DNA from: Rhizophagus irregularis
Lineage: Eukaryota; Glomeromycota; Glomeromycetes; Glomerales; Glomeraceae
Length of the DNA: 64,000 nt
Reading direction: 5' to 3'
NCBI RefSeq assembly: GCF_026210795.1
Contig: NC_089429.1
Coordinates: 4,278,001 to 4,342,000, forward strand
This document shows positions 1 to 64,000 of this stretch, piece after piece (position 1 is the stretch's first letter; every line of letters begins with the position of its first letter). A program made the position numbers and the translations under genes. Under the pieces are notes generated by a model. The model ran no database searches. It was given only the letters and a program-made list of their open reading frames with translations, and was not told the origin of the DNA.

Positions 1-792
1 TCTTCAACCAATCCTTGGTTATTTTCGCGGTATGTATGGGTGCATTATCCTGTTGAAAAATTGCAGCCCTTCCTGTTAACTCATGAACTGTATGCTGAAA
101 TGGATACAGATATGAATTTAGGATTCTAATGTAAGTATTTGAATTGATTTTTTCATTTCCTTCTTTATTTTCATCACAAAAAATTAATGGCCCTTTTATC
201 CCTCCTGCAAAACATCCCCAAACCATGACTGATTTTCGACCACTTTTAAAGATAGATGTCAAGCATTCAGGTGTTAAACCTTTTCCCCTGTGTGTCTCCA
301 AACTCTTATTTGTCGTGACTGCTTACCAATCTCAACACTTGATTCATCTGAGAAAATAACTTGTGCCCAATCATAAGCTGTTTTTTCTTTATATTTCTCA
401 CACCAACTAATACGAGCTAATGCATGCTTTTCTGAGATAAAGGGTTTTTTTGCAGCAACATGGGAATAAATTCCAACACTATGTAATGCTCTTTTAGCAG
501 TTGTAAGGCTGCAATTTAAATCTAATGTATTAATGACTTCATGTAAAGGTTCGCGTCGATCTTGTGTAACTTTGTTTATGAGTGCATTTTTCTCATTATT
601 ATTGAGAGCAGGTGGACGCCCCGATCTAGGTAAATTTTCAGTTTTTCCTGTCTTCTTGTATCTGTCAATAATTCTTCTTATTGTGGTGGGGTCACGACCC
701 ATTTTTCTTGCTATTTGTGCAGGGTTAAAATTCTCCATATATGCTAGTATTTTTCCTTTATCTTGAGAAGTTAACTCAGTTCTATGTGACAT
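1..792 (-). pseudogene. Tc1/mariner transposase, frameshifted and partial
   Basis: Cut-and-paste DDE transposase acting on the TIRs of its own element. The start at 792 is an ATG. Residues 1-60 form a helix-turn-helix (QIARKMGRDPTTIRRII), followed by a second HTH region with the linker RSGRPP. The first catalytic Asp is in VIFSDESS near residue 148. The frame stops at 274 after RVWRHTGEKV and resumes one base off with LTPECL, VWGCFAGG and IFQQDNAPIH, which carries the second catalytic Asp. The third acidic residue would lie beyond position 1. One frameshift near 272 makes this copy inactive as written. The family call is firm; whether the shift is real or an assembly error cannot be told from one sequence. 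Confidence 0.88.
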
Positions 793-935
793 TATTTTTT
801 TAACTTTGCAACGCGTTTATTAGGTTATGAAATTGTGAGAAAAACATTTAAAAATAAAAAAAGGGGGTATAAATAATGTAAATTTTGTGTATCGTAACAC
901 TGTACAAAATCGGGCGTCACTTTCGGACCCGACTG
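1..935 (-). mobile_element. Tc1/mariner element, one end only
   Basis: This is the 5' part of a Tc1/mariner (IS630-superfamily) DNA transposon, read on the minus strand and cut by the window edge. The outer end is at about 935, next to a TA dinucleotide at 936-937, the target these elements use. The terminal sequence read inward on the minus strand begins CAGTCGGGTCCGAAAGTGAC. About 140 bp separate it from the transposase start. The other inverted repeat lies outside the window, so mobility cannot be judged. Confidence 0.8.
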
Positions 936-937
936 TA

Positions 938-1858
938 CATACGAGATACTATTGATTGATTAAAACTAATATCATCAAGTGAAATATCCCTTATTTCTTG
1001 AGCTATCCTATATTGACTTGGAACATCAAGGGTTTTCCTATAATCTAAAATTATTCTAAATTCTTTATCTTTGATTCTTTGCTTGTAAAAACTCGTGTTC
1101 TTTTAGGTTTCCATTGTTCATTTAATTTATTTAAGCTTTATTTGATTTATAAACAATGGATAAAATCGTTAAATTTGTTATTTTAACATGCTTCAAAATA
1201 TTAAAAAAGTTAATTTGTCATTTCATTTCGTCATACCTCCCTAAAATTCCCAAAATATCATTATCTTTTCTCACGATCTATCTTTTGAGCGATTAAATTA
1301 TCAAATTACTTGCATTAATAATAGTTTAACAAAAAAAATTCAATTGAAAAGAAAATTATTATTTTTTAATCGTTCTCTTATTACATATAATATCAGATTC
1401 TTATAAAATAACTGACAGTGATCTGCATCTTTCTCGTTATTATATAATATGCAGTATTTTTTATTGTCTAACACGTTATAGTTAAAAAGATAATTTTAGG
1501 GGTAAATTTTTTGAAGTGTAGAATTCTGAAGAATTCGGAATATTCTTTCGGAAAAACACATGATTATGGTTTAAGCACAAGCCACAGATCAGCCTAAAAG
1601 GGTAATTCTCGGTGGCGAATTTTTTTATCTTCGGAAGTGTAGAATTCCGAAAAATTCAGATTTTTTTTTCGGGAAAATACTTGATTATTTACATATTTCC
1701 GTAATTATTTACGCATTTCCGTAATTAATTACGTATTTCGTAAAATTGGACGAATATTCCGAAATATTTACAGCAATTAAGAAATACGTAATTCCTTATT
1801 ACGAAATTAATTTCGGCTACTATAATCGCCTATGCTAATTAAGTGATAATTTCAAATC
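938..1858. repeat. AT-rich intergenic with short direct repeats
   Basis: No gene is seen here. Between about 1500 and 1800 a motif reading GTGTAGAATTC-GAA-AATTC with a following TTTCGG-AAAATAC block occurs twice about 115 bp apart (near 1515 and 1634). It is followed by several copies of TTACGCATTTCCGTAATTA-like words. This looks like remnant subterminal repeat of a decayed element. Confidence 0.4.
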
Positions 1859-2437
1859 TTATTCGTTACCATTGGTAACAGTTTTTTTGTCACGTGATAA
1901 TTTCGAATGGACTTGATTTTTAGCTGACTCACGTAGAAATTTCTTCTCCTTATTGTGTTGCTTTATTTCACTACTAACGATTTTCTTATGAGCCTCAAGT
2001 AAGAAACTATCCATGTCTTTCTCTTCCAACGATTTGCTATTAAGATGCTTCGCAGAGTTGGTAGGTACTGTTATCACCTCTGATACTGCAACTAAATTGA
2101 AGCTAGGTGAACTGTTGTTAGAAGAATTATCATTTGCCGTTAAGGTGCTTTGCAGAGTCTGCTTCTATTCCACTTTCATAATTCTATCTCCAAACTCAGA
2201 TTCCATCTCCTTGATTCTAGCCCTGAGTTTGGCATTTTCAGCATCACGCCTCTTGTTATATTCCTTATTCGCTCTTAGAAATTCAGCATTCCTGCGCTTA
2301 AGTTCAGCTATTTCAGCATCAGATACTGAGAGCTTGATTCTAAGACCGGAGATCTCAGTATTCTCCTTCCTAAGCTCTGCATTCTCAGCCTCAAGTTCAG
2401 TGATACGCTGTCTCAATAATCCAAGCTCAGATGACAT
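1859..2437 (-). pseudogene. Coiled-coil multigene-family protein with one in-frame TAG
   Basis: One continuous 193-codon frame, broken only by a TAG at codon 91 (2165-2167). The ATG is at 2437. Residues 1-90 are an almost unbroken heptad coiled coil (ITELEAENAELRKENTEI, then repeated AELK/AKLRARIKEMES). After the stop come a Ser/Asn-rich linker and a basic tail with EEKDMDSFLLEAHKK and ...NKEKKFLRESAKN. I recognise this from recall as a high-copy family in Rhizophagus whose function is unknown; the coiled coil suggests oligomerisation only. TAG between Glu and Lys could be a CAG-to-TAG change. A fragment of the same C-terminal type may lie at 11591-11809. Confidence 0.7.
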
Positions 2438-2639
2438 GATCTATAATATATAAAACTAATACACTGTATATAAGCATTCAAAATAAAAAAATATGTGTTT
2501 TTGGCTGGGGCCCTGGCTGAAATTTTTTATTAATACATGCAAAATTAAATACAAAGTTCGGGACATAGCCCGTGATATATGACGTCTATCTAATATACAT
2601 GATTATTTGCACGATAACCAATTTTCTATCTATACTTAA

Positions 2640-3440
2640 TTATCTACCTGATCGTTTCTTATATTTTTTTCTCCAGTCCTTCTCAAATTTCTTAAAAGCT
2701 TTAGTAAAACCTTTTTCCTTTTGAAACCCCTTCCGTATACCAAATATTTCTTGAACAAGAGGTGCTAAATCGTGAGATGAACATAAATCTGTCTTTTGAT
2801 ATAATGATAATTCAAAAAGTTTAGAAATGGAAAGACCAGACGCAGTGGGAAAATTAAGGATATTTTTGATTTCTTTTTCATCAAAATATACTTTTGAAAA
2901 GTAAAAAATCGCTGTTTGGTCCATATGAAGACGCATTTCAGCATCTTTATTATCACCCATAATTAGCAGATCATTAAGAAAAATCTTGATCTTGAGAAAT
3001 AAAGCATTAGAATGTAACTTCTTTAACTCATTTTCATAACACATAGAATTTTCACATATTGAAGAAAAGAATTCAAGCATTTCGTCCACACCTTTGTTAA
3101 TTAGCATGAATCAATTTTTAAAATCTAATTCAAATCAAATACTAGTTAAAGCACAGAGAAACACACCTTTATGGCCACGTAATATATATCAAGTCCAAGT
3201 CGGTCGAGTGAGTTGGATAGATAATAACTTCCCATCCTTTGTTTCCACCTTTAATGGGATGCTAAATAAATTTACTCCATCATGTAATTTTGATGAGACA
3301 TAGGTAGGGAACAATGTCCAGTTGACAGCTATATTTTCGATTATCATAATTTCTGACGGATCTGATTCTTTAATCGGAATTTGTGTAAATGGTTCTTTAA
3401 CATTTTCTAACGAAGTTGTTATCAAGTTATTGTAACTCAC
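2640..3440 (-). pseudogene. Unknown two-exon family gene with one TGA
   Basis: Exon 1 (3440-3167) and exon 2 (3091-2640) are joined by a 75-nt intron, donor GTGTGTTT and acceptor ACAAAG, with matching phase 1 on both sides. The frame is open apart from a TGA in exon 1 just after LTRPTWT (probably CGA to TGA). Exon 1 has a beta-rich stretch (IAVNWTLFPTYVSSKL). Exon 2 is helical and ends in a Lys/Arg-rich tail (FKKFEKDWRKKYKKRSGR). The codon at 3440 is GTG and the frame stays open upstream, so the true start is undetermined. No family recognised. The sequence around the 5' end (3427-3505) recurs at 9446-9518. Confidence 0.5.
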
Positions 3441-3505
3441 TCTATAAACAGGGGGGTTTCGAAAATATGTGTATTTTCCGTTTCTTTCAAGTATGGCAAT
3501 ATGTC
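3427..3505 (+). repeat. Dispersed repeat, copy 1 (TATAAAC-GGGGGG-TTCGAAAATATG)
   Basis: About 75 bp matching 9446-9518 with a few indels. The core is TTATTGTAACTCACTCTATA, a run of G, then TCGAAAATATGTGTATTT. It overlaps the upstream end of the gene at 2640-3440. It could be a shared 5' region of a gene family or a transposon end; the two cannot be separated with only two copies. Confidence 0.6.
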
Positions 3506-3509
3506 CGTT

Positions 3510-4870
3510 TTATTTTGGAACATCTATAGAGGCGGGAAAATTGATTAACATCGTGATGACATGTTTCAAGAAGCTAGCCGAGCAATAAACTAACTTACTT
3601 TATTATTTACTTTGCGGAATATACGGGTTCGTTTAATTGTAAATATTGATGATGTTAATAATGGTAAGTTTGAATGATTTGAATTTTTTTGCTTGATTTT
3701 ATTTTACTTGCATGAGACAGATAAAAGGATTCACTAGCCGGGACATCGCCTTTTTATACAATTTGCAGGATCGATCTTAGAATACGCTTTTGGTTAATAC
3801 GAACACATCATGAAAATCTGATCAACGGCTTCTCCTTAATTTAACAATAAAAAACTTTGATGCTACCCATATGTAAAGATCATCAAGGCTCTTTTTTCAA
3901 TAATAATATATGTAAAATTTTTGAGAATATGCGAGAAAGTTTTGAGAATAAATTATTTTTGCGCAATTACTTATTCCCGTGATGTGTTATATCTATATTT
4001 AATGTTACTGCGTGTTTATCGAGTTCTGGATTAATGATTTCGTTGCAAAAAGAATACACGCTCACTTCACTTCCCACAATCCCATGGCCCATCCATTATA
4101 TATCTGAATTTGGTAAATTAATTACGTCTTGTTTTATTGGTCGTACGAAAAAAAATACATAATACAGGTCGAAGACTGATGACATTAGATGAAAGTAGAC
4201 AGAGTCAAAAACTTATACATTTGCTTTTGACGATTAAAAAAGCACCACATTAGAAATATGGTTCAGATACAAATGATGAAATAATTTTAGTGTTGAATAC
4301 GGTCTTAAATTACTTATTTTTTGCGACCTTTTTTTTACCTCCCTCTTTTGATCCCAGAATCCTACGTATATCCTGATAAGATCTATTGCCGATGGCAAAA
4401 AGGTCACGTTGTTCAGGCACCGGAGGGTATGTTATCTACAATTGCGAGATAATATGAGATTATGAATTGTTGACAATACATTACTAGCGACAACTCACAT
4501 TCTCTTTTTCCTTGATAAACTTCGTTATACTTGTAAAATACTCATTTTCATACTCAATATATGCCCATTCTTCTGCCACTTTCAAAGTGGTAATCTTAAT
4601 ATTATTATATAAAATGTCATCGCCTTTACTAACGATTTTTTCACTATATGCGAGTTGTAATATGGAGTTCTCTGTTAAGGACGAATTAAGAAGTTAAGAA
4701 AAAAAAGGTGTAGTCTTTATTGTAATTAGATAGAGGTCTTACCGGCACGACTTTTGTTTTTTTTTAATGTGGTTAGCATTTCGGAGAGTCGACCAAAATT
4801 ATCCATTCCCTCTAAAAAATAAAGCTTTGTGTTAACATGTCTTGGTCAAAAACGTAACGATGATAAAACT
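3510..4870. other. AT-rich intergenic, no supported gene
   Basis: Only short open frames without domain or splice support. No tandem repeat stands out. Confidence 0.5.
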
Positions 4871-5314
4871 ACTCACCTTCGAAACTGAAATGAATATTCT
4901 CAAGGTTTTCAGTTAATTCTTTAATTTTTTCTTTCAAATTTTGATTAATTAAATAATTTGAGGTAAAAATAACATGAGTAAATCCTTCTTCTAAATTACC
5001 CCAATATTTACTAATAAGGTTTGTTCCTCTATACCCTTACTTTCATCGTTTTGTAGACGAAGGCTCGAAAACTTGTCTACATCGCTATTAGAGATATTAA
5101 CCTTCCAGAACTGTAAATCTAGATCACCGTCATCAATATCGTAACAGATGTCGTTTTTTAACTCTCTAACTTTTTCTTTGATTTTCTTTCCCAAGTTCCG
5201 AGACAGACTCTGATTCGTCAATATCAATGGGAAATGCTTCAGAATTTTCTTCTACTTCGTGAAAGAAGCGCCAGGTTAAATTTCTTTTTGTCATATTTCT
5301 GTAAGGATTACCCA
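4871..5314 (-). pseudogene. Crinkler (CRN) ubiquitin-like header, two frameshifts
   Basis: Remnant of the N-terminal ubiquitin-like header domain of Crinkler-type proteins, which are found in oomycetes and in arbuscular mycorrhizal and chytrid fungi, and are proposed to be effectors. The ATG at 5314 opens a short frame (MGNPYRNM...), which shifts near 5190 into the frame 4991-5227 containing the hallmark DIDDGDLDLQFWKVNIS and KFSSLRLQNDESKGI. It shifts again near 5017 into a frame carrying KYWGNLEEGFTHVIF and ending at a TAG at about 4871. No C-terminal effector domain follows. No signal peptide is visible. Two frameshifts make it nonfunctional as written. Confidence 0.72.
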
Positions 5315-5681
5315 TTATTTCAAGTACCGTATTTATAATTCAATTTCAATTACTAACCTCTTCACACTTACCCACGCACATTCTACATTCGGGGAAAGAT
5401 TTCCCCATCCACACTTGTTTCCTTTGTAATCACTAAAACACTAACTAATAATATGCTTAATTCCTGCGGACAATAGGAAATAGGGGATTATCCATTTTGG
5501 TATGATAAGCACTTTGCAAAGATATATAGTAAACTAACTCATGTAGATCTCGGAGAGTGTAAAGTTTTCAACTCTTCACAACATATGATTTTTATTGTTA
5601 ACACCACTAAGAATCGGCAGACCCTAGTTATGTTACCTTCGTTATGTAGATTTATATAGCCCAATTTATGAATTTAATGCG

Positions 5682-5885
5682 CTAATCCCAATAAGCTAAA
5701 TAAAAATCTTCCGATCTAGATTCTATTTCGATTAGTGAAAAACTGCTTCGTATGACGAAATTCTCCCATTTTTTACCTCTTTCGGATTTGTATAAGCCAC
5801 ACATTACCCCTGCAAGAATATCTTCTGCGCATTTCAGGTGATCGATTCCACATGACGAAGTTTCTAGGCCACCCACGTGATTCAA
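5682..5885 (-). CDS. Doubtful hypothetical fragment
   Basis: A 67-codon minus-strand frame (GIDHLKCAEDILAGVMCGLY). Its first codon is TTG and a TAG lies just upstream, so it has no ATG of its own. It could be an internal exon of a decayed gene. No family recognised. Confidence 0.2.
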   Translation of the reverse strand: MNHVGGLETSSCGIDHLKCAEDILAGVMCGLYKSERGKKWENFVIRSSFSLIEIESRSEDFYLAYWD

Positions 5886-6005
5886 AAAAAGAAACCGCTA
5901 TAGTGATCCACCTTAAAATTCACCTAGGCGAGATAATAGGACTCATCATTGGTGAAACCTTCCTTTCATATCTTCCATCACGATAGTAATAACCTCAATC
6001 ACATT

Positions 6006-6260
6006 CACCCTATTCATTATATCCACCATATCCATCATATCCATCATCACCCGAATCATCTGGCATCTCTTCTTCAGAATCATCGGAATCTGAGTCATCA
6101 TTGATTGAATTGGGGTTGCCATCATCCGCCCTTCTTGATCATCAGGTAATTCAGTGTTGGGATTCTTGGAGAAATAATCAACAATAGTTTGAATTTGACT
6201 ATCAGATAATTCCGATATAGAATTCGCACAATACGTTTTGATATACTTGATTTTATCAAT
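6006..6260 (-). pseudogene. Acidic C-terminal tail fragment
   Basis: Minus-strand frames over this stretch give an ordered segment (SISELSDSQIQTIVDYFSKN). One frame over, they give a strongly acidic and Gly/Tyr-rich tail (DDSDSDDSEEEMPDDSGDD, then GYDGYGGYNE) ending at a TAG. The change of frame between the halves near 6115 points to an indel. The gene family is not recognised; this reads as the last exon of a decayed gene. Confidence 0.4.
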
Positions 6261-6269
6261 TCCTATTTT

Positions 6270-7195
6270 TTATTTCTTACCGAACAGCATTAGCAAGTTT
6301 TTTTCTTGACTCCATGTGAATTAACGCAAGTTGGAAAGAGAATAATAAAAAAAAATACGAAGACAAAAATCAAAGCTTGGGTATTTATAATTCTATATGA
6401 ATTTTTTTATGCATAACGACAATCTATATAGTATATAACTAGTATATACCATTTAAATTACTAACAACGAGAGCGTGACCCAGGGGTCACAGTTTCCTTA
6501 TTTCATGTGTTTCACAAATATTTGTATCATAATTATAACATGTAGATTCCGATCAAAAAATAGTCTGTATAGGAATACCACTGAGTAGTTGATAACGATT
6601 ACTACGAGTTATATATATCAAGCAATACAGCTTTTATGAATAGTATAATAAAGATGTACCAATCTCCACCAATGAACAGTACTACCTATAATTGTTATTT
6701 AACTAAAGATCAATAGTTCCGGAATGAAATATTGTAGAGTTTTTAATGTAAACATTTCTCTTGAAATGGTGATCAACGAGGAAGAAGGGCAAATATATTC
6801 AGAGCGGTAATTACAAAGTAGTATCAGTATAGCCTTTTTTTATTCCTTTATAATTTTCTTCATTTCATTCAGAAAATCATAAAGATTTCTTTGTATACGC
6901 TTTGTTTTTTGTTCATCTACGTAATGGAGAGTTAAAAAAATGTATAAAAAGCGGCAAGACGCTCATAGAACAGATCCATGATGAAGAAAATGGAAATCGA
7001 ACAATTAATGTATATATCCTGATCTTAGCAATTAGTATGAAGTTAGGAACATGTTTTGTGAGACAGATTATTGAGTATCTATATTTTTGACTCCGAAAAT
7101 GTATTTATATTTTTGTTACACTAATGTATAATATAAATAAATGCAATAGACTTTTTTATTAATGCTGCTTCTTCAGCCAATCAAGTACACCCCTA
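6270..7195. other. AT-rich intergenic, no supported gene
   Basis: No convincing coding region. A plus-strand 62-codon frame at 6902-7090 begins with TTG and has no other support. Confidence 0.45.
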
Positions 7196-7205
7196 CAATA
7201 TAAAA

Positions 7206-8486
7206 TTACATGCAAAGATTACGTCGTATTGTTCTTTGAACTTCCCAGAGATCCAGATTAAATCCAGCAGCAAACCCTGCAGGAGGTGTGTTTGGTGCAA
7301 TAGGAAACCCTGCGGGAAGTAAGTGTGCTGGAACTCCGTTAAATAATTCTGGTCCAGGAATATTCATTTGATAAACGGGAAGATTGGCTGCATTGCAAGG
7401 AGGAAAGTTATTATTATTGTTATTAGGATCAGGACGCCCAACACCAATAAAGCTACCAGGAGGAACACCCATTTGATTAATAATATAGTTTACAGTATTT
7501 GTGTCAGGGTTTGCTGTCCCAAAAGAAATGACACTAGTTGGAATCAGCGGAGTTGCGCTTGTACGAAGGTACAATGCAGCAATTAGTGCAACAGTACTAG
7601 TATTCGTATTAGGGTCTACACGTTCTCCAAATATCTTGATGGCTAATACAATCTGGATTGTGGTTCGTGGGTTAAAGTAGAGAGCGGCTGTTCGATGAAG
7701 GTCAGGAAGACTCTGAGAAAAACCAACCTCAATCATCATTGTTGGATATGCTATATCCTTGTCATTTGCACCCTGACCCGATCCAGCTGGTGGGTCGGGA
7801 CGATGTGCTGGTCGGACCCAACTATCAGGTTCCTTTGCAGCGTTTTGACCCAGAATCATGGTTGCGTCAGTACCATACTCCAAATCCTGGTCATTCCATC
7901 TATTCATCAATCCTGTAATACGTCCTATTGCTGCTGAATGAGCAAAGGAAGGTACTTCATATATTTTGATATACCCGTTATATAGATACATGCGAACTGA
8001 AGAAATCGCATTATTTTCACGATATTGGAGATATTTTTCAAGAGACACATTTTCTTTTATAACTATTTCCCTCGATCCTGTATATCCTTCTTCTTCCTCT
8101 TCCTCCACTTCTTCCCCTTCTTCTCGGGCTTTTTGGAATGTGAGCAATTTTTCTCTTGCTGAATTAATAGCCGCGGATGATAAGTGAAGCCTTTTCTCTC
8201 GTGTAGGCTGGAGAGTAAGTTGACTAGACAGGGAAGAAAGTTGACTAGAGTCACTAGGCTGAGAGATAAGTTGACTAGACTGTCGACTAGACTGTTGACT
8301 AGATTGTCGACTAGACTGTTGACTAGATTGTCGAGACTGGGAACGCGTGACGCGATAAGGAAAATAACGAACTCCTGAGTCTGAAATTACAGCACTAATT
8401 AATAGCTTTGTTAGATGAGAAAACTGTTAAATTCCTATAATCTTACCATCTGTATTATCTGTATTGCTGTGAGAACCCGAGGCCAT
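7206..8486 (-). pseudogene. Uma2-like (DUF820, PD-(D/E)XK fold) protein with early TAA
   Basis: A 426-codon frame from ATG 8486 to 7206 with a single TAA at codon 20 (8427-8429). After a short N-terminus and a Ser/Gln repeat (codons about 49-78, SSQQSSRQSSQQ) and an acidic run (EEGEEVEEEEEEG) comes a Uma2-like domain: SLEKYLQYRENN, YIKIYEVPSFAHS, EPDSWVRPAHRPDPPAG and YPTMMIEVGFSQSLPDLH. EPD and IEVG are the expected acidic positions of the nuclease fold. The Pro/Asn-rich tail (GVGRPDPNNNNNNFPPCN, FNLDLWEVQRTIRRNL) fits a fungal subfamily I know from recall. No Met lies between the TAA and the domain, so loss of translation is likely. Function of the eukaryotic versions is unknown. Confidence 0.72.
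8263..8337. repeat. 12-bp minisatellite (TCTAGTCRACAG-type)
   Basis: About six copies of a 12-bp unit alternating TCTAGTCAACAG and TCTAGTCGACAA on the minus strand. It encodes the Ser-Ser-Gln/Arg-Gln repeat of the Uma2-like gene. Being a multiple of 3, copy changes keep frame. Confidence 0.75.
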
Positions 8487-8494
8487 AATTTATA

Positions 8495-9440
8495 TATTTT
8501 AAGAGGATTGTTAAGAGATTTCTTCGAAACAGAGATATTTAAAGAACGATTGTCTCACGGATTTGGTAATGATCACATGATACCAAACATAATAAGTTGT
8601 ATTGTTTTATTCATCTGATTATTATTATTACTGATCAATTAATTGTCTGCATGTCCGAATAGCTTCATTTACTATTCCGACTTTAAATATATAACATAAG
8701 TATTAATTGTCTGTTTATTATATAGTAATTACAGTAAATACGCTAATTAGAAACGCGTAACGCGTCCTAATATTATTATTTGATATTTATTGTTAGGAGA
8801 ACGAGAAAGTTGTAAAGTACGAAATTTCTTTTGATATTTATTACTAGAAAGTTATAAGGTATTTGATTAGGAAGGATTACTAAGAAATCAATCTCTCTCC
8901 GAAATTTTCTTTTGTTTCCGTGTTTGAATTTAAGATTTTTTGAACACATGATTCTTATATTCTTAGTATGACAGATGAGAATCGTTACTAAAAAAAAAAC
9001 TAATGTCATTTGTTAATTCAGACTGCCATATTTCATTTTACGTAGGACAAAAATTTATTATTGATAATTCTCTGTGATCTCAATGTTGTCAACGTAAACG
9101 AGAAGCTTTCTCTGGAATTTTGTAATACGCAGAAATAACTTTAAAATAAGTACATTGTAAGACAGCTGAGTCAGAGATTATGGACCATACATAGCAATTT
9201 TTGGTTAACTTTGACTACGAGTTATGCAATTAAAAAAATATGTATAGATGTATTAGTTATAATATCTGTCTTGCTTACACTTATGAAATAATACCCTTCA
9301 TGCATTCCTGTTATTTATCTGGTTACTCAAAGATGGACACTAATATTATTACTTGTGTACAACGGACTTTTCGAAGAAAAGGCAGTGTCAATGGGGGGAC
9401 GCTGTAAGGACCGGTTAGTTTCGGGACATGTCATAGCAAG
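8495..9440. other. AT-rich intergenic, no supported gene
   Basis: Short frames only, none with domain, splice or homology support. Confidence 0.45.
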
Positions 9441-9445
9441 AAAGT

Positions 9446-9518
9446 TATTGTAACTCACTCTATAAACGGGGGGTTCGAAAATATGTGTATTTCCGTTTCT
9501 ATTAAGTGTGGCAATAGG
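9446..9518 (+). repeat. Dispersed repeat, copy 2
   Basis: Second copy of the 3427-3505 repeat in the same orientation. On the minus strand it is followed by an open stretch (NNFLAMTCPETNRSLQ) up to a TGA near 9330 that does not resemble the corresponding stretch of copy 1, so homology ends at the repeat. Confidence 0.6.
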
Positions 9519-9905
9519 ACTTACAGTACAATAAAAGGGGGGAGATTTAATGATTGATAATTACTGGGGAAATTGGTCATTAAAACATTTGGGAGAGCAA
9601 AGAGGTCATTCTATTTTTTTACCCGAAGCCTTAGACTTATAGAAAAAAAAAGCGAGACCGAAACTACTACCCTCAATCAGACCTACAATAGTTACATGCT
9701 CTAGTATACTAGTAGAGTTAGGATTGGATGCATCAATTACTGATGCTGTTATCAACTTCGGTAGAAACGATCAAATAATAAAGTGTACTGTATTATCTTG
9801 GATTTATTATTTGTTGTCTTATAATTTTCAAAAACTTTGATTAATACCATTGTTAGAATTCTTGTCATTGATGCGTATAATCTTTTCTGGGACCTAACAT
9901 AACGC

Positions 9906-10100
9906 TAGTTGTGATACAACATGTGCGTTAACACAGCAGAACATGAAGAAGACTTGTACCATAGAATGTTTTGAGTTACGAAGTAAATCCCTTCTTCGAA
10001 ATAGGTAAATCCGTTAATCCGCATTAGAATAACAAAATTGCTAGCTACACCTGGATATTGTCTTATAACTAAGTGTAGCTCTCGTGTATCATCATTACTC
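9906..10100 (-). CDS. Hypothetical last exon
   Basis: Open minus-strand frame beginning right after a pyrimidine-rich acceptor (TTTTTGTGATTGCAG) and reading SNDDTRELHLVIRQYPG to a stop near 9905. It has no ATG; an acceptor-defined exon fits better than a free gene. It may belong to the split gene at 10510-11190, where a possible donor GTATAAAT follows HQYSG, but the implied 400-nt intron is long for this window. Family unknown. Confidence 0.35.
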
Positions 10101-10509
10101 TGCAATCACAAAAAATGACATATTTAGGGATCTTGTAGAGTAATAGAATAGAATTAGAGATTGTTTCGTCCGGCTAGGAGGGATATACTGTATAAGCGAA
10201 TTATTCATGTACTGTTCTATTATGATCATGATATAGTCAAAAAATAGATTGCCTATGGACAACAGGAGAGAGCGATTTTTCTTGTGTGTTGTTCCCTATT
10301 ATAGTAAAAAATAGATTGACAATGGTCAACGATATAACTCTATGCCGTGTGATATCTACTTCGTACCCGTAGGGTAGGTGTATGGGAATTTTTCACTATA
10401 CAAAGGATAAGGTCCCAAATATGCAATCGGCATTTGTACTTTGATCCGCTATTTGATGCGGGCAATGATTTATATTTATTTTGTTAGAATAATTTTATAA
10501 GTGGTCGAT

Positions 10510-11190
10510 TATAGTTTATTTATACCAGAATACTGATGAACGAAATTAGTGTTGGCATATATAGCATTCAAAAACTTGGAATACTTGACGCAAGCAACCA
10601 AGGTTAATGCATTATATACAACTTTGTTGACAGATGGAATCTTCTCTCCGCTTGCGGAACAGTGCATCACGGCGGATTTATGAAATACCCTAAATTTGTC
10701 CGTCATGTCAAATTAAATAAATATTTGACAGTCTTTTAGTCACCAAATTTCCCAAATTTATTAGTGAACAGTCAAAAATGAGCCCTAAAAAATTTTTTTG
10801 TACCCCAAATCTTGCGTCTAACCAATTTTTCCGTTACCTAACCAATTTTTCCAGTGTTAAAGGTGCGTCACATTTGACATTTTTTAGGAAAAAAGCTTAA
10901 TGTTTCTGTAAGTCAATTTTAATTCCCGAGGGCGCAGCAGGGTTTTTGCCAAATTTCATAAATCTGCCGCCATGGTATGAGTAGAAAATACGATAAATTT
11001 ATTGCGCATGGCGTAGTGGATTGTCAACAGTGACATATGACTCGTATACCATTTCCCATCTTGTTTTAACGTGCTGCTTGCGATATTTAGATCAATTTTC
11101 TATATACCTTGTTGTACACAAATATCTATAATTGTTTCTTCGGACACAAAAAAATATTGTACCTGTTGTGTTAAATTGTTTTATTCGAAT
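10510..11190 (-). pseudogene. Unknown gene split by a 301-bp MITE
   Basis: Right of the MITE the minus-strand frame reads SSTLKQDGKWYTSHMSLLT up to FIVFSTHTM. Left of it comes MHCSASGEKIPSVNKVVYNA to a TAA at 10509. A TAG lies near 11098 upstream. The two halves sit directly at the MITE ends and differ by one base of phase. No family recognised. Composition and continuity across the insertion are the main support. Confidence 0.5.
10671..10971. mobile_element. MITE with GGCGG-GATTTATGAAAT inverted ends
   Basis: Left end GGCGGATTTATGAAAT; right end, read inward, GGCGGCAGATTTATGAAAT (a 3-base insertion after GGCGG). No ORF inside and no clear target duplication. Interior has short AAATTT-rich words (CACCAAATTTCCCAAATTT). 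Superfamily undetermined. Confidence 0.65.
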
Positions 11191-11194
11191 GGTA

Positions 11195-11590
11195 TAGTAT
11201 TTCAGACATGAGATTAACTAATTTATCTGAAGGACGCTAAAACATAGTATTACAATATGTTTGGGTGTCATAGTTAGATGACAATATTCCGATTAAAAGT
11301 TGACAAGAGAAAAATCCTGTTCACAGATGGGAAAGAAATGAGAATAAAATTCTTACATGTAAATTCTTAGTCATGATGTATATTATATAGGCTTACTGTA
11401 ATATTTTTGTTTTTTATATTTTTACATATTCAGACAAGTTTGATCTAAATAAAATATTGTGTTCTTCGAGCTGATGAACTATATACTTTTTCTGTTTCAG
11501 AAACGAATTTGAACAAAAATTAAAAATATCATATAACTTTATTAAGTAATATAGAAACAAAAGACAAGCTGAGATACAACTAATCCTATG
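11195..11590. other. AT-rich intergenic, no supported gene
   Basis: Nothing recognised on either strand. Confidence 0.45.
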
Positions 11591-11809
11591 CTAATTAAAT
11601 ACACCAGTTATTTTTAACACGAAATTACTGAATACTATATTTAACAGTTCTTTGATGAATAAACTATCCATGGCTCTCTCATTTTCTTTTTCATCCACAT
11701 TGTCTACGGATTTTTCCTTTAGAGCCTTACTCAATTCAATAACATTTAAGACAGTTTGATTTATGTTGTCTAACCGAGAATAACAACCTTTGGTATCAAC
11801 TAGCCGCAA
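11591..11809 (-). pseudogene. Fragment resembling the coiled-coil family C-terminus
   Basis: A 72-codon frame with NVDEKENERAMDSLFIKELL, which resembles the EEKDMDSFLLEAHKK segment of the gene at 1859-2437. No coiled-coil N-terminus lies upstream. Probably a detached remnant of that family. Confidence 0.4.
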
Positions 11810-11814
11810 TTTGT

Positions 11815-12375
11815 AATAAATATTAATATATACAATTTAAGCTGATATAACGTCTGAGATATATAATAAATCTCACTCTACCTTTAAACTGATCACTTTC
11901 CGCAAATAATTTTTTTTCCTACCGCCTTTTATGATACTGATTGTTAAACGAAACCTCGTTCAGTCTTTTGGTGAAAAATCGACTTATACCGATTGTTATA
12001 CGAAAAATGGTTACTTGAGATCGTTCAGTAAAATTTTGCTGATTGGTCATATAAATCGACACATTTTTGCCAAATGGAAAAAATCAAAAAAATATGTTCT
12101 TTTTTAATTCGAATTTATACTTGTTTACATTGTTTATATTCAGTGCATAATCATTAACGAAAAATTTTAATTGTAAAAATGAATTTCAACTCGTCTTTCG
12201 TCAAGAAATTATAATAAAAATACTACAAAAGAATCTTTATTTGAAAATTTCGTAAAAATTTCGTAAAAATGAAATTTCGTCTAATAAACGTGTCTCTCGA
12301 CAAGTAATTATGAAATTTTTTTTTTTTTAAAAAAAATAATAATAATTCGGCCGATTTTTACTAAAAACACTTAAT
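11815..12375. other. Subterminal AT-rich region of transposon copy A
   Basis: No gene. Short repeats such as ACCGATTGTTATACGAAAAA/ACTGATTGTTAAACGAAA near 11935 and 11990 suggest a subterminal transposon region, but no CAC-GG terminus could be identified here. Confidence 0.35.
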
Positions 12376-12377
12376 TA

Positions 12378-15300
12378 TTAACGAATTTGGAGTTTGCGAT
12401 TAATTGGATTAATCGCCAAATATTCAATAGCATTACTCTGAGTAGAAATTCGATATTTTGATAGTATAAATCGACAAAGGATATTATGTACAGGAATAAT
12501 ACAATCGTGGCTTTCATCATAAAATTTAGATTTCTACAACTCGATGTTACAGCTCTCGTCTTCATCATCAATATGAAAATAATATCGACTTTCACTCGTA
12601 CTAGCTGGTCGATACCAACGAATATATGCTAAATTATGTTCCATTTGTCCATTTGGCACGTCAACTGTATGTTTGAAGAAGTATTGAATTTGTCCAGGAT
12701 AACTGTCGACTTCCCCATCACTAGTTATAAATTTGGCTAGGACATACGAGCTTTTTGTATGTCGAACTGACATTGCGGAGCCAAATACTTTGGAACCAAT
12801 TCGGCATCTTCCAAATTGATTTATCTTTACTCGAATTGTTATAGAATCTTGGATAATTTCATCTGCTGATTTGCAAACTTGTACATTTCGATATAAGAAG
12901 CATTATAAAAAGCAACCATCAGTTCGAGCATTGATTCGGTCATTATTGCTTCGGAACTAGGCTTCAGCATTTCTCCAGGAAATGGCTCGCATCTAGTAAT
13001 AGTCGATTCCTATATGTTTTTAGCATTTAGCCAAAACCACTCTAGTTCATCTGAAGAAAATTGGTCCGCAGCCGATATTGAACCAGTTGTGGGTCGATCT
13101 TCAAGCAATTCTAAACCTTTCGTTTGAATGTCAGAACTAATGATATCTCCAATTCAATTATCATTCATTATTCGACGCATTATTTCCAGTTCAATTTGTC
13201 TATTACTTGTTGGCAATGAGCCTTAAAAATTATTAAAAATAAGACTAACAATGTAAACATCTGAATAAAGTAAAAAAAGTAAAAAAAAAGAATATCTTAC
13301 CGAGTATTCCATTCATACGCTCAAATGAAAAACACCAAAATGCATATAATGGACCAAAATCATTCGAACATACAATCGCACAAATGGAGCGAAAGGTAAA
13401 GATTAGGCATAATTTTTACTCTTCCATAGTGTACTTCAATAAGCTTAATTATTTTAATTAGCCTCTCATGAGCTTCTTCCATTAATTCAATTTCTAAAAT
13501 TCGGCTTACTAAAATAAAACAAACTCTAACGAAATGTGTCAAGATTTTTCGATCTTTTGACGGTAAATGTTCCCACAATGAGGTAGTTGCATAGATCATA
13601 AAGAAAATTCACCACTGATCGGCTGTATAGTTTGAAAACCCTTCTCCGCGCTCAATATTTCCGGAAATTCGTCCTAAATCAGCCGGTATTTTGAATTGAT
13701 TCATTTTTTCTTGAATCTTCTTTAGATCGTTCGGGGTTAAAACACCCTCGTTGATCCAAATCCTCTTCATTATCCACCTCGCAATTCCTAAAAATAAGCA
13801 GTGCATTGGATCTACAATAATAAAATGAATTGGGTCAAAGTACGGCAATCGAAGTAACTCCGACCACCTAACCCCTTTTTCACTAACGAAATTCTTTCTT
13901 GAATTGGTGGAATTGCAACTTCGCCATGCAAGAGCATTTCGACGATGTTCGGTCGAATCGCAAGTAATGAACCAATTTTCCATATCCTCCATACCTGCAA
14001 AATTATGTTGGTGGTCTTCATAATTTGCTCGTTTCATACACCGATGGCAAGAAACCAAAGCTGAAATATGCCCGCATATTTTCTGAGCAGTAGGGATATC
14101 GCACGAAATTAGTACTAAAGCTGCACGAATATTTTTCCCGTTTTGGCACTCAAATGTTCGATTTAAAGTTATTTCACTCCATAGTAACTCTAATTCATTG
14201 ACAATAGGCGCAATATAATGATTAATCTTGTGCAAGCTTACTTCGTTCGGTTCTGGTAGTAGACCGAGAACCAGCAAATTTTCGCACTTGAACCGAATAT
14301 CACGGGGTAAATTACAGATAGCCGCGTAAATTACCCCGATACTATAAAATGTACTATCGTAGGACTGGAACCAATCAAGGTTTATCATTGGTCCTAGATG
14401 TGAATCGGCTACTTCTGGTCAGAAAAATTTGGCTGAATTTTCATCGTCAGTTTCTCTGAATGTTTTCCAGATTTGACCGTCATATATATCGGTCAGTATG
14501 TTATCGAATTGTCGATGATTTAACCAATGTCGAAGTAACCGTTCAAAGTGAGGCCGACGATATAGAGCTTCCAATTGTTGATGAATCAGTACAAATGGAT
14601 ATATTAATTCTGGCTTTTTAACCTCTCTCTCAGCCAAGACCGTTTGACATGATTTCGTCCTTCAAGACGCAGAATTTGGAAATTCAATGTGACTGCATCT
14701 TATGATACCGATACTGTCATTTTTTTGAATTTCGTCCATGTCTGTCTTATTATATAATTTATGACATTTCAAACATGGCACGAAACTATGGAAACGATCT
14801 TTCAGGCCAAGTTGAATTCTTGCCAGATATAGAGAGTCAGGAAAGCTATCGTAAATGTCTCCACCGATTTCTTTTAACACTATTTTCATGAATTTTAGTT
14901 GAGATTCGGTCACTGTTTCAGGGAGATTGAACTTTTTTCGAAAGGTCATTATCCACAATAAAATCCATGAAAATTTATCATCTATTGTCATTTTTTCTTC
15001 CTCTTGATATGACTTAAAATCTGGCGGTGAATAATTTTCAAAAGTATCGGCAAAAGTTCCATCATCTGACTCATTGCCATCAGAAGAAGAAGTATCAGTA
15101 TGTTGTTCATAATCAGAATTGCTCAAATCTTCTGTTCCTGAATATTTGAGCATAATTTGTGGGTGATTTGCGTAGCTTCTTGTATGGCTTCGAGGTAAAA
15201 AAATATATTCATTTTCGTTGTATTCTGGAATTGTCGAATTATCTTTTTCATTTAATGGAATTGTTATCAAATCTTCTTTAAAAGGAGTTATTACCGAAAT

Positions 15301-15610
15301 TTCTTCATTTAATGGAGATATCAAAATATCTTCAATCTTCATTTATCAGATTTTCTTCTAACAAAGTTATTGTCGAATCCTCTTCTTGATTAATTAGTAA
15401 CAATGAAGCTAAACCACTATTAAGATTCGAGTCAGTTGTGTTTTCCGCCGCTTCGTGAAGCATTTTGGTTCATGTTACAACCAGTTTTCCATTACATTTG
15501 TCACAATAACAAGGGACTTTGGTTCTTTTTTTGCTAAACCTTCTAGAAGATAGTCGGTTTGCTATCCTTTCCGAACTCATAATTTGATTAATCGATCTTC
15601 TTCTCATCAT
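12378..15610 (-). pseudogene. KDZ/CACTA-like transposase, copy A
   Basis: DDE transposase of the CACTA/CMC-KDZ group (Plavaka-like), which would cut and paste its element. ATG at 15610, then a Cys cluster (CYCDKCNG), an acidic disordered region (SNSDYEQHTDTSSSDGNESD), the second Cys cluster (CLKCHKLY) and the core: INLDWFQSYDSTFY (Asp), CNLPRDIRFKCENLL, LISCDIPTAQKICGH (Asp) with SCHRCMK, and VDPMHCLFLGIARW. A 79-nt intron (13222-13300) falls at MNGILG, as in copies B and C. Defects include TGA after GKLVVT (15489 region), stops and shifts near 15320, 14640 and 14390, and CNIEL followed by TAG at 12534 where copy B has Trp. It lies head-to-head with the gene at 16669-18824. Inactive. Confidence 0.85.
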
Positions 15611-15716
15611 GTTTTATAAAATTTGATAAAGAATCGGTTATAATTAATATGTATTTTAAAATTTAACGAAATTTTGACAAATAAAGTCAATTTTTCTCTT
15701 GAAAATTAAAATTTTA

Positions 15717-16350
15717 TGAAATTTTTTTTTAATTTGAAAATTTCGGTTAAAATTGATCTGTTAGCAATTGATTTAATAAAAGTTTAATTTCGAGATTTTG
15801 ATTTAGTTGATTTAATTAAATTTTCAATCATGAGAAATTTTTTTAATTTGAAAATTTCGGTTAAAATTGATCCGTTAGTAATTGATTTAATAAAAGTTTA
15901 ATTTCGAGATTTTGATTTAGTCGATTTAATTAAATTTTCAATCATGAGAAATTTTTTTAATTTGAAAATTTCGGTTAAAATTGATCCGTTAGCAATTGAT
16001 TTAATAAAAATTTAATTTCGAGATTTTGATTTAGTCGATTTAATTAAATTTTCAATCATGAGAAATTTTTTTAATTTGAAAATTTCGGTTAAAATTGATC
16101 CGTTAGTAATTGATTTAATAAAAGTTTAATTTCGAGATTTTGATTTAGTCGATTTAATTAAATTTTCAATCATGAGAAATTTTTTTAATTTGAAAATTTC
16201 GGTTAAAATTGATCTATTAGCAATTGATTTAATAAAAGTCTAATTTTGAGATTTTGATTTAGTCAATTTAATTAAATTTTCAATCATGAGAAATTTTTTT
16301 AATTAATTTGAATATTTCGGTTAAATTGATCCTTTAGTAATTGATTTAAT
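15717..16350. repeat. 114-bp tandem repeat between divergent transposon genes
   Basis: About 5.5 copies with an exact 114-bp spacing of CATGAGAAATT (15831, 15945, 16059, 16173, 16287). Each unit holds AATTTCGGTTAAAATTGATC and GATTTAGTCGATTTAATTAA. It occupies the shared 5' region of the two genes of element A, so it may carry the bidirectional promoter or transposase binding sites. Element C has a 56-bp repeat in the same place. Confidence 0.85.
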
Positions 16351-16668
16351 AAAAGTCTAATTTCAATTAGACTTTTTTTAACAATTAATTAACTTATAAA
16401 TCAAATTTTGGTTTTATTTTTATCAAATAAACTTTTTACCAGGAAAGCTTATTTTGAATTTATAAAGCTCCATCAATCGAATTTTTTTCGCAAAAATAAT
16501 TTTATTTTTTCGATAAACAATTCTCGTAATTTTTATAAAATCTGCAATACATTTTTATATTGATCAACTTTTATATAAATCGAACAATATTTTTCGTCAT
16601 TTTGAAAGAAAGTTCTACTTTATTTACTAATTTTACTATTCTTCTATTTATTAAAATCTCTATAAAGA

Positions 16669-18824
16669 ATGAAACGATCTGAAAAAAAAAGTGTTGAAAA
16701 AAGTCGTCAAGAGTCTCACAAACAAACTTCTTCACAGGAATTTGTAAGTTCTGATTCTCCCAAACAAACGTCGATATCGAAACAACAATCCGCAGCTTCC
16801 AGTTCCAGTTCTGCCAAAACTCAAAAATAAGCGTCGAAACAAGAATCTGCAGCTTCCGGTTCCGGTTCTGCCAAAACTCAAAAATAAGCGTCAAAACAGG
16901 ATTCTGCAGCTTCCGGTTCCAGTTCTAACAAAACTCAAAAACAAGCGTCGAAACAGGATTCCGCAGCTTCCAGTTCCAGTTCTACCAAAACTCAAAAACA
17001 AGCATCGAAACAGGATTCCGCAGCTTCCGATTCTGGTTCTATCAAAACTCAAAAACAAACGTTGATACCAGAAGCTTCGGAAGATAATGGGCCATTTCGC
17101 TTAGTGGAACCATCCAGCTTGTATTCGCAACAAAGCAGGATGGTACCACCAACTCGTAATATAACCATACATGGGGAATTAACGCCCATTACACGCACAG
17201 CCGAACCATATAGGAGCAATGTACATAGGGAATTAACGCCCATTACACACACTACTGAACCGTATAGGAGCAATGTACGCACCGCCGAACCATATAGGAG
17301 AGAATCAACGCCAATTATATGTGAACCTTATAGTAGTAATTGGACTAGAGATGTAAATGGTGAGCTACAATTGACTTTGTATTCATTTTAGAGTTCTGGT
17401 CGACTTTAACGTTTTTTAGAAACGTATGATCTTTGAGAAGAAAATGCCTACTTACGGGGAAGAATCGATGAATTAAATCGGCAACTCGATAATGCAAATG
17501 GCGAGTTGTGTGACCTACGGCTAGACGTTGGCCAATTACAATCGTATAACAATATACTTAGTCAGGAAAATGACAGCTTGCGTTACCGACATTCATCTGA
17601 CCTTCAAGATATCGAATTTGAAGAGGATTAGCGACCAACAAAGCGTAGGAAAGGAAAAAATACAGTGCGCGATTCTTGGAGATGAAATGGAAGTAGATGA
17701 AGAAGAAGCTAGGGTTCGTTCAAAAATCCTCTTTCGATGTATGCTTTTAACGCTCGCTAAACCGATATTTTGTTCAATTTAGGCTGAGATGAAGACGATT
17801 CTAAAAACTTTTCTAATTGAACTAGAATTAATATACGATGAAAAGTTTAGCAGTGAGTCGAATGATGAAATTCTTCGACAGATTATACCTTGATTAATTG
17901 AAGCGATGAAGCCTAGGTATACTCCACGATACAGGCAAGTTAAGTCTTGGCTTGCCGTTTTACATAAACATCGCAGAGTGCGTTTGTTATATAAACAACG
18001 TGGCACTTTAGACAAAGATAATTGTCGTCTACATCGAAACAATCGGTTAAATGAGGTAAATAATTTCTTTATTATTTCAAAAAAAAAAAATCTCATCATT
18101 CGTCAAAACTTTAAATATAGAAAAAAGCATGGCGAGTTAAAGGCGCAAAATCGCTTTTCGACAAAAATGACGAAAAACTGGAGAATTATGATCAAAAAGA
18201 ACTTTTGAATGTTTTAAGCGACAACCGATATTACTCTCCAGAGTATTTTGAATCGGATGAGGAGCAACTAGACAGTAAAAAACATATCAATGTTTATAAT
18301 CCGTCTTGGAAATCTGAAGAGGTTCAATAACTTATTTGTCGTATTTTTATTTTTTATTTTTTATTTGTTTTATTTTTTTCGTAATAGGATTGATTTTTTT
18401 TCTAATAATAGTTAATAGATTTATTACGAAATATCTTGGACCAACATGCTTTCTCTCTTCAATCTGCACAACTGATACGAACGCGAAATTATGATGATGA
18501 GATATATAATATCATTTCTCGTCATTCACGAGGTGCTCCAAATTGGACCTACGTGAAGCAAAATATGCCAGCCGATACTGACTTTTTGAGCCGGAAATGC
18601 TGATTCAAACGATAGATAATCTTATAATGGTGGAAGATGCGGAAGTGTTAGCGGAAATAGACGAAATAGAGGTAATAGAAGATTCGGAACTAACGGGAAT
18701 GAAAGAATTGGAACCAATGAAAGAATCGGAACCAATGGAAGTAAATGAATCGGAACCAATTGGAGTGGAAGAATTGCTGGAAACGGAAGATGAAACAGAC
18801 AAATGGTATAAATTTGTACTTTAA
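16669..18824 (+). pseudogene. Second gene of KDZ element A, degraded
   Basis: Divergent partner of transposase A. ATG at 16669, then Ser/Lys-rich N-terminus with five 19-residue repeats (ASKQDSAASGSSSNKTQKQ) interrupted by two CAA-to-TAA stops. It continues through a Pro/Thr stretch (ELTPITRTAEPYRSN repeated), a leucine-zipper-like coiled coil (17460-17630, RGRIDELNRQLDNANGEL), a basic segment (KPRYTPRYRQVKSWL), DNRYYSPEYFESDEE, an exon with NILDQHAFSLQSAQL and an acidic tail (ELEPMKESEPMEVNESEP). Several short introns are implied (17391-17420, 18056-18118, 18329-18420). The DNRY-SPE block recurs in the second gene of element C, supporting homology. A role as accessory DNA-binding protein, as in other CACTA elements, is inference. 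Confidence 0.6.
16773..17057 (+). repeat. 57-bp coding minisatellite x5
   Basis: Five head-to-tail copies of a 57-bp unit starting GCGTCGAAACAGGATTC and ending AAAACTCAAAAACAA. It encodes 19 Ser/Ala/Lys/Gln-rich residues per unit. Two copies end in TAA instead of CAA. Confidence 0.85.
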
Positions 18825-18949
18825 TTTTTGTTTTGAGTTTTTGTTATACTAACTTTTTTTCGAATTTTAGATTGATTCGTCAGTTTTTTTTTGGATTTTT
18901 TTTTTTGAAAATTATGGGTTTTTTTGTGGAATTGTGGATTGGATTTTTT

Positions 18950-19185
18950 TATTATTTTCGTATTATTTTCGTAGGAAATTTTTATTATTTTAGTATTATT
19001 TTCGTATTATTTTCGTAGGAAATTTTTATTATTTTTGTATTATTTTTGTATTATTGTTGTAGGAAATTTTTATTATTTTAGTATTATTTTTGTATTATTG
19101 TTGTAGGAAATTTTTATCATTTTAGTATTATTTTCGTATTATTTTCGTAAGAAATTTTTACTATTTTTGTAGGAAATTTTTGCGA
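18950..19185 (+). repeat. TTCGTAGGAAATTTTTATTATTTT tandem repeat
   Basis: About five degenerate copies of a 45-60-bp unit built on GTAGGAAATTTTTATTATTT and GTATTATTTTCGTATTATT. It is 3' of the second gene of element A. Confidence 0.7.
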
Positions 19186-19379
19186 TTTAATTAAAATAAT
19201 TGGTAAATCAATCGAAATAAAATCGCTATTTTAAAACTTAAATTTGCTAAATTTTGTCAAAATTATTATGGTCGATTTTATTTATTTTTGCAAATCGGCA
19301 ATTTAAATCAATATCGATTTTTAGACGAATAGTCAATTGTTTATGACGAATTTCATTTGCATAGCAGGTTCGAATTTTA

Positions 19380-19576
19380 TTGATATGTACAGCTGATTTT
19401 TTTAACTAATTCCGAAACTTTGCCAATTTCTAATTGCGAGTGGCAGGCGTTACAGTGCAAATCGCCTATAAAATTAGTTGCCGATTTTTTTGGTACTGAT
19501 CGGCTAAGGTCAGACCAAATTTCGTCCAACATTTGGCAACTTAAAATTTTGCCGAAATGGACTATTCTGACCAGTG
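19380..19576 (+). mobile_element. KDZ-type right terminus (GGACTATTCTGACCAGTG)
   Basis: This segment ends with GGACTATTCTGACCAGTG at about 19576 and contains GCGAGTGGCAG. Both match the terminal segments at 25500-25709 and, inverted, 30923-31120. The reverse complement, CACTGGTCAGAATAGTCC, is a typical CACTA-like end. It is probably the right end of element A; the left end was not found. Confidence 0.6.
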
Positions 19577-19695
19577 ATGATAAAGTGATTATCTTGTAAA
19601 TAAAAGTTATTTTAAAATAAAATAAGCTTTTTATTTTAAAAATAAGCTTTTTATTGTAAAATAAGCTTAAATCATATTGCAATTTTTAAAAGTAT

Positions 19696-20095
19696 ATTAT
19701 TGCTGTTTTCTAATTACTGTGATCTAGCATTTTTTAATAAAAAAAAAATTTTTTGAGAAAACATGTGAAAATAAAAATTTTATTGCATTTTTAAATAAAG
19801 GAGATATGATTATAAGTTAAAAATTATAATTTTAAGAAAAAATTTTCAATCTTTAAATAAGTTTGCTTATAAATAACTTTTTTAAAAACGATTTATTACA
19901 CAAAATTTAAAAAGTTACTTATAAGTAAACTTATTTAAAAATTGAAAATTTTTTCTTAAAATTATAATTTTTAGCTTATAATCATACCTTCTTTATTTGA
20001 AAATGCAATAAAATTTTTATTTTCACATGTTTTCTCAAAATTTTTTTTTTTTATTAAATAATGCTAGATCACAGTAATTAGAAAACAGCAATAAT
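19696..20095. mobile_element. 400-bp fold-back element
   Basis: Two arms of about 190 bp, nearly perfect inverted repeats, around a spacer of about 30 bp near 19890. Outer words are TTGCTGTTTTCTAATTACTG and its complement. Interior marks are GAGAAAACATGTGAAAATAA and its complement. No ORF. The transcript would form a long hairpin. It lies exactly between transposon A and transposase B. Confidence 0.8.
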
Positions 20096-20310
20096 TAGAA
20101 AATTCGCAAATTTATTATATAAAATTGCCAAATTTGCAAAAAAAAATATTAAATCATAAAAAATTATTGAAATAATCATAGAAGCCAGGATTACATTAAT
20201 TATACATACAAATTATACAAATTTTGTGTTATTCCAAATTTTATAAAAATCGGCCTTTTTACAAATTTGGATTTTGCCAAACTTATTAAACTTATTCAAA
20301 CACTAAACAA

Positions 20311-23300
20311 ATGAGCAGAAAAAAGTTAGTCTCTAGTATACTTGACGATCTTGATGACGAAGAATCACCTTCAAATCAGCCATCTTCTACTCGTAGAAAT
20401 AGATCAATTTCTAGTATAATAAACGAAGAAATAATATCTTCTGCTAGATTAACAAGTAATAAAAGAAAACTAGTAGTTTGTAATTGTCCTGATTGTGATG
20501 GCGACTTGGTGGATTCTCGCACAAAAGAAATTCACGATTTCAGACTTCAAGAATACCAAGATTCACAAGGTACAATTTCGTCTCAAGTTCGTCAACTTGA
20601 AATAGGTGAAACATCAACACCCGCTTCAGCTGGACGAATGATTGATGAATCTATTAGACTAGAATCTGAAGAATCAGATAACAGTAATCAAGATGATGTT
20701 GATGATGAATATCAAAATATTGAATTTAACTTCTTACCTCGACAACATGCAAGAAAGTATACAAATCGTCCAGAAATTTCAGAAGATCCAGAAGATTTAT
20801 CATCATCCGAATATACTACAGAGGAAGATATCTACAGTGATACATTGTCTATAGGTGGTGAATCAGATAATGATCCAATTTCTGGAATTTCTGAAATTTT
20901 TGAAGATTATTCACCGCCTAGTTATGAACCATTTCAAAACCCACCATATTCAGAATCGAATTATGATCGATTTTTATGGATGTTACTTTGGATAATGAAC
21001 TTTCGAACAAGATTTAATATTGCAGAGACAGCTACTGAGACTCTAATAAAATTTATGAAATTGGCCCTGTGCGAGTTCAGTAGTGATGATTTTAATGATT
21101 TCCCAGATTCGCTTTACTTAACAAGAAAGAAGCTTGGATTAAACGACCAATTTCATAGTTTTGTATCTTGTCCGAAATGTTACAAATTGTATAAAAAAGA
21201 GGAAGTGGTAGATTTCAAATAAGAGGACAATCCTGCTATAATGAAATGTTAACACATAGAATTTCCCAATTCTTCAGTTCATAGATCACGTCTTTGCAAT
21301 ATGGCATTGTCTAAAAAAATTAGCGTATCGACAAATCGAACAATAATACAACCTAATTTAATGTATCCGTTTGCTAGAATCAATCAACAACTTGCCACTA
21401 TGTTTTGTTGGCCTGGGTTTGAAAATTCTTTCCGACATTGAGCTAATCGGTCGAATTTTGATAATATTTTGACCGATATATATGATGGGCAAGTGTGAAA
21501 GAATTTTAAAGAATCGGACAATGAAGATTCGCCAAATTTTTTTAGAAGCGAAGTGGCCGATTCTTATCTTGACTTGATGCTGAATCTTAATTGGTTTCAG
21601 CCATATGATAGTACCATTTATAGTATCGGTGTCATATACGCCGCTATATGCAATTTGCCACGCGATATCTGATTTAGACGTGAAAATTTATTGACTCTCG
21701 GCATTTTACCTGGGCCAAAGGAGGTCAGCCTATATAAAGTGAACCACTATTTAGCACCAATAGTTAACAAATTGGAAATACTCTGGGCTGAGTTAACACT
21801 AAATCGTACTTATGAATGCGAAAATGGAAAGAGAGTTCGTGGTGCTTTAATCTTAGTATCATGTGACATTCCCGCCACAAGAAAAATTTGCGGTCATGTT
21901 TCTGCCTTAGTTTCATGTCACAGGTGTAAGAAAAAAGCTAATTATGAAAATGGGCAGCATAATTTTGCCAGAAAGGATGATGTAAACTATTCTGCTCGAG
22001 ATTCGAATGAGCACCGGCAAAACGCATTAGGTTGGCGAAGATGCAACTCAGATGCTACTAGAAAGCACTTCGTCAAAGAAACTGGCGTTAGATGGTCCAA
22101 ATTGTTGTGTCTATCATATTTTGACCCTATTAGATTTATTACAGTCGATCCAATGCATTGCTTATTTCTGGGTATTACGAAGTGGATAGTAAAACGAATT
22201 TGAATCGATGGGGGTATTTTGACACCAAATTCTTTGAACAAAATTCAGAAAAAGATGGATGAGTTTCAGATACTATCCGATTTGGGTCGAATTCCAGGAA
22301 AAATTCATAGTGGAGAGGGATTCACCAATTTTACGGCCGATCAGTGGCGAATATTCTTTACAATTTATTCAACTGTATCACTTTGGGAACACCTTTCAGA
22401 CGTAGATAGAAGAATCCTGAATCATTTTGTCAGGGTTTGTTCGATTTTGGTAAATCGGATTCTAGAATCTAATTTGGTGGATGAAGCCCATAGAAGTCTT
22501 ATCGAAATAGTCAAGCTCATTGAGAATCACCACGGCAGAGATAAGATCACACCGAATCTTCATCTTTCTCTGCATTTGCGTGATTGCTCATCTGATTATG
22601 GACCATTATATGCGTTCTGGTGTTTCTCTTTCGAACGTATGAACGGTATTTTAGGTAAATATCCGTTAACGATTTTTTAACGATTTTAACGATTTCAATA
22701 TTAGCTTATAATTTATTGATTTCGCACTTTTAGGTTCGTTACCAAACAGCAACAGGAAAATTGAGTCTGAACTTATGCGTCGATTAATGTTTGATAAACA
22801 AATCGAAAATATCATAAGTTCAGGTATCGAAGTAAAAGGTCTTGAATTGCTAAACAGTCAGCGTACTATCAGGTCCCATTCAGTTACTGATGAATTTTCG
22901 TCAGATGAGATGCATCGATTTTGGCTGAATTCACAAAATATTAAAGATTCACAGATTTCTGGCAAAGAAGGCTTCCCAGGTGAATTTCTTAAGCCGGTAT
23001 CTCATAATATACTACTTTCAAGTGAAATGTTAAATTTAATGGTCGAATATTACAATGTGACTTACGAATCATTTGGATTTCGGAGGCCTCTTGTAGAAGG
23101 TTTAGATAACGATATAATAATTAGGGTCAAAATTAACCAATTCGGAAGGTGTCGGATTGGTTCAGAAGTCTTTGGATCGTCATTATCGTTAAGACATGTA
23201 AAAAGTTCGTACGTCTTAGCGAAATTTATTACGGATGATGAAGATGTCGACACCTACCCAGGTCAAATTCAGTATTATTTTACTCACGTAGTAGACTTTC

Positions 23301-23566
23301 CGGATAATTCCGTCGAACATTTTCTAGCATACGTTCGTTGGTATAAACACGCAAATTCAACCAATATTCGATACTATTTCAGCAGTGATGAAATTTGTAA
23401 TGTTGAGTTGTGGAATACCGAATTTTATCCAATAAGTCGTGATTGTATAATACCTGTGCATCATATTTTAGGTAGATTTGTACCAGTAAGTTACCAAATC
23501 TCAAACCGGCAAAATGCAAGAGAGTATTTAGCCGTAAATCCAATTAGTAGAAAATACCAATTATAA
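20311..23566 (+). pseudogene. KDZ/CACTA-like transposase, copy B
   Basis: Closest relative of copy A. ATG at 20311, then the Cys pair CNCPDCDG, an acidic region, FEDYSPPSYEPF, CPKCYKLY and the catalytic core: LNLNWFQPYDSTIYS (the first expected Asp is Asn in this copy), LVSCDIPATRKICGH with SCHRCKK, VDPMHCLFLGITKW, FSFERMNGILG. A 79-nt intron (22655-22733) interrupts the Gly codon, and exon 2 runs to 23566 (NPISRKYQL). Six in-frame stops are visible: 21220, about 21250, and TGA near 21439, 21496, 21670 and 22201. Four of the positions are Trp or Arg in copy A. The frame is otherwise continuous, so decay is by point mutation. Confidence 0.87.
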
Positions 23567-23664
23567 ACTTATAAGTTTTAGACATAAATTTATAATAAAT
23601 TGAGTAATTGACTATAAATTTGGTGTTGATTTTTCCGAATTTCTGAATTTTAATGACAAATCAT

Positions 23665-24310
23665 GTTTTTCAAAAGTTAATTTTGATGACTTTTTTTGTA
23701 TCAATCAGCCGTCAATCAAATATAATGATTTTTTGCCAAATTTTTATCGAATTTTTATTGAATTTTTATTGAATTATCAATTTTCCATAAATCGGAAGTA
23801 CATATTTGAATATTGGGTAAATTTTAGGTTGATTTGTCATTTTGTCTGATTTTTTTTTTGATTTCAACCAGCATCAATCAGCCGTCAATCAAATATAATG
23901 ATTTTTTGCCGAATTTTTATCGAATTTTTATTGAATTTTTATTGAATTGTCAATTTTCCATAAATTGGAAGTACATATTTGAATATTGGGCAAATTTTAG
24001 GTTGATTTGTCATTTTGTCTGATTTTTTTTTTGATTTCAACCAGCATCAATCAGCCGTCAATCAAATATAATGATTTTTTTCTGGATTTTTATTGAATTT
24101 TTATTGAATTTTTATTGAATTGTCAATTTTCCATAAATTGGAAGTACATATTTGAATATTTGGCAAATTTTAGGTTGATTTGCCATTTGTCTGATTTTTT
24201 TTTGATTTCAACCAGCATCAATCAGCCGTCAATCAAATATAATGATTTTTTTCTGGATTTTCATTAAATTGTCCGATTGGCATCAATCAGATGTGCTGAT
24301 TTGTAATGTC
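23665..24310 (+). repeat. 173-bp tandem repeat 3' of transposase B
   Basis: About 3.6 copies with the marker GTCAATCAAATATAATGAT at 23711, 23884, 24057 and 24228. Units contain ACCAGCATCAATCAGCCGTC, runs of ATTTTTATTGA and TTGGAAGTACATATTTGAAT. Subterminal repeats like these often bind transposase. Confidence 0.85.
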
Positions 24311-24344
24311 AGTCGATTTTGGTCTGATTTTTAGCTGATTTTCC

Positions 24345-24373
24345 ATATGTCCGATTTTTTTGATTTCGACCAG
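24345..24373 (+). mobile_element. KDZ-type terminus (GATTTCGACCAGTG)
   Basis: Ends TTGATTTCGACCAGTG, the same as the right end of the element at 30923-33847. It is probably the right end of element B. The matching left end was not found upstream of 20311, so the element may be truncated or rearranged. Confidence 0.55.
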
Positions 24374-24375
24374 TG

Positions 24376-25340
24376 GTTACTAATAACCATTTTTTTCTTT
24401 ATTTTTTTTAGATTCGGGTGGACTTCCAAAGAACGAAAACCCAAAGGTAAAGATCTTTACTTTATAATTTTTTTTTTAAATTTTATTAATGAACGGTTAC
24501 TAATAACTGTTCTTTTCTTTTTTTATAGGTTCGGGTGGACTTCCGAAGAACGGAAAAAGGAGAACCTTTAAGATTCGTAAGTAATATATTTACGAATCTT
24601 TTGTTTTAATGTTATGAAACAGTTACTAACCGTTCCTTTGATTTTTTTTTTATAGATTCGGGTGGATTTCTGTCTTTCCAAGGAACGGAAAAAACTAAAG
24701 ATTCAGTATGAATCTTTATTTTTTTATTTTTGTTTATTATTACGAACGGTTTCTAACCGTTCTTTTTCTTTTTTTTTAGGTCAGTGTCTTCCAAAGAATG
24801 GAAAAAACCAAGATTCGTAAGTACAAATCTTAGTTTTATTTTTATTTTTTTTTTATAATATTAACAAATGGTTACTAATAACCGTTCTTATTTTATTTTT
24901 TTAGTTCAGTGGGCTTCCGAAGAACAACGGAAAACCAAGATTCGTAAGTAAGTACGAATCTTGGTTTTTTTTTTATTTTTTATTTTTATTTTTTATTACT
25001 ACGAACGGTTTACTAATAACCGTTCTTTTCTTTTTGTAGGTTTCAGGATCTTTAGAAAAAGTGGAACCAAGATTCGTAAGTACGAGTACGAATCTTGGTT
25101 TATTTTTTATTTTTTTAATATTATTATGAACGGTTATTAATAACCGCTCTTTTTTTTCTTTTTATAGGTTTGGTGTCTTGAGTGGATTCTGATATACAGA
25201 AAAAACCAAAGATTCGTAAGTAGAATCTTGGGTTTTTTGCTTTTTTTTGATATTATGGAACGGTTTAGTTACTAACCGTTCTTTTCTTTTTTTTATAGTT
25301 TTGGTGGGTTTCCAAAAGATCAAGATTCGTAAGTATATAC
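24376..25340 (+). repeat. Intron/micro-exon array I, 8 units
   Basis: Eight tandem units of roughly 95-130 bp. Each has a hairpin with a branch-point-like core (AACGGTTACTAATAACCGTT), a T-rich tract ending in TAG, a 30-50-nt block (e.g. TTCGGGTGGACTTCCGAAGA ... CCAAGATTC) and GTAAGTACGAATCTTGG, where the donor GTAAGT sits in the hairpin AAGATTCGTA-AG-TACGAATCTT. Read as RNA each unit is an intron of about 70-80 nt plus a micro-exon. Block lengths are not multiples of three (30, 36, 37, 48 nt), so coding use is unlikely. It follows transposase B on the same strand. Confidence 0.75.
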
Positions 25341-25709
25341 GAATACATGAATAATGTGATTGTGGAATTGTAGATTAGCAATACTTATTTGTAATATGCA
25401 TTTATAAATAAAGTTGTGATTTTATTGCGAATATTAAATAAAATGAGTTGTGGCTGAATATTAGTAAATAAATTTAGTACAAATTTGCAATATAAATTAA
25501 GTAACATTCGGAAAACTATTCACCAAAATTTGCTATCTAAAATTGTTCCGAATGTTAACTGAATTTTAGCCGAAATTTCAAGCCGAACTTTAGGCGAGTG
25601 GCAGCGAATTGCAGCCAAAAAATCTGCTAAAGTTCGACCAGCATTAGACCATAAATCAGCCTAAAATCGGCTGGCTGAATTTTGGCCGATTTGGACTATT
25701 TTGACCAGT
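25340..25709 (+). repeat. Terminal segment, inverted partner of 30923-31310
   Basis: About 370 bp, nearly identical in inverted orientation to 30923-31310. It ends GGACTATTTTGACCAGTA. Together with array I it forms the left arm of a large inverted repeat whose right arm is array II. The last base is A where other termini have G. Confidence 0.75.
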
Positions 25710-25819
25710 ACATCATCTTCACTAAAGTTACCATCTCCGAATAATCCTTCAAGGTAAGAATCTAAACGTCTTATTGTGGCAAATATTCCAATTCTTACCT
25801 TTATTGATTCCAATCGATT

Positions 25820-26191
25820 TCATTCATCCCGAAGAATATTTTGGATTGTTTGACTGTGTGCTGTGAGAAATGAAGCATAGTCATGCTCTTCAGGTGCAAT
25901 ATCGGCCATAAAGTTTGAGTCTGTTAACTTCTTTCCTATGCGTACCTGATCACAACGTTTAAAGACTACCTCATAATGTGGGTCTGGGTCAATTTGCATC
26001 ATACAGGTTATCTCTTCATTAGTTACTACCGCTTGTGCTTCACGGATTTGGCGAATCTCATCCTTATATTCCTGCAATTTTGCATTTGAGCGGGGATATG
26101 GGATGGACTTGACAGGTACCTGCTTGAGTTCAGCTAGAACTGATCAGATGACTTGTCTGTGTTGGGCACTTCTTGCTTGATGTGTTGACAT
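25820..26191 (-). pseudogene. Unknown family gene, one TGA
   Basis: A 123-codon frame, ATG at 26191 (MSTHQARSAQHRQVI), then TGA at codon 16, then VLAELKQVPVKSIPYPRSN and a helical stretch (EYKDEIRQIREAQAVV), with MQIDPDPHYEVVFKRCDQV and a C-terminus SQTIQNILRDE. The TGA is most simply CGA mutated. I recall similar proteins as a multicopy Rhizophagus family of unknown function; it neighbours the gene at 26328-26888. Confidence 0.5.
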
Positions 26192-26327
26192 CTTGTAAAC
26201 TTTTTAGGTTCCTCTTTTATTCAATTACATTTTTTCTGAAAATAAAATTAATTCTCCGCCTATTCTATGAGGGTAAAAAAGATGAAGACGGGTTAATATC
26301 GCCTTCTAAAATTTATTTAGATATAAT

Positions 26328-26888
26328 CTATTCATCGTCATTTGAGTCATCGTCATTTGAGTCACCGAACACATCCTTATCAGGAGTATCCCCATCCTTA
26401 AATAACTCGAAATTGCGCATCATTCAGATGTATTTTCCCTTATTAGTTTCTTCTGATATAAAATTACAATGGAGAATAGCTTGTTCTATAACTACCATTT
26501 CTACGAACCTGGTATACTTTTCTTGACTAATTTTAGTTAATTTATCAGTAAGTTTATCGAGATTTATACCACCATCTGCACAATCTCACCAGTAAGCCTT
26601 TTCAGCTTTCTTACATATATTTGCCACCTGTTCGTATGCCTTCTCGGCTTGTGTGCGCTACTTCCAGAGTACTCGTTCAGCTTCAGCTCTCCAGATTGGG
26701 TTGACTTTTAGAAGATGCGGTCTGAAATTGCTACTTGGAATGCATTCCAGGATATGGCCTACAAGTTCGGGGATTACTGATACTGCGTGTGGGTTTTGGT
26801 GGCTTTTTAGGATCTCCCTATTGATAGCTATAAGATCAGAGACTGTGCAGCCGAAGATTGTTGCCAGCTTTTCAGCGATATATACCAT
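26328..26888 (-). pseudogene. Unknown family gene, three nonsense codons
   Basis: One frame from ATG 26888 to a TAG at 26328. It reads MVYIAEKLATIFGCTVSDL, then FRPHLLKVNPIWRAEAERVL, then TAG, TQAEKAYEQVANICKKAEKA, TGA near 26587, GINLDKLTDKLTKISQEKY, TGA near 26424, and an acidic tail (DGDTPDKDVFGDSNDDDSND). All three stops can arise by one transition (CAG/CGA). Domain unknown. The strong retention of frame argues for recent loss. Confidence 0.55.
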
Positions 26889-27089
26889 GTTATGTACTGT
26901 TTATCTGTATAGTTACTTGGTACCTACCTTTTAATCAATTACATTTTTTCTCGGTATAAGGGTAATTGCTTGCCTTGCTATTCTGCTCTATTGACTCCAT
27001 GGCTGGTTTCCTGGATGGGTTAATATTTCCTTACCTTTTTTGGCTCTGTTGGCTTTGAAATCCTATTTCTTGTTCGGTTGGGGGTAAGT

Positions 27090-27290
27090 AGGTGAAAATA
27101 TAAATAGGTGATTTAGATTATGAAATAAGTAGGATATAAATGAATTAGATTATGAGATAAGTATGATATAAATAGGTAAAAATATAAAAAAGGTGATTTA
27201 GGTTATAAAATATGTAGCATATAAGTAGGTAAAAATATTAATAAGCGATTTAGATTATGAGATAAGTAGGTGAGCCAGAATTGGGATTTT
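27090..27290 (+). repeat. TTTAGATTATGARATAAGTA minisatellite
   Basis: Four to five degenerate copies of a 45-60-bp unit with GATTTAGATTATGA-ATAAGTA and ATATAAATAGGTAAAAATAT. Confidence 0.65.
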
Positions 27291-27339
27291 CATACTACTT
27301 TAAGAAGCTAATACATATTATTATAGAGTAGTATTCTGC

Positions 27340-27600
27340 ACGAATCAAATTTCTCCTCTGAAATTCAATTCGATTCAGATTCGATTCAAACTCGATTTGA
27401 CCTCCAAAAATTATTATCTCAGGATCTAGTGATCCAATTTCAATGATCTTTTTTTAATTGATAGGTCTCATTTCTCTGATCAAAATAGAAAAAAATTATC
27501 AAAATTGGACTGCTAGATCAAAAGTTATTCGTAAAATACGTTTTATTATTTGGAAGCAATCAGGGTCACACTGTATCACAAATCGATTCCTAGTATAGTT
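27340..27600. mobile_element. Possible fold-back MITE
   Basis: A palindromic core (ATCTAGTGATCCAATTT facing AAAATTGGACTGCTAGAT) spaced by about 70 bp. The core resembles the centre of the MITE at 38266-38561 (TCCAGTGGTCCAATTT). Ends and target duplication are not clear. Confidence 0.4.
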
Positions 27601-27802
27601 ACACTGATCATAAGACATTTTGAGCAAATGTTCTAGATATTAATCAGGTAATTTGTATTACCATTTGTTAATCACAGTAACAAAAAATTTCTGTACTTGT
27701 CAAAAACCTAAAATTGCTTTCAATTACTGCGACTAATGAGATAAGTCATCTGTTTGATATAATAATGAAATCGTTGTTAAAAAAAGCCACTATAATTCTA
27801 TT

Positions 27803-28261
27803 TCAGAGTTTAGAGAACGTACTAGGGGCTTTGACTATTATGTGAATATTTTCTTCAGTCGTTAAAGCTTTAAGTTTTCTTAAAGTAATCAAATATGGCG
27901 AATCAATGATAATATGAGTATATTCATTAGAAGGCTGTTCTTCCCAATAATCACTAATTATCCCCCTAATAAGCTTAATGTCTTCTTTTTCATCATTTTT
28001 TAGAACGAGTTTTGAGAATTTCTCTTCGTTATCATTGGAAATATGAACTTTCTAAAGTTTCAAGTCATCATCATTAATATCAGTAAAAGAGTTGCCTTTT
28101 TTTTCTTTGAGATGTCGCATAATTTCATCTTGAAGTTTGATACTGATATCACTGGTAAGAACTTTTATCTCAATTTTTTCCGAGTTTGCCTCAATGTCTC
28201 TAAAAAGGTGACAAGTAAGGGTAATTTCCTTCATTATCCTATAAATGTTACCCATGGTCAA
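27803..28261 (-). pseudogene. Crinkler (CRN) ubiquitin-like header, one TAG
   Basis: A 152-codon frame from ATG 28261 to a TGA at 27803, broken only by a TAG at codon 70 (28052-28054). It contains MKEITLTCHLFRDIEANSEK, FTDINDDDLKL, then the stop exactly where the family has Trp (LKLWKV), then KVHISNDNEEKFSKLVL and YWEEQPSNEYTHIIID. Crinkler headers are ubiquitin-like modules joined to varied C-terminal effector domains; here the frame ends soon after the header (HIIVKAP) with no C-terminal domain. The single TGG-to-TAG change inactivates it. It is better preserved than the copy at 4871-5314. Confidence 0.75.
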
Positions 28262-28264
28262 TAA

Positions 28265-29245
28265 AACAACGTATTTATATTTAGTTTCTATTATCGGAGT
28301 AACTTCTAATTTTTATTTTCCCCACTACCAACCTATTATGTTAATATTCTGTCAATAATTGTGCCTCATGAGATGGAAAAACTGACATCCTTTTAGGATT
28401 ATCAATTATCCGGTTAACAAAGATCTAAGTAATCTACTAACGTAATTGAGAAACTATATAAAATTTACTTACTTTGCTTTCCAATACTTCATTTCCAAAA
28501 AATTCTATCAGAGATATTAAACGTTATAACTGTAATACTGTTCGTCATTAGGCATTATACAGAAGTAGTGTTAATGTGTTTAGAAATATCTTGACACAAT
28601 ATTTTCTCCATAATATAAATAGACGAGTATGAATAGTAAATGACTCCTTTGCCAAGTTAAGTAGAGCAGAAACAAAATTACCTGTTCATTGCTTTGCCTA
28701 CAAACTTTGGGCCAATATTTATCCGATTAACTATTTCAACATAATTCTGGTTTGTTCTTCTACCAATTATATTGCAATACACTAGGAGTCTTTTTCATTG
28801 CAGCTTTAAATTCAGGAATTACATTACCATCGAAAACATATAGAGCGATTCTATTTTCCAAAGTCTTTTATTGTCGTTGGTACAGACGTCAGAAATTTGT
28901 ACTCTCTTCTTTAACAAGATGGGTACATTATTTCAGTCAGAGACTGCTCGAAGAGCACATCTTTGAAATTTACCTGAAGGGTGCTAAAAGCGTAGGTAAG
29001 AGAAATAGTAAATGAAACGAAATATCTTCAGAAAGACAACTGTCACACGCAACAAACCTAATAAGTAATAACTTCAAATTCTAAAAAGATATTCATTAAT
29101 CATATGATAACCATTTAGTCAAATGCTGAAATAAATATGCCAACAAAAATACTGTGCATTTTTTGTGTAATCATCATCGCATCTAAAATTATAAAATGAA
29201 GACTGTATTCAATTTTTCTGAAAACTGGAATTAGACATATTAAGA
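28265..29245. other. AT-rich intergenic, no supported gene
   Basis: Only short frames without support, such as an 87-codon plus frame at 28752-29015 starting with TTG (ends LKGAKSVGKRNSK). Confidence 0.4.
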
Positions 29246-29247
29246 AA

Positions 29248-30290
29248 CACAGGTCGAAAGGGCACCATTGTCCAAAATTCAAAAAATGCAAATTCCATAT
29301 TTTCCTGGAAAATGGTGGGAAATTGTGGAAAATGCTGCATTACGCTGAGCAATTTTTGAAATAGTATTGTTACAACATTGTCCGATTTAGCAAATTTTAT
29401 GAAAATTTGGGAAAATGCTACATTATATCTCAAATGTAACATTGCGTAACATTTTGTAACATTGTTATAACATTGTCATTGAAATCAAATTTTGCTTTTT
29501 TTTTGTCAAATGTTCCAATTTTCTTGCAAATGGTGCATTTTTATGAAAATTCCACATTTTACTTCAAATGTAATAACATTTCATAAAATTGTTATAACAT
29601 TGTCAATTAAAATCAAATTTTGCTTTTTTTTTTGTCAAATGTTCTAATTTTCTTGCAAATGGTACATTTTTATGAAAAATGCTGCATTTTATCTCCAATG
29701 TGATGTCATTGTAACAACATTTCATAAAATTGTTATAACATTGTCAATTAAAATCAAATTTTGTCAAATATTCCAATTTTCTGGCAAATGGTGCATTTTT
29801 TATGAAAATTCTATATTTTTTTGTCAAATGTTGCATATTTTCAGTAAATTTTACGTTTTTTTGGTCAAATATTTCATTTTCGTCAGAATGTTAAAATATT
29901 ACAATTTTTTTTTTGGAAAATGCTCAATAATATAGCATTACACTGGAAAATGTAGCATTTCACCAAATTACACTAAAAAGCATCACAATTATCACATTTT
30001 TTGGAAAATTCCACATTACATTAAATTATACTAAAAAATGTAGCATTATACTAAATTATGCGGCATTGCACTAAAAAATACCACAATTACACTAGACAAT
30101 GTAGCATTACACTAAAAGTACCACAATTATTATATTTTTTAGAAAATTTTGTGTTATACTGGAAAATGTAACATTATGCTAGAAAATGCGGAATTGCACT
30201 AAAAAATGCGGAATTGCGCTAAAAAACACAAAAAAATACTACAATTACACTGGATAATGTAGCATTACACGTAATTACATTAAAATTGTT
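29248..30290 (+). repeat. CACAGGTC terminus and GCATTxTACxAxAAATG satellite-like repeats
   Basis: Starts with CACAGGTCGAAAGGGCACC, a KDZ-type left end. Then come about 700 bp of imperfect repeats built on GGTGCATTTTTATGAAAAT and TAACATTGTCAATTAAAATC, and a second set on ACACTAAAAAATGTAGCATT. The mirror version (CACAGGTCGAACAGATGTC, read from 63876 inwards) has the same CATTGT/CAAAATT words. No ORF is real here. The right end was not found. Confidence 0.6.
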
Positions 30291-30349
30291 AATTTTTATT
30301 TTTATTTATTTGTAAATTACGGACATTATTAAATTTATAATATTCTAAA

Positions 30350-30922
30350 TGCATTATTTAACATTAAATACATTGTTAATACAAACAATGTATCAACACG
30401 ATGTGTTGTGATGTTTAATTTAGTACTAAACCTTACTACTGAAGACCCTCTTTTTGTCACTATAAACAGGTGGAGGGAGCAGCAATGGCTCTCCCCCTAT
30501 AGGTACTTTATGGCCTCTACCTGTTTACAGAGGAGGGGCTTTTCGTAAAGTTGTTAGATAGATATATATATGTGTATATATATAAGTATATATATACATC
30601 TATCGTAATTAAATTAAAAAAAATTATAAAAAAAAAAATTTTTTTCGGGGAAAATGCCCCTATTTATATAAAATACATGTCACGTGTATCACATGACATG
30701 AACTTTGATTAAACTGCACAGCTGCAGTTCATTTTTTAACTAACCTAAAAATGCTAAAAATAAACTATTGCAGCCGCAGCCGCAGCCGCAGTTTTTTTTT
30801 AGAGTTTAAAAAAAAACTAATTTAGTTTATTTCGCTCTTCCCTTCTTCTCACCATTTTCCCGTCACGTTTCTCCTTCCCCCTCTCTCCCCACTTCCCTCT
30901 CTCTCGACCTTCCCCCTCACCA
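30350..30922. other. Non-coding, inverted repeat, microsatellites and polypyrimidine tract
   Basis: Holds an inverted pair (TATAAACAGGTGGAGG at 30463 and CCTCTACCTGTTTACAGAGG at 30514), a TA-rich microsatellite (30560-30602), a GCAGCC repeat (30772-30792) and a C/T-rich strand (30835-30922) that continues across the element junction into 33848. Confidence 0.5.
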
Positions 30923-33847
30923 CACTGGTCAAAATAGTCCAAATCAGCCAAAATTCAACCAGCCGATTTTAGGCTAATTTATGGTCTAATGCTGGTCGAA
31001 CTTTAGCTGATTTTTTGGCTGCAGTTCGCTGCCACTCGCCTAAAGTTCGGCTTGAAATTTCGGCCAAAATTCAGTTAACATTTGGAACAATTTTAGATAG
31101 CAAATTTTGATAAATAGTTTTCCGAATATTACTTAATTTATGTTGCAAATTTGTACTAAATTTATTTACTAATATTCAGCCACAACTCATTTTATTTAAT
31201 ATTTGCAATAAATCACAACTTTATTTATAAATGCATATTACAAATAAGTATTACTAATCTACAATTCCACAATCACATAATTCATGTATTCGTATATACT
31301 TACGAATCTTGATCTTTTGGAAACCCACCGAAACTATAAAAAAAAAGAAAAGAACGGTTAGTAACCGTTCCATAATATTAAAAAAAAGCAAAAAAACCCA
31401 AGATTCTACTTATGAATCTTTGGTTTTTTTCTGTTTATCAGAACCCATCCGAGACACCAAACCTATAAAAAAGAAAAAAAAAGAGCGGTTATTAATAACC
31501 GTTCATAATAATATTAAAAAAAAATAAAAAATAAACCAAGATTCGTAAGTACGAATCTTGGTTCCACTTTTCTAAAGATCCCGAAACCTACAAAAAGAAA
31601 AGAACGGTTATTAGTAAACTGTTCGTAGTAATAAAAAATAAAAATAAAAAATAAAAAAAGAACCAAGATTCGTACTTACGAATCTTGGTTTTCCGTTGTT
31701 CTTTGAAAGCCCACTGAATCTAAAAAATAAAATAAGAACAGTTTATCAGTAACCGTTCGTTAATATTATAAAAAAAAAATAAAAATAAAACCAAGATTCG
31801 TACTACGAATCTTGGTTTTTTCCATTCTTCAGAAGACACCGACCTAAAAAAAAAGAAAAAGAACGGTTAGAAACTGTTCGTAATAATAAACAAAAATAAA
31901 AAAATAAAGATTCATACCAAATCTTTAGTTTTTTCCGTTCCTTGGAAAGTTGGAATCCACCCGAACCTATAAAAAAAAATCAAAAGAACAGTTAGTAACC
32001 GTTCCATAACATTAAAAAAAAGATTCGTAAGTATATTACTTACGAATCTTTATCTTTGGGTTTTCGTTCGTCGGAAGCCCACCGCACCTAAAAAAATAAA
32101 GAAAAGAACGGTATTAGTAACCGTTCATTAATAAAATTAAAAAAAAAGAAAAAATTATAAAGTAAAGATTCGTACTTACGAATCTTTATTTTTGGGTTTT
32201 CGTTCATCGGAAGCCCACCCGATCCTATAAAAAAAAAGAAAGAATAGTTAGTAAACCATTCGTAATAATAATAAATAAATAAATAAATTAAAGATTCTTA
32301 CGAATCTTTGGGTTTTCGTTCTTCGGAAGTCCACCCGATCCTAAAAAAAAGAAAAGAACGGTTATTAGTAAACCGTTCATATATTAAAAAAAAAACAAAA
32401 AAAATTAAACCAAGATTCGTACTTACTTACGAATCTTGGTTTCTTGGTTTTCCGTTCTTCGGAAGCCCACCAGATCCTAAAAATAGAAAAGAACGGTTAT
32501 TAGTAACCGTTCGTAATATTTTTTTAAAAAAAAAAATCCAAGATTCTTACGAATCTTTGGAATTTTCCCATTCTTCAGAACACGGAAGCCTACCCGAACC
32601 TATAAAAAATAAAAGAACGGTTATTAGTAACCGTTCGTAACATTTTTTTTTAAAAAAAATAAAAAAAAAATCCAAGATTCTTACGAATCTTGGAATTTTC
32701 TAGTTCTTCGGAACACGGAAGCATACCCGAACCTATAAAAAATAAAAGAATGGTTATTAGTAACCGTTCATAATATTTTTTTTAAAAAAAATAAAAAAAA
32801 ATCCAAGATTCTTACGAATCTTGGAATTTTCCCGTTCTTCGGAACATCCGATCCTAAAAAAAGTAAAGAACGGTTATTAATAACCGTTCATAATATTAAA
32901 AATAAACAAAAAAAAAATAACCAAGTTTCAAACTTACAAAACTTGGTTTTTCCATACTTCGAAAGCCCACCCGAATGGCCGAACCTAAAAAAAATAAAAA
33001 AGAACGGTTAGTATTAACCGTTCATATTAAAAATATAAAAAAAAACTCCAAAGAATTCGTACTTACGAATCTTTGGGGTTTCTATACTTCGGAAGCCCAC
33101 CCGAACGGCCGAACCTAAAAAAAAGTAAAAAAAGAACGGTTAGTAACCGTTCATATTAAATTAAATTAAAAAAATAAAAAATAAATAAACCAAGTTTCGT
33201 ACTTACGAAACTTGGTTTTCCATACTTCGGAAGCCCACCCGAACGGCCGAACCTAAAAAAAAAGTAAAAAAAGAACGGTTAGTAATCGTTCATATTAAAT
33301 TAAATTAAAAAAATAAAAAAAAAATAAACCAAGTTTCATACTTACGAAACTTGGTTTTTATATACTTCGGAAGCCCACCCGAACGGCCGAACCTAAAAAA
33401 AAAAGTAAAAAAAGAACGGTTAGTAACCGTTCATATTAAAAAAAAATAAAATAAACTCCAAAGAATTCGTACTTACGAATCTTTGGAGTTTCTGTACTTT
33501 GGAAGCCCACCCAAAAGCCGAACCTATAAAAAAAAAGTAAAAAAAGTGAAAGGGAGAAGGGAAGGAAAGAAAAGGGAAGGAAGGAAAAGGGGAAGAAGGG
33601 GAAACAAGGAAGGGGAACGAAGGAAAGGAAAGGGGAGGGGAAGAAAAAAATTATTAAAAGTTTAAAAAAGGATGTATAAGATGATCCTTTTTTAAACTTT
33701 TAATACGCATAATGCGTAACGCATAACGTTTGATAAATCATATATGTCGAAACTTGGCCGATTTTTAATAATTTACGAAATTTGGCCGAAATGTGTGACA
33801 GATCAGCCGATTTGTCACATGACCGAAAGTTTTGATTTCGACCAGTG
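30923..33847. mobile_element. Non-autonomous KDZ/CACTA-like element carrying array II
   Basis: Left end CACTGGTCAAAATAGTCC, right end GATTTCGACCAGTG: 8-bp terminal inverted repeats CACTGGTC. The element is flanked by the 3-bp duplication CCA (30920-30922 and 33848-33850), as CACTA-type elements make. At 2925 bp it has no transposase; it would depend on one in trans. Interior: 390 bp matching 25340-25709 inverted, then array II, a purine-rich stretch (33545-33655, GAAGGGAAGG type) and AAAGTTTTGATTTCG. It landed in a polypyrimidine tract just before the first exon-like block of array III. Confidence 0.8.
31290..33540 (-). repeat. Intron/micro-exon array II, about 18 units
   Basis: Minus-strand counterpart of array I with about 18 units of 110-140 bp. 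Each has donor hairpin (AAGATTCGTAAGTACGAATCTT type; a late subset uses AAGTTTCGTAAGTACGAAACTT), branch hairpin (GAACGGTTACTAATAACCGTTC type), TAG acceptor and an exon block related to TTCGGGTGGGCTTCCGAAG. Stem substitutions in the subset occur on both sides and keep pairing. Confidence 0.75.
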
Positions 33848-33859
33848 CCACCATTCCCA

Positions 33860-35310
33860 TTCCCTGTTGGTATGGCAATTATCGTTACATTTGGAAAGTC
33901 AGGTAAGTTTCGTACCTTACGAAACTTAAATTATTATTTTTTTACTTTTTTTTCTTTATTAAGAAACGTTTTAACGTTTCTTTTACCTTTTTTTGTAGGT
34001 TCCGTTACTCCAAGATTCCAAAATGGCAAAATGTAAGTTTCGTTTTAATGAAACTTATTATATTATATTTTTTTTTTAATTAAGAAACGTTCTCTAACGT
34101 TTCTTATACTTTTTTTTGTAGGTTTTAGTGCTCCAGGATTCTGAAACAGAAAATGTAAGTTTCGTTTTAACGAAACTTATTATATTATATATTTTTTTTA
34201 ATTAAGAAACGTTCTTTAACGTTTCTTTTACTTTTTTTTGTAGGTTCCGGTGTTCCAGGAGCGTAAATTCATTAGACTATAGCTGGAATAAACCAACACT
34301 AGATTATTAGGTCTTTTTAGAAACGTTAAAAGACCTGTGAGAATGCCAAGTTTCAGCATGAATATTCATTAATGACTCTCCTTGATTCCGAAATGGAAAA
34401 ATGTAAGTTTCGTTTTAACGAAACTTATTATATTTTTATTTTTTTTTTAATAAAGAAATGCTCTAACGTTTCTTTTACTTTTTTTTTGTAGGTTCAAGTG
34501 CTCCAGGATTCCGAAACGGAAAAATGTAAGTTTCGTTTAACAAAACTTATCTTTTTTGTTTTTTTAATTAAGAAACGTCCTAACGTTTCTTTTACTTTTC
34601 TTTTCTTGTAGGTCTCCAAGTCGGGTGTCATTGGAAAGTGAAAATGGTAAGTTTCACAATGAAACTTATCATGTTTTATTTTATTTTTTATTATTAGAAA
34701 TGTTTTTTAACGTTTCTCTTTTATTTTTTTTGTAGATTCGAGCGGGATACTTGACTTTGGTAAGTTTTGCAACATAAACGTTGCGAAACTTAATTTTTTT
34801 TTAATTTTTTTTAAGAAACGTTCTAATGTTTCTCTCTTTTTTGTAGATCGATTTTGGGAGTCTGATTGATCTGGAGCTCCCTCCCTCCAGTTTCAGAAGT
34901 CTTGGGTTTGGATAACGTTCAGGTTTCGAAGTATAACTTCGAAACTTCAATTTAAATGGTGAGTTTCATGACAAATATCACGAAACAAGTTTTTTTTGAT
35001 TTTTTTTATTAGGAACTGTTTACTAACGTTCCTTTTCTTTTTTGTAGGTTCAGGATATCTGGGAAGCTAACTTAGGAAACATGAATCGCGTAAAACCATT
35101 GTTAAATAGAAGCCATTACTTTCCATTCAGGTATTGGATATGGCTTGGTAAGTTTCGTACATTTCGTTACGAAACTCCTGTTTTTTTTTTAAGAAACGTT
35201 CTAACTGAACGGTTTTCTTTTTTTGTAGATTATTGTAATGAAATAACAAAAGTAAACAGTTCTTTGGTTCCTTGCTTGGTGAGTTTCGAAGATTAACCTT
35301 CGAAACTTTT
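33860..35310 (+). repeat. Intron/micro-exon array III, about 10 units
   Basis: Same plan with different sequence: donor hairpin GTAAGTTTCGTTTTAACGAAACTTA, branch hairpin AAGAAACGTTCTCTAACGTTTCTT, then T-rich tract, TTTTTGTAG and exon blocks such as TTCAAGTGCTCCAGGATTCC. Most blocks are 25-40 nt. Three are longer (34256-34402, 34847-34959, 35049-35149); the first contains inserted sequence near 34265-34370. Later units have diverged donors (GTAAGTTTTGC, GTGAGTTTC). Confidence 0.72.
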
Positions 35311-35329
35311 TGTTTTTTTTATATTTGTT

Positions 35330-35770
35330 TTTCTTTAACATTATTGTACTTAATTACATATTATAATGATAAATTGTTAATAAAATTAAAATCATAATAA
35401 ATTGTTATAAAATTTGCATAAAATTACGCCAAATTGTTGCTTAATTACATCAGGAACTTTTAATACGCGAAGTACTTCGTAAACTTTATACGATGTAAAA
35501 TTACGTAATATTTTGTAGTAATATTACAGAGTACTTCGTCATATTATGTAGAATTAAATTTTATAATATTTAGATATATTACATAGTGTAGTCTTACATA
35601 ACGTACTAAAGTATTCCATAATTTTATTGCTACGTATATTTTTGAAAATATAATAGATTGTAATTTTATGTAATATATCGAAGCACTCCGTATTTTAATG
35701 TAATGTAAAATTTTGAAATTATTAAGGTATAATCTTACGTAATATTCCAAGTAATTGTCCACTTGTATAT
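35330..35770. repeat. AT-rich TTACGTAATATT-type degenerate repeats
   Basis: Clustered ACGTAATATT / AAAATTACGTAA / AGTACTTCGT words without a clean period. Similar in style to 62400-62830. No gene. Confidence 0.45.
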
Positions 35771-35889
35771 CATACCAGATACTAAAATGAGTAATAACCG
35801 TTGGTCAGATGATGATGATGTGCTAGAAAGTCTCAAACTGGAAATAATCTTCATATATACTGCGACAAATCATATTTATATATTTTTTT

Positions 35890-36560
35890 AATTTCTTCTT
35901 TTTTTAATTTCTTCTTTTTCGTAGGTTTCCTTCTAGAACGGCAATTTCGGCTTAATTGATTAGTATGTTTATTTTTTTTAAATTTATTTTTATTTTTAAA
36001 ATTAATAACTTGCTTTTTCTTCTTGTAAGCTTCTGCCTAGAAATGGTCAGTTGGTTAGTATTTATTTATTAAATTAATAACTTCTTGTAGGCTTCTTCCA
36101 AGATGGCAATTTCGGCTGAGTATAGGAACGCTTTTTTGATTTTTTCTTCTCGTAAGGGTACGTTGGCAATTAGTTTAATATAGAACACTTAGTTAATTAG
36201 ATTTTTATTTTTTTTTTAATTTATTTTTATTTTTAAATTAATAACGCCTTTTCTTCTTGTAGGCTTCTTCCAAAATGGCAATTTCAGCTGAATATAGGAA
36301 CGCTTTTTTGATTTATTTTTTTTTCTTCTCGTAAGGTACGTTGGCAATTAGTTTAATATAGAACGCTTAGTATTTTTATTTTTATTTTTTTTTAAAATTT
36401 ATTTTTATTTTTAATTAATAACTTGCTTTTTCTTCTTGTAGGCTCTTCCAAGATGATAAGTTCGACATGTGCCTGCCTCTTAATATAGGAATGGTTGGTT
36501 GGTTAGTATTTATTTATTAAATTAATAACTTCTGAATATAGGAACACTTTTTGATTTTAT
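35890..36560 (+). repeat. Degenerate intron/exon-like repeats
   Basis: Four to five units with TTCTTCTTGTAGGCTTCTTC followed by AAGATGGCAATTTCGGCTG and a TTCTTCTCGTAAGGGTACG block. Acceptor-like signals are clear, donors weak, no hairpins seen. Possibly a decayed or earlier form of the arrays. Confidence 0.45.
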
Positions 36561-36722
36561 TTTTTTTTTCTTCTTGTAAGGGTACGTTTTGCAATTAGTA
36601 GGTCTATGACTTGGCTCTCGTATTGAAAAGACCCCCCAAGGTACCATGGTAAAGGTGTTGTATTCATTGTAGGGTATTCGTACCTGATAGGTAACCTCCT
36701 TGAACCATCTAAGAAATACCAT
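36522..36722 (-). CDS. Hypothetical short gene or exon fragment
   Basis: ATG at 36722, reading MVFLRWFKEVTYQVRIPYNE then NTFTMVPWGVFSIREPSHR, followed by a Lys-rich stretch that overlaps the repeat and is probably not part of the original protein. The aromatic-rich first 40 residues look like real protein. Family not recognised. Confidence 0.35.
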   Translation of the reverse strand: MVFLRWFKEVTYQVRIPYNEYNTFTMVPWGVFSIREPSHRPTNCKTYPYKKKKKIKSKSVPIFRSY

Positions 36723-36729
36723 TAGTACC

Positions 36730-38255
36730 GGGAGAAGAGGGGGTGTATCAGTAAATACGATAATAGGCTGAAAGTTGTATGTACGCGTACAAAAGCAACG
36801 AAAAATAACATTACAAAAGCCATCAAATTTCTTATAAAAATCATTTTAAATTAAATAATTTTAAATTAATCATCTGTTTATATATATATTATGTTTAAAA
36901 TTTTATTTTGGTTACAGAAAATTATTACTAAGGCCTTTAGTGAGCCACTGTATATACATATATATTTTTATATAAAACTTTATTATAATCGTAAAACGAA
37001 AATTGCATCATGTCAATAAAGTATCTACACTAAATACAAAACTAAAAACTTTGCTAATACTAAAACCCATTCCAAATATGACATACTATCCATAAATTTA
37101 TAACCATAAAACAAAAATTAATTCGCAGCGGATCCAATATTTTCTTACGTATAAATTAGTAAAGACCATAGAATCCATGTGATATAATAAAATCATTTTA
37201 CCAATTTTTTAAATTCCTATATACATATAACGATAGTACAGTAAATTTTGTTGTAATTAACTTTATTAAATATATTATCAATGTAGCTTTATCTGCTTAC
37301 TTTATTATGGAATTGTAACTGTGCTTGCTGTGTTTGCTATATAAGAAAAACAAAAATACAAAAAAAAAAGAAAATAAATCAACGTAAAGAAGTTTCACGA
37401 TCAATATATAAGGTATCTAAAATAAACTACTACTAGTACCCTATATATTCCCTGTAGTATAAAGGCTGCCACCTGAATTTAAAAATCTGGTAAGTAGAAC
37501 ACCAATTGTGGTATGAATGTTCATCATATTAAACTCAGCAGGTATACCAAGATTAATAAACATAAGGATGAAAAGTAAGAGCGAAGGAGAACCGATCCCA
37601 GAAGAGAGAGGAAAAGGTGGAAAATTCTTAATCTCATATCATATCTTGCATCTCCCGTCAACTTTTAACTAATGTAGTAAGTTGGTGACACTATTAGGCA
37701 GGAGGCAGAGTTGGAGTAACAGAAGATATTTAAAGGAGGGAATCGAAATGTCCATAAAGTGAATAATAATAAATAGTAGAAAAGTCGTAAAAAAGGGGGT
37801 AGTCAGATGAGGTTCAGGAGGTGAACGGAATGATCCCATTAGGAAATAGGACCAGGATTATGTTGTATAACAATCTTTGTTGTCTAAAAAGGAATGTGGA
37901 CTTGATGAGAAAATATTTCTCAGCAAAAGGAGAGAGACCTACTAATATTGAGGCTGTGCAATATACTAAAAGTCGAATAAATATTTTTTTTAGATAGCGA
38001 TTTATCTCCAATCTTTGTGTCATCAATGTGTCAAATAAAGAAAATTTATAAATAAAATAAATAAAACTATAAAATAAAAATAAAATTAGAGTGAACGAGA
38101 GAACAAGAACAAAAATTGAATTAAATAAATTTAATGACGTGATTTGTGGTATGGCAGTATTATTGGAATATACTTTTATTTAAAAAAAAATATACAATTA
38201 TTTTTTTCTTAATCGAGTAGATAAATGCCACTGGTCGAATAATGGTATACAGTGA
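36730..38255. other. AT-rich intergenic, no supported gene
   Basis: No convincing coding region or tandem repeat. Short frames only. Confidence 0.45.
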
Positions 38256-38265
38256 AGAATTATAA

Positions 38266-38561
38266 AGGACCCCGGATATCTTCAAAACAGGTCATAAGTC
38301 ACACTTTTGGCAGATTGGCCCATTTTTCAGGGCTCAAAAAATCGTTTTTTGTAAATATCTCGGCATCCAGTGGTCCAATTTTGAAGAACTTTTTTTTAAA
38401 TTGTAGAGCTAAATGAGGGCTACAAAATAAAAAAAAGTTCATTAAAATTGAATTACTGGATGCTGAGATATTTACAAAAAACGATTTTTTGAGTTTCAGC
38501 AAAAAGGGGTGTTTTTGGCCAAAAGTCCATTATGACCTTTATATTAGATATCCGGGGTCCT
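38266..38561. mobile_element. 296-bp fold-back MITE with perfect 8-bp TSD
   Basis: Ends AGGACCCCGGATATCT and AGATATCCGGGGTCCT are perfect inverted repeats. It is flanked on both sides by AATTATAA (38258-38265 and 38562-38569). The interior is itself palindromic (AAATCGTTTTTTGTAAATATC facing GATATTTACAAAAAACGATTT), so the whole folds back. An 8-bp duplication fits hAT-like (or P/Merlin-like) transposition; no transposase of that kind is in the window. Confidence 0.88.
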
Positions 38562-38981
38562 AATTATAAACCCGATTCTTCATTGATTCTTCATAGATTG
38601 TACTACTATATTATTTCGATGATTATTTCCGATTTTCCACCAATACCTCGTTTAGATTCTGGACAACATCGGTAAACCTATATAATTCATAAATATTGTA
38701 ATTAAATCAGTAAAGAATAGGGTTTTCTGATATTTATCCTATTTCCAAAAGGTCATTCATAATGTGTACTTCTGGCTCTTTTAATTTATTCTGTTCTTCA
38801 GAATTATAATTTCTTAATTTTTAAAAAAAATGCGATGAGAAATTCTGTATCACATAACCACTGTTCAATATTCATTTCGGTATTAATTTTTCCGAATAGA
38901 ATTGTGATACAAATCAATCCGCATCATATCATACAATAGATTTTCTTTGACACATTATCAAATGACATGCAGTCGATATTA

Positions 38982-39660
38982 CTAAGAAAAAAATAAAAAA
39001 TTAAAAGTAAAAAATAAAATTTTAGCACACGAATTTTTCATTAAGAAGCTTTGCAATTGTGCAAATTGTTTATATAAAATATAAATTAATTACTCTATGC
39101 AAGGCTGTGCAATACATCGAAAATATGTAAATTACACGAATATTATTTTATATAAATTAAATATCATGCAAGATTTCATAAAATATACAAATTACACAAA
39201 TTTATATCAAGTGAACATCGTGCAAGTTTTCCACAATCCGTTCTTTGCAATGATATTTATTAATCTTGTATTACTAAGAAAAAATCGATCATATGAAAAT
39301 ACTGAATATTAAATCAATTATACAATTGAAAAAAAAATAAAAGTAAAAAATAAAATTTTCGAATTTCTCATTAAGAAGCTTCGCAATTGTGCAAATTGTT
39401 TATATAAATTAATTACTAAGCAACTATACTGCAACTATGCAAGGCTGTGCAATAATTCTTCGAAAATATGTAAATTACATAAATATTATTTTATATAAAT
39501 TAAATATCAGTCATGCAAGATTTCATAAAATGTACAAATTACACAAATTTATATCAAGCGAACAACTGAACATCGTGCAAGTTTTCCATAATCCGATCTT
39601 TGCAATGTTATTCTTTAATAACTATGTCTTCATATTAAGTTTATCCCATATAATAAATAA
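38982..39660 (+). repeat. Two direct 310-340-bp repeats, left outer end of a composite
   Basis: Copies at 38982-39290 and 39326-39660 share GAAGCTT-GCAATTGTGCAAATTG, CTATGCAAGGCTGTGCAATA, CATGCAAGATTTCATAAAAT and CGTGCAAGTTTTCCACAATCC. An inverted partial copy lies at 52425-52680. They lie immediately 5' of the gene at 39723. Confidence 0.8.
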
Positions 39661-40908
39661 ATTTATTTTTATACTCTTGATCTTGGCTTTATTTTCAAAT
39701 AAAAACGTCGTTAAAACTTAAAATGAGTTCTAAGGCTACATCAAGTTCAAAACGTAAGAAAAGCCGAAATGCGCATGATAGCTCTAGTAAAAGTGTACGC
39801 CAACAGATAGAAGATACCTCTATTATTTCTACACCACCTATCGAAGGTTAGCATTAATTTTCTATGATTACAGATTAAATAAAACAATCTTTCTCATGTA
39901 TAATTTTATATAATAAAATATATAGTATCACGTATTACCGTTGAGCGCATTTTATCAAAATTGTCATCCTTAGAGTTAAAAATGGACCAAGTAAACACTA
40001 CTTTATCAGATCTTGCAGATAAAGTTTCAAAATTAGATGATCAAATGAAGAATGAATCTGGCGATTAGGATTTAGTATTGGTAATCAATTAATAAATTAA
40101 TTGTTTATCTATATTTAATTTATTATTAATATTAATATATTATATCGTTTAGTCTGCTGTAAAACGTATAGTAAAGGAACTAATTAAAATTGCTATATAT
40201 CCGACTCAAAGTCAATTTCTGTCAAAAACTGAAGAATTTCTATCAGAAAATTATTCTGAATTTTATAAACGTGTATCTAGAAGAAATTGGATTTCCTATT
40301 ATGAAAATAATATATTTCCTCAGGTAATACAAACCTTCTTTATATTTGATAATACTCGTAGTTAATATTTATTTTTTAGTTGTTGGATAAACACCGTTCC
40401 CATCGAGGTACCTTATCCTCGCGGATCAAAGATACTATGTTTGCCATTTTTGGTGACGATCAGTTACCACCTATCAATTCAAGTGCTACCCTGGAAAAAA
40501 TAAGTATATGGAAGAAATCGCAAGAGGTGCGCAATTGTTATAAGAAATTAAACACGCATATAGAAAAAATTTTGGTAAAGTTATATGGTCCGGATAACAC
40601 AGGTAGAAAGCTGACCAATCGGGTACCATCCCGATTGGTCACTTTTTTTTAAATAGTCACCTGATTTGTTCAATAGTTAGAAATTGGTGTAAACTTTCGA
40701 TCGGGTACCAATCAGGTTATTACCCGATTGATAACTATTGTTTAGTTTAAATTTACCGATTGATTTCTATTGTACTGTTTAAATTTAAAATTACCAATTT
40801 TATAATTTATAAATTTATAAACAATGTTTTAATTATATTGAAACTAAATTTATTAATCAGTATTACTATAAATATGAATTTACCGATTTAAAACTAATCA
40901 TAACATTA

Positions 40909-43900
40909 TTACAAATGAAATTGTCTATTGATAGGTATGACTGCCATGTAAGTAATCAGTTTTCGGTTGCCTATTGTAAATTTACAAGGTAAAAATCGGC
41001 TATATATATTATGAATCGGTATAATACAATCTCTTGATAATTCGTGAAAATAATCTTTCCACAATTCAATATTACAGCTTTTATCATCCTGATTGTCGAT
41101 TCTGCAATGAAATCTTGTTTTTTCCCTCGGTACCCACATATACCATTTTATAAAAGCAAGTCGATGTGTCTTTGCACCGGTTGGAAGCGGAACTGTGTGC
41201 TCAAAATAAAACTGCACTTGTCCGAGAAAAATATCGACAGATTCATCATCTTGTATAAACTTGCTTGTGACATATGAACTTCTTTGATATCGAGGTGCAA
41301 GTGCAGATCCAAAGATTTCAGTAGCAATCCGAATACGACCAAATTGAGACACATTGGGTGATACAACGATTGGTTGATTTTCAGAATTGCTTGATGTCAA
41401 ATTATTTGAAACAAATTCGGCAATTGATACAAAATCCCTATTGTATGTATCATTGTAATATTTTATCAGAAGTTTATATATAGTATCTGGTAACGATACT
41501 TGCTTTTTTGGGGTAATCATTTCTCCGGGAAATTCTTCACAACCGGTAATTGTAACATCAATATTTTGATGAAAGGTTCGCATAAATCGGTAAAGTTCAG
41601 CAAAATCAAACCCATCATAAGCCGCTAAACTTCCAGTAGTTAGCCTATTTTGTACCAGAGATAATGCTTCCATCAATTTTTGATTATCCGATTGGGCGGA
41701 TATTAGGCAATTTAGCCGTGAATTTTGCGTGATGATTCGCATCAATTCTAGTTCAATAGCTCGCTTACTATTTGGAAAAGAACCTACAGCAAGATGATAA
41801 ATAAATTAATTCATTTATACTATTTATTAAATTTAACTTATACCGATAACTTATACCGATTTATATATATATTTACCTAATAATCCGTTCATTCTTTCAA
41901 ACGAGTAACACCAGAAAGAATATAATGGGCCATAATCATGGCAACAATCGACAATATGGAGTGATAAATGGATGTTTGGAGTTATCATCTCTTTTCCGTA
42001 ATACGTTTCAATTAAACGAGCTACTTGAAGCAATCAGCTATGAGCTTCGCGCAATGCATTGGTGGCGATAATTTGACAGACAAGCAAAGAGCAAGCTCTT
42101 ACAAAATTTGCTAATATTTCACGATCGGAAGTATCTAGGAGATCCCACATCAATGGAGTCGCGTAAATTAAAATAAACGATTTCCATTGATCAGCCATAA
42201 ATCCAGAAAACCCTTCCCCAGTTGCTATTTTATACGGAATCCTTCCGATATCCGCTGGTACTTTAAGAGCTTTTGCTCTTCTTTCCATTAATTCAAGGTC
42301 CTTTTTAGTGATTTTTCCGCTATCTATCCATAATTTCTTTACGATCCAATGAGCAATCTCCAGGAATAAACAGTGCATTGGATCGACAATAAGATGTCTT
42401 ATCAGGTTGAAATAAGGCAATCTTAGCATTTCCGACCACTGCACGTGAGTGTCGGAAACATGTTTTTTTCTTTCTTCCTGAGTTCTGCACTGTCTCCAAA
42501 GTTCGGCATTTCGTCGATGCTCATTTGGATCTCTGGAAATGTACCAATCATCCATATCGTCAAACTCACCAAAATTAAACCTTCTTCCGCTGCTATTGGC
42601 TGTTTTGTAGCATCGATGACAACCGACCAGTGCCGAAATATGTCCACATAATTTTCTAGCAGCCGGTATGTCATTGCTGCAGCAAATTACGGCCATCTGA
42701 ATTCTTTTACCAGATGGTAGATCGATGCCATCCCAGAATTCTAACAATTTGTCGACAATTGGACTAAGAAAATGATTAATCTTGTGTAATTTTACTTCTT
42801 CCAGTCCTGGGAAAAGTCCAAGATATAGCATGTTTTCTCGTTTAAATCTAATATCACGGGGAAGATTACATATGACCCCATAGATAACACCAGAACTGTA
42901 AGCTGATGAATTAAATGGCTGGAACCAGTCTAAATTAATCATGATCCCAAGATTAAAATCGGCCATCTCATTTGTAAAAAATTGAGTATCCGGGTTGTTT
43001 AAGGAAGATGGAAAGCTTTTCCATACATCTCCATCGTAAATATCGGTGTATAAGCCTGGTTCATTTCTCCGATTTGTCCATTTCTGAAGTGATTCTTCAA
43101 AGCCTGGACGTTGATACATCACAGTCAATTGCTTTTTCAAAGTTGGTATCGGATATAACATTCTGGGTCTTTGGACAAATCTATTAACTACCGGGACTTT
43201 ATTAGTTAATTCTGTTCCACATATCCGCCTTTTATTACGCATAGGATGGTTAGGAAATTCCACATGAGTGCATTGGAATCCGGTATTTGTCTCATTTTGT
43301 GGATTTCCTGGCAAAATTTCTGATATTTTATACAGAGTGTTGCATTCAGGACATACCGCACATGTCCTATCTCGTTTATTAATTCCTAAAAGTTTTTTTG
43401 CCATATAAAAACTTGTAGGAAAATTTTCAAAACGTGTTCGATCAGTATCCAATAATACCATCCTGAAAAACTTAATAAGTGACTCAATAGCAACATCCGG
43501 AACACGAAATCTCGCTTGGTATTTGAATATCCACAGAAGTATCCACGAATCATTAAAATTAATGTTCGTGTCAAAATATTCATGGTCTGACTCAAGATCA
43601 TTAAAATTGGGAGCGGTAAATTCTTCAATTGGAACATCGTCTTCATCTGTAGTAGAAGCTCCATCATCATCGCTCGGTACTTTATCTTTAAGTTGAACTG
43701 GTTCCAGTTTATTAGGTTGTTCAAGATTTACATCACGAAACTTATTGTGGCATTTTCGTCTTTTCGGTCCATCAATCGGCTCATTATCAGTTTCATTATC
43801 GTTTTCATCATCATCATTTCGTTCCGATTCTTCATCATCATTTCATTTCGATTCATCATCATCGTTTCGTTCCGATTCTTCATCATCGGTTCGTTCTGAT

Positions 43901-44282
43901 TCATCATCATCGTTTTGTTCTGATTCATCATTATCATTTCGTTCCGATTCTTCATCATCATCGGTATCTGATAAATTCTCAACGACTCTAGTTCTTCTTT
44001 TTTTCTTTCTTTAGAACTGTTGCTAGAATTGATTTTTTTTCTTTCTTTAGAAATGTTATGTTTTTTGCCGGTTCCTCTTGATCGAGAAGCTTGAGATCCG
44101 GTAGCGATAGCTTGGAGTTGTTCTATTTCTTTGCGTTATCTCTCAAATGTTCTGGGATCCACCAATTTACTACCTCCGCAATGCAATAAACATTTACATT
44201 CAACCAAATTTCTAGTTTTAGGACCACTTTTAGTAACTTTCGAACGATTTCTATTAACACGATATTTTCTTGGTCTTGGCAT
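40909..44282 (-). pseudogene. KDZ/CACTA-like transposase, copy C (best preserved)
   Basis: ATG at 44282 (MPRPRKYRVNRNRSK), Cys cluster (CKCLLHCGG), low-complexity acidic repeat (ESERNDDDES), CPECNTLYK, then the core: MINLDWFQPFNSSAYSSG (Asp), CNLPRDIRFKRENML, CSNDIPAARKLCGH (Asp) with GCHRCYK, HLIVDPMHCLFLEIAHW, and FERMNGLLG followed by a 93-nt intron (41784-41876). Exon 2 ends at 40909 (VIPINRQFHL). There are only three in-frame stops: TAA 44136-44138, TGA 43843-43845 and TGA 42034-42036, each one transition from a sense codon (CAA/CGA). Nominal length about 1090 codons. Diverged from A and B, so a different subfamily. Confidence 0.87.
43780..43965 (-). repeat. Coding trinucleotide-rich repeat (Glu-Ser-Glu-Arg-Asn-Asp)
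   Basis: Imperfect 24-30-bp units GATGATGAATCGGAACGAAA in the acidic linker of transposase C. One copy has TGA for CGA. Confidence 0.7.
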
Positions 44283-44394
44283 ATTTGGTTTGATATAAAT
44301 ATTTACCAACCCAATTTTATTTTAAATTTAAATAACCTGATTTAATAACTTTGAAGTTTGTTTATAAAATTCATCGTAATTAGTTCTCAATCAG

Positions 44395-44640
44395 TTAACT
44401 TATTTCATTTAGTTGATTAAATAAATTCTTAAAATTTCCATATCAATCAATTAATTTATTTCATTTAGTTGATTAAATAAATTCTTAAAATTTCCATATC
44501 AATCAATTAATTTATTTCATTTAGTTGATTAAATAAATACTTAAAATTTCCATATCAATCAGTTAGCTTATTTCATTTAGTTGATTAAATAAATTCTTAA
44601 AAATAATATATCAATCAGTTATCTTATTGCAATTAATTAA
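44395..44640. repeat. 56-bp tandem repeat between divergent genes of element C
   Basis: Four to five copies with TCATTTAGTTGATTAAATAA at 44405, 44461, 44517 and 44573. Same position relative to the genes as the 114-bp repeat of element A, with unrelated sequence. Confidence 0.85.
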
Positions 44641-44989
44641 AAAATAATAATATCAATCATGATTGAATAAATGGATTTTATGTATCAATTAATCGTATGA
44701 ACGTATAAATCGTAGAAATTGCGAGAAAATTACTATCACTATTATCTTTAATATTAATTGCAACGGTTAATTAAATCAGTTTATTTTTATTTTTAAATAT
44801 ATCAATAGTAACTAACAGTTAATTAAATCAGTCTATTTAAGCTAAAATAAACTATCGGGAATATATATATGAGCTAATTTAGACTCGACTTTTTCTTCTC
44901 GCTTGTTACCGATTTTTGTAACATAACCCTATATTTTTCTATCCGTGAATTTATTAAAACATATTCTTACTGAAATATTATAATTAAAT

Positions 44990-47203
44990 ATGACTAAAAA
45001 ACATGAAAAACATGAAAAACATGAAAAGAAGAAAAAATCTGGAAAACGGTACCACTCGGATATAGAATCCTCCAATAGCGAAAAACCTGAAGCTAAAGTG
45101 CGAAAGACCAATAAAACGGTTCCAAAGAAACAAATGGACAAACAACGGTAATTTAATTTATTTGATTTTCGTCAGATTCTTTAATTTCTCGATTTATTAG
45201 CGATCGATACCTAATATTAAACCAACGAAAAGACAAAAGCCCACTTTAATCGACTTTGTTGAAGACGAAGAAAGAAATATTGGTATATTTCGATATATTT
45301 ATGTAATCATGCCTGAATTTATTATATCACCTAATGATTATGAATTTAAAGTACTCGATAAAGAAAAACGAACAAAAAGACGTCAATCGGAATCAATGAA
45401 AGGCCAAAAAGGCCAAAAGTCCGGTGTAATTGACTTAGTTGACGATGATGACAATGATCTGATTCAACAGGATGAGAGAGATAATGATCAAACCGGTATG
45501 TTATTAATGTATATATTAATAAGTATATTATAATAAGATTATCAAATTTTATCAATTTTATCACAATTTTTCTTTTTTAGCGTTCCAGGAGCAGGTCGAA
45601 GAATTGAGTCAGTTGATCCAGAAAATAACGAAAGGTAAACAAAAAGCAGCAAATCCGAAAGATATGATTATTGACTGGTCGGGAGTAGAAACCTCAGATT
45701 CTCCAGAAAAGAGCCAATACGTATCCCGATCACTGAAAAAGAACTGATATATCCAAGCTTATGGAATTGCAAAAGAATATGGAGTTGCCGGATCATCAAA
45801 AAATGCCCGCCTCCATCCTCATCCTCATCGTCATCGTCATCCTCATTCTCATCCCCATCCCCATCCCCATCCTCCTCATTTTCATCCTCAAATTCGTCGT
45901 TTTTTCATTACGAGGAAATGGATCGGGATCTAAGGACTGCTTTAAGGGTAACTATTTTTTTTTTTTAGTTCAGTTTAATTCCCCAGATTGTTTGCTAATC
46001 AGTTGATATTCTTACGATTAGAACAAAATTGCCAGAATTATGGACCGACTTCCGGAAGATAAAGCATTAAATACTAGGAAAACTTTTGATAGTCAGCGAA
46101 AGTTGGTCCAAAATAACATAATTCCGGTAGTACAAAAAATGATCAATAAGAATATATTCTCTGTATCCGATGGTGTGATTAAGCATATCGTGCATGAGAG
46201 ACATCATCACCAGAGAGCTACTACTCAATAGCGAGAGGGATGCCAATTGGAAAGATCTCGAAAAAAGAAGAAAGCATACAAATTCAAGATGAAGTGATGT
46301 AAATATTAAATCGTTGTTTTTATATTACCTTATCTTATAATTTTCTATTAATTATTTAGAAGCGGGAAAGACGAAATAAAACTATCGACAAGTTAAAAAA
46401 ATTAAAAGATCGATTGATAAATAAGTTCCACACCAACGAGCTCCGGCCTCTTCAGACTGATAATCGATACCACAGTCCGGAGGTATCGGAGACCGATAGC
46501 GATAACCCTAATAAGCGAAAGATCATCATACGGGATCTCAAATGGAGATCAGCTACCGTAAGTATTCGAATAATTTTTACCAATCAGTGCATAATAATTC
46601 GTATTTTTATTCTTCTTTTTTTTTATAGCTACGCTCTTTTTTACAAAATTACGTCGATAATGCGGCGTCAAATGCTCGACGCGTAAGAAAACGGGTGTAT
46701 GATACCGAATACGCTCCTAATGAGAACAGTGCACCTGTTAATGCCCCAAATGGGCAAAAGTCGGTTACAAAGGATCGTTGAAACATTTAGTGGAAAAATA
46801 TAGTGCTAATCGCGAAGAGGTAGAGGACGATAAAAGCCAGGAAGACGACGATAAAATCCAAGAAGACGATGATAAAATCCAAGAAGATGACGATAAAAGC
46901 CAGGAAGACGACGATAAAAGCCAGGAAGATGACGATAAAAGCCAGGAAGATGACGATAAAATCCAAGAAGACGACGATAAAAGCCAGGAAGATGACGATA
47001 AAATCCAAGAAGATGACGATAAAAGCCAGGAAGACGACGATAAAAGCCAGGAAGATGACGATGCAACCGGCAGAGAAAAGAACGAAGATCAGGAAAAAGA
47101 GCAGGATGAAGAAGTGGACTATAGGAAAAAAAGGAAAAAGAGAAGTGTAAGTCTTGTTTCAGAAGAATACGATAGTAGTGATAGTAGTAAATCGGTGGGA
47201 TGA
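44990..47203 (+). pseudogene. Second gene of KDZ element C
   Basis: Divergent from transposase C. ATG 44990 with HEK repeats and a basic N-terminus (KKKKSGKRYHSD). Next comes PTKRQKPTLIDFVEDEERN, leading into FIISPNDYEFKVLDKEKR and VIDLVDDDDNDLIQQDERD, an intron from 45496 (GTATG), a coiled-coil exon (EQVEELSQLIQKITKGKQ), a Ser/Pro-rich exon, an intron at 45949-46020, then NKIARIMDRLPEDKALNT, a TAG at 46231, DNRYHSPEVSETDSDN with KRKIIIRDLKWRS, an intron (46557-46628) and NYVDNAASNARRVRKRVYD. It ends in a 7-residue acidic repeat (DDKSQED) and KKRKKRSVSLVSEEYDSS. One-base shifts near 45148 and 46775. The DNRY-SPE block links it to the second gene of element A. Role unknown. Confidence 0.6.
46830..47062 (+). 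repeat. 21-bp coding minisatellite x11
   Basis: About 11 copies of GACGATAAAAGCCAGGAAGA-type units encoding DDKSQED / DDKIQED. Reverse-strand frames here are fortuitous. Confidence 0.88.
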
Positions 47204-47999
47204 TTCAATTATATAATAATAATTTAGCAATAAATTTATTTCTGTAAAACCAATTTTTATAATTTTAATAATTAATATATAATCGTATTTAGTAAACTAA
47301 CCAAAATATAATTAATAAAACCGTAAATTTAAAATAAAAATGTATGGCAATCAGAAGATTTTTTATTGGTTGAAAAGTTAACAATCGGTATACTGATATG
47401 TCAAATAGTAAATGGCCTATTGTAACCCGATTGTACTCTATTTAAATATCCAATTGTACTCTATTTGAATATCCCGATTGGAATCCTAATGTACTCTTAT
47501 TGCGCCATTTTTTGGTAGCAATCGGGATTCTCCCGATTGATAATAAACAAAAAAAATAGGGGACCAATAAGATGGAAATCAGGTGACCCGATTTCCATCT
47601 TATTGGTTCCCTATTTGTCATCATTTGACCGGTGTAAAGAAAAAAGAAGTGAAGTTCAAGTTGCGTTTGCAATGGCCTTGGTAGAAGAAATTTTGAACCC
47701 GTAAAAAAACCATTTGAAGATTAGTGAGGTTTTGATGCAATTAAAAATCGAAAAGTACCTTGTATGTTTGTTTATATATATATTTTAAATGTGAAATTAT
47801 ATATTTTTATAAAGATAATAACAATTTTTTTTTTATTTTAGAATAAATTGAGAAATAATTCTTATAGTTTTTCAGAAGAAGAACATAGTGATGAAGAATA
47901 TTTATCAGGTGAAAGAGGTGAAGGCGAAGGAAGCAAAGATTATGAAAGTGATAAGTAATAAGAATAATGATATTCTTTTATTTCCGATGTTTATAGTTT

Positions 48000-48950
48000 A
48001 AACTCGTTTATTGTAAATTCTTGTTCTCCTTGTAAGAATTGTAGCTTTAAGTAAAATAAAGTAGTTCATTTATTTGTAAGATTAGAGCACCAAGTCGGTA
48101 AATAAATAACAACTGATTTTATTATAATTATATAAAAATTTTTATTATTATTAAAATTTACATAGAAGAAAAATATTAAAGAAAAATCAAAACAAATAAA
48201 AAACGAAAGCCTAAAGATCAAAATCACAAAAAATAATGGTTAGTACTAAGTTTCGGACAAATATCAGAATAATTTAGGCCTGAAACTTAACATCATATAA
48301 TTGATATTTAACTTATAGAATCCTGATATCTGTAAAGAAAATAGTTGTGAAAAAATACTTGTCGAAACTATGAATCACGTGGTTTAAGAAAAATTCTCAA
48401 GAATTTTTCTTAATACTGCTTAATTTAAAGTTTAAAACATTGGTAACGATAATTAAAATTGCTGCAGTATATTTTTGGAGATCGCTGATTCCTAAGTCTA
48501 TTTTCCACTAGCCGAATTTAGACTTCATTAAAAAATATTTTTTTTTCTCTTTCTTATGGTAAAGTTTCGAAGTTGAATTTGAAACGAAATTTTTCAACTT
48601 TGGAAATATTAATGTTTGGGACATTATAAATTATCTCTAATACATGTCTCGCAGTTTCAGCTCCAACGATAATAAAATTATGGATACGAATGCCTTCTAA
48701 CCAAATAAAAGTTATGACCTTTTATTTTCGTTTTTAAAACGGGCAATTAAGACTCCTTTAAAACGTTTCTTTAACGTTTTTCAAACTGGCTCCGAAGACT
48801 TAGATTTTAGAGTCCTAAGTATGTTTTGACAAAAAAGTCTTTAATTTCGGATTCCTGGGTAAGTTCCAAACGGTTTGAAACAACTTTTTTTAAAAAAAGT
48901 TAATTTTTCATTTTTTTTAGAGTCGGAATTCAACCTATTTCCTTTATTAC
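48000..48950. other. 3' flank of the split gene, no supported ORF
   Basis: AT-rich. From about 48540 the sequence changes to TTTCGAAGTTGAATTTGAAAC-like text that may be the leader of array IV. No coding frame. Confidence 0.4.
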
Positions 48951-48959
48951 TTTTTTATG

Positions 48960-50080
48960 TAGATTTTGACGGCGATTTCAAGAATAGGTAAGCTGAGGAA
49001 TTTTTCCTTTTTTTCTTTTTTGTTTTAATTCTAAAAACTTATGTTTCTTTTTATCTTAGGTTTCGGGTTAAATTTTAAAGAATCGGTAAGTTTATTCTTC
49101 GTATATTATTTATTTTTCTTTTGTTTCGTATTTATACTAATCTATGACTTTTTTCCTCCTTTAGATCCTGGTGGCAAATGGTTCTTTCATATTTTTCAAT
49201 TTCAGTAATGATTTTTTTTCCTTAATTTACTTTTAAACGAACTGTTACTAATAATTATTTTTTATTTTTTTTAGGCGGTTCTTTCGGTCTCTTTGGAGTT
49301 TAGACTTGGGATCTCGGTAAGTAAAAATTTTTTTTAATGGGTTTTAACTTAACGAACTTTACTAACAGTTCGTTTCCTTTTCTTTTTTTTCTAGCTTTCT
49401 AGCAATAAAGAGAAGAACGGCTCTTTTTAGATACGTATTTCGATATGGTAAACGTAATATATCTTTTTATTTAATTTCTTTTAACGAAATGTTTACTAAC
49501 ATTCCGTTTTTTCTTTTGTAGATGGTCGGGAAAGGAGATTCAAATAAAAAAGTTACTTTAAAATGTTTATATAATTCACAAGAATCTATTAATTTTTTAA
49601 TAAGTGAGGTATAAAATTTATTTAAATATTTAAATACTTTTTTTAATTAGTAAATTCCCAATTTTTTTTTATATTTAGGCTAACAAATATCCAACAGAAT
49701 TACGCATACGTGTATAAGAAAAGAAATACCGATATTTTTAAAATATATTTTTATAGATTTCGGACGCCATTTTGAACCGGCAAGTTATAAAAAAATTTTA
49801 ATTTAAATAGAAGGTGTGTAGATATGTACTAACCTTCCATTTTCTTTTATTTGTAGATTCTGGACTTGTTAGATGCCATCTTGGTCCGGTAAAGAATTCT
49901 TTTTTTGAATAAAAGGCGTATAGGCGTCTCTAAATCTCGTTAGATAATTAGATCGTACTTGGATGGTGAGTTTCAAAATTATACTTTAAGACTTTGTTTT
50001 TTTTTCTTTAAACAAAAATACAATTACTAATATTTATTTATTATATTTTATTTAGCTCTTCAAATCCTTGCAGAATAGTT
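48960..50080 (+). repeat. Intron/micro-exon array IV, about 8 units
   Basis: Units with acceptor TTTTAG/TTGTAG, short blocks (GTTTCGGGTTAAATTTTAAA; ATCCTGGTGGCAAATGG) and donors GGTAAGT/GGTAAAC. Hairpins recur around branch-point-like cores: AACGAACTTTACTAACAGTT and AACGAAATGTTTACTAACAT, each with a pairing partner downstream. More diverged than I-III. It lies on the same strand and downstream of the split gene. Confidence 0.62.
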
Positions 50081-50294
50081 GTTTGTTGGAATCGAACCAA
50101 CTGGAATAATGTTACAAACCATTAACAACATAATGTATATAAATAGATAGAATAAGAGTAAATTAACGTTAACGAATATAATTTAAATATAATAATGAAA
50201 TAAAAAATATGTAATAAATAATAATAATAAGAAGAAATCAGGTTTCAATGTAGTGAATATACACCTGATATCGGTAGAAATATCAGATTGCCCG

Positions 50295-50435
50295 TCTGAC
50301 AAGTTTGCATCGATAAGGCCTATTCCTAAAAAGTTAATTAATCCCATTTAATTTTTTTTTAACAAAGTTGAACAGTCTGACAAGATTACATCAATAAGGT
50401 CTATTCCTAAAAAGTTAATTAATCACATTTAATTA
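50295..50435 (+). repeat. 75-bp direct repeat x2
   Basis: Two copies (about 50298 and 50373) of GTCTGACAAG-TT-CATC-ATAAGG-CTATTCC with AAAAGTTAATTAATC. Confidence 0.8.
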
Positions 50436-50707
50436 AATGATATTTAATTGTATTTTTTTTTTTAAAAAAAAAAAACTTTCTTTCTGAAAGTGAAGTCTGC
50501 CTCCTATACCATTTGCCATCATGCATAGTATATTATAGGAAAGGTGGGCTAGGTGGCCACCTGAAGTTTGTAAATAACTAAATGATAATCTAATTTAGCT
50601 TCGAATTTTGGTTGTCGCATTATTCGTCGAATTTTTTTTTTTCTTTTTTTAAACCGCAGAAAGTCTAAATGGACATCATTATGAATATTTCAAACAATAA
50701 TAATGTA

Positions 50708-50945
50708 AAATCCTTAATCATAGTTAAAATAGGCATGATGGGATAACTCATATATCATGAGCTCTGTCTGAGCGAAGTGCCATTTTATTTATAATCAAAG
50801 TAGGTTTGATTATCATTGATGGGAGAGTAACATGCAACGAAAATCCTTTAATCAAGAGGGTAAAATAGGCATGATGGGATAACTTATATATCATGAGCTC
50901 TGTCTGAGCGAAGTGCCGTTTTATTTGTAATCAAAGTAGGCTTAA
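50708..50945 (+). repeat. 140-bp direct repeat x2
   Basis: Copies start near 50708 and 50848. They share AATAGGCATGATGGGATAAC, ATATCATGAGCTCTGTCTG, AGCGAAGTGCC and TAATCAAAGTAGG. No ORF; could be an untranslated or SINE-like fragment. Confidence 0.8.
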
Positions 50946-51534
50946 GTTGTAAGTAACTTGATTATAACAATGATGATTATTGGAGAAATTAAGTTGCGAC
51001 ATTTTAAGCATTTTTTGATTTATAATATTATTGATGTAATTATTTATTGATATTGATGAGAACGATGTAAAGGATTTATTGGACGAATTTACATTTATCC
51101 ATAGTTATTTTATATAATTTTCGGCATAGTTTTGGCATTCCTTATTTTTTCATTTACACATAATTAAAAACATTGATATATTCTGTTTTATTGTATATTT
51201 GTAATATTTTTATTTTATTGTAATAACAATAAAAATTTCTAATCAATGATATGCCTTTAAGTACATGTCCTAAAAGTAAAAAAATATAAATATTTCTTTG
51301 ACGCAATTAAGTATAACTCTCCATCCCTGTAAAAAAAGTCGATCCGTTTTTAATATTCCATCCTTTTTTCGCAAAAGGCCCATATTTCCGGAATTAGTAA
51401 TCTTATATCACGGAATTTATCGAATTATTTACATTTTCCGTGAATGGATCCGTGAAAAGCTCATTTTTGCGGAGTTTTTACAGAAATGACGGACAAAATT
51501 TTTTATAGGGCATCATCCAAAAGTTCGACAACCT

Positions 51535-52170
51535 AAAAAAATAAAACAAAGAAAGAAACATTAATATGTTTCTTTAAAATTTTAAGAAATACTTCCCCTC
51601 TCCCTCTAACTTACATTCAAAGCCAAGTTCATCTTACGTTTCTTTAATATTGAAACAACACATCTTTACCTAAAAATAAAAGAAAAATGGCGTTAATATT
51701 TCCCATTATACAACCGCACATCACCCAAATAACACCTACCCGCATACTCAAGAGAAAGTGGAAATCTAAAAATAAAAGCAGAATGGAGTTAGTGTTGTTT
51801 CATAACTACGCAACCATACACCCACCCAAACACCTACCCGCATATTCCACTTCAAGAGAAAGCCGGAAATCTAAAAAATAAAAAAGAAATGTCGTTAATA
51901 TTGTTTTATAACGCCATTTCATATTATACACTCACCCAAACTTCACTTACCGCATATTCCACTTCAAGAGAAAGCCGGAATCTAAAAAAATAAAAAAAGA
52001 GTTCGTTAGTATTATTTTATAATGCCATTTTATCATCCAAACTTAACTTACCGCATGCTTCACTCTAAGGAAGAACCAAAAGAACAAACTCGGCTTACTT
52101 AAATTTGCCGAAACTCATCCAGAAGGCCATCCTTAATTCGTTCCAACGGAATCCACATTCAGAAGAACGC
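51535..52170 (-). repeat. Intron/micro-exon array V, about 5 units
   Basis: Minus strand: TTTTTTTATTTTTTTAG acceptor, exon block ATTCCGGCTTTCTCTTGAAG ending TGGAATATGCG, donor GTAAGTTAAGT/GGTAGGTGTTT, and ATTAACG-type branch site in the next unit. Blocks of 30-33 nt. It faces array IV. Confidence 0.6.
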
Positions 52171-52424
52171 CCCTAAAGAAAAAAATAAATAATAAAAGCC
52201 TTATTTTTTTTTTAAGACTTTTTTTAAAATTATGATCAACCGATCAGATTGTCAGATTGATAAATCGGATCAGTAAGTCACTTGACTGATACCGATGCCG
52301 AAACTATATTTACTTTAGTAGTAAAGCAGCAACTAAGCTTTAGAAGCTTTAGAGAAAATCAAATTGCAAATTATGAAGCATTATATCAATTCATTTTCCA
52401 CCTATTGAACGTGATCCAAATACA

Positions 52425-52680
52425 TTTATATAAATTTGTATAATTTGTACATTTTATGAAATCTTGCATGATATATGCTTAATAATTAATTTATATAAAA
52501 TAATATTCATGTAATTTCCATATTTGCAAAGTCTTACACAGCCTTGCATAGTTGCTTAGTAAATGTAAATAAACAATTTACATAATTACGAAGCTTCTTC
52601 GGTATTTTTATTATTTTTTATATGTAATATATTTCGTAAGATCTATTTTTTTCTTAGTGATACAAGATTAATAAATTTGG
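52425..52680 (-). repeat. Inverted copy of the 38982-39660 repeat, right outer end
   Basis: Reverse complement carries GCAATTATG... CTAAGCAACTATGCAAGGCT and ATCATGCAAGATTTCATAAA, matching the left repeats. It defines a possible 13.7-kb composite, 38.98-52.68 kb. Confidence 0.7.
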
Positions 52681-52699
52681 AAATAAATAAATAGTGATT

Positions 52700-53965
52700 G
52701 GCACGATCAAAACCCATTATCTTCTTAAATTATCGTAGGATAGAAAACAAGTCCCCCATTTTCACTATTTTATTTATTTGTACCTTGTAACGCAAAAATA
52801 ATTTAAAGTAATAGTTATTTATTTTTATATATGTACTCTGTGAAGTTCCCATACAAAAATCTTCAAAACACTTGCAACAAATACTCTTTTTCGGTCATGA
52901 TCTACCCATACGTTTAAGGAAATACTTTGGGTGAAATTTTAATAATCATTAATCATTACTCATTAATCATTAATGATTAATCATTAGCCATTAGTTATTA
53001 TTGAGCAGAGTAGCGGCCCACCCTCCCACCTGGCGAACTTGGTTTTTATTTATAGTTAAAAAAAAATTAAAAAAAATTTGTAATCTAAAATGAAAAATTT
53101 TTTTTAACGAATGAATTTAAGACATGTAATAAAAAAAAATTTTCATTTTATCCGAAAAAAAGGTAATCAAAAAGCCCCCAACGACTAATTTAAAAAAATC
53201 TCAGCCACATTAAAAATTGTTTATTATTTAGGAAATATTGAGGCTTAATAATATACATTTAAGGAAAAATTTGGCGAAAATCCTAATTGACAATAATAAG
53301 TAATTTAAAAAAATTAAATTAAATAAATAAAAAATAATAATAATAAATAAAATAATTAATTGTCAATAATAATAAATAAATTTTCGTGAAGAAAAAAATA
53401 ATTTTTTTTTTTAGGAAAATGAATTTATTACGTGTCTACATGCCAAACAATTACGTGTTCAAAAAAAAAAGAAAGTTAATTGATTTAACATAATTAATAA
53501 TCGATAAGCCTCCAATGACTAATTTTAATTGTTTATTACCTTCTTAGGAAATATTAAGGCGTAATGAACTGCAATTATTATTTTATGATCAAATAGTTTT
53601 TAAAATTATTCAAAAAAAAAATTTATTTGCGATCTACTTATACGTTTAAGGAATAATTTGGTGAAAATCTTAATTAATTGTGAAAAAAAAAAAAATTTTT
53701 TTTTTACACGTGAATTTATTTAATCGATAAGCCTCCATTAATTACGAAATTTTGATTTTTTTTACTTTCTTAGAAAATATCGAGGCTTAACCCAGTTATT
53801 ACAATATCTGTTCATTGAAATGACGTAATGTATATAAATATGAATAGGGTAATTTTTTTTTTATTTATTTACCTTTATTTCAAAATGATATACATGTTAC
53901 AAATATGGAAATAAAAAAAAATTTTTATCTTCCCACATGAAGTGAAACGAAATAAAATTTTTTCA
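52700..53965. other. AT-rich non-coding with diffuse repeats
   Basis: Near 53140-53800 a block with AAGCCTCCAATGACTAATTT, GGAAATATTGAGGCTTAA and ACGTGAATTTATT occurs three times in degenerate form. Around 52945-53000 ATTAATCATTA words cluster. No gene. Confidence 0.45.
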
Positions 53966-54449
53966 AAATGTGCTGATTTTTACATATATGCATGTGTTTC
54001 ATATACTTTTGATTTTCAATTATCGCATTATTTTATTTTTTTTTAATCGTATTTGTTTTCTTTCATTGATTTTGATTATTAAATGTATTAAAAATATGCA
54101 ATCATTTGTTTGCCACGTACACTCATCAGATTTATTAGTTTCCTTAGCTTTTGGTAAGTTGAACATATTTCTTAACGTTGTGTATGTCTTTTTTTCCTTC
54201 ATTAATATTAACTATTCTCCCTTCTTTTCATTTTATTCGTCATTCCACTTCGTCACTTTTTGTAAGTAGTTTTTTCCACCTTTTAACGGCTTTAAAACTT
54301 TGGCATCAGTATCCTAGTAAATGGTAAATTATTTTGGGTCTTTTGGAATTGGGAATTTATTTTCTTTAACTAACTATCTTTTTCTTTTTTTTGGTTGGGC
54401 TGTTCACTTCTTTTTTGGGCTTTATGGTCTTTTTGTTTCTTTCTTATAA

Positions 54450-55250
54450 TGCCATGCTGTTTCATCATTTTTTCCATCACTGTTTCATCTCCTATCATTC
54501 TTTTTCTATCTCCATTTTATTCCATATATTCTTTCATCTCCATTTCATCCTATATCATTTTTTCTATCACCATTTCATTCTACACCGCTTTTTCATCATC
54601 ATTTCGTCCTTTCATCACCATTTCATCTCCTATCATTTTTCCCACCACTATTTCGTTGCCTATCATTCTTTTCCCATCTCCACTTTGTTCCACATTATTC
54701 TTTCATCTTTCATCTCTATTTCATCCTATCTTTTTTTTTCATCGCAATTTTGTTCTATATCACTTTATCATTATCATTCGTTCATCCACCATTTCGTCTT
54801 ATATCATTATTTCTATCACCATTTTGCTCTATATCACTTTTTTGTCATCATTTCAACCTATACCATTCCTTTAACTACCATTTCGTCTCCTATCATTTTT
54901 TTCTACCACCTTTCGTTCTATATTGCTTTCCATCATCATTTCATCCCATATATACTGTTCTTTTCATTACTATTTCGTCTGAATCATCTCCTATTGTTCT
55001 TTTCCATTACCATTTTGTTTTATATCACTTCATCATTATCATTTCGTCTCCCTTAATCACCATTTCATCCTATATATCACAATTTCATTCTATATTGCTT
55101 TTTCATCATCATTTCATCCCATACTGTTCTTTTCATTGCTATCTCGTCTCCTATTGTTCTTTTTCCATTACCATTTCATACTATTGTTTCTTATTACTCT
55201 TTTTGTTCTTTATTGTTCTTTCTTATTCTTTATCACTCATTTTGTCCATT
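54450..55250 (+). repeat. CACCATTTCATCCTATATCATTT minisatellite
   Basis: About 18 imperfect copies of a 40-50-bp C/T-rich unit (CATTTCATCCTATATCATTT and TTTTTCATCATCATTTCGTC). It produces overlapping long frames (up to 221 codons of Phe/Ile/Ser/His) in two frames, which I treat as artefacts. Preceded at 54140-54380 by intron-like signals (TTTTGGTAAGTTG, TTTTTGTAAGTAG). Confidence 0.75.
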
Positions 55251-55319
55251 ATTATTTATTTGACTGGAATGTTCTCAAAAATTAAAGATGTACGCAATTT
55301 TTTAGTCGTGTAAAATTAC

Positions 55320-55820
55320 ATAAAGTTAAATAAAATATTTAAATTAGTTATTGGTTAATTATAATCATGTGACACCAGTGCTGACCACCACTCCACCAGT
55401 GGTGATAAATAACAAACTTCTTTTTTAAAATAATAAATAAAATTTAAACAATACATCGGGTGAACTGATTTTTTTTCATTCATTATTCTAACAATAATTT
55501 ACACCATTTACGATAATCTCATGTAAAAAAAATATCATCCTTGAGATTTCTAAAATTTAATTTAAATTAAAATATAATATGCTCCGATCCTTGATCATTG
55601 ATCCCATGATACTATTAATTAATACACTCAAAATTTGCTCCCTTCAGTCCCGAGTTCTGTGGTGGGTACTGGAACAAAAAAAATACTGGCTAGTTGTTCT
55701 ATAAAATTACGTTAACTACCAGTCTTTTTACGCAGTTATTTATCTTAACAAATTAATATCGTATTTGTATAGCATTATGTAAGGAGTATTTTTATTTAAG
55801 ATCAAAATAGAAAAAAAAAT
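55320..55820. other. 5' flank of transposase D
   Basis: Non-coding. A small inverted pair, CACCAGTGCTGACCACCACT and CCACCAGTGGTG (55374-55407), could be the element's left end but lacks a partner. Confidence 0.4.
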
Positions 55821-56184
55821 TTATGGTGATTTTTTTGAACATGAATTTTAAATGCCCTTTTTGTTCTCGTACATTTAGTAAACGCTCAGCATATGCTCAA
55901 CATATTTTAGTATGCCCAAAAAATAATGTAAATCCTATTGATAATAAAAGTGATAGCGAAACTTCTATTAATGCAATACAAGACGTTAATCAAAATAATG
56001 AAGGAGATATTTCTCACGATGAGGTATAAAATTACAAATATTTATATAAATATTAAATATCTTTAATTCTATTATTTACTAATAAAATTTATGATTTAGA
56101 TGGAATATGAGAGTTATCAAGATGCATCATTTAATAGTGTTCAAAGTACATTTTCAGTAATGAGCTATGAAGATATATTAGAAT

Positions 56185-56400
56185 GTGAAGAATCTGAAAA
56201 ACCTGAACAGTCTGTCAAGGAACCTGAAAAGTCTGGAGAATCTGCTGAAGAATCTGAGGAATCTGGAAAATCTGCTAAAGGATCTGAAGAATCTGCTGAA
56301 GAATCTGCTGAAGAATCTGAGGAATCTGAAGAATCTGCCAAAGTATTTGAAAATTCTGAAGAATCTGAAGAATCTGCCAGAGAAAAGGAATTGGAATCTT
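56185..56400 (+). repeat. Ser/Glu coding repeat
   Basis: Imperfect 12-24-bp units GAATCTGAAGAATCTGC giving EESEESAK in exon 2 of transposase D. Frames on other strands here are shadows. Confidence 0.75.
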
Positions 56401-58001
56401 CCAAAAAATCTGAAGAAACTTATACAGAATTTCCAAATGAAGTTTATAAAGATCTAATGATATTAGTTACAAAACACAAATTGAATAATAAAGCTAGTAA
56501 TGCAATTATAAATTTTTTTAATAAATATTCAACTCTTTCAAAATCTCCTTTACCTAAAAATATTGAAAAGGGACGAGTATTTATGAATAAAATGAAATTT
56601 TCTAATTTAACATTTAAAAGAATTCTTATAACAACTTATAATAATAAAGAATATTTTCTTCATTATCAAGATTTATTGAATTGCATTAAAAATATTTTGG
56701 AAATTCCTGATATAATGCAAGATTTTGCACTATCATTTGAAGATTGCAAGGTAATAATATTTTTTTAGTATGTAAAATAATTGAGTGTAGTATTATAAAT
56801 TTATTAATATATTACTTATTTTTACTATTAGTATAAAGGAGAAAGAGTTTATAAAGAACAAAATACTGGAACATGATGGAAAAATACTGAATCTACTTTA
56901 CCTATTGGTGCAAAATTATTATCACTTATTTTATATTCTGATGCTACTACTACAGATGTATTAGGAAAAAATCAATTACATCCAATATATGTATCAATAG
57001 GTAATATTCCAACATGGCGTCGTAATAAACCAGATGCCAAACAACTTTTGGGTTATTTGCCAATATTAGAAGCAGCTAATAATTCTGAAAAAAAATCACC
57101 TACTTTTAAAATCTTAGTTCGGGAAACTTTTTACAAATCTTTACAACATTTATTAGAATTAATGAATATAAAAGATGGTATAGAATTATTAGTAAAAAAT
57201 GAAAAAATATGGTTTTATCCTCGTATTTCTATTATAATAGCAGATTGGCCAGAAGTAGCTACATTTTGTTTAACTTATAAGTCTTCTAATTCAAAATTTC
57301 CTTGTCATTTTTGCATGGTTGCAAGAGATAATCTTGCTAATATAAATTTATTGCCTAGTGATGTAAAATTAAGAACTCATGAAGAAATGTTTAAACATTT
57401 TAGTGAAAATACTGAAAAAACTATTTGTATAGAATCTGTACCTAATTTCTTTTGGAAAATACCGTATGTATATATATAATTTTATTAGTTAATATTATTG
57501 TATTACTAGTAATAATAATAATAATTATATTATATTTTAATTTTAGAAATATAAATATTTATTTAGCAACAGTACCTGATAGAATGCATCATTTAGATCT
57601 GGGTTTATTTCGTTATCAAATTGAATTTACATATGATCTTTTGAAATTGCAGCACAATAATAAATTAATTGATGAATTAGATTGTCGTATTGCTGCAATT
57701 CCTCGTTATCCTGGTCTAAAGATTTTTTCTAATGGATTACAATCAATTTCAAGATTTACTGCTGATGAATATAGAAATCTGATGAAAATTATGGTATTTG
57801 TGGTAGATAATTTATATAGTAGTAATACAAATAATAATATAACAAACAATTTTTTAAATAATAATGATGTTGTAAAATTATATCAAAATTGGAATGAAAT
57901 GTATATTTTAAGTAGATCTGAAAAATTTAGTGAAAATGATTTAATAAAATTTAAGGTAAATAAAATTTTATTATTAATTATTAAATTAATTAAATTCAGT
58001 T

Positions 58002-58201
58002 CACAGGTCGAAATGCTAAAAATCGGCAAAAAAAATGGCGCGAAAAGCAGTGGCTATTTTTGGCTATTTTTGGCTATTCTTGGCTGTTTTTGGCTATTTA
58101 CGAATTAACCTATACTATTTGTAAATAGTTTATACAAATTTGCGAATAGTTTATGCGATTTGCGCCATTTTTTTTGCCTATTTTTGGTCATTTGACGTGT
58201 G
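58002..58201. mobile_element. 200-bp KDZ-type MITE inside a transposase intron
   Basis: Left end CACAGGTCGAAATG, right end TCATTTGACGTGTG, flanked by GTT on both sides (57999-58001 and 58202-58204). The interior has inverted words (AAATGGCGCGAAAA facing GCGATTTGCGCCATTTTTTT) and a TTTTTGGCTA tandem run. Without it and one GTT the intron would be 74 nt, the local norm. Confidence 0.85.
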
Positions 58202-59249
58202 GTTAAATATTAATTAATTTTATTATTATTAGAATGCAATGTATGAATAGGCACAAAGATTTATTCAAGCTTTTAAATTTATTTCTTCTTCACAATTAAA
58301 ATTACCTAAATTACATTTGTGGTTATATCATATTATTGATTCAATACAATTATATGGAGTAATAAATGGATATACAACAGAAACTTATGAAAGTTTGCAC
58401 AAAAATTTTGTTAAAATACCATATCGTATTAGTAATAAAAAAAATATTGAATCACAACTTTTACAAACAGTAAGTATTTTATTATTTTATAATTTGTAAT
58501 ATATATATTTTTCAAGTTACTAAAATTATAAAAAATTAATAGATAAGACGTCAAGCAATATCATCTATATTTTCCCAACAATCAGTAATAACAAAAACAC
58601 CATATATGTATAGATTTTCTACAAAGCTTTTTGAATTTTCTTTAAAAAATGCAAATTTATTTTTTAATGAAAAAAAAGGCAGTGTAGATAGTAAAATGCA
58701 AATTGGTTTTAGTAAATTTCTAGAATGTTTAGATTTGTATTTGGATTTACTTAATGATCCTAAAATAGACAATAGTCAAGTAAAAATATTTGGATCAGTT
58801 ACAATAGAAAATGGCACTATAGTACGTGCTACTAATAGTTATCATAATAAATCATGGTTTAGTAATGTGGCAATTTCAATGAATTCTGAAGAATTGGAAG
58901 ATTATATATCAGATTAAGGGATTTGTTATGGACAGGTAATTTTTTTATTTATTATTTTAATTAAATAATTATGAAATAACTAATAACAAATAATATTTAA
59001 TATTTTAGACTTTATTATTAGCAGAAATATTAATAGAAAAAGAAAGTTTACCATTAAGTTTGGCATCAATTCAATGGTATGATTTTAAATCTCAAACACA
59101 TCCATATTTATATGGATGTCCCCATTTGAAATTAAAAGAATTATTTAATTTTGTAATTATAGAAGCTATACAAGGTATTGTACATATAATACCCCGATTT
59201 GCTAAATCAAATGAATACTTTGTAAATAAATATATGTTTTAATTTTCAA

Positions 59250-60105
59250 TTTATATTAAGAATTTGTAAGAGTTAAAATTTTATAATTATTTACAAAATA
59301 TTTTATTAAATTTATTCAAAATATTGATAAAAAAAACATAATAAATCATTCTTGATTGTTATTATTATTTCCTTTTCGCTTCCTCTTATATTTAAAACAT
59401 TCATCTAAACTTTTAAAAAATGGTTATGATTTGTAATGATTGTGTTAGTTGTGATACTTGTATCAGTTGTAAATACTTGTAATGATTTGTAAATCACTCT
59501 TTTTTTTCTATTTGTGAAAAAAATTTTTTTTTTGTTGTCATCTTTTTCGTTGATGAACTACATCATTTTTTCTTGATGGCCATCATCATCTAACTCACCC
59601 ATCTGAAAAAAAGATTGTTAGATATCACTTACTGTATAAATGCTAAGTGATAATTGATCATGCGATAAGTAAAAATCAAGTCGCATTTCACAATTTTTAC
59701 GCTCCTTCTTACAAAGAAGAATTTATAGGTAGAATTTTTCCTATCCTATTAACAGGGCGAGGTGAATTCACCATGTAGACACTCTTTCACAAGTTATACA
59801 TGTTTTTATATAATAGCGGGTGGTGTATGAAAACGTGTTAGTAAAGCTAAAAAATATTTTTCATAGCTGATAAATGCTACGTCGCAAAACTATATGGACA
59901 TTCACCTATCCAATGTGACAACTGCAACCAGGGATATATCATCGTTATTTAGCTTTCAAACCTTTCTTAGCTGAACTAAATTTTTACCAAAAACTTTAAA
60001 ATATAACGCATCCAAGGTAAAAAGCAGCGAGACGCGATAGAATTACAAAATTAGGAAAAATCGACTTACTTTTTTAGTCGATTTTATAAACAGTTTTCAA
60101 TTTTT
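59250..60105. other. 3' flank of transposase D, no supported gene
   Basis: AT-rich. Short TTGTAAATACTTGTAATGATT-type repetition at 59420-59500. No gene seen. Confidence 0.45.
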
Positions 60106-60109
60106 ATTT

Positions 60110-61130
60110 TTTTTTCAGTTCTCTTTTTTTTAGGTGTTCAGTGATCTCTTTCTTCAAGACGACGGGTAAGTTTATTTATTTGTTTTGTATTATTTTGATT
60201 TGTTTTATATTAATCTATTTCTTTCTTTTTCTTATGATTAGGTTGGTTTGTTCAAGACGGTCTATAAAGAGGACCATTCAAGAAAAATTAGTAGATATAG
60301 AAGTTACTTTGAAATAGTTGCATAAATCACAAAATATGTAAGTTATCGTTTCAAAAATTAAAAAAAAGATTTTAACTAATGTTTTTTTCTCTTCTACTAG
60401 TCACCCACGTTATCGATAGCATTCAATTATACGTTGATAAGGATTCCTTCTCCCACTGGTATTTTTAACACAGGAAGTCGACTGCAGAGAAGAATATAAG
60501 TGGACGACATTATGGTGGCGTGAAATGATATGAAGATAACGTAGCTGGTGAAACAAATAAACTGATCTGCGTAAGATTGGATTTTATTTTTAGTTTTAAA
60601 AAAAACGTTTGTAGGAAAAAGTTTCTGTATTTGGGATGATTGGTTGAAATGAGAGGATCGATTGGGAAATGAGTGAGTTTCGAAAGTTTCTTCTTTTCTA
60701 ACTTATATATTAAAAACTTTACTTTTTTTTATTCATTTGTAGAACTGAGTTTTATTCCGGATAATAAGAATGGGTAAATTTCGTTACGAACCTTTTTTTT
60801 TCTTTCTTATATAATAGAATATTTTACTAATGTCTCTTTTTTTATTCTTTTGTAGGATCGGATACTTTTTATTCTAAACGATTGTGAATGGGTATTGGGT
60901 AAGTTTCGTAATGTTCATTACGAAACCTTTTATATATATATATATATATAATAGAACATTTACTAATGTCTCTTTTTTTATTTTTTTGTAGAATCGGATA
61001 TTTTTTATTTTGAGTGATTGAGAATGGGTAAGTTTCATTACGGAACGTGTTTTTTTTCTTTTTATAGTATAACTGATAGAAGCATTTTACTAATGTTATT
61101 CTTTATTCTTTGGTAGGATCAGGTTTCATT
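60110..61130 (+). repeat. Intron/micro-exon array VI, about 7 units
   Basis: Units: TTTTTTTAGGTGTTC block, GGTAAGTTT donor and next acceptor. Later units show donor hairpins (GTAAGTTTCGTAATG with CATTACGAAAC) and ATTTTACTAATGTCTCTTTT before TTTTGTAG. Blocks such as GATCGGATACTTTTTATTCT with ATTGTGAATGG repeat three times. Same strand as transposase D upstream. Confidence 0.6.
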
Positions 61131-61139
61131 GTAAAGCAA

Positions 61140-61790
61140 TATATACGTACTTCTTGTTAACATGATGGTTTCTTATTTTTATTTATTTATTTGTTTTTTG
61201 TATGAATGACCTTGAAATGGACTTTGGAGGTAAATAAATCTGAGTGGTTCTTATTTGCATGAAGGCGGTTTTTTAAATTCTTGGACAACTTAAGGTCTTT
61301 CTTTAATGATAGAATTGTGGGTTTATGTTGGGTTAAGAAATACTTTATCAAGAATCGAATAATGATTAATGAAAACAATGTTTTGGGAAGCGTGTTATTT
61401 AATTAATGTCGCATAACTTGCTTAATCTGGTTATTGATATAATTTAATTTTTATTCTCGCCTAATAATTGCTTATTCTAACATAAATTTTCAACGTCAAG
61501 AAAATAAAAGTAAATTCAAATTTTATTTAACATTATGTTGTTTATTTTATTTTACTTTTATTAAAGAAAGGTGGTTTAGAATATGAATACATATTAATGT
61601 GCAATGGAATACTAACACAAACACACTCATATTAAACAATACCATCTTTTACCTTTAGAGAAAAAATGAAATACTTTTATTAATATCATATTTGCTCAGC
61701 GAAGATTTATAAATAGTAACGTGACTAGTAATCACATGTTACGAAAATTAACACACATGATTGGTTGTTTATTATTTTTTTTCCGTTTTA
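61140..61790. other. AT-rich, no supported gene
   Basis: Nothing recognised. Confidence 0.4.
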
Positions 61791-62110
61791 AGGTTTTTGT
61801 TGACGTTTTATATCTTTTTCTTTGTAGGACATTTTTTTCAATACTTTGGCCTGGAAAGTAAAAATCCAGACTCAAGTAAGTTTTATTTTATTTATTGGTT
61901 TTTACTAACTTCGTCCTTATTAGGTTCTTCATTCTTTGGCTTGAAGTAGAAATCCAGACTCAAGTAAGTTTTAATTTTTATGAATTTTTATTTATTTTAT
62001 TTTTTTTATTTTTATTTTCGTTTCTTTAATAATTTTATTCTTTTTTTTTCAGTTCTTTAATTTGAAGAAGTAAAAACCAGATTTGAGTAAGTTTTTGCTT
62101 TTACTTTTAT
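61790..62110 (+). repeat. Intron/micro-exon array VII, 3 units
   Basis: Three units with CTTTGTAGG/TATTAGG/TTTCAG acceptors, blocks ending TAAAAATCCAGACTCAAG or TAGAAATCCAGACTCAAG, and donor GTAAGTTTT. A TACTAAC branch-point-like site precedes the second acceptor. Confidence 0.6.
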
Positions 62111-62379
62111 TTTTATTTTTATCTTTCATAAATTTTTTTATTCACGTTATTTTTAATTTTTTTGGTCTCAGATAACAAAATTGATCATTTCATATTGGTA
62201 ATTCTTAACCTTCCTTAGTGATTAAGGTCTGCTTTTGCTATAGGGGGCGAAGGCTATATATCTTTTCTGAATTTACAAGCTATTGCATATTTACTAGTAA
62301 TATGATAAAAAAAAGTACAATTTCTTTATTATAGTTTTGTGTTTTAACATTAATTATTATATAATTTAGGTATGTACAA

Positions 62380-62830
62380 TAATCTATTAGTATTATTAAA
62401 AATTACAAAAAAATTATATATTATGAAATGTAAGTTTTTTAAATTGCGCCTAATAAAATTACAAAAAACCAAAATAAAATTACAATAAGTTATGTATTAT
62501 AAGGTTACGAAATGTAAAATTTGTAGAGAATTATGCCTAATAAAATTACAAAAAATTATGCATTATAAGATTACGAAATGTAAAATAATTAAAGACTTAC
62601 GCCCTTATAATTTTACGAAAATACTAAAGAATGTAAATATTCAAAATACTACACCTAATAAGATTACAAAATATTACATTTTGCAAGATTACACAATATT
62701 ACAATTTGCAAGATTACATTTTGCAAATCTATATAAAATTACATTTTATAAGATTACAAAAATATTATAATATGTAAACCTTCGTGGGCCTTGTAAGTTT
62801 ATATAAATCTACGATATAAAGGAATTTTAG
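62380..62830 (+). repeat. AATAAAATTACAAAAAATTATG degenerate repeat
   Basis: About 80-bp spaced copies of CCTAATAAAATTACAAAAAA, GCATTATAAGATTACGAAAT and GTAAAAT. No real ORF. Confidence 0.65.
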
Positions 62831-62859
62831 AAGTTTACGCCATATTTAATTTACTGATG

Positions 62860-63876
62860 TATCACTCAATCGTCAGAAATTGTCTTAAAAATATTGCATT
62901 TGCACTCAATTGTCCAAAAATTGTCAAACCATTGTCGCTCAATTGTCTAAAATTGTTAAAATTTTTCTAGCATTTGAAAGTTGAATTTTGGTAAAATGGT
63001 CCATTTTTCCAAAATTTGACAAAAAAAATGCACAATTTACCAGAATTTTCCTGGTAAATTGTGCAACAATGGAAAATTTTTATTTCAAATTTGCAATTTA
63101 CGTATCATTACAAAAAATTCATCACAATTTACATAACATTGGCCTAATATTGCTAAAAATTCACCACAATTTGCACTTCGTTTACATAGCATTAACTAAA
63201 TTCACCACAATTTGCATTACGTTTGCATAAAATTACTAAAAATTTGACTAAATTCACCACAATTTGCACTTCGTTTACATAACATTACTAAAAATTTAAC
63301 TAAATTCACCACAATTTGCATTACGTTTGCATAAAATTACTAAAAATTTAACTAAATTCACCACAATTTTCATTATGTTTACATAACATTACTAAAAATT
63401 TAACTAAATTCACCACAATTTGCATTACGTTTGCATAAAATTACTAAAAATTTGACTAAATTCACCACAATTTGCATTACGTTTGCATAAAATTACTAAA
63501 AATTTGACTAAAATTTACACAATTTACATTATGTTTACATAAAATTACTAAAAATTTGCCTAAAATTCACCACAATTTACATTACATTTGCATAAAATTA
63601 CTAAAAATTTAACTAAATTCACCACAATTTGCACTTCGTTTGCATATCATTACTAAAGATTTGCCTAAAATTTCCCACAATTTAATGATAATTCACTGAA
63701 AAATTTCTCAACATTTGAATTAGGAATTCTGTAGGAATTCCGCCATTTTGACAAAATTTGCCAAATTGTAAGACCTCCATTATCCCAAAATTGTAACACA
63801 ATTTACCCCAATTTACCGGGATAATTCTCAATTTGCCAGAAAAATTCCAGGCAAATTTTGCAACAATGACATCTGT
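62860..63876 (+). repeat. 52-54-bp tandem repeat ending at a CACAGGTC terminus
   Basis: About ten copies (63120-63650) of ACTAAATTCACCACAATTTG with CATTACGTTTGCATAAAATT and ACTAAAAATTT. Outside these lie ATTTGCCAGAAAAATTCC-like words and the terminal TTCGACCTGTG (inward CACAGGTCGAACAGATG). It resembles the left end at 29248. No gene. Confidence 0.75.
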
Positions 63877-64000
63877 TCGACCTGTGTCAGTCGATTTGTG
63901 ATTGATTTTACCAATTTTTACCGTTGGTCAAAAAATATGACGAATCACATGACCAATCGGCAAAAATTATGCTGAAAGCTCTTAACGGTCGAAAGTTTTG
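63877..64000. mobile_element. Start of a further KDZ-type terminus at window edge
   Basis: Ends ...GGTCGAAAGTTTTG, matching the text just inside the 33847 terminus (CCGAAAGTTTTGATTTCG). The final CCAGTG would fall past the window. Confidence 0.4.

Follow-up and report, generated by a model that had tools for sequence, protein, structure and literature searches.

What do rows of very short exon-like blocks, each followed by an intron-like stretch, represent when they recur on both strands of a fungal chromosome? An earlier note on a 64,000-nt stretch of Rhizophagus irregularis DNA (hereafter the window) had described tandem intron/micro-exon units at positions 24376–36560, and offered a non-coding spliced RNA or an intron-generating repeat as explanations.

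Tandem Exon-Intron Units in the Window

The unit model gave 8 matches on the plus strand in array I (24413–25336), 18 on the minus strand in array II (31296–33514; 17 strong and one at E 0.001), and 7 weak matches on the plus strand in array III (33893–35041). Matches on the opposite strand within the arrays were weaker and have their source in palindromes. A rough parse with regular expressions found 8, 18, and 9 intron-like stretches in arrays I, II, and III, respectively; in arrays I and II these often start at the exon sequence GTGGG, and the last one falls in the terminal region. A strict scan of the 64 kb (a donor in a stem of at least 8, a branch point in a stem of at least 7, then YAG) returned 21 matches, 20 in arrays I–III and one at 49317, compared to 0 in each of five Markov-shuffle rounds. 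Unit model and strict scan thus confirm the tandem units, and the plan of intron and micro-exon can indeed be read on one strand, although for array II this is the minus strand, which corrects the earlier reading. Regarding the extent, arrays I–III are real, whereas 25340–31290 and 35330–35980 are not arrays, and 35.98–36.58 kb holds an array of a different kind. More diverged arrays were seen by eye at 48.8–50.0, 51.5–52.2, 60.1–61.1, and 61.8–62.2 kb. An Rfam search of the window gave no match at the gathering score.

24376..25336, plus strand: array I, approximately 8 exon/intron units
31296..33514, minus strand: array II, approximately 17 units

Probable Transposon Ends Around Arrays I and II

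Arrays I and II probably make up the inner part of two copies of a single small, non-autonomous, cut-and-paste DNA transposon of the CACTA (CMC/EnSpm) type; the copies are inverted relative to each other, and one is truncated. The features in the window are as follows.

24376..25710, plus strand: copy 1, truncated transposon with array I and the right end; left part not found in the window
25421..25710, plus strand: right terminal region of copy 1 (290 bp), with a mutation in its outermost base (TACTGGTC, minus strand)
30920..30922, no strand: left target duplication of copy 2, CCA
30923..33847, minus strand: copy 2, full transposon of 2925 bp, CACTGGTC...GACCAGTG
33541..33847, minus strand: left terminal region of copy 2; a CT-rich tract precedes the first acceptor
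33848..33850, no strand: right target duplication of copy 2, CCA

Elements of this family (I/II) measure 2.2–4.0 kb and are bounded by CACTGGTC...GACCAGTG, with at least 40 places scored for the right end and at least 40 for the left. Both ends are present at 18 of 22 loci, and these full copies consist almost entirely of 11–20 head-to-tail exon-intron units. The 3-bp target duplications are identical in 16/18 full copies, 16/18 open with CACTGGT on the left, and 14/18 have GACCAGT on the right. The uninterrupted target site of copy 2 is preserved in a paralogue (L044). By its CACTA/CACTG terminal inverted repeats and its 3-bp duplications, family I/II agrees with the definition of the CACTA superfamily. 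The superfamily also has subterminal repeats that face each other at both ends; no such arrangement was found in the 18 full elements, where 288 of 290 unit calls point the same way. No frame of at least 150 aa, and so no tnp2-type transposase, was found in the two window copies, which is why we call the element non-autonomous. An autonomous copy with the same ends was sought in an 11-kb copy on contig C14, the only long copy inspected, and this proved by eye to be filled by a LINE; further long copies lie on C9 and C4. No excision of the element was seen. The plan drawn in the earlier note was right, but the transposon carrying it, with its defined ends and 3-bp duplications, had been missed.

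A Second Family With the Same Plan

Array III is part of a second CACTA-like family (family III), which has the same plan in different palindrome letters, ends in CACAG, and is interrupted in the window by copy 2 of family I/II.

29248..30922, plus strand: left part, with the CACAGGTCGAAA end, AT-rich subterminal repeats, and a TATA-like sequence plus CT-rich leader (by eye)
33848..35447, plus strand: middle part, containing array III, whose introns begin at 33903
62835..63886, plus strand: right part ending ...GACCTGTG, beyond a 27-kb interruption, borders to approximately 24 nt

Sharp ends are common to many copies: among the matches listed, 39/39 other scored copies begin at 29244–29249 on the left and 39/39 others stop at 63885–63893 on the right (window numbering). 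At least 15 left-right end pairs are spaced 4.4–9.5 kb apart. The window copy lacks a target duplication (AAA vs TCA).

Over its final 43 bp, the neighboring transposon-like stretch that adjoins array I (20290..24375, plus strand; own left end not found) shows 81% similarity to the array element's left end. One of its frames, at 21673–22203, scores 21.5 bits against Pfam Transposase_21, short of the curated cut-off of 28.6. Other Transposase_21 matches in the window lie at 13609–14418 and 42034–43842 (29.4 and 36 bits).

Splice Signals and Palindromes Within the Unit

Each unit consists of a short exon and an intron, whose donor and branch point sit in separate palindromes. At the 22 loci of family I/II (322 units), 291 branch motifs were parsed, and TAG is the first AG past the motif in 281 of them, at a median distance of 25 nt. 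Two exact donor-hairpin patterns have 796 and 524 matches across the genome and 0 in controls. The donor G is kept better (274/297) than its palindromic mirror C (202/298), a comparison that is uncorrected for relatedness. Some units have broken donors (ATAAGT in 15, GTAGTA in 2, and GTACTT); in copy 2, the flip of one palindrome center turns the donor into GTACTT. Changes occur mostly at CpG.

The stems covary: Watson-Crick pairs make up 82% of the first four inner pairs (n = 209), where permutation gives a mean of 51%. Non-canonical pairs were balanced between G-U and A-C in variable stems (13:13, 68 distinct inner sequences) and nearly so in family-I/II donor stems (115:96), which speaks against selection for an RNA hairpin; only the core stems of family III have an excess of G-U (26:8). 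With G-U and A-C mostly equal, the palindromes could have RNA-level or DNA-level reasons, between which the stems do not discriminate.

It is conceivable, if rather unlikely, that the arrays are palindrome satellites of a CACTA element, acting as DNA in the form of transposase-binding sites or replication-prone hairpins, with splice signals that are an unused relic of the founding sequence. Strong palindromes whose inner pairs are largely Watson-Crick, yet with G-U equal to A-C, are what would be expected at the DNA level, and the concentration of changes at CpG, the flipped center in copy 2, and the odd donors picked by some gene models (below) agree with it. On the other hand, a satellite does not account well for the common orientation of 288/290 unit calls, for TAG as the first AG past 281/291 branch motifs, for a plan kept by two families despite different letters, or for the presence of proteins fitting the spliced arrays in two gene sets described as built with RNA-seq.

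The hundreds of near-identical hairpin introns across the genome also bring to mind an introner nursery, from which single hairpin introns would leave and insert into host genes, as fungal introner-like introns and symmetric stwintrons do exist (PMC8469720, in excerpt). The units repeat, however, as exon plus intron, and the strict scan of the flanks of 17 full-element loci recovered only a neighboring inverted copy (L031) and an apparently spurious match (L037), with no other isolated hairpin intron. We consider this origin very improbable, and the intron-generating repeat proposed earlier finds no support in these flanks.

Predicted Splicing and Coding Potential

Splicing of the arrays is supported through database gene models, as distinct from being demonstrated. 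The translation of one spliced array matches 127 predicted proteins, and the 120 of these that were listed are all from R. irregularis. Seven of the 120 fit loci residue for residue across 7–16 introns, both window arrays included; the other 113 gave no end-to-end fit to the loci compared. The intron paths are fits computed here from protein sequences, not annotated coordinates. Protein P0044 is an exact fit to 24306–25370 over 8 introns, seven of which belong to array I; predicted array-I donors lie at 24447, 24577, 24706, 24817, 24944, 25076, and 25216. P0056 is likewise an exact fit to array II over 15 introns; two of these have their end within an exon, and two pass over a unit. The earlier reading of introns and exons thereby gains support at all seven array-I introns and most of array II.

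Two models from different records, RIR_jg11881.t2 and OCT59_006866, have 10/16 fitted introns in common at L040; they differ in exon skipping, and exon 1 lies outside the element in both. The model OCT59_007612 connects an outside exon of 383 nt with the array at L025. RIR_jg29739.t3 and.t4 differ in an 18-residue block and at the C-end. The RIR17 and DAOM197198 gene sets are described as built with RNA-seq. Donors other than GTRAG account for 29/91 in the exact protein fits, and in P0004 and P0024 several donors lie 4 nt downstream at GTAC..., placed as a frame-keeping gene finder would choose, so that some models look ab initio.

A first exon parser gave a median exon length of 44 (IQR 34–47) and remainders modulo three of 0/1/2 = 101/61/104 for 266/288 units, with some starts misplaced; a second gave a median of 45 (IQR 40–48) and 104/49/67 for 220/288 units. 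As claimed earlier, most lengths are not multiples of three (165/266 and 116/220). Nucleotide shuffles hinted at long frames in 13/18 elements, but an exon-order control removed the signal: with either parser, 1/18 elements fell below p 0.05, in line with the earlier statement that no frame carries through the units. A fully open frame at L027 was not reproduced by the second parser. Two 42-nt exons of L045 read FGGPGAPGFPK and FGGSGAPGFPK, a lead toward a collagen-like coding origin, but other exons do not follow this pattern. SP7-like effectors were set aside, as every array unit contains an intron (SP7 structure from an excerpt of PMC11333574).

These data bear on the proposal that the arrays are true protein genes made of micro-exons, under selection for variable basic peptides and riding the transposon by chance. 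Spliced frames can be long (at L040, 244/253 codons with the first parser and 237/246 with the second), exons without any stop triplet number 38/220 against a shuffled mean of 4.6, and at least 120 protein models exist. The prevailing exon lengths, the outcome of the exon-order permutation, and the occurrence at one locus of models with different exons, starting outside the element, weigh against it, and we regard it as improbable. Schistosome micro-exon genes, which encode secreted proteins, also have rows of very short exons, with lengths that are multiples of three; among the array exons, 101/266 and 104/220 are.

Discussion

The best reading, to which we assign a probability of roughly 65%, is a mobile exon-cassette array carried as cargo by a CACTA-type transposon, for which no named counterpart was found. 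A tnp2-type transposase acting in trans would move the element, and units could be gained and lost via unequal exchange or slippage. Transcripts may run in from DNA upstream or from the left end with its CT-rich tract, after which micro-exons would be spliced to each other, and at times to an outside exon, while units with bad donors would be skipped. The array appears to start with an acceptor and finish with a donor, and would therefore act as a portable exon cassette. The palindromes might make the splice sites recognizable or accessible, or they might maintain the instability of the array at the DNA level.

Among known systems, the soybean CACTA element Tgm-Express1 is alike in carrying exons, its internal exons being alternatively spliced, also onto exons of a host gene (PMC1947982). 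As far as the excerpted report goes, those exons come from five captured, mutually unrelated pieces of host genes and their splicing is shown by cDNA, whereas the R. irregularis element amplifies one short unit in tandem and its splicing is known from gene models. Palindromic splice sites, dozens of copies, and two families further distinguish the arrays. The array element, by its CACTG ends and 3-bp duplications, fits the superfamily of CACTA, CMC-EnSpm, and Plavaka elements. This superfamily is prevalent and expressed in R. irregularis (PMC11075540, PMC8647823), but arrays of intron-exon units are not described as its cargo in the sections consulted of these papers. Fungal introners and symmetric stwintrons are also multiplied introns with inverted repeats (PMC8469720, in excerpt); they sit in host genes, whereas in the arrays the intron is amplified along with its exon, within a transposon.

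More tentatively, R. irregularis may hold a class of mobile element, spread over at least two transposon families, that carries exons lined up ready for splicing. Every insertion would then create a gene of several exons, in some cases joined to a neighboring exon, with stop-poor micro-exons keeping many exon combinations open; this might be one source of the many orphan genes of the fungus.

For gene catalogs of R. irregularis, the resemblance of at least 120 database proteins to one spliced array translation is a warning. If the arrays are spliced as modeled, a set of its 'hypothetical protein' models would be transposon cargo, and what the transposon moves would be complete exon-intron architectures rather than lone introns or captured genes. 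On the same condition, the arrays would offer a natural test of the effects of donor and branch-point hairpins on splicing and a direct route to the origin of new multi-exon genes. A jumping element may thus take finished multi-exon genes from place to place in the genome of this root-symbiont fungus.

Unit plan and orientation of the arrays

The window corresponds to C1:4278001-4342000 of a 146.7-Mb genome in 32 contigs; according to an excerpt of its description (PMC10234402), the published DAOM197198 assembly consists of 32 chromosomes. A strict hairpin-intron scan of the 64-kb window gave 21 matches, 20 of them within arrays I-III, and five rounds of a Markov-shuffle control gave none. The units read exon, palindromic donor (mostly GTAAG), T-rich stretch, palindromic CTAAY-like branch motif, pyrimidine tract and TAG, with a median exon length of 44-45 nt (two exon parsers), which bears out the earlier description of arrays I-III as intron/micro-exon units. 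Arrays I and III lie on the plus strand and array II on the minus strand. Literature searches restricted to open-licence papers returned no title or abstract beginning that describes such arrays.

Several further stretches were seen by eye or differ in type:
48800-50060 (+), 51500-52170 (-), 60100-61130 (+), 61850-62170 (+): more diverged intron/micro-exon arrays (by eye); in the 49-kb array most donor hairpins seem eroded, and donors, branch points and branch-point hairpins seem to be kept
35980-36580: tandem of 178 bp carrying sites that resemble acceptors and donors; its type differs from that of arrays I-III

Arrays I and II belong to a CACTA-type element

Arrays I and II are two copies in opposite orientation that have a 289-bp flank in common (96%), and a unit used as genome query returned 213 matches. 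From 20 ten-kb loci and the window we obtained 22 oriented stretches, 18 of which carry both ends (left CACTGGTCGAAAT..., right ...ATTTTGACCAGTG) at a full length of 2192-3951 bp. Identical 3-bp target duplications flank 16 of these 18 full copies, the exceptions being L028 and the end-damaged L034. Full copies hold 11-20 units (median 16.5), with 288 of 290 unit calls in the same orientation, and genome-wide the right and the left end each occur in at least 40 places. There is good support for this family being a non-autonomous, CACTA-type element.

30923-33847 (-): full copy with array II (copy 2), inserted into another element's CT-rich leader
13609-14418; 42034-43842: Transposase_21 matches above threshold
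7206-8426 (-): frame with a Pfam match to Uma2 (putative restriction endonuclease)

A paralogue at L044 has the same leader without copy 2, and a single CCA where the window has two. A neighbouring element truncates the array I copy at 24375. The terminal 43 bp of this neighbour are 81% similar to the array element's left end, and it contains a match to Transposase_21 that stays below threshold (21.5 bits; cut-off 28.6). A second neighbour has an end at 19576 that is similar to the array element's right end over 32 bp (87.5%). Such Transposase_21-bearing elements may supply the transposase for the array elements. At another locus (L047, 2537-9469 (-), contig C14), a LINE-like element lies within an array copy, with endonuclease, reverse transcriptase and RNase H-like frames recognized by eye.

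Array III belongs to a second family

Array III is part of a second, distinct family, the window copy of which is interrupted by two insertions, copy 2 and one of 27 kb.

29248: left end CACAGGTCGAAA of the window copy
63886: right end GACCTGTG of the window copy
35448-62834: 27-kb interruption, with CATCAG start, CTGATG end and a possible TA duplication (by eye; borders +/- ~24 nt); it holds a Transposase_21 frame and several arrays

No target duplication is present at the window copy (flanks AAA vs TCA). Among the matches listed, all 39 other left ends start at the equivalents of 29244-29249 and all 39 other right ends stop at those of 63885-63893. The matches listed also form 15 left-right pairs spaced 4.4-9.5 kb; just 4 of the 15 contain an array-III match, so many copies of these ends are without a recognizable array III. 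Conversely, 18 of 40 array-III clusters among the matches listed have a correctly oriented family III end within 6 kb, and none of the 40 has a wrongly oriented one. A 59-residue piece of this family used as query found three R. irregularis proteins.

Palindromes at donor and branch point

Exact donor hairpins number 796 genome-wide for the family III type (376 + 420; some sites counted on both strands) and 524 for the type of arrays I and II (286 + 238), with zero for the reversed-pattern controls of both. Outside the fixed letters, 68 distinct inner sequences are paired well beyond random expectation, with Watson-Crick pairing in 82% of 209 pairs among the first four inner ones (permuted mean 51%, maximum 63%). 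The stem-mismatch test for action as RNA was mixed: G-U exceeded A-C in core stems (26 vs 8; 58 introns, 5 loci), with 13 vs 13 in inner stems and 115 vs 96 in the donor stems of the array I/II family. In RNA folding, three introns had z-scores between -4.0 and -5.9, and a single unit scored -1.35. The donor G is altered in 23/297 cases vs 96/298 for the mirror C, a comparison given without a p-value because the units are related. The reason for the palindromes may lie at either the RNA or the DNA level.

Coding potential and protein models

Long frames are present in the spliced arrays. Exon-order permutation gave values below 0.05 in only 1 of 18 elements with either exon parser, so no frame is kept, in agreement with the earlier note, which had found none carried through the units. 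Exons free of stop triplets number 63/266 (shuffled mean 8.9) with the first parser and 38/220 (mean 4.6) with the second, and this paucity of stops is sufficient alone for gene finders to build proteins. At L045 (1627-1800), two 42-nt exons in one frame encode the collagen-like FGGPGAPGFPK and FGGSGAPGFPK, a possible hint of a coding origin.

The spliced translation of the array at L027 (14/15 units) matches 127 predicted proteins, and the 120 listed are all from R. irregularis. We fitted these 120 to the examined loci allowing GT/GC-AG introns, and the intron paths are those of the fits rather than annotated coordinates. Seven fitted exactly end to end; the other 113 did not, the loci compared being a minor part of the genome of one strain.

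Proteins with exact end-to-end fits
P0044: array I, 8 introns, 7 of which belong to the array
P0056: array II, 15 introns
P0004: L022, 15 introns
P0024: L023, 14 introns
P0012 (RIR_jg11881.t2) and P0013 (OCT59_006866): both L040, 16 introns each, 10 common
P0105 (OCT59_007612): L025, 7 introns

Fitted donors are GTRAG in 62 of 91 cases. Of the remaining donors, several in P0004 and P0024 are shifted 4 nt downstream relative to the unit donor, a choice expected from a gene finder that preserves the frame. In array II the centre of one palindrome (31538-31559) is flipped, giving GTACTT instead of GTAAGT on the sense strand; both L040-fitted proteins skip the corresponding exon. As a whole, the RIR17 gene set consists of AUGUSTUS models with RNA-seq intron hints (excerpt of PMC6123716), and Illumina and Nanopore RNA was used for the published DAOM197198 models (excerpt of PMC10234402). 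Splicing of the arrays, as modelled in these predicted proteins, is likely.

The start of P0044 falls in the neighbouring transposon and looks like the gene predictor's choice. For P0012, P0013 and P0105 the start lies beyond the element, in flanking DNA; the first exon of P0105 measures 383 nt. At L025 (C15:4039000-4048900, 2806-5011) the fit of OCT59_007612 joins an acidic low-complexity outside exon to array exons, making this protein a candidate host-transposon chimera.
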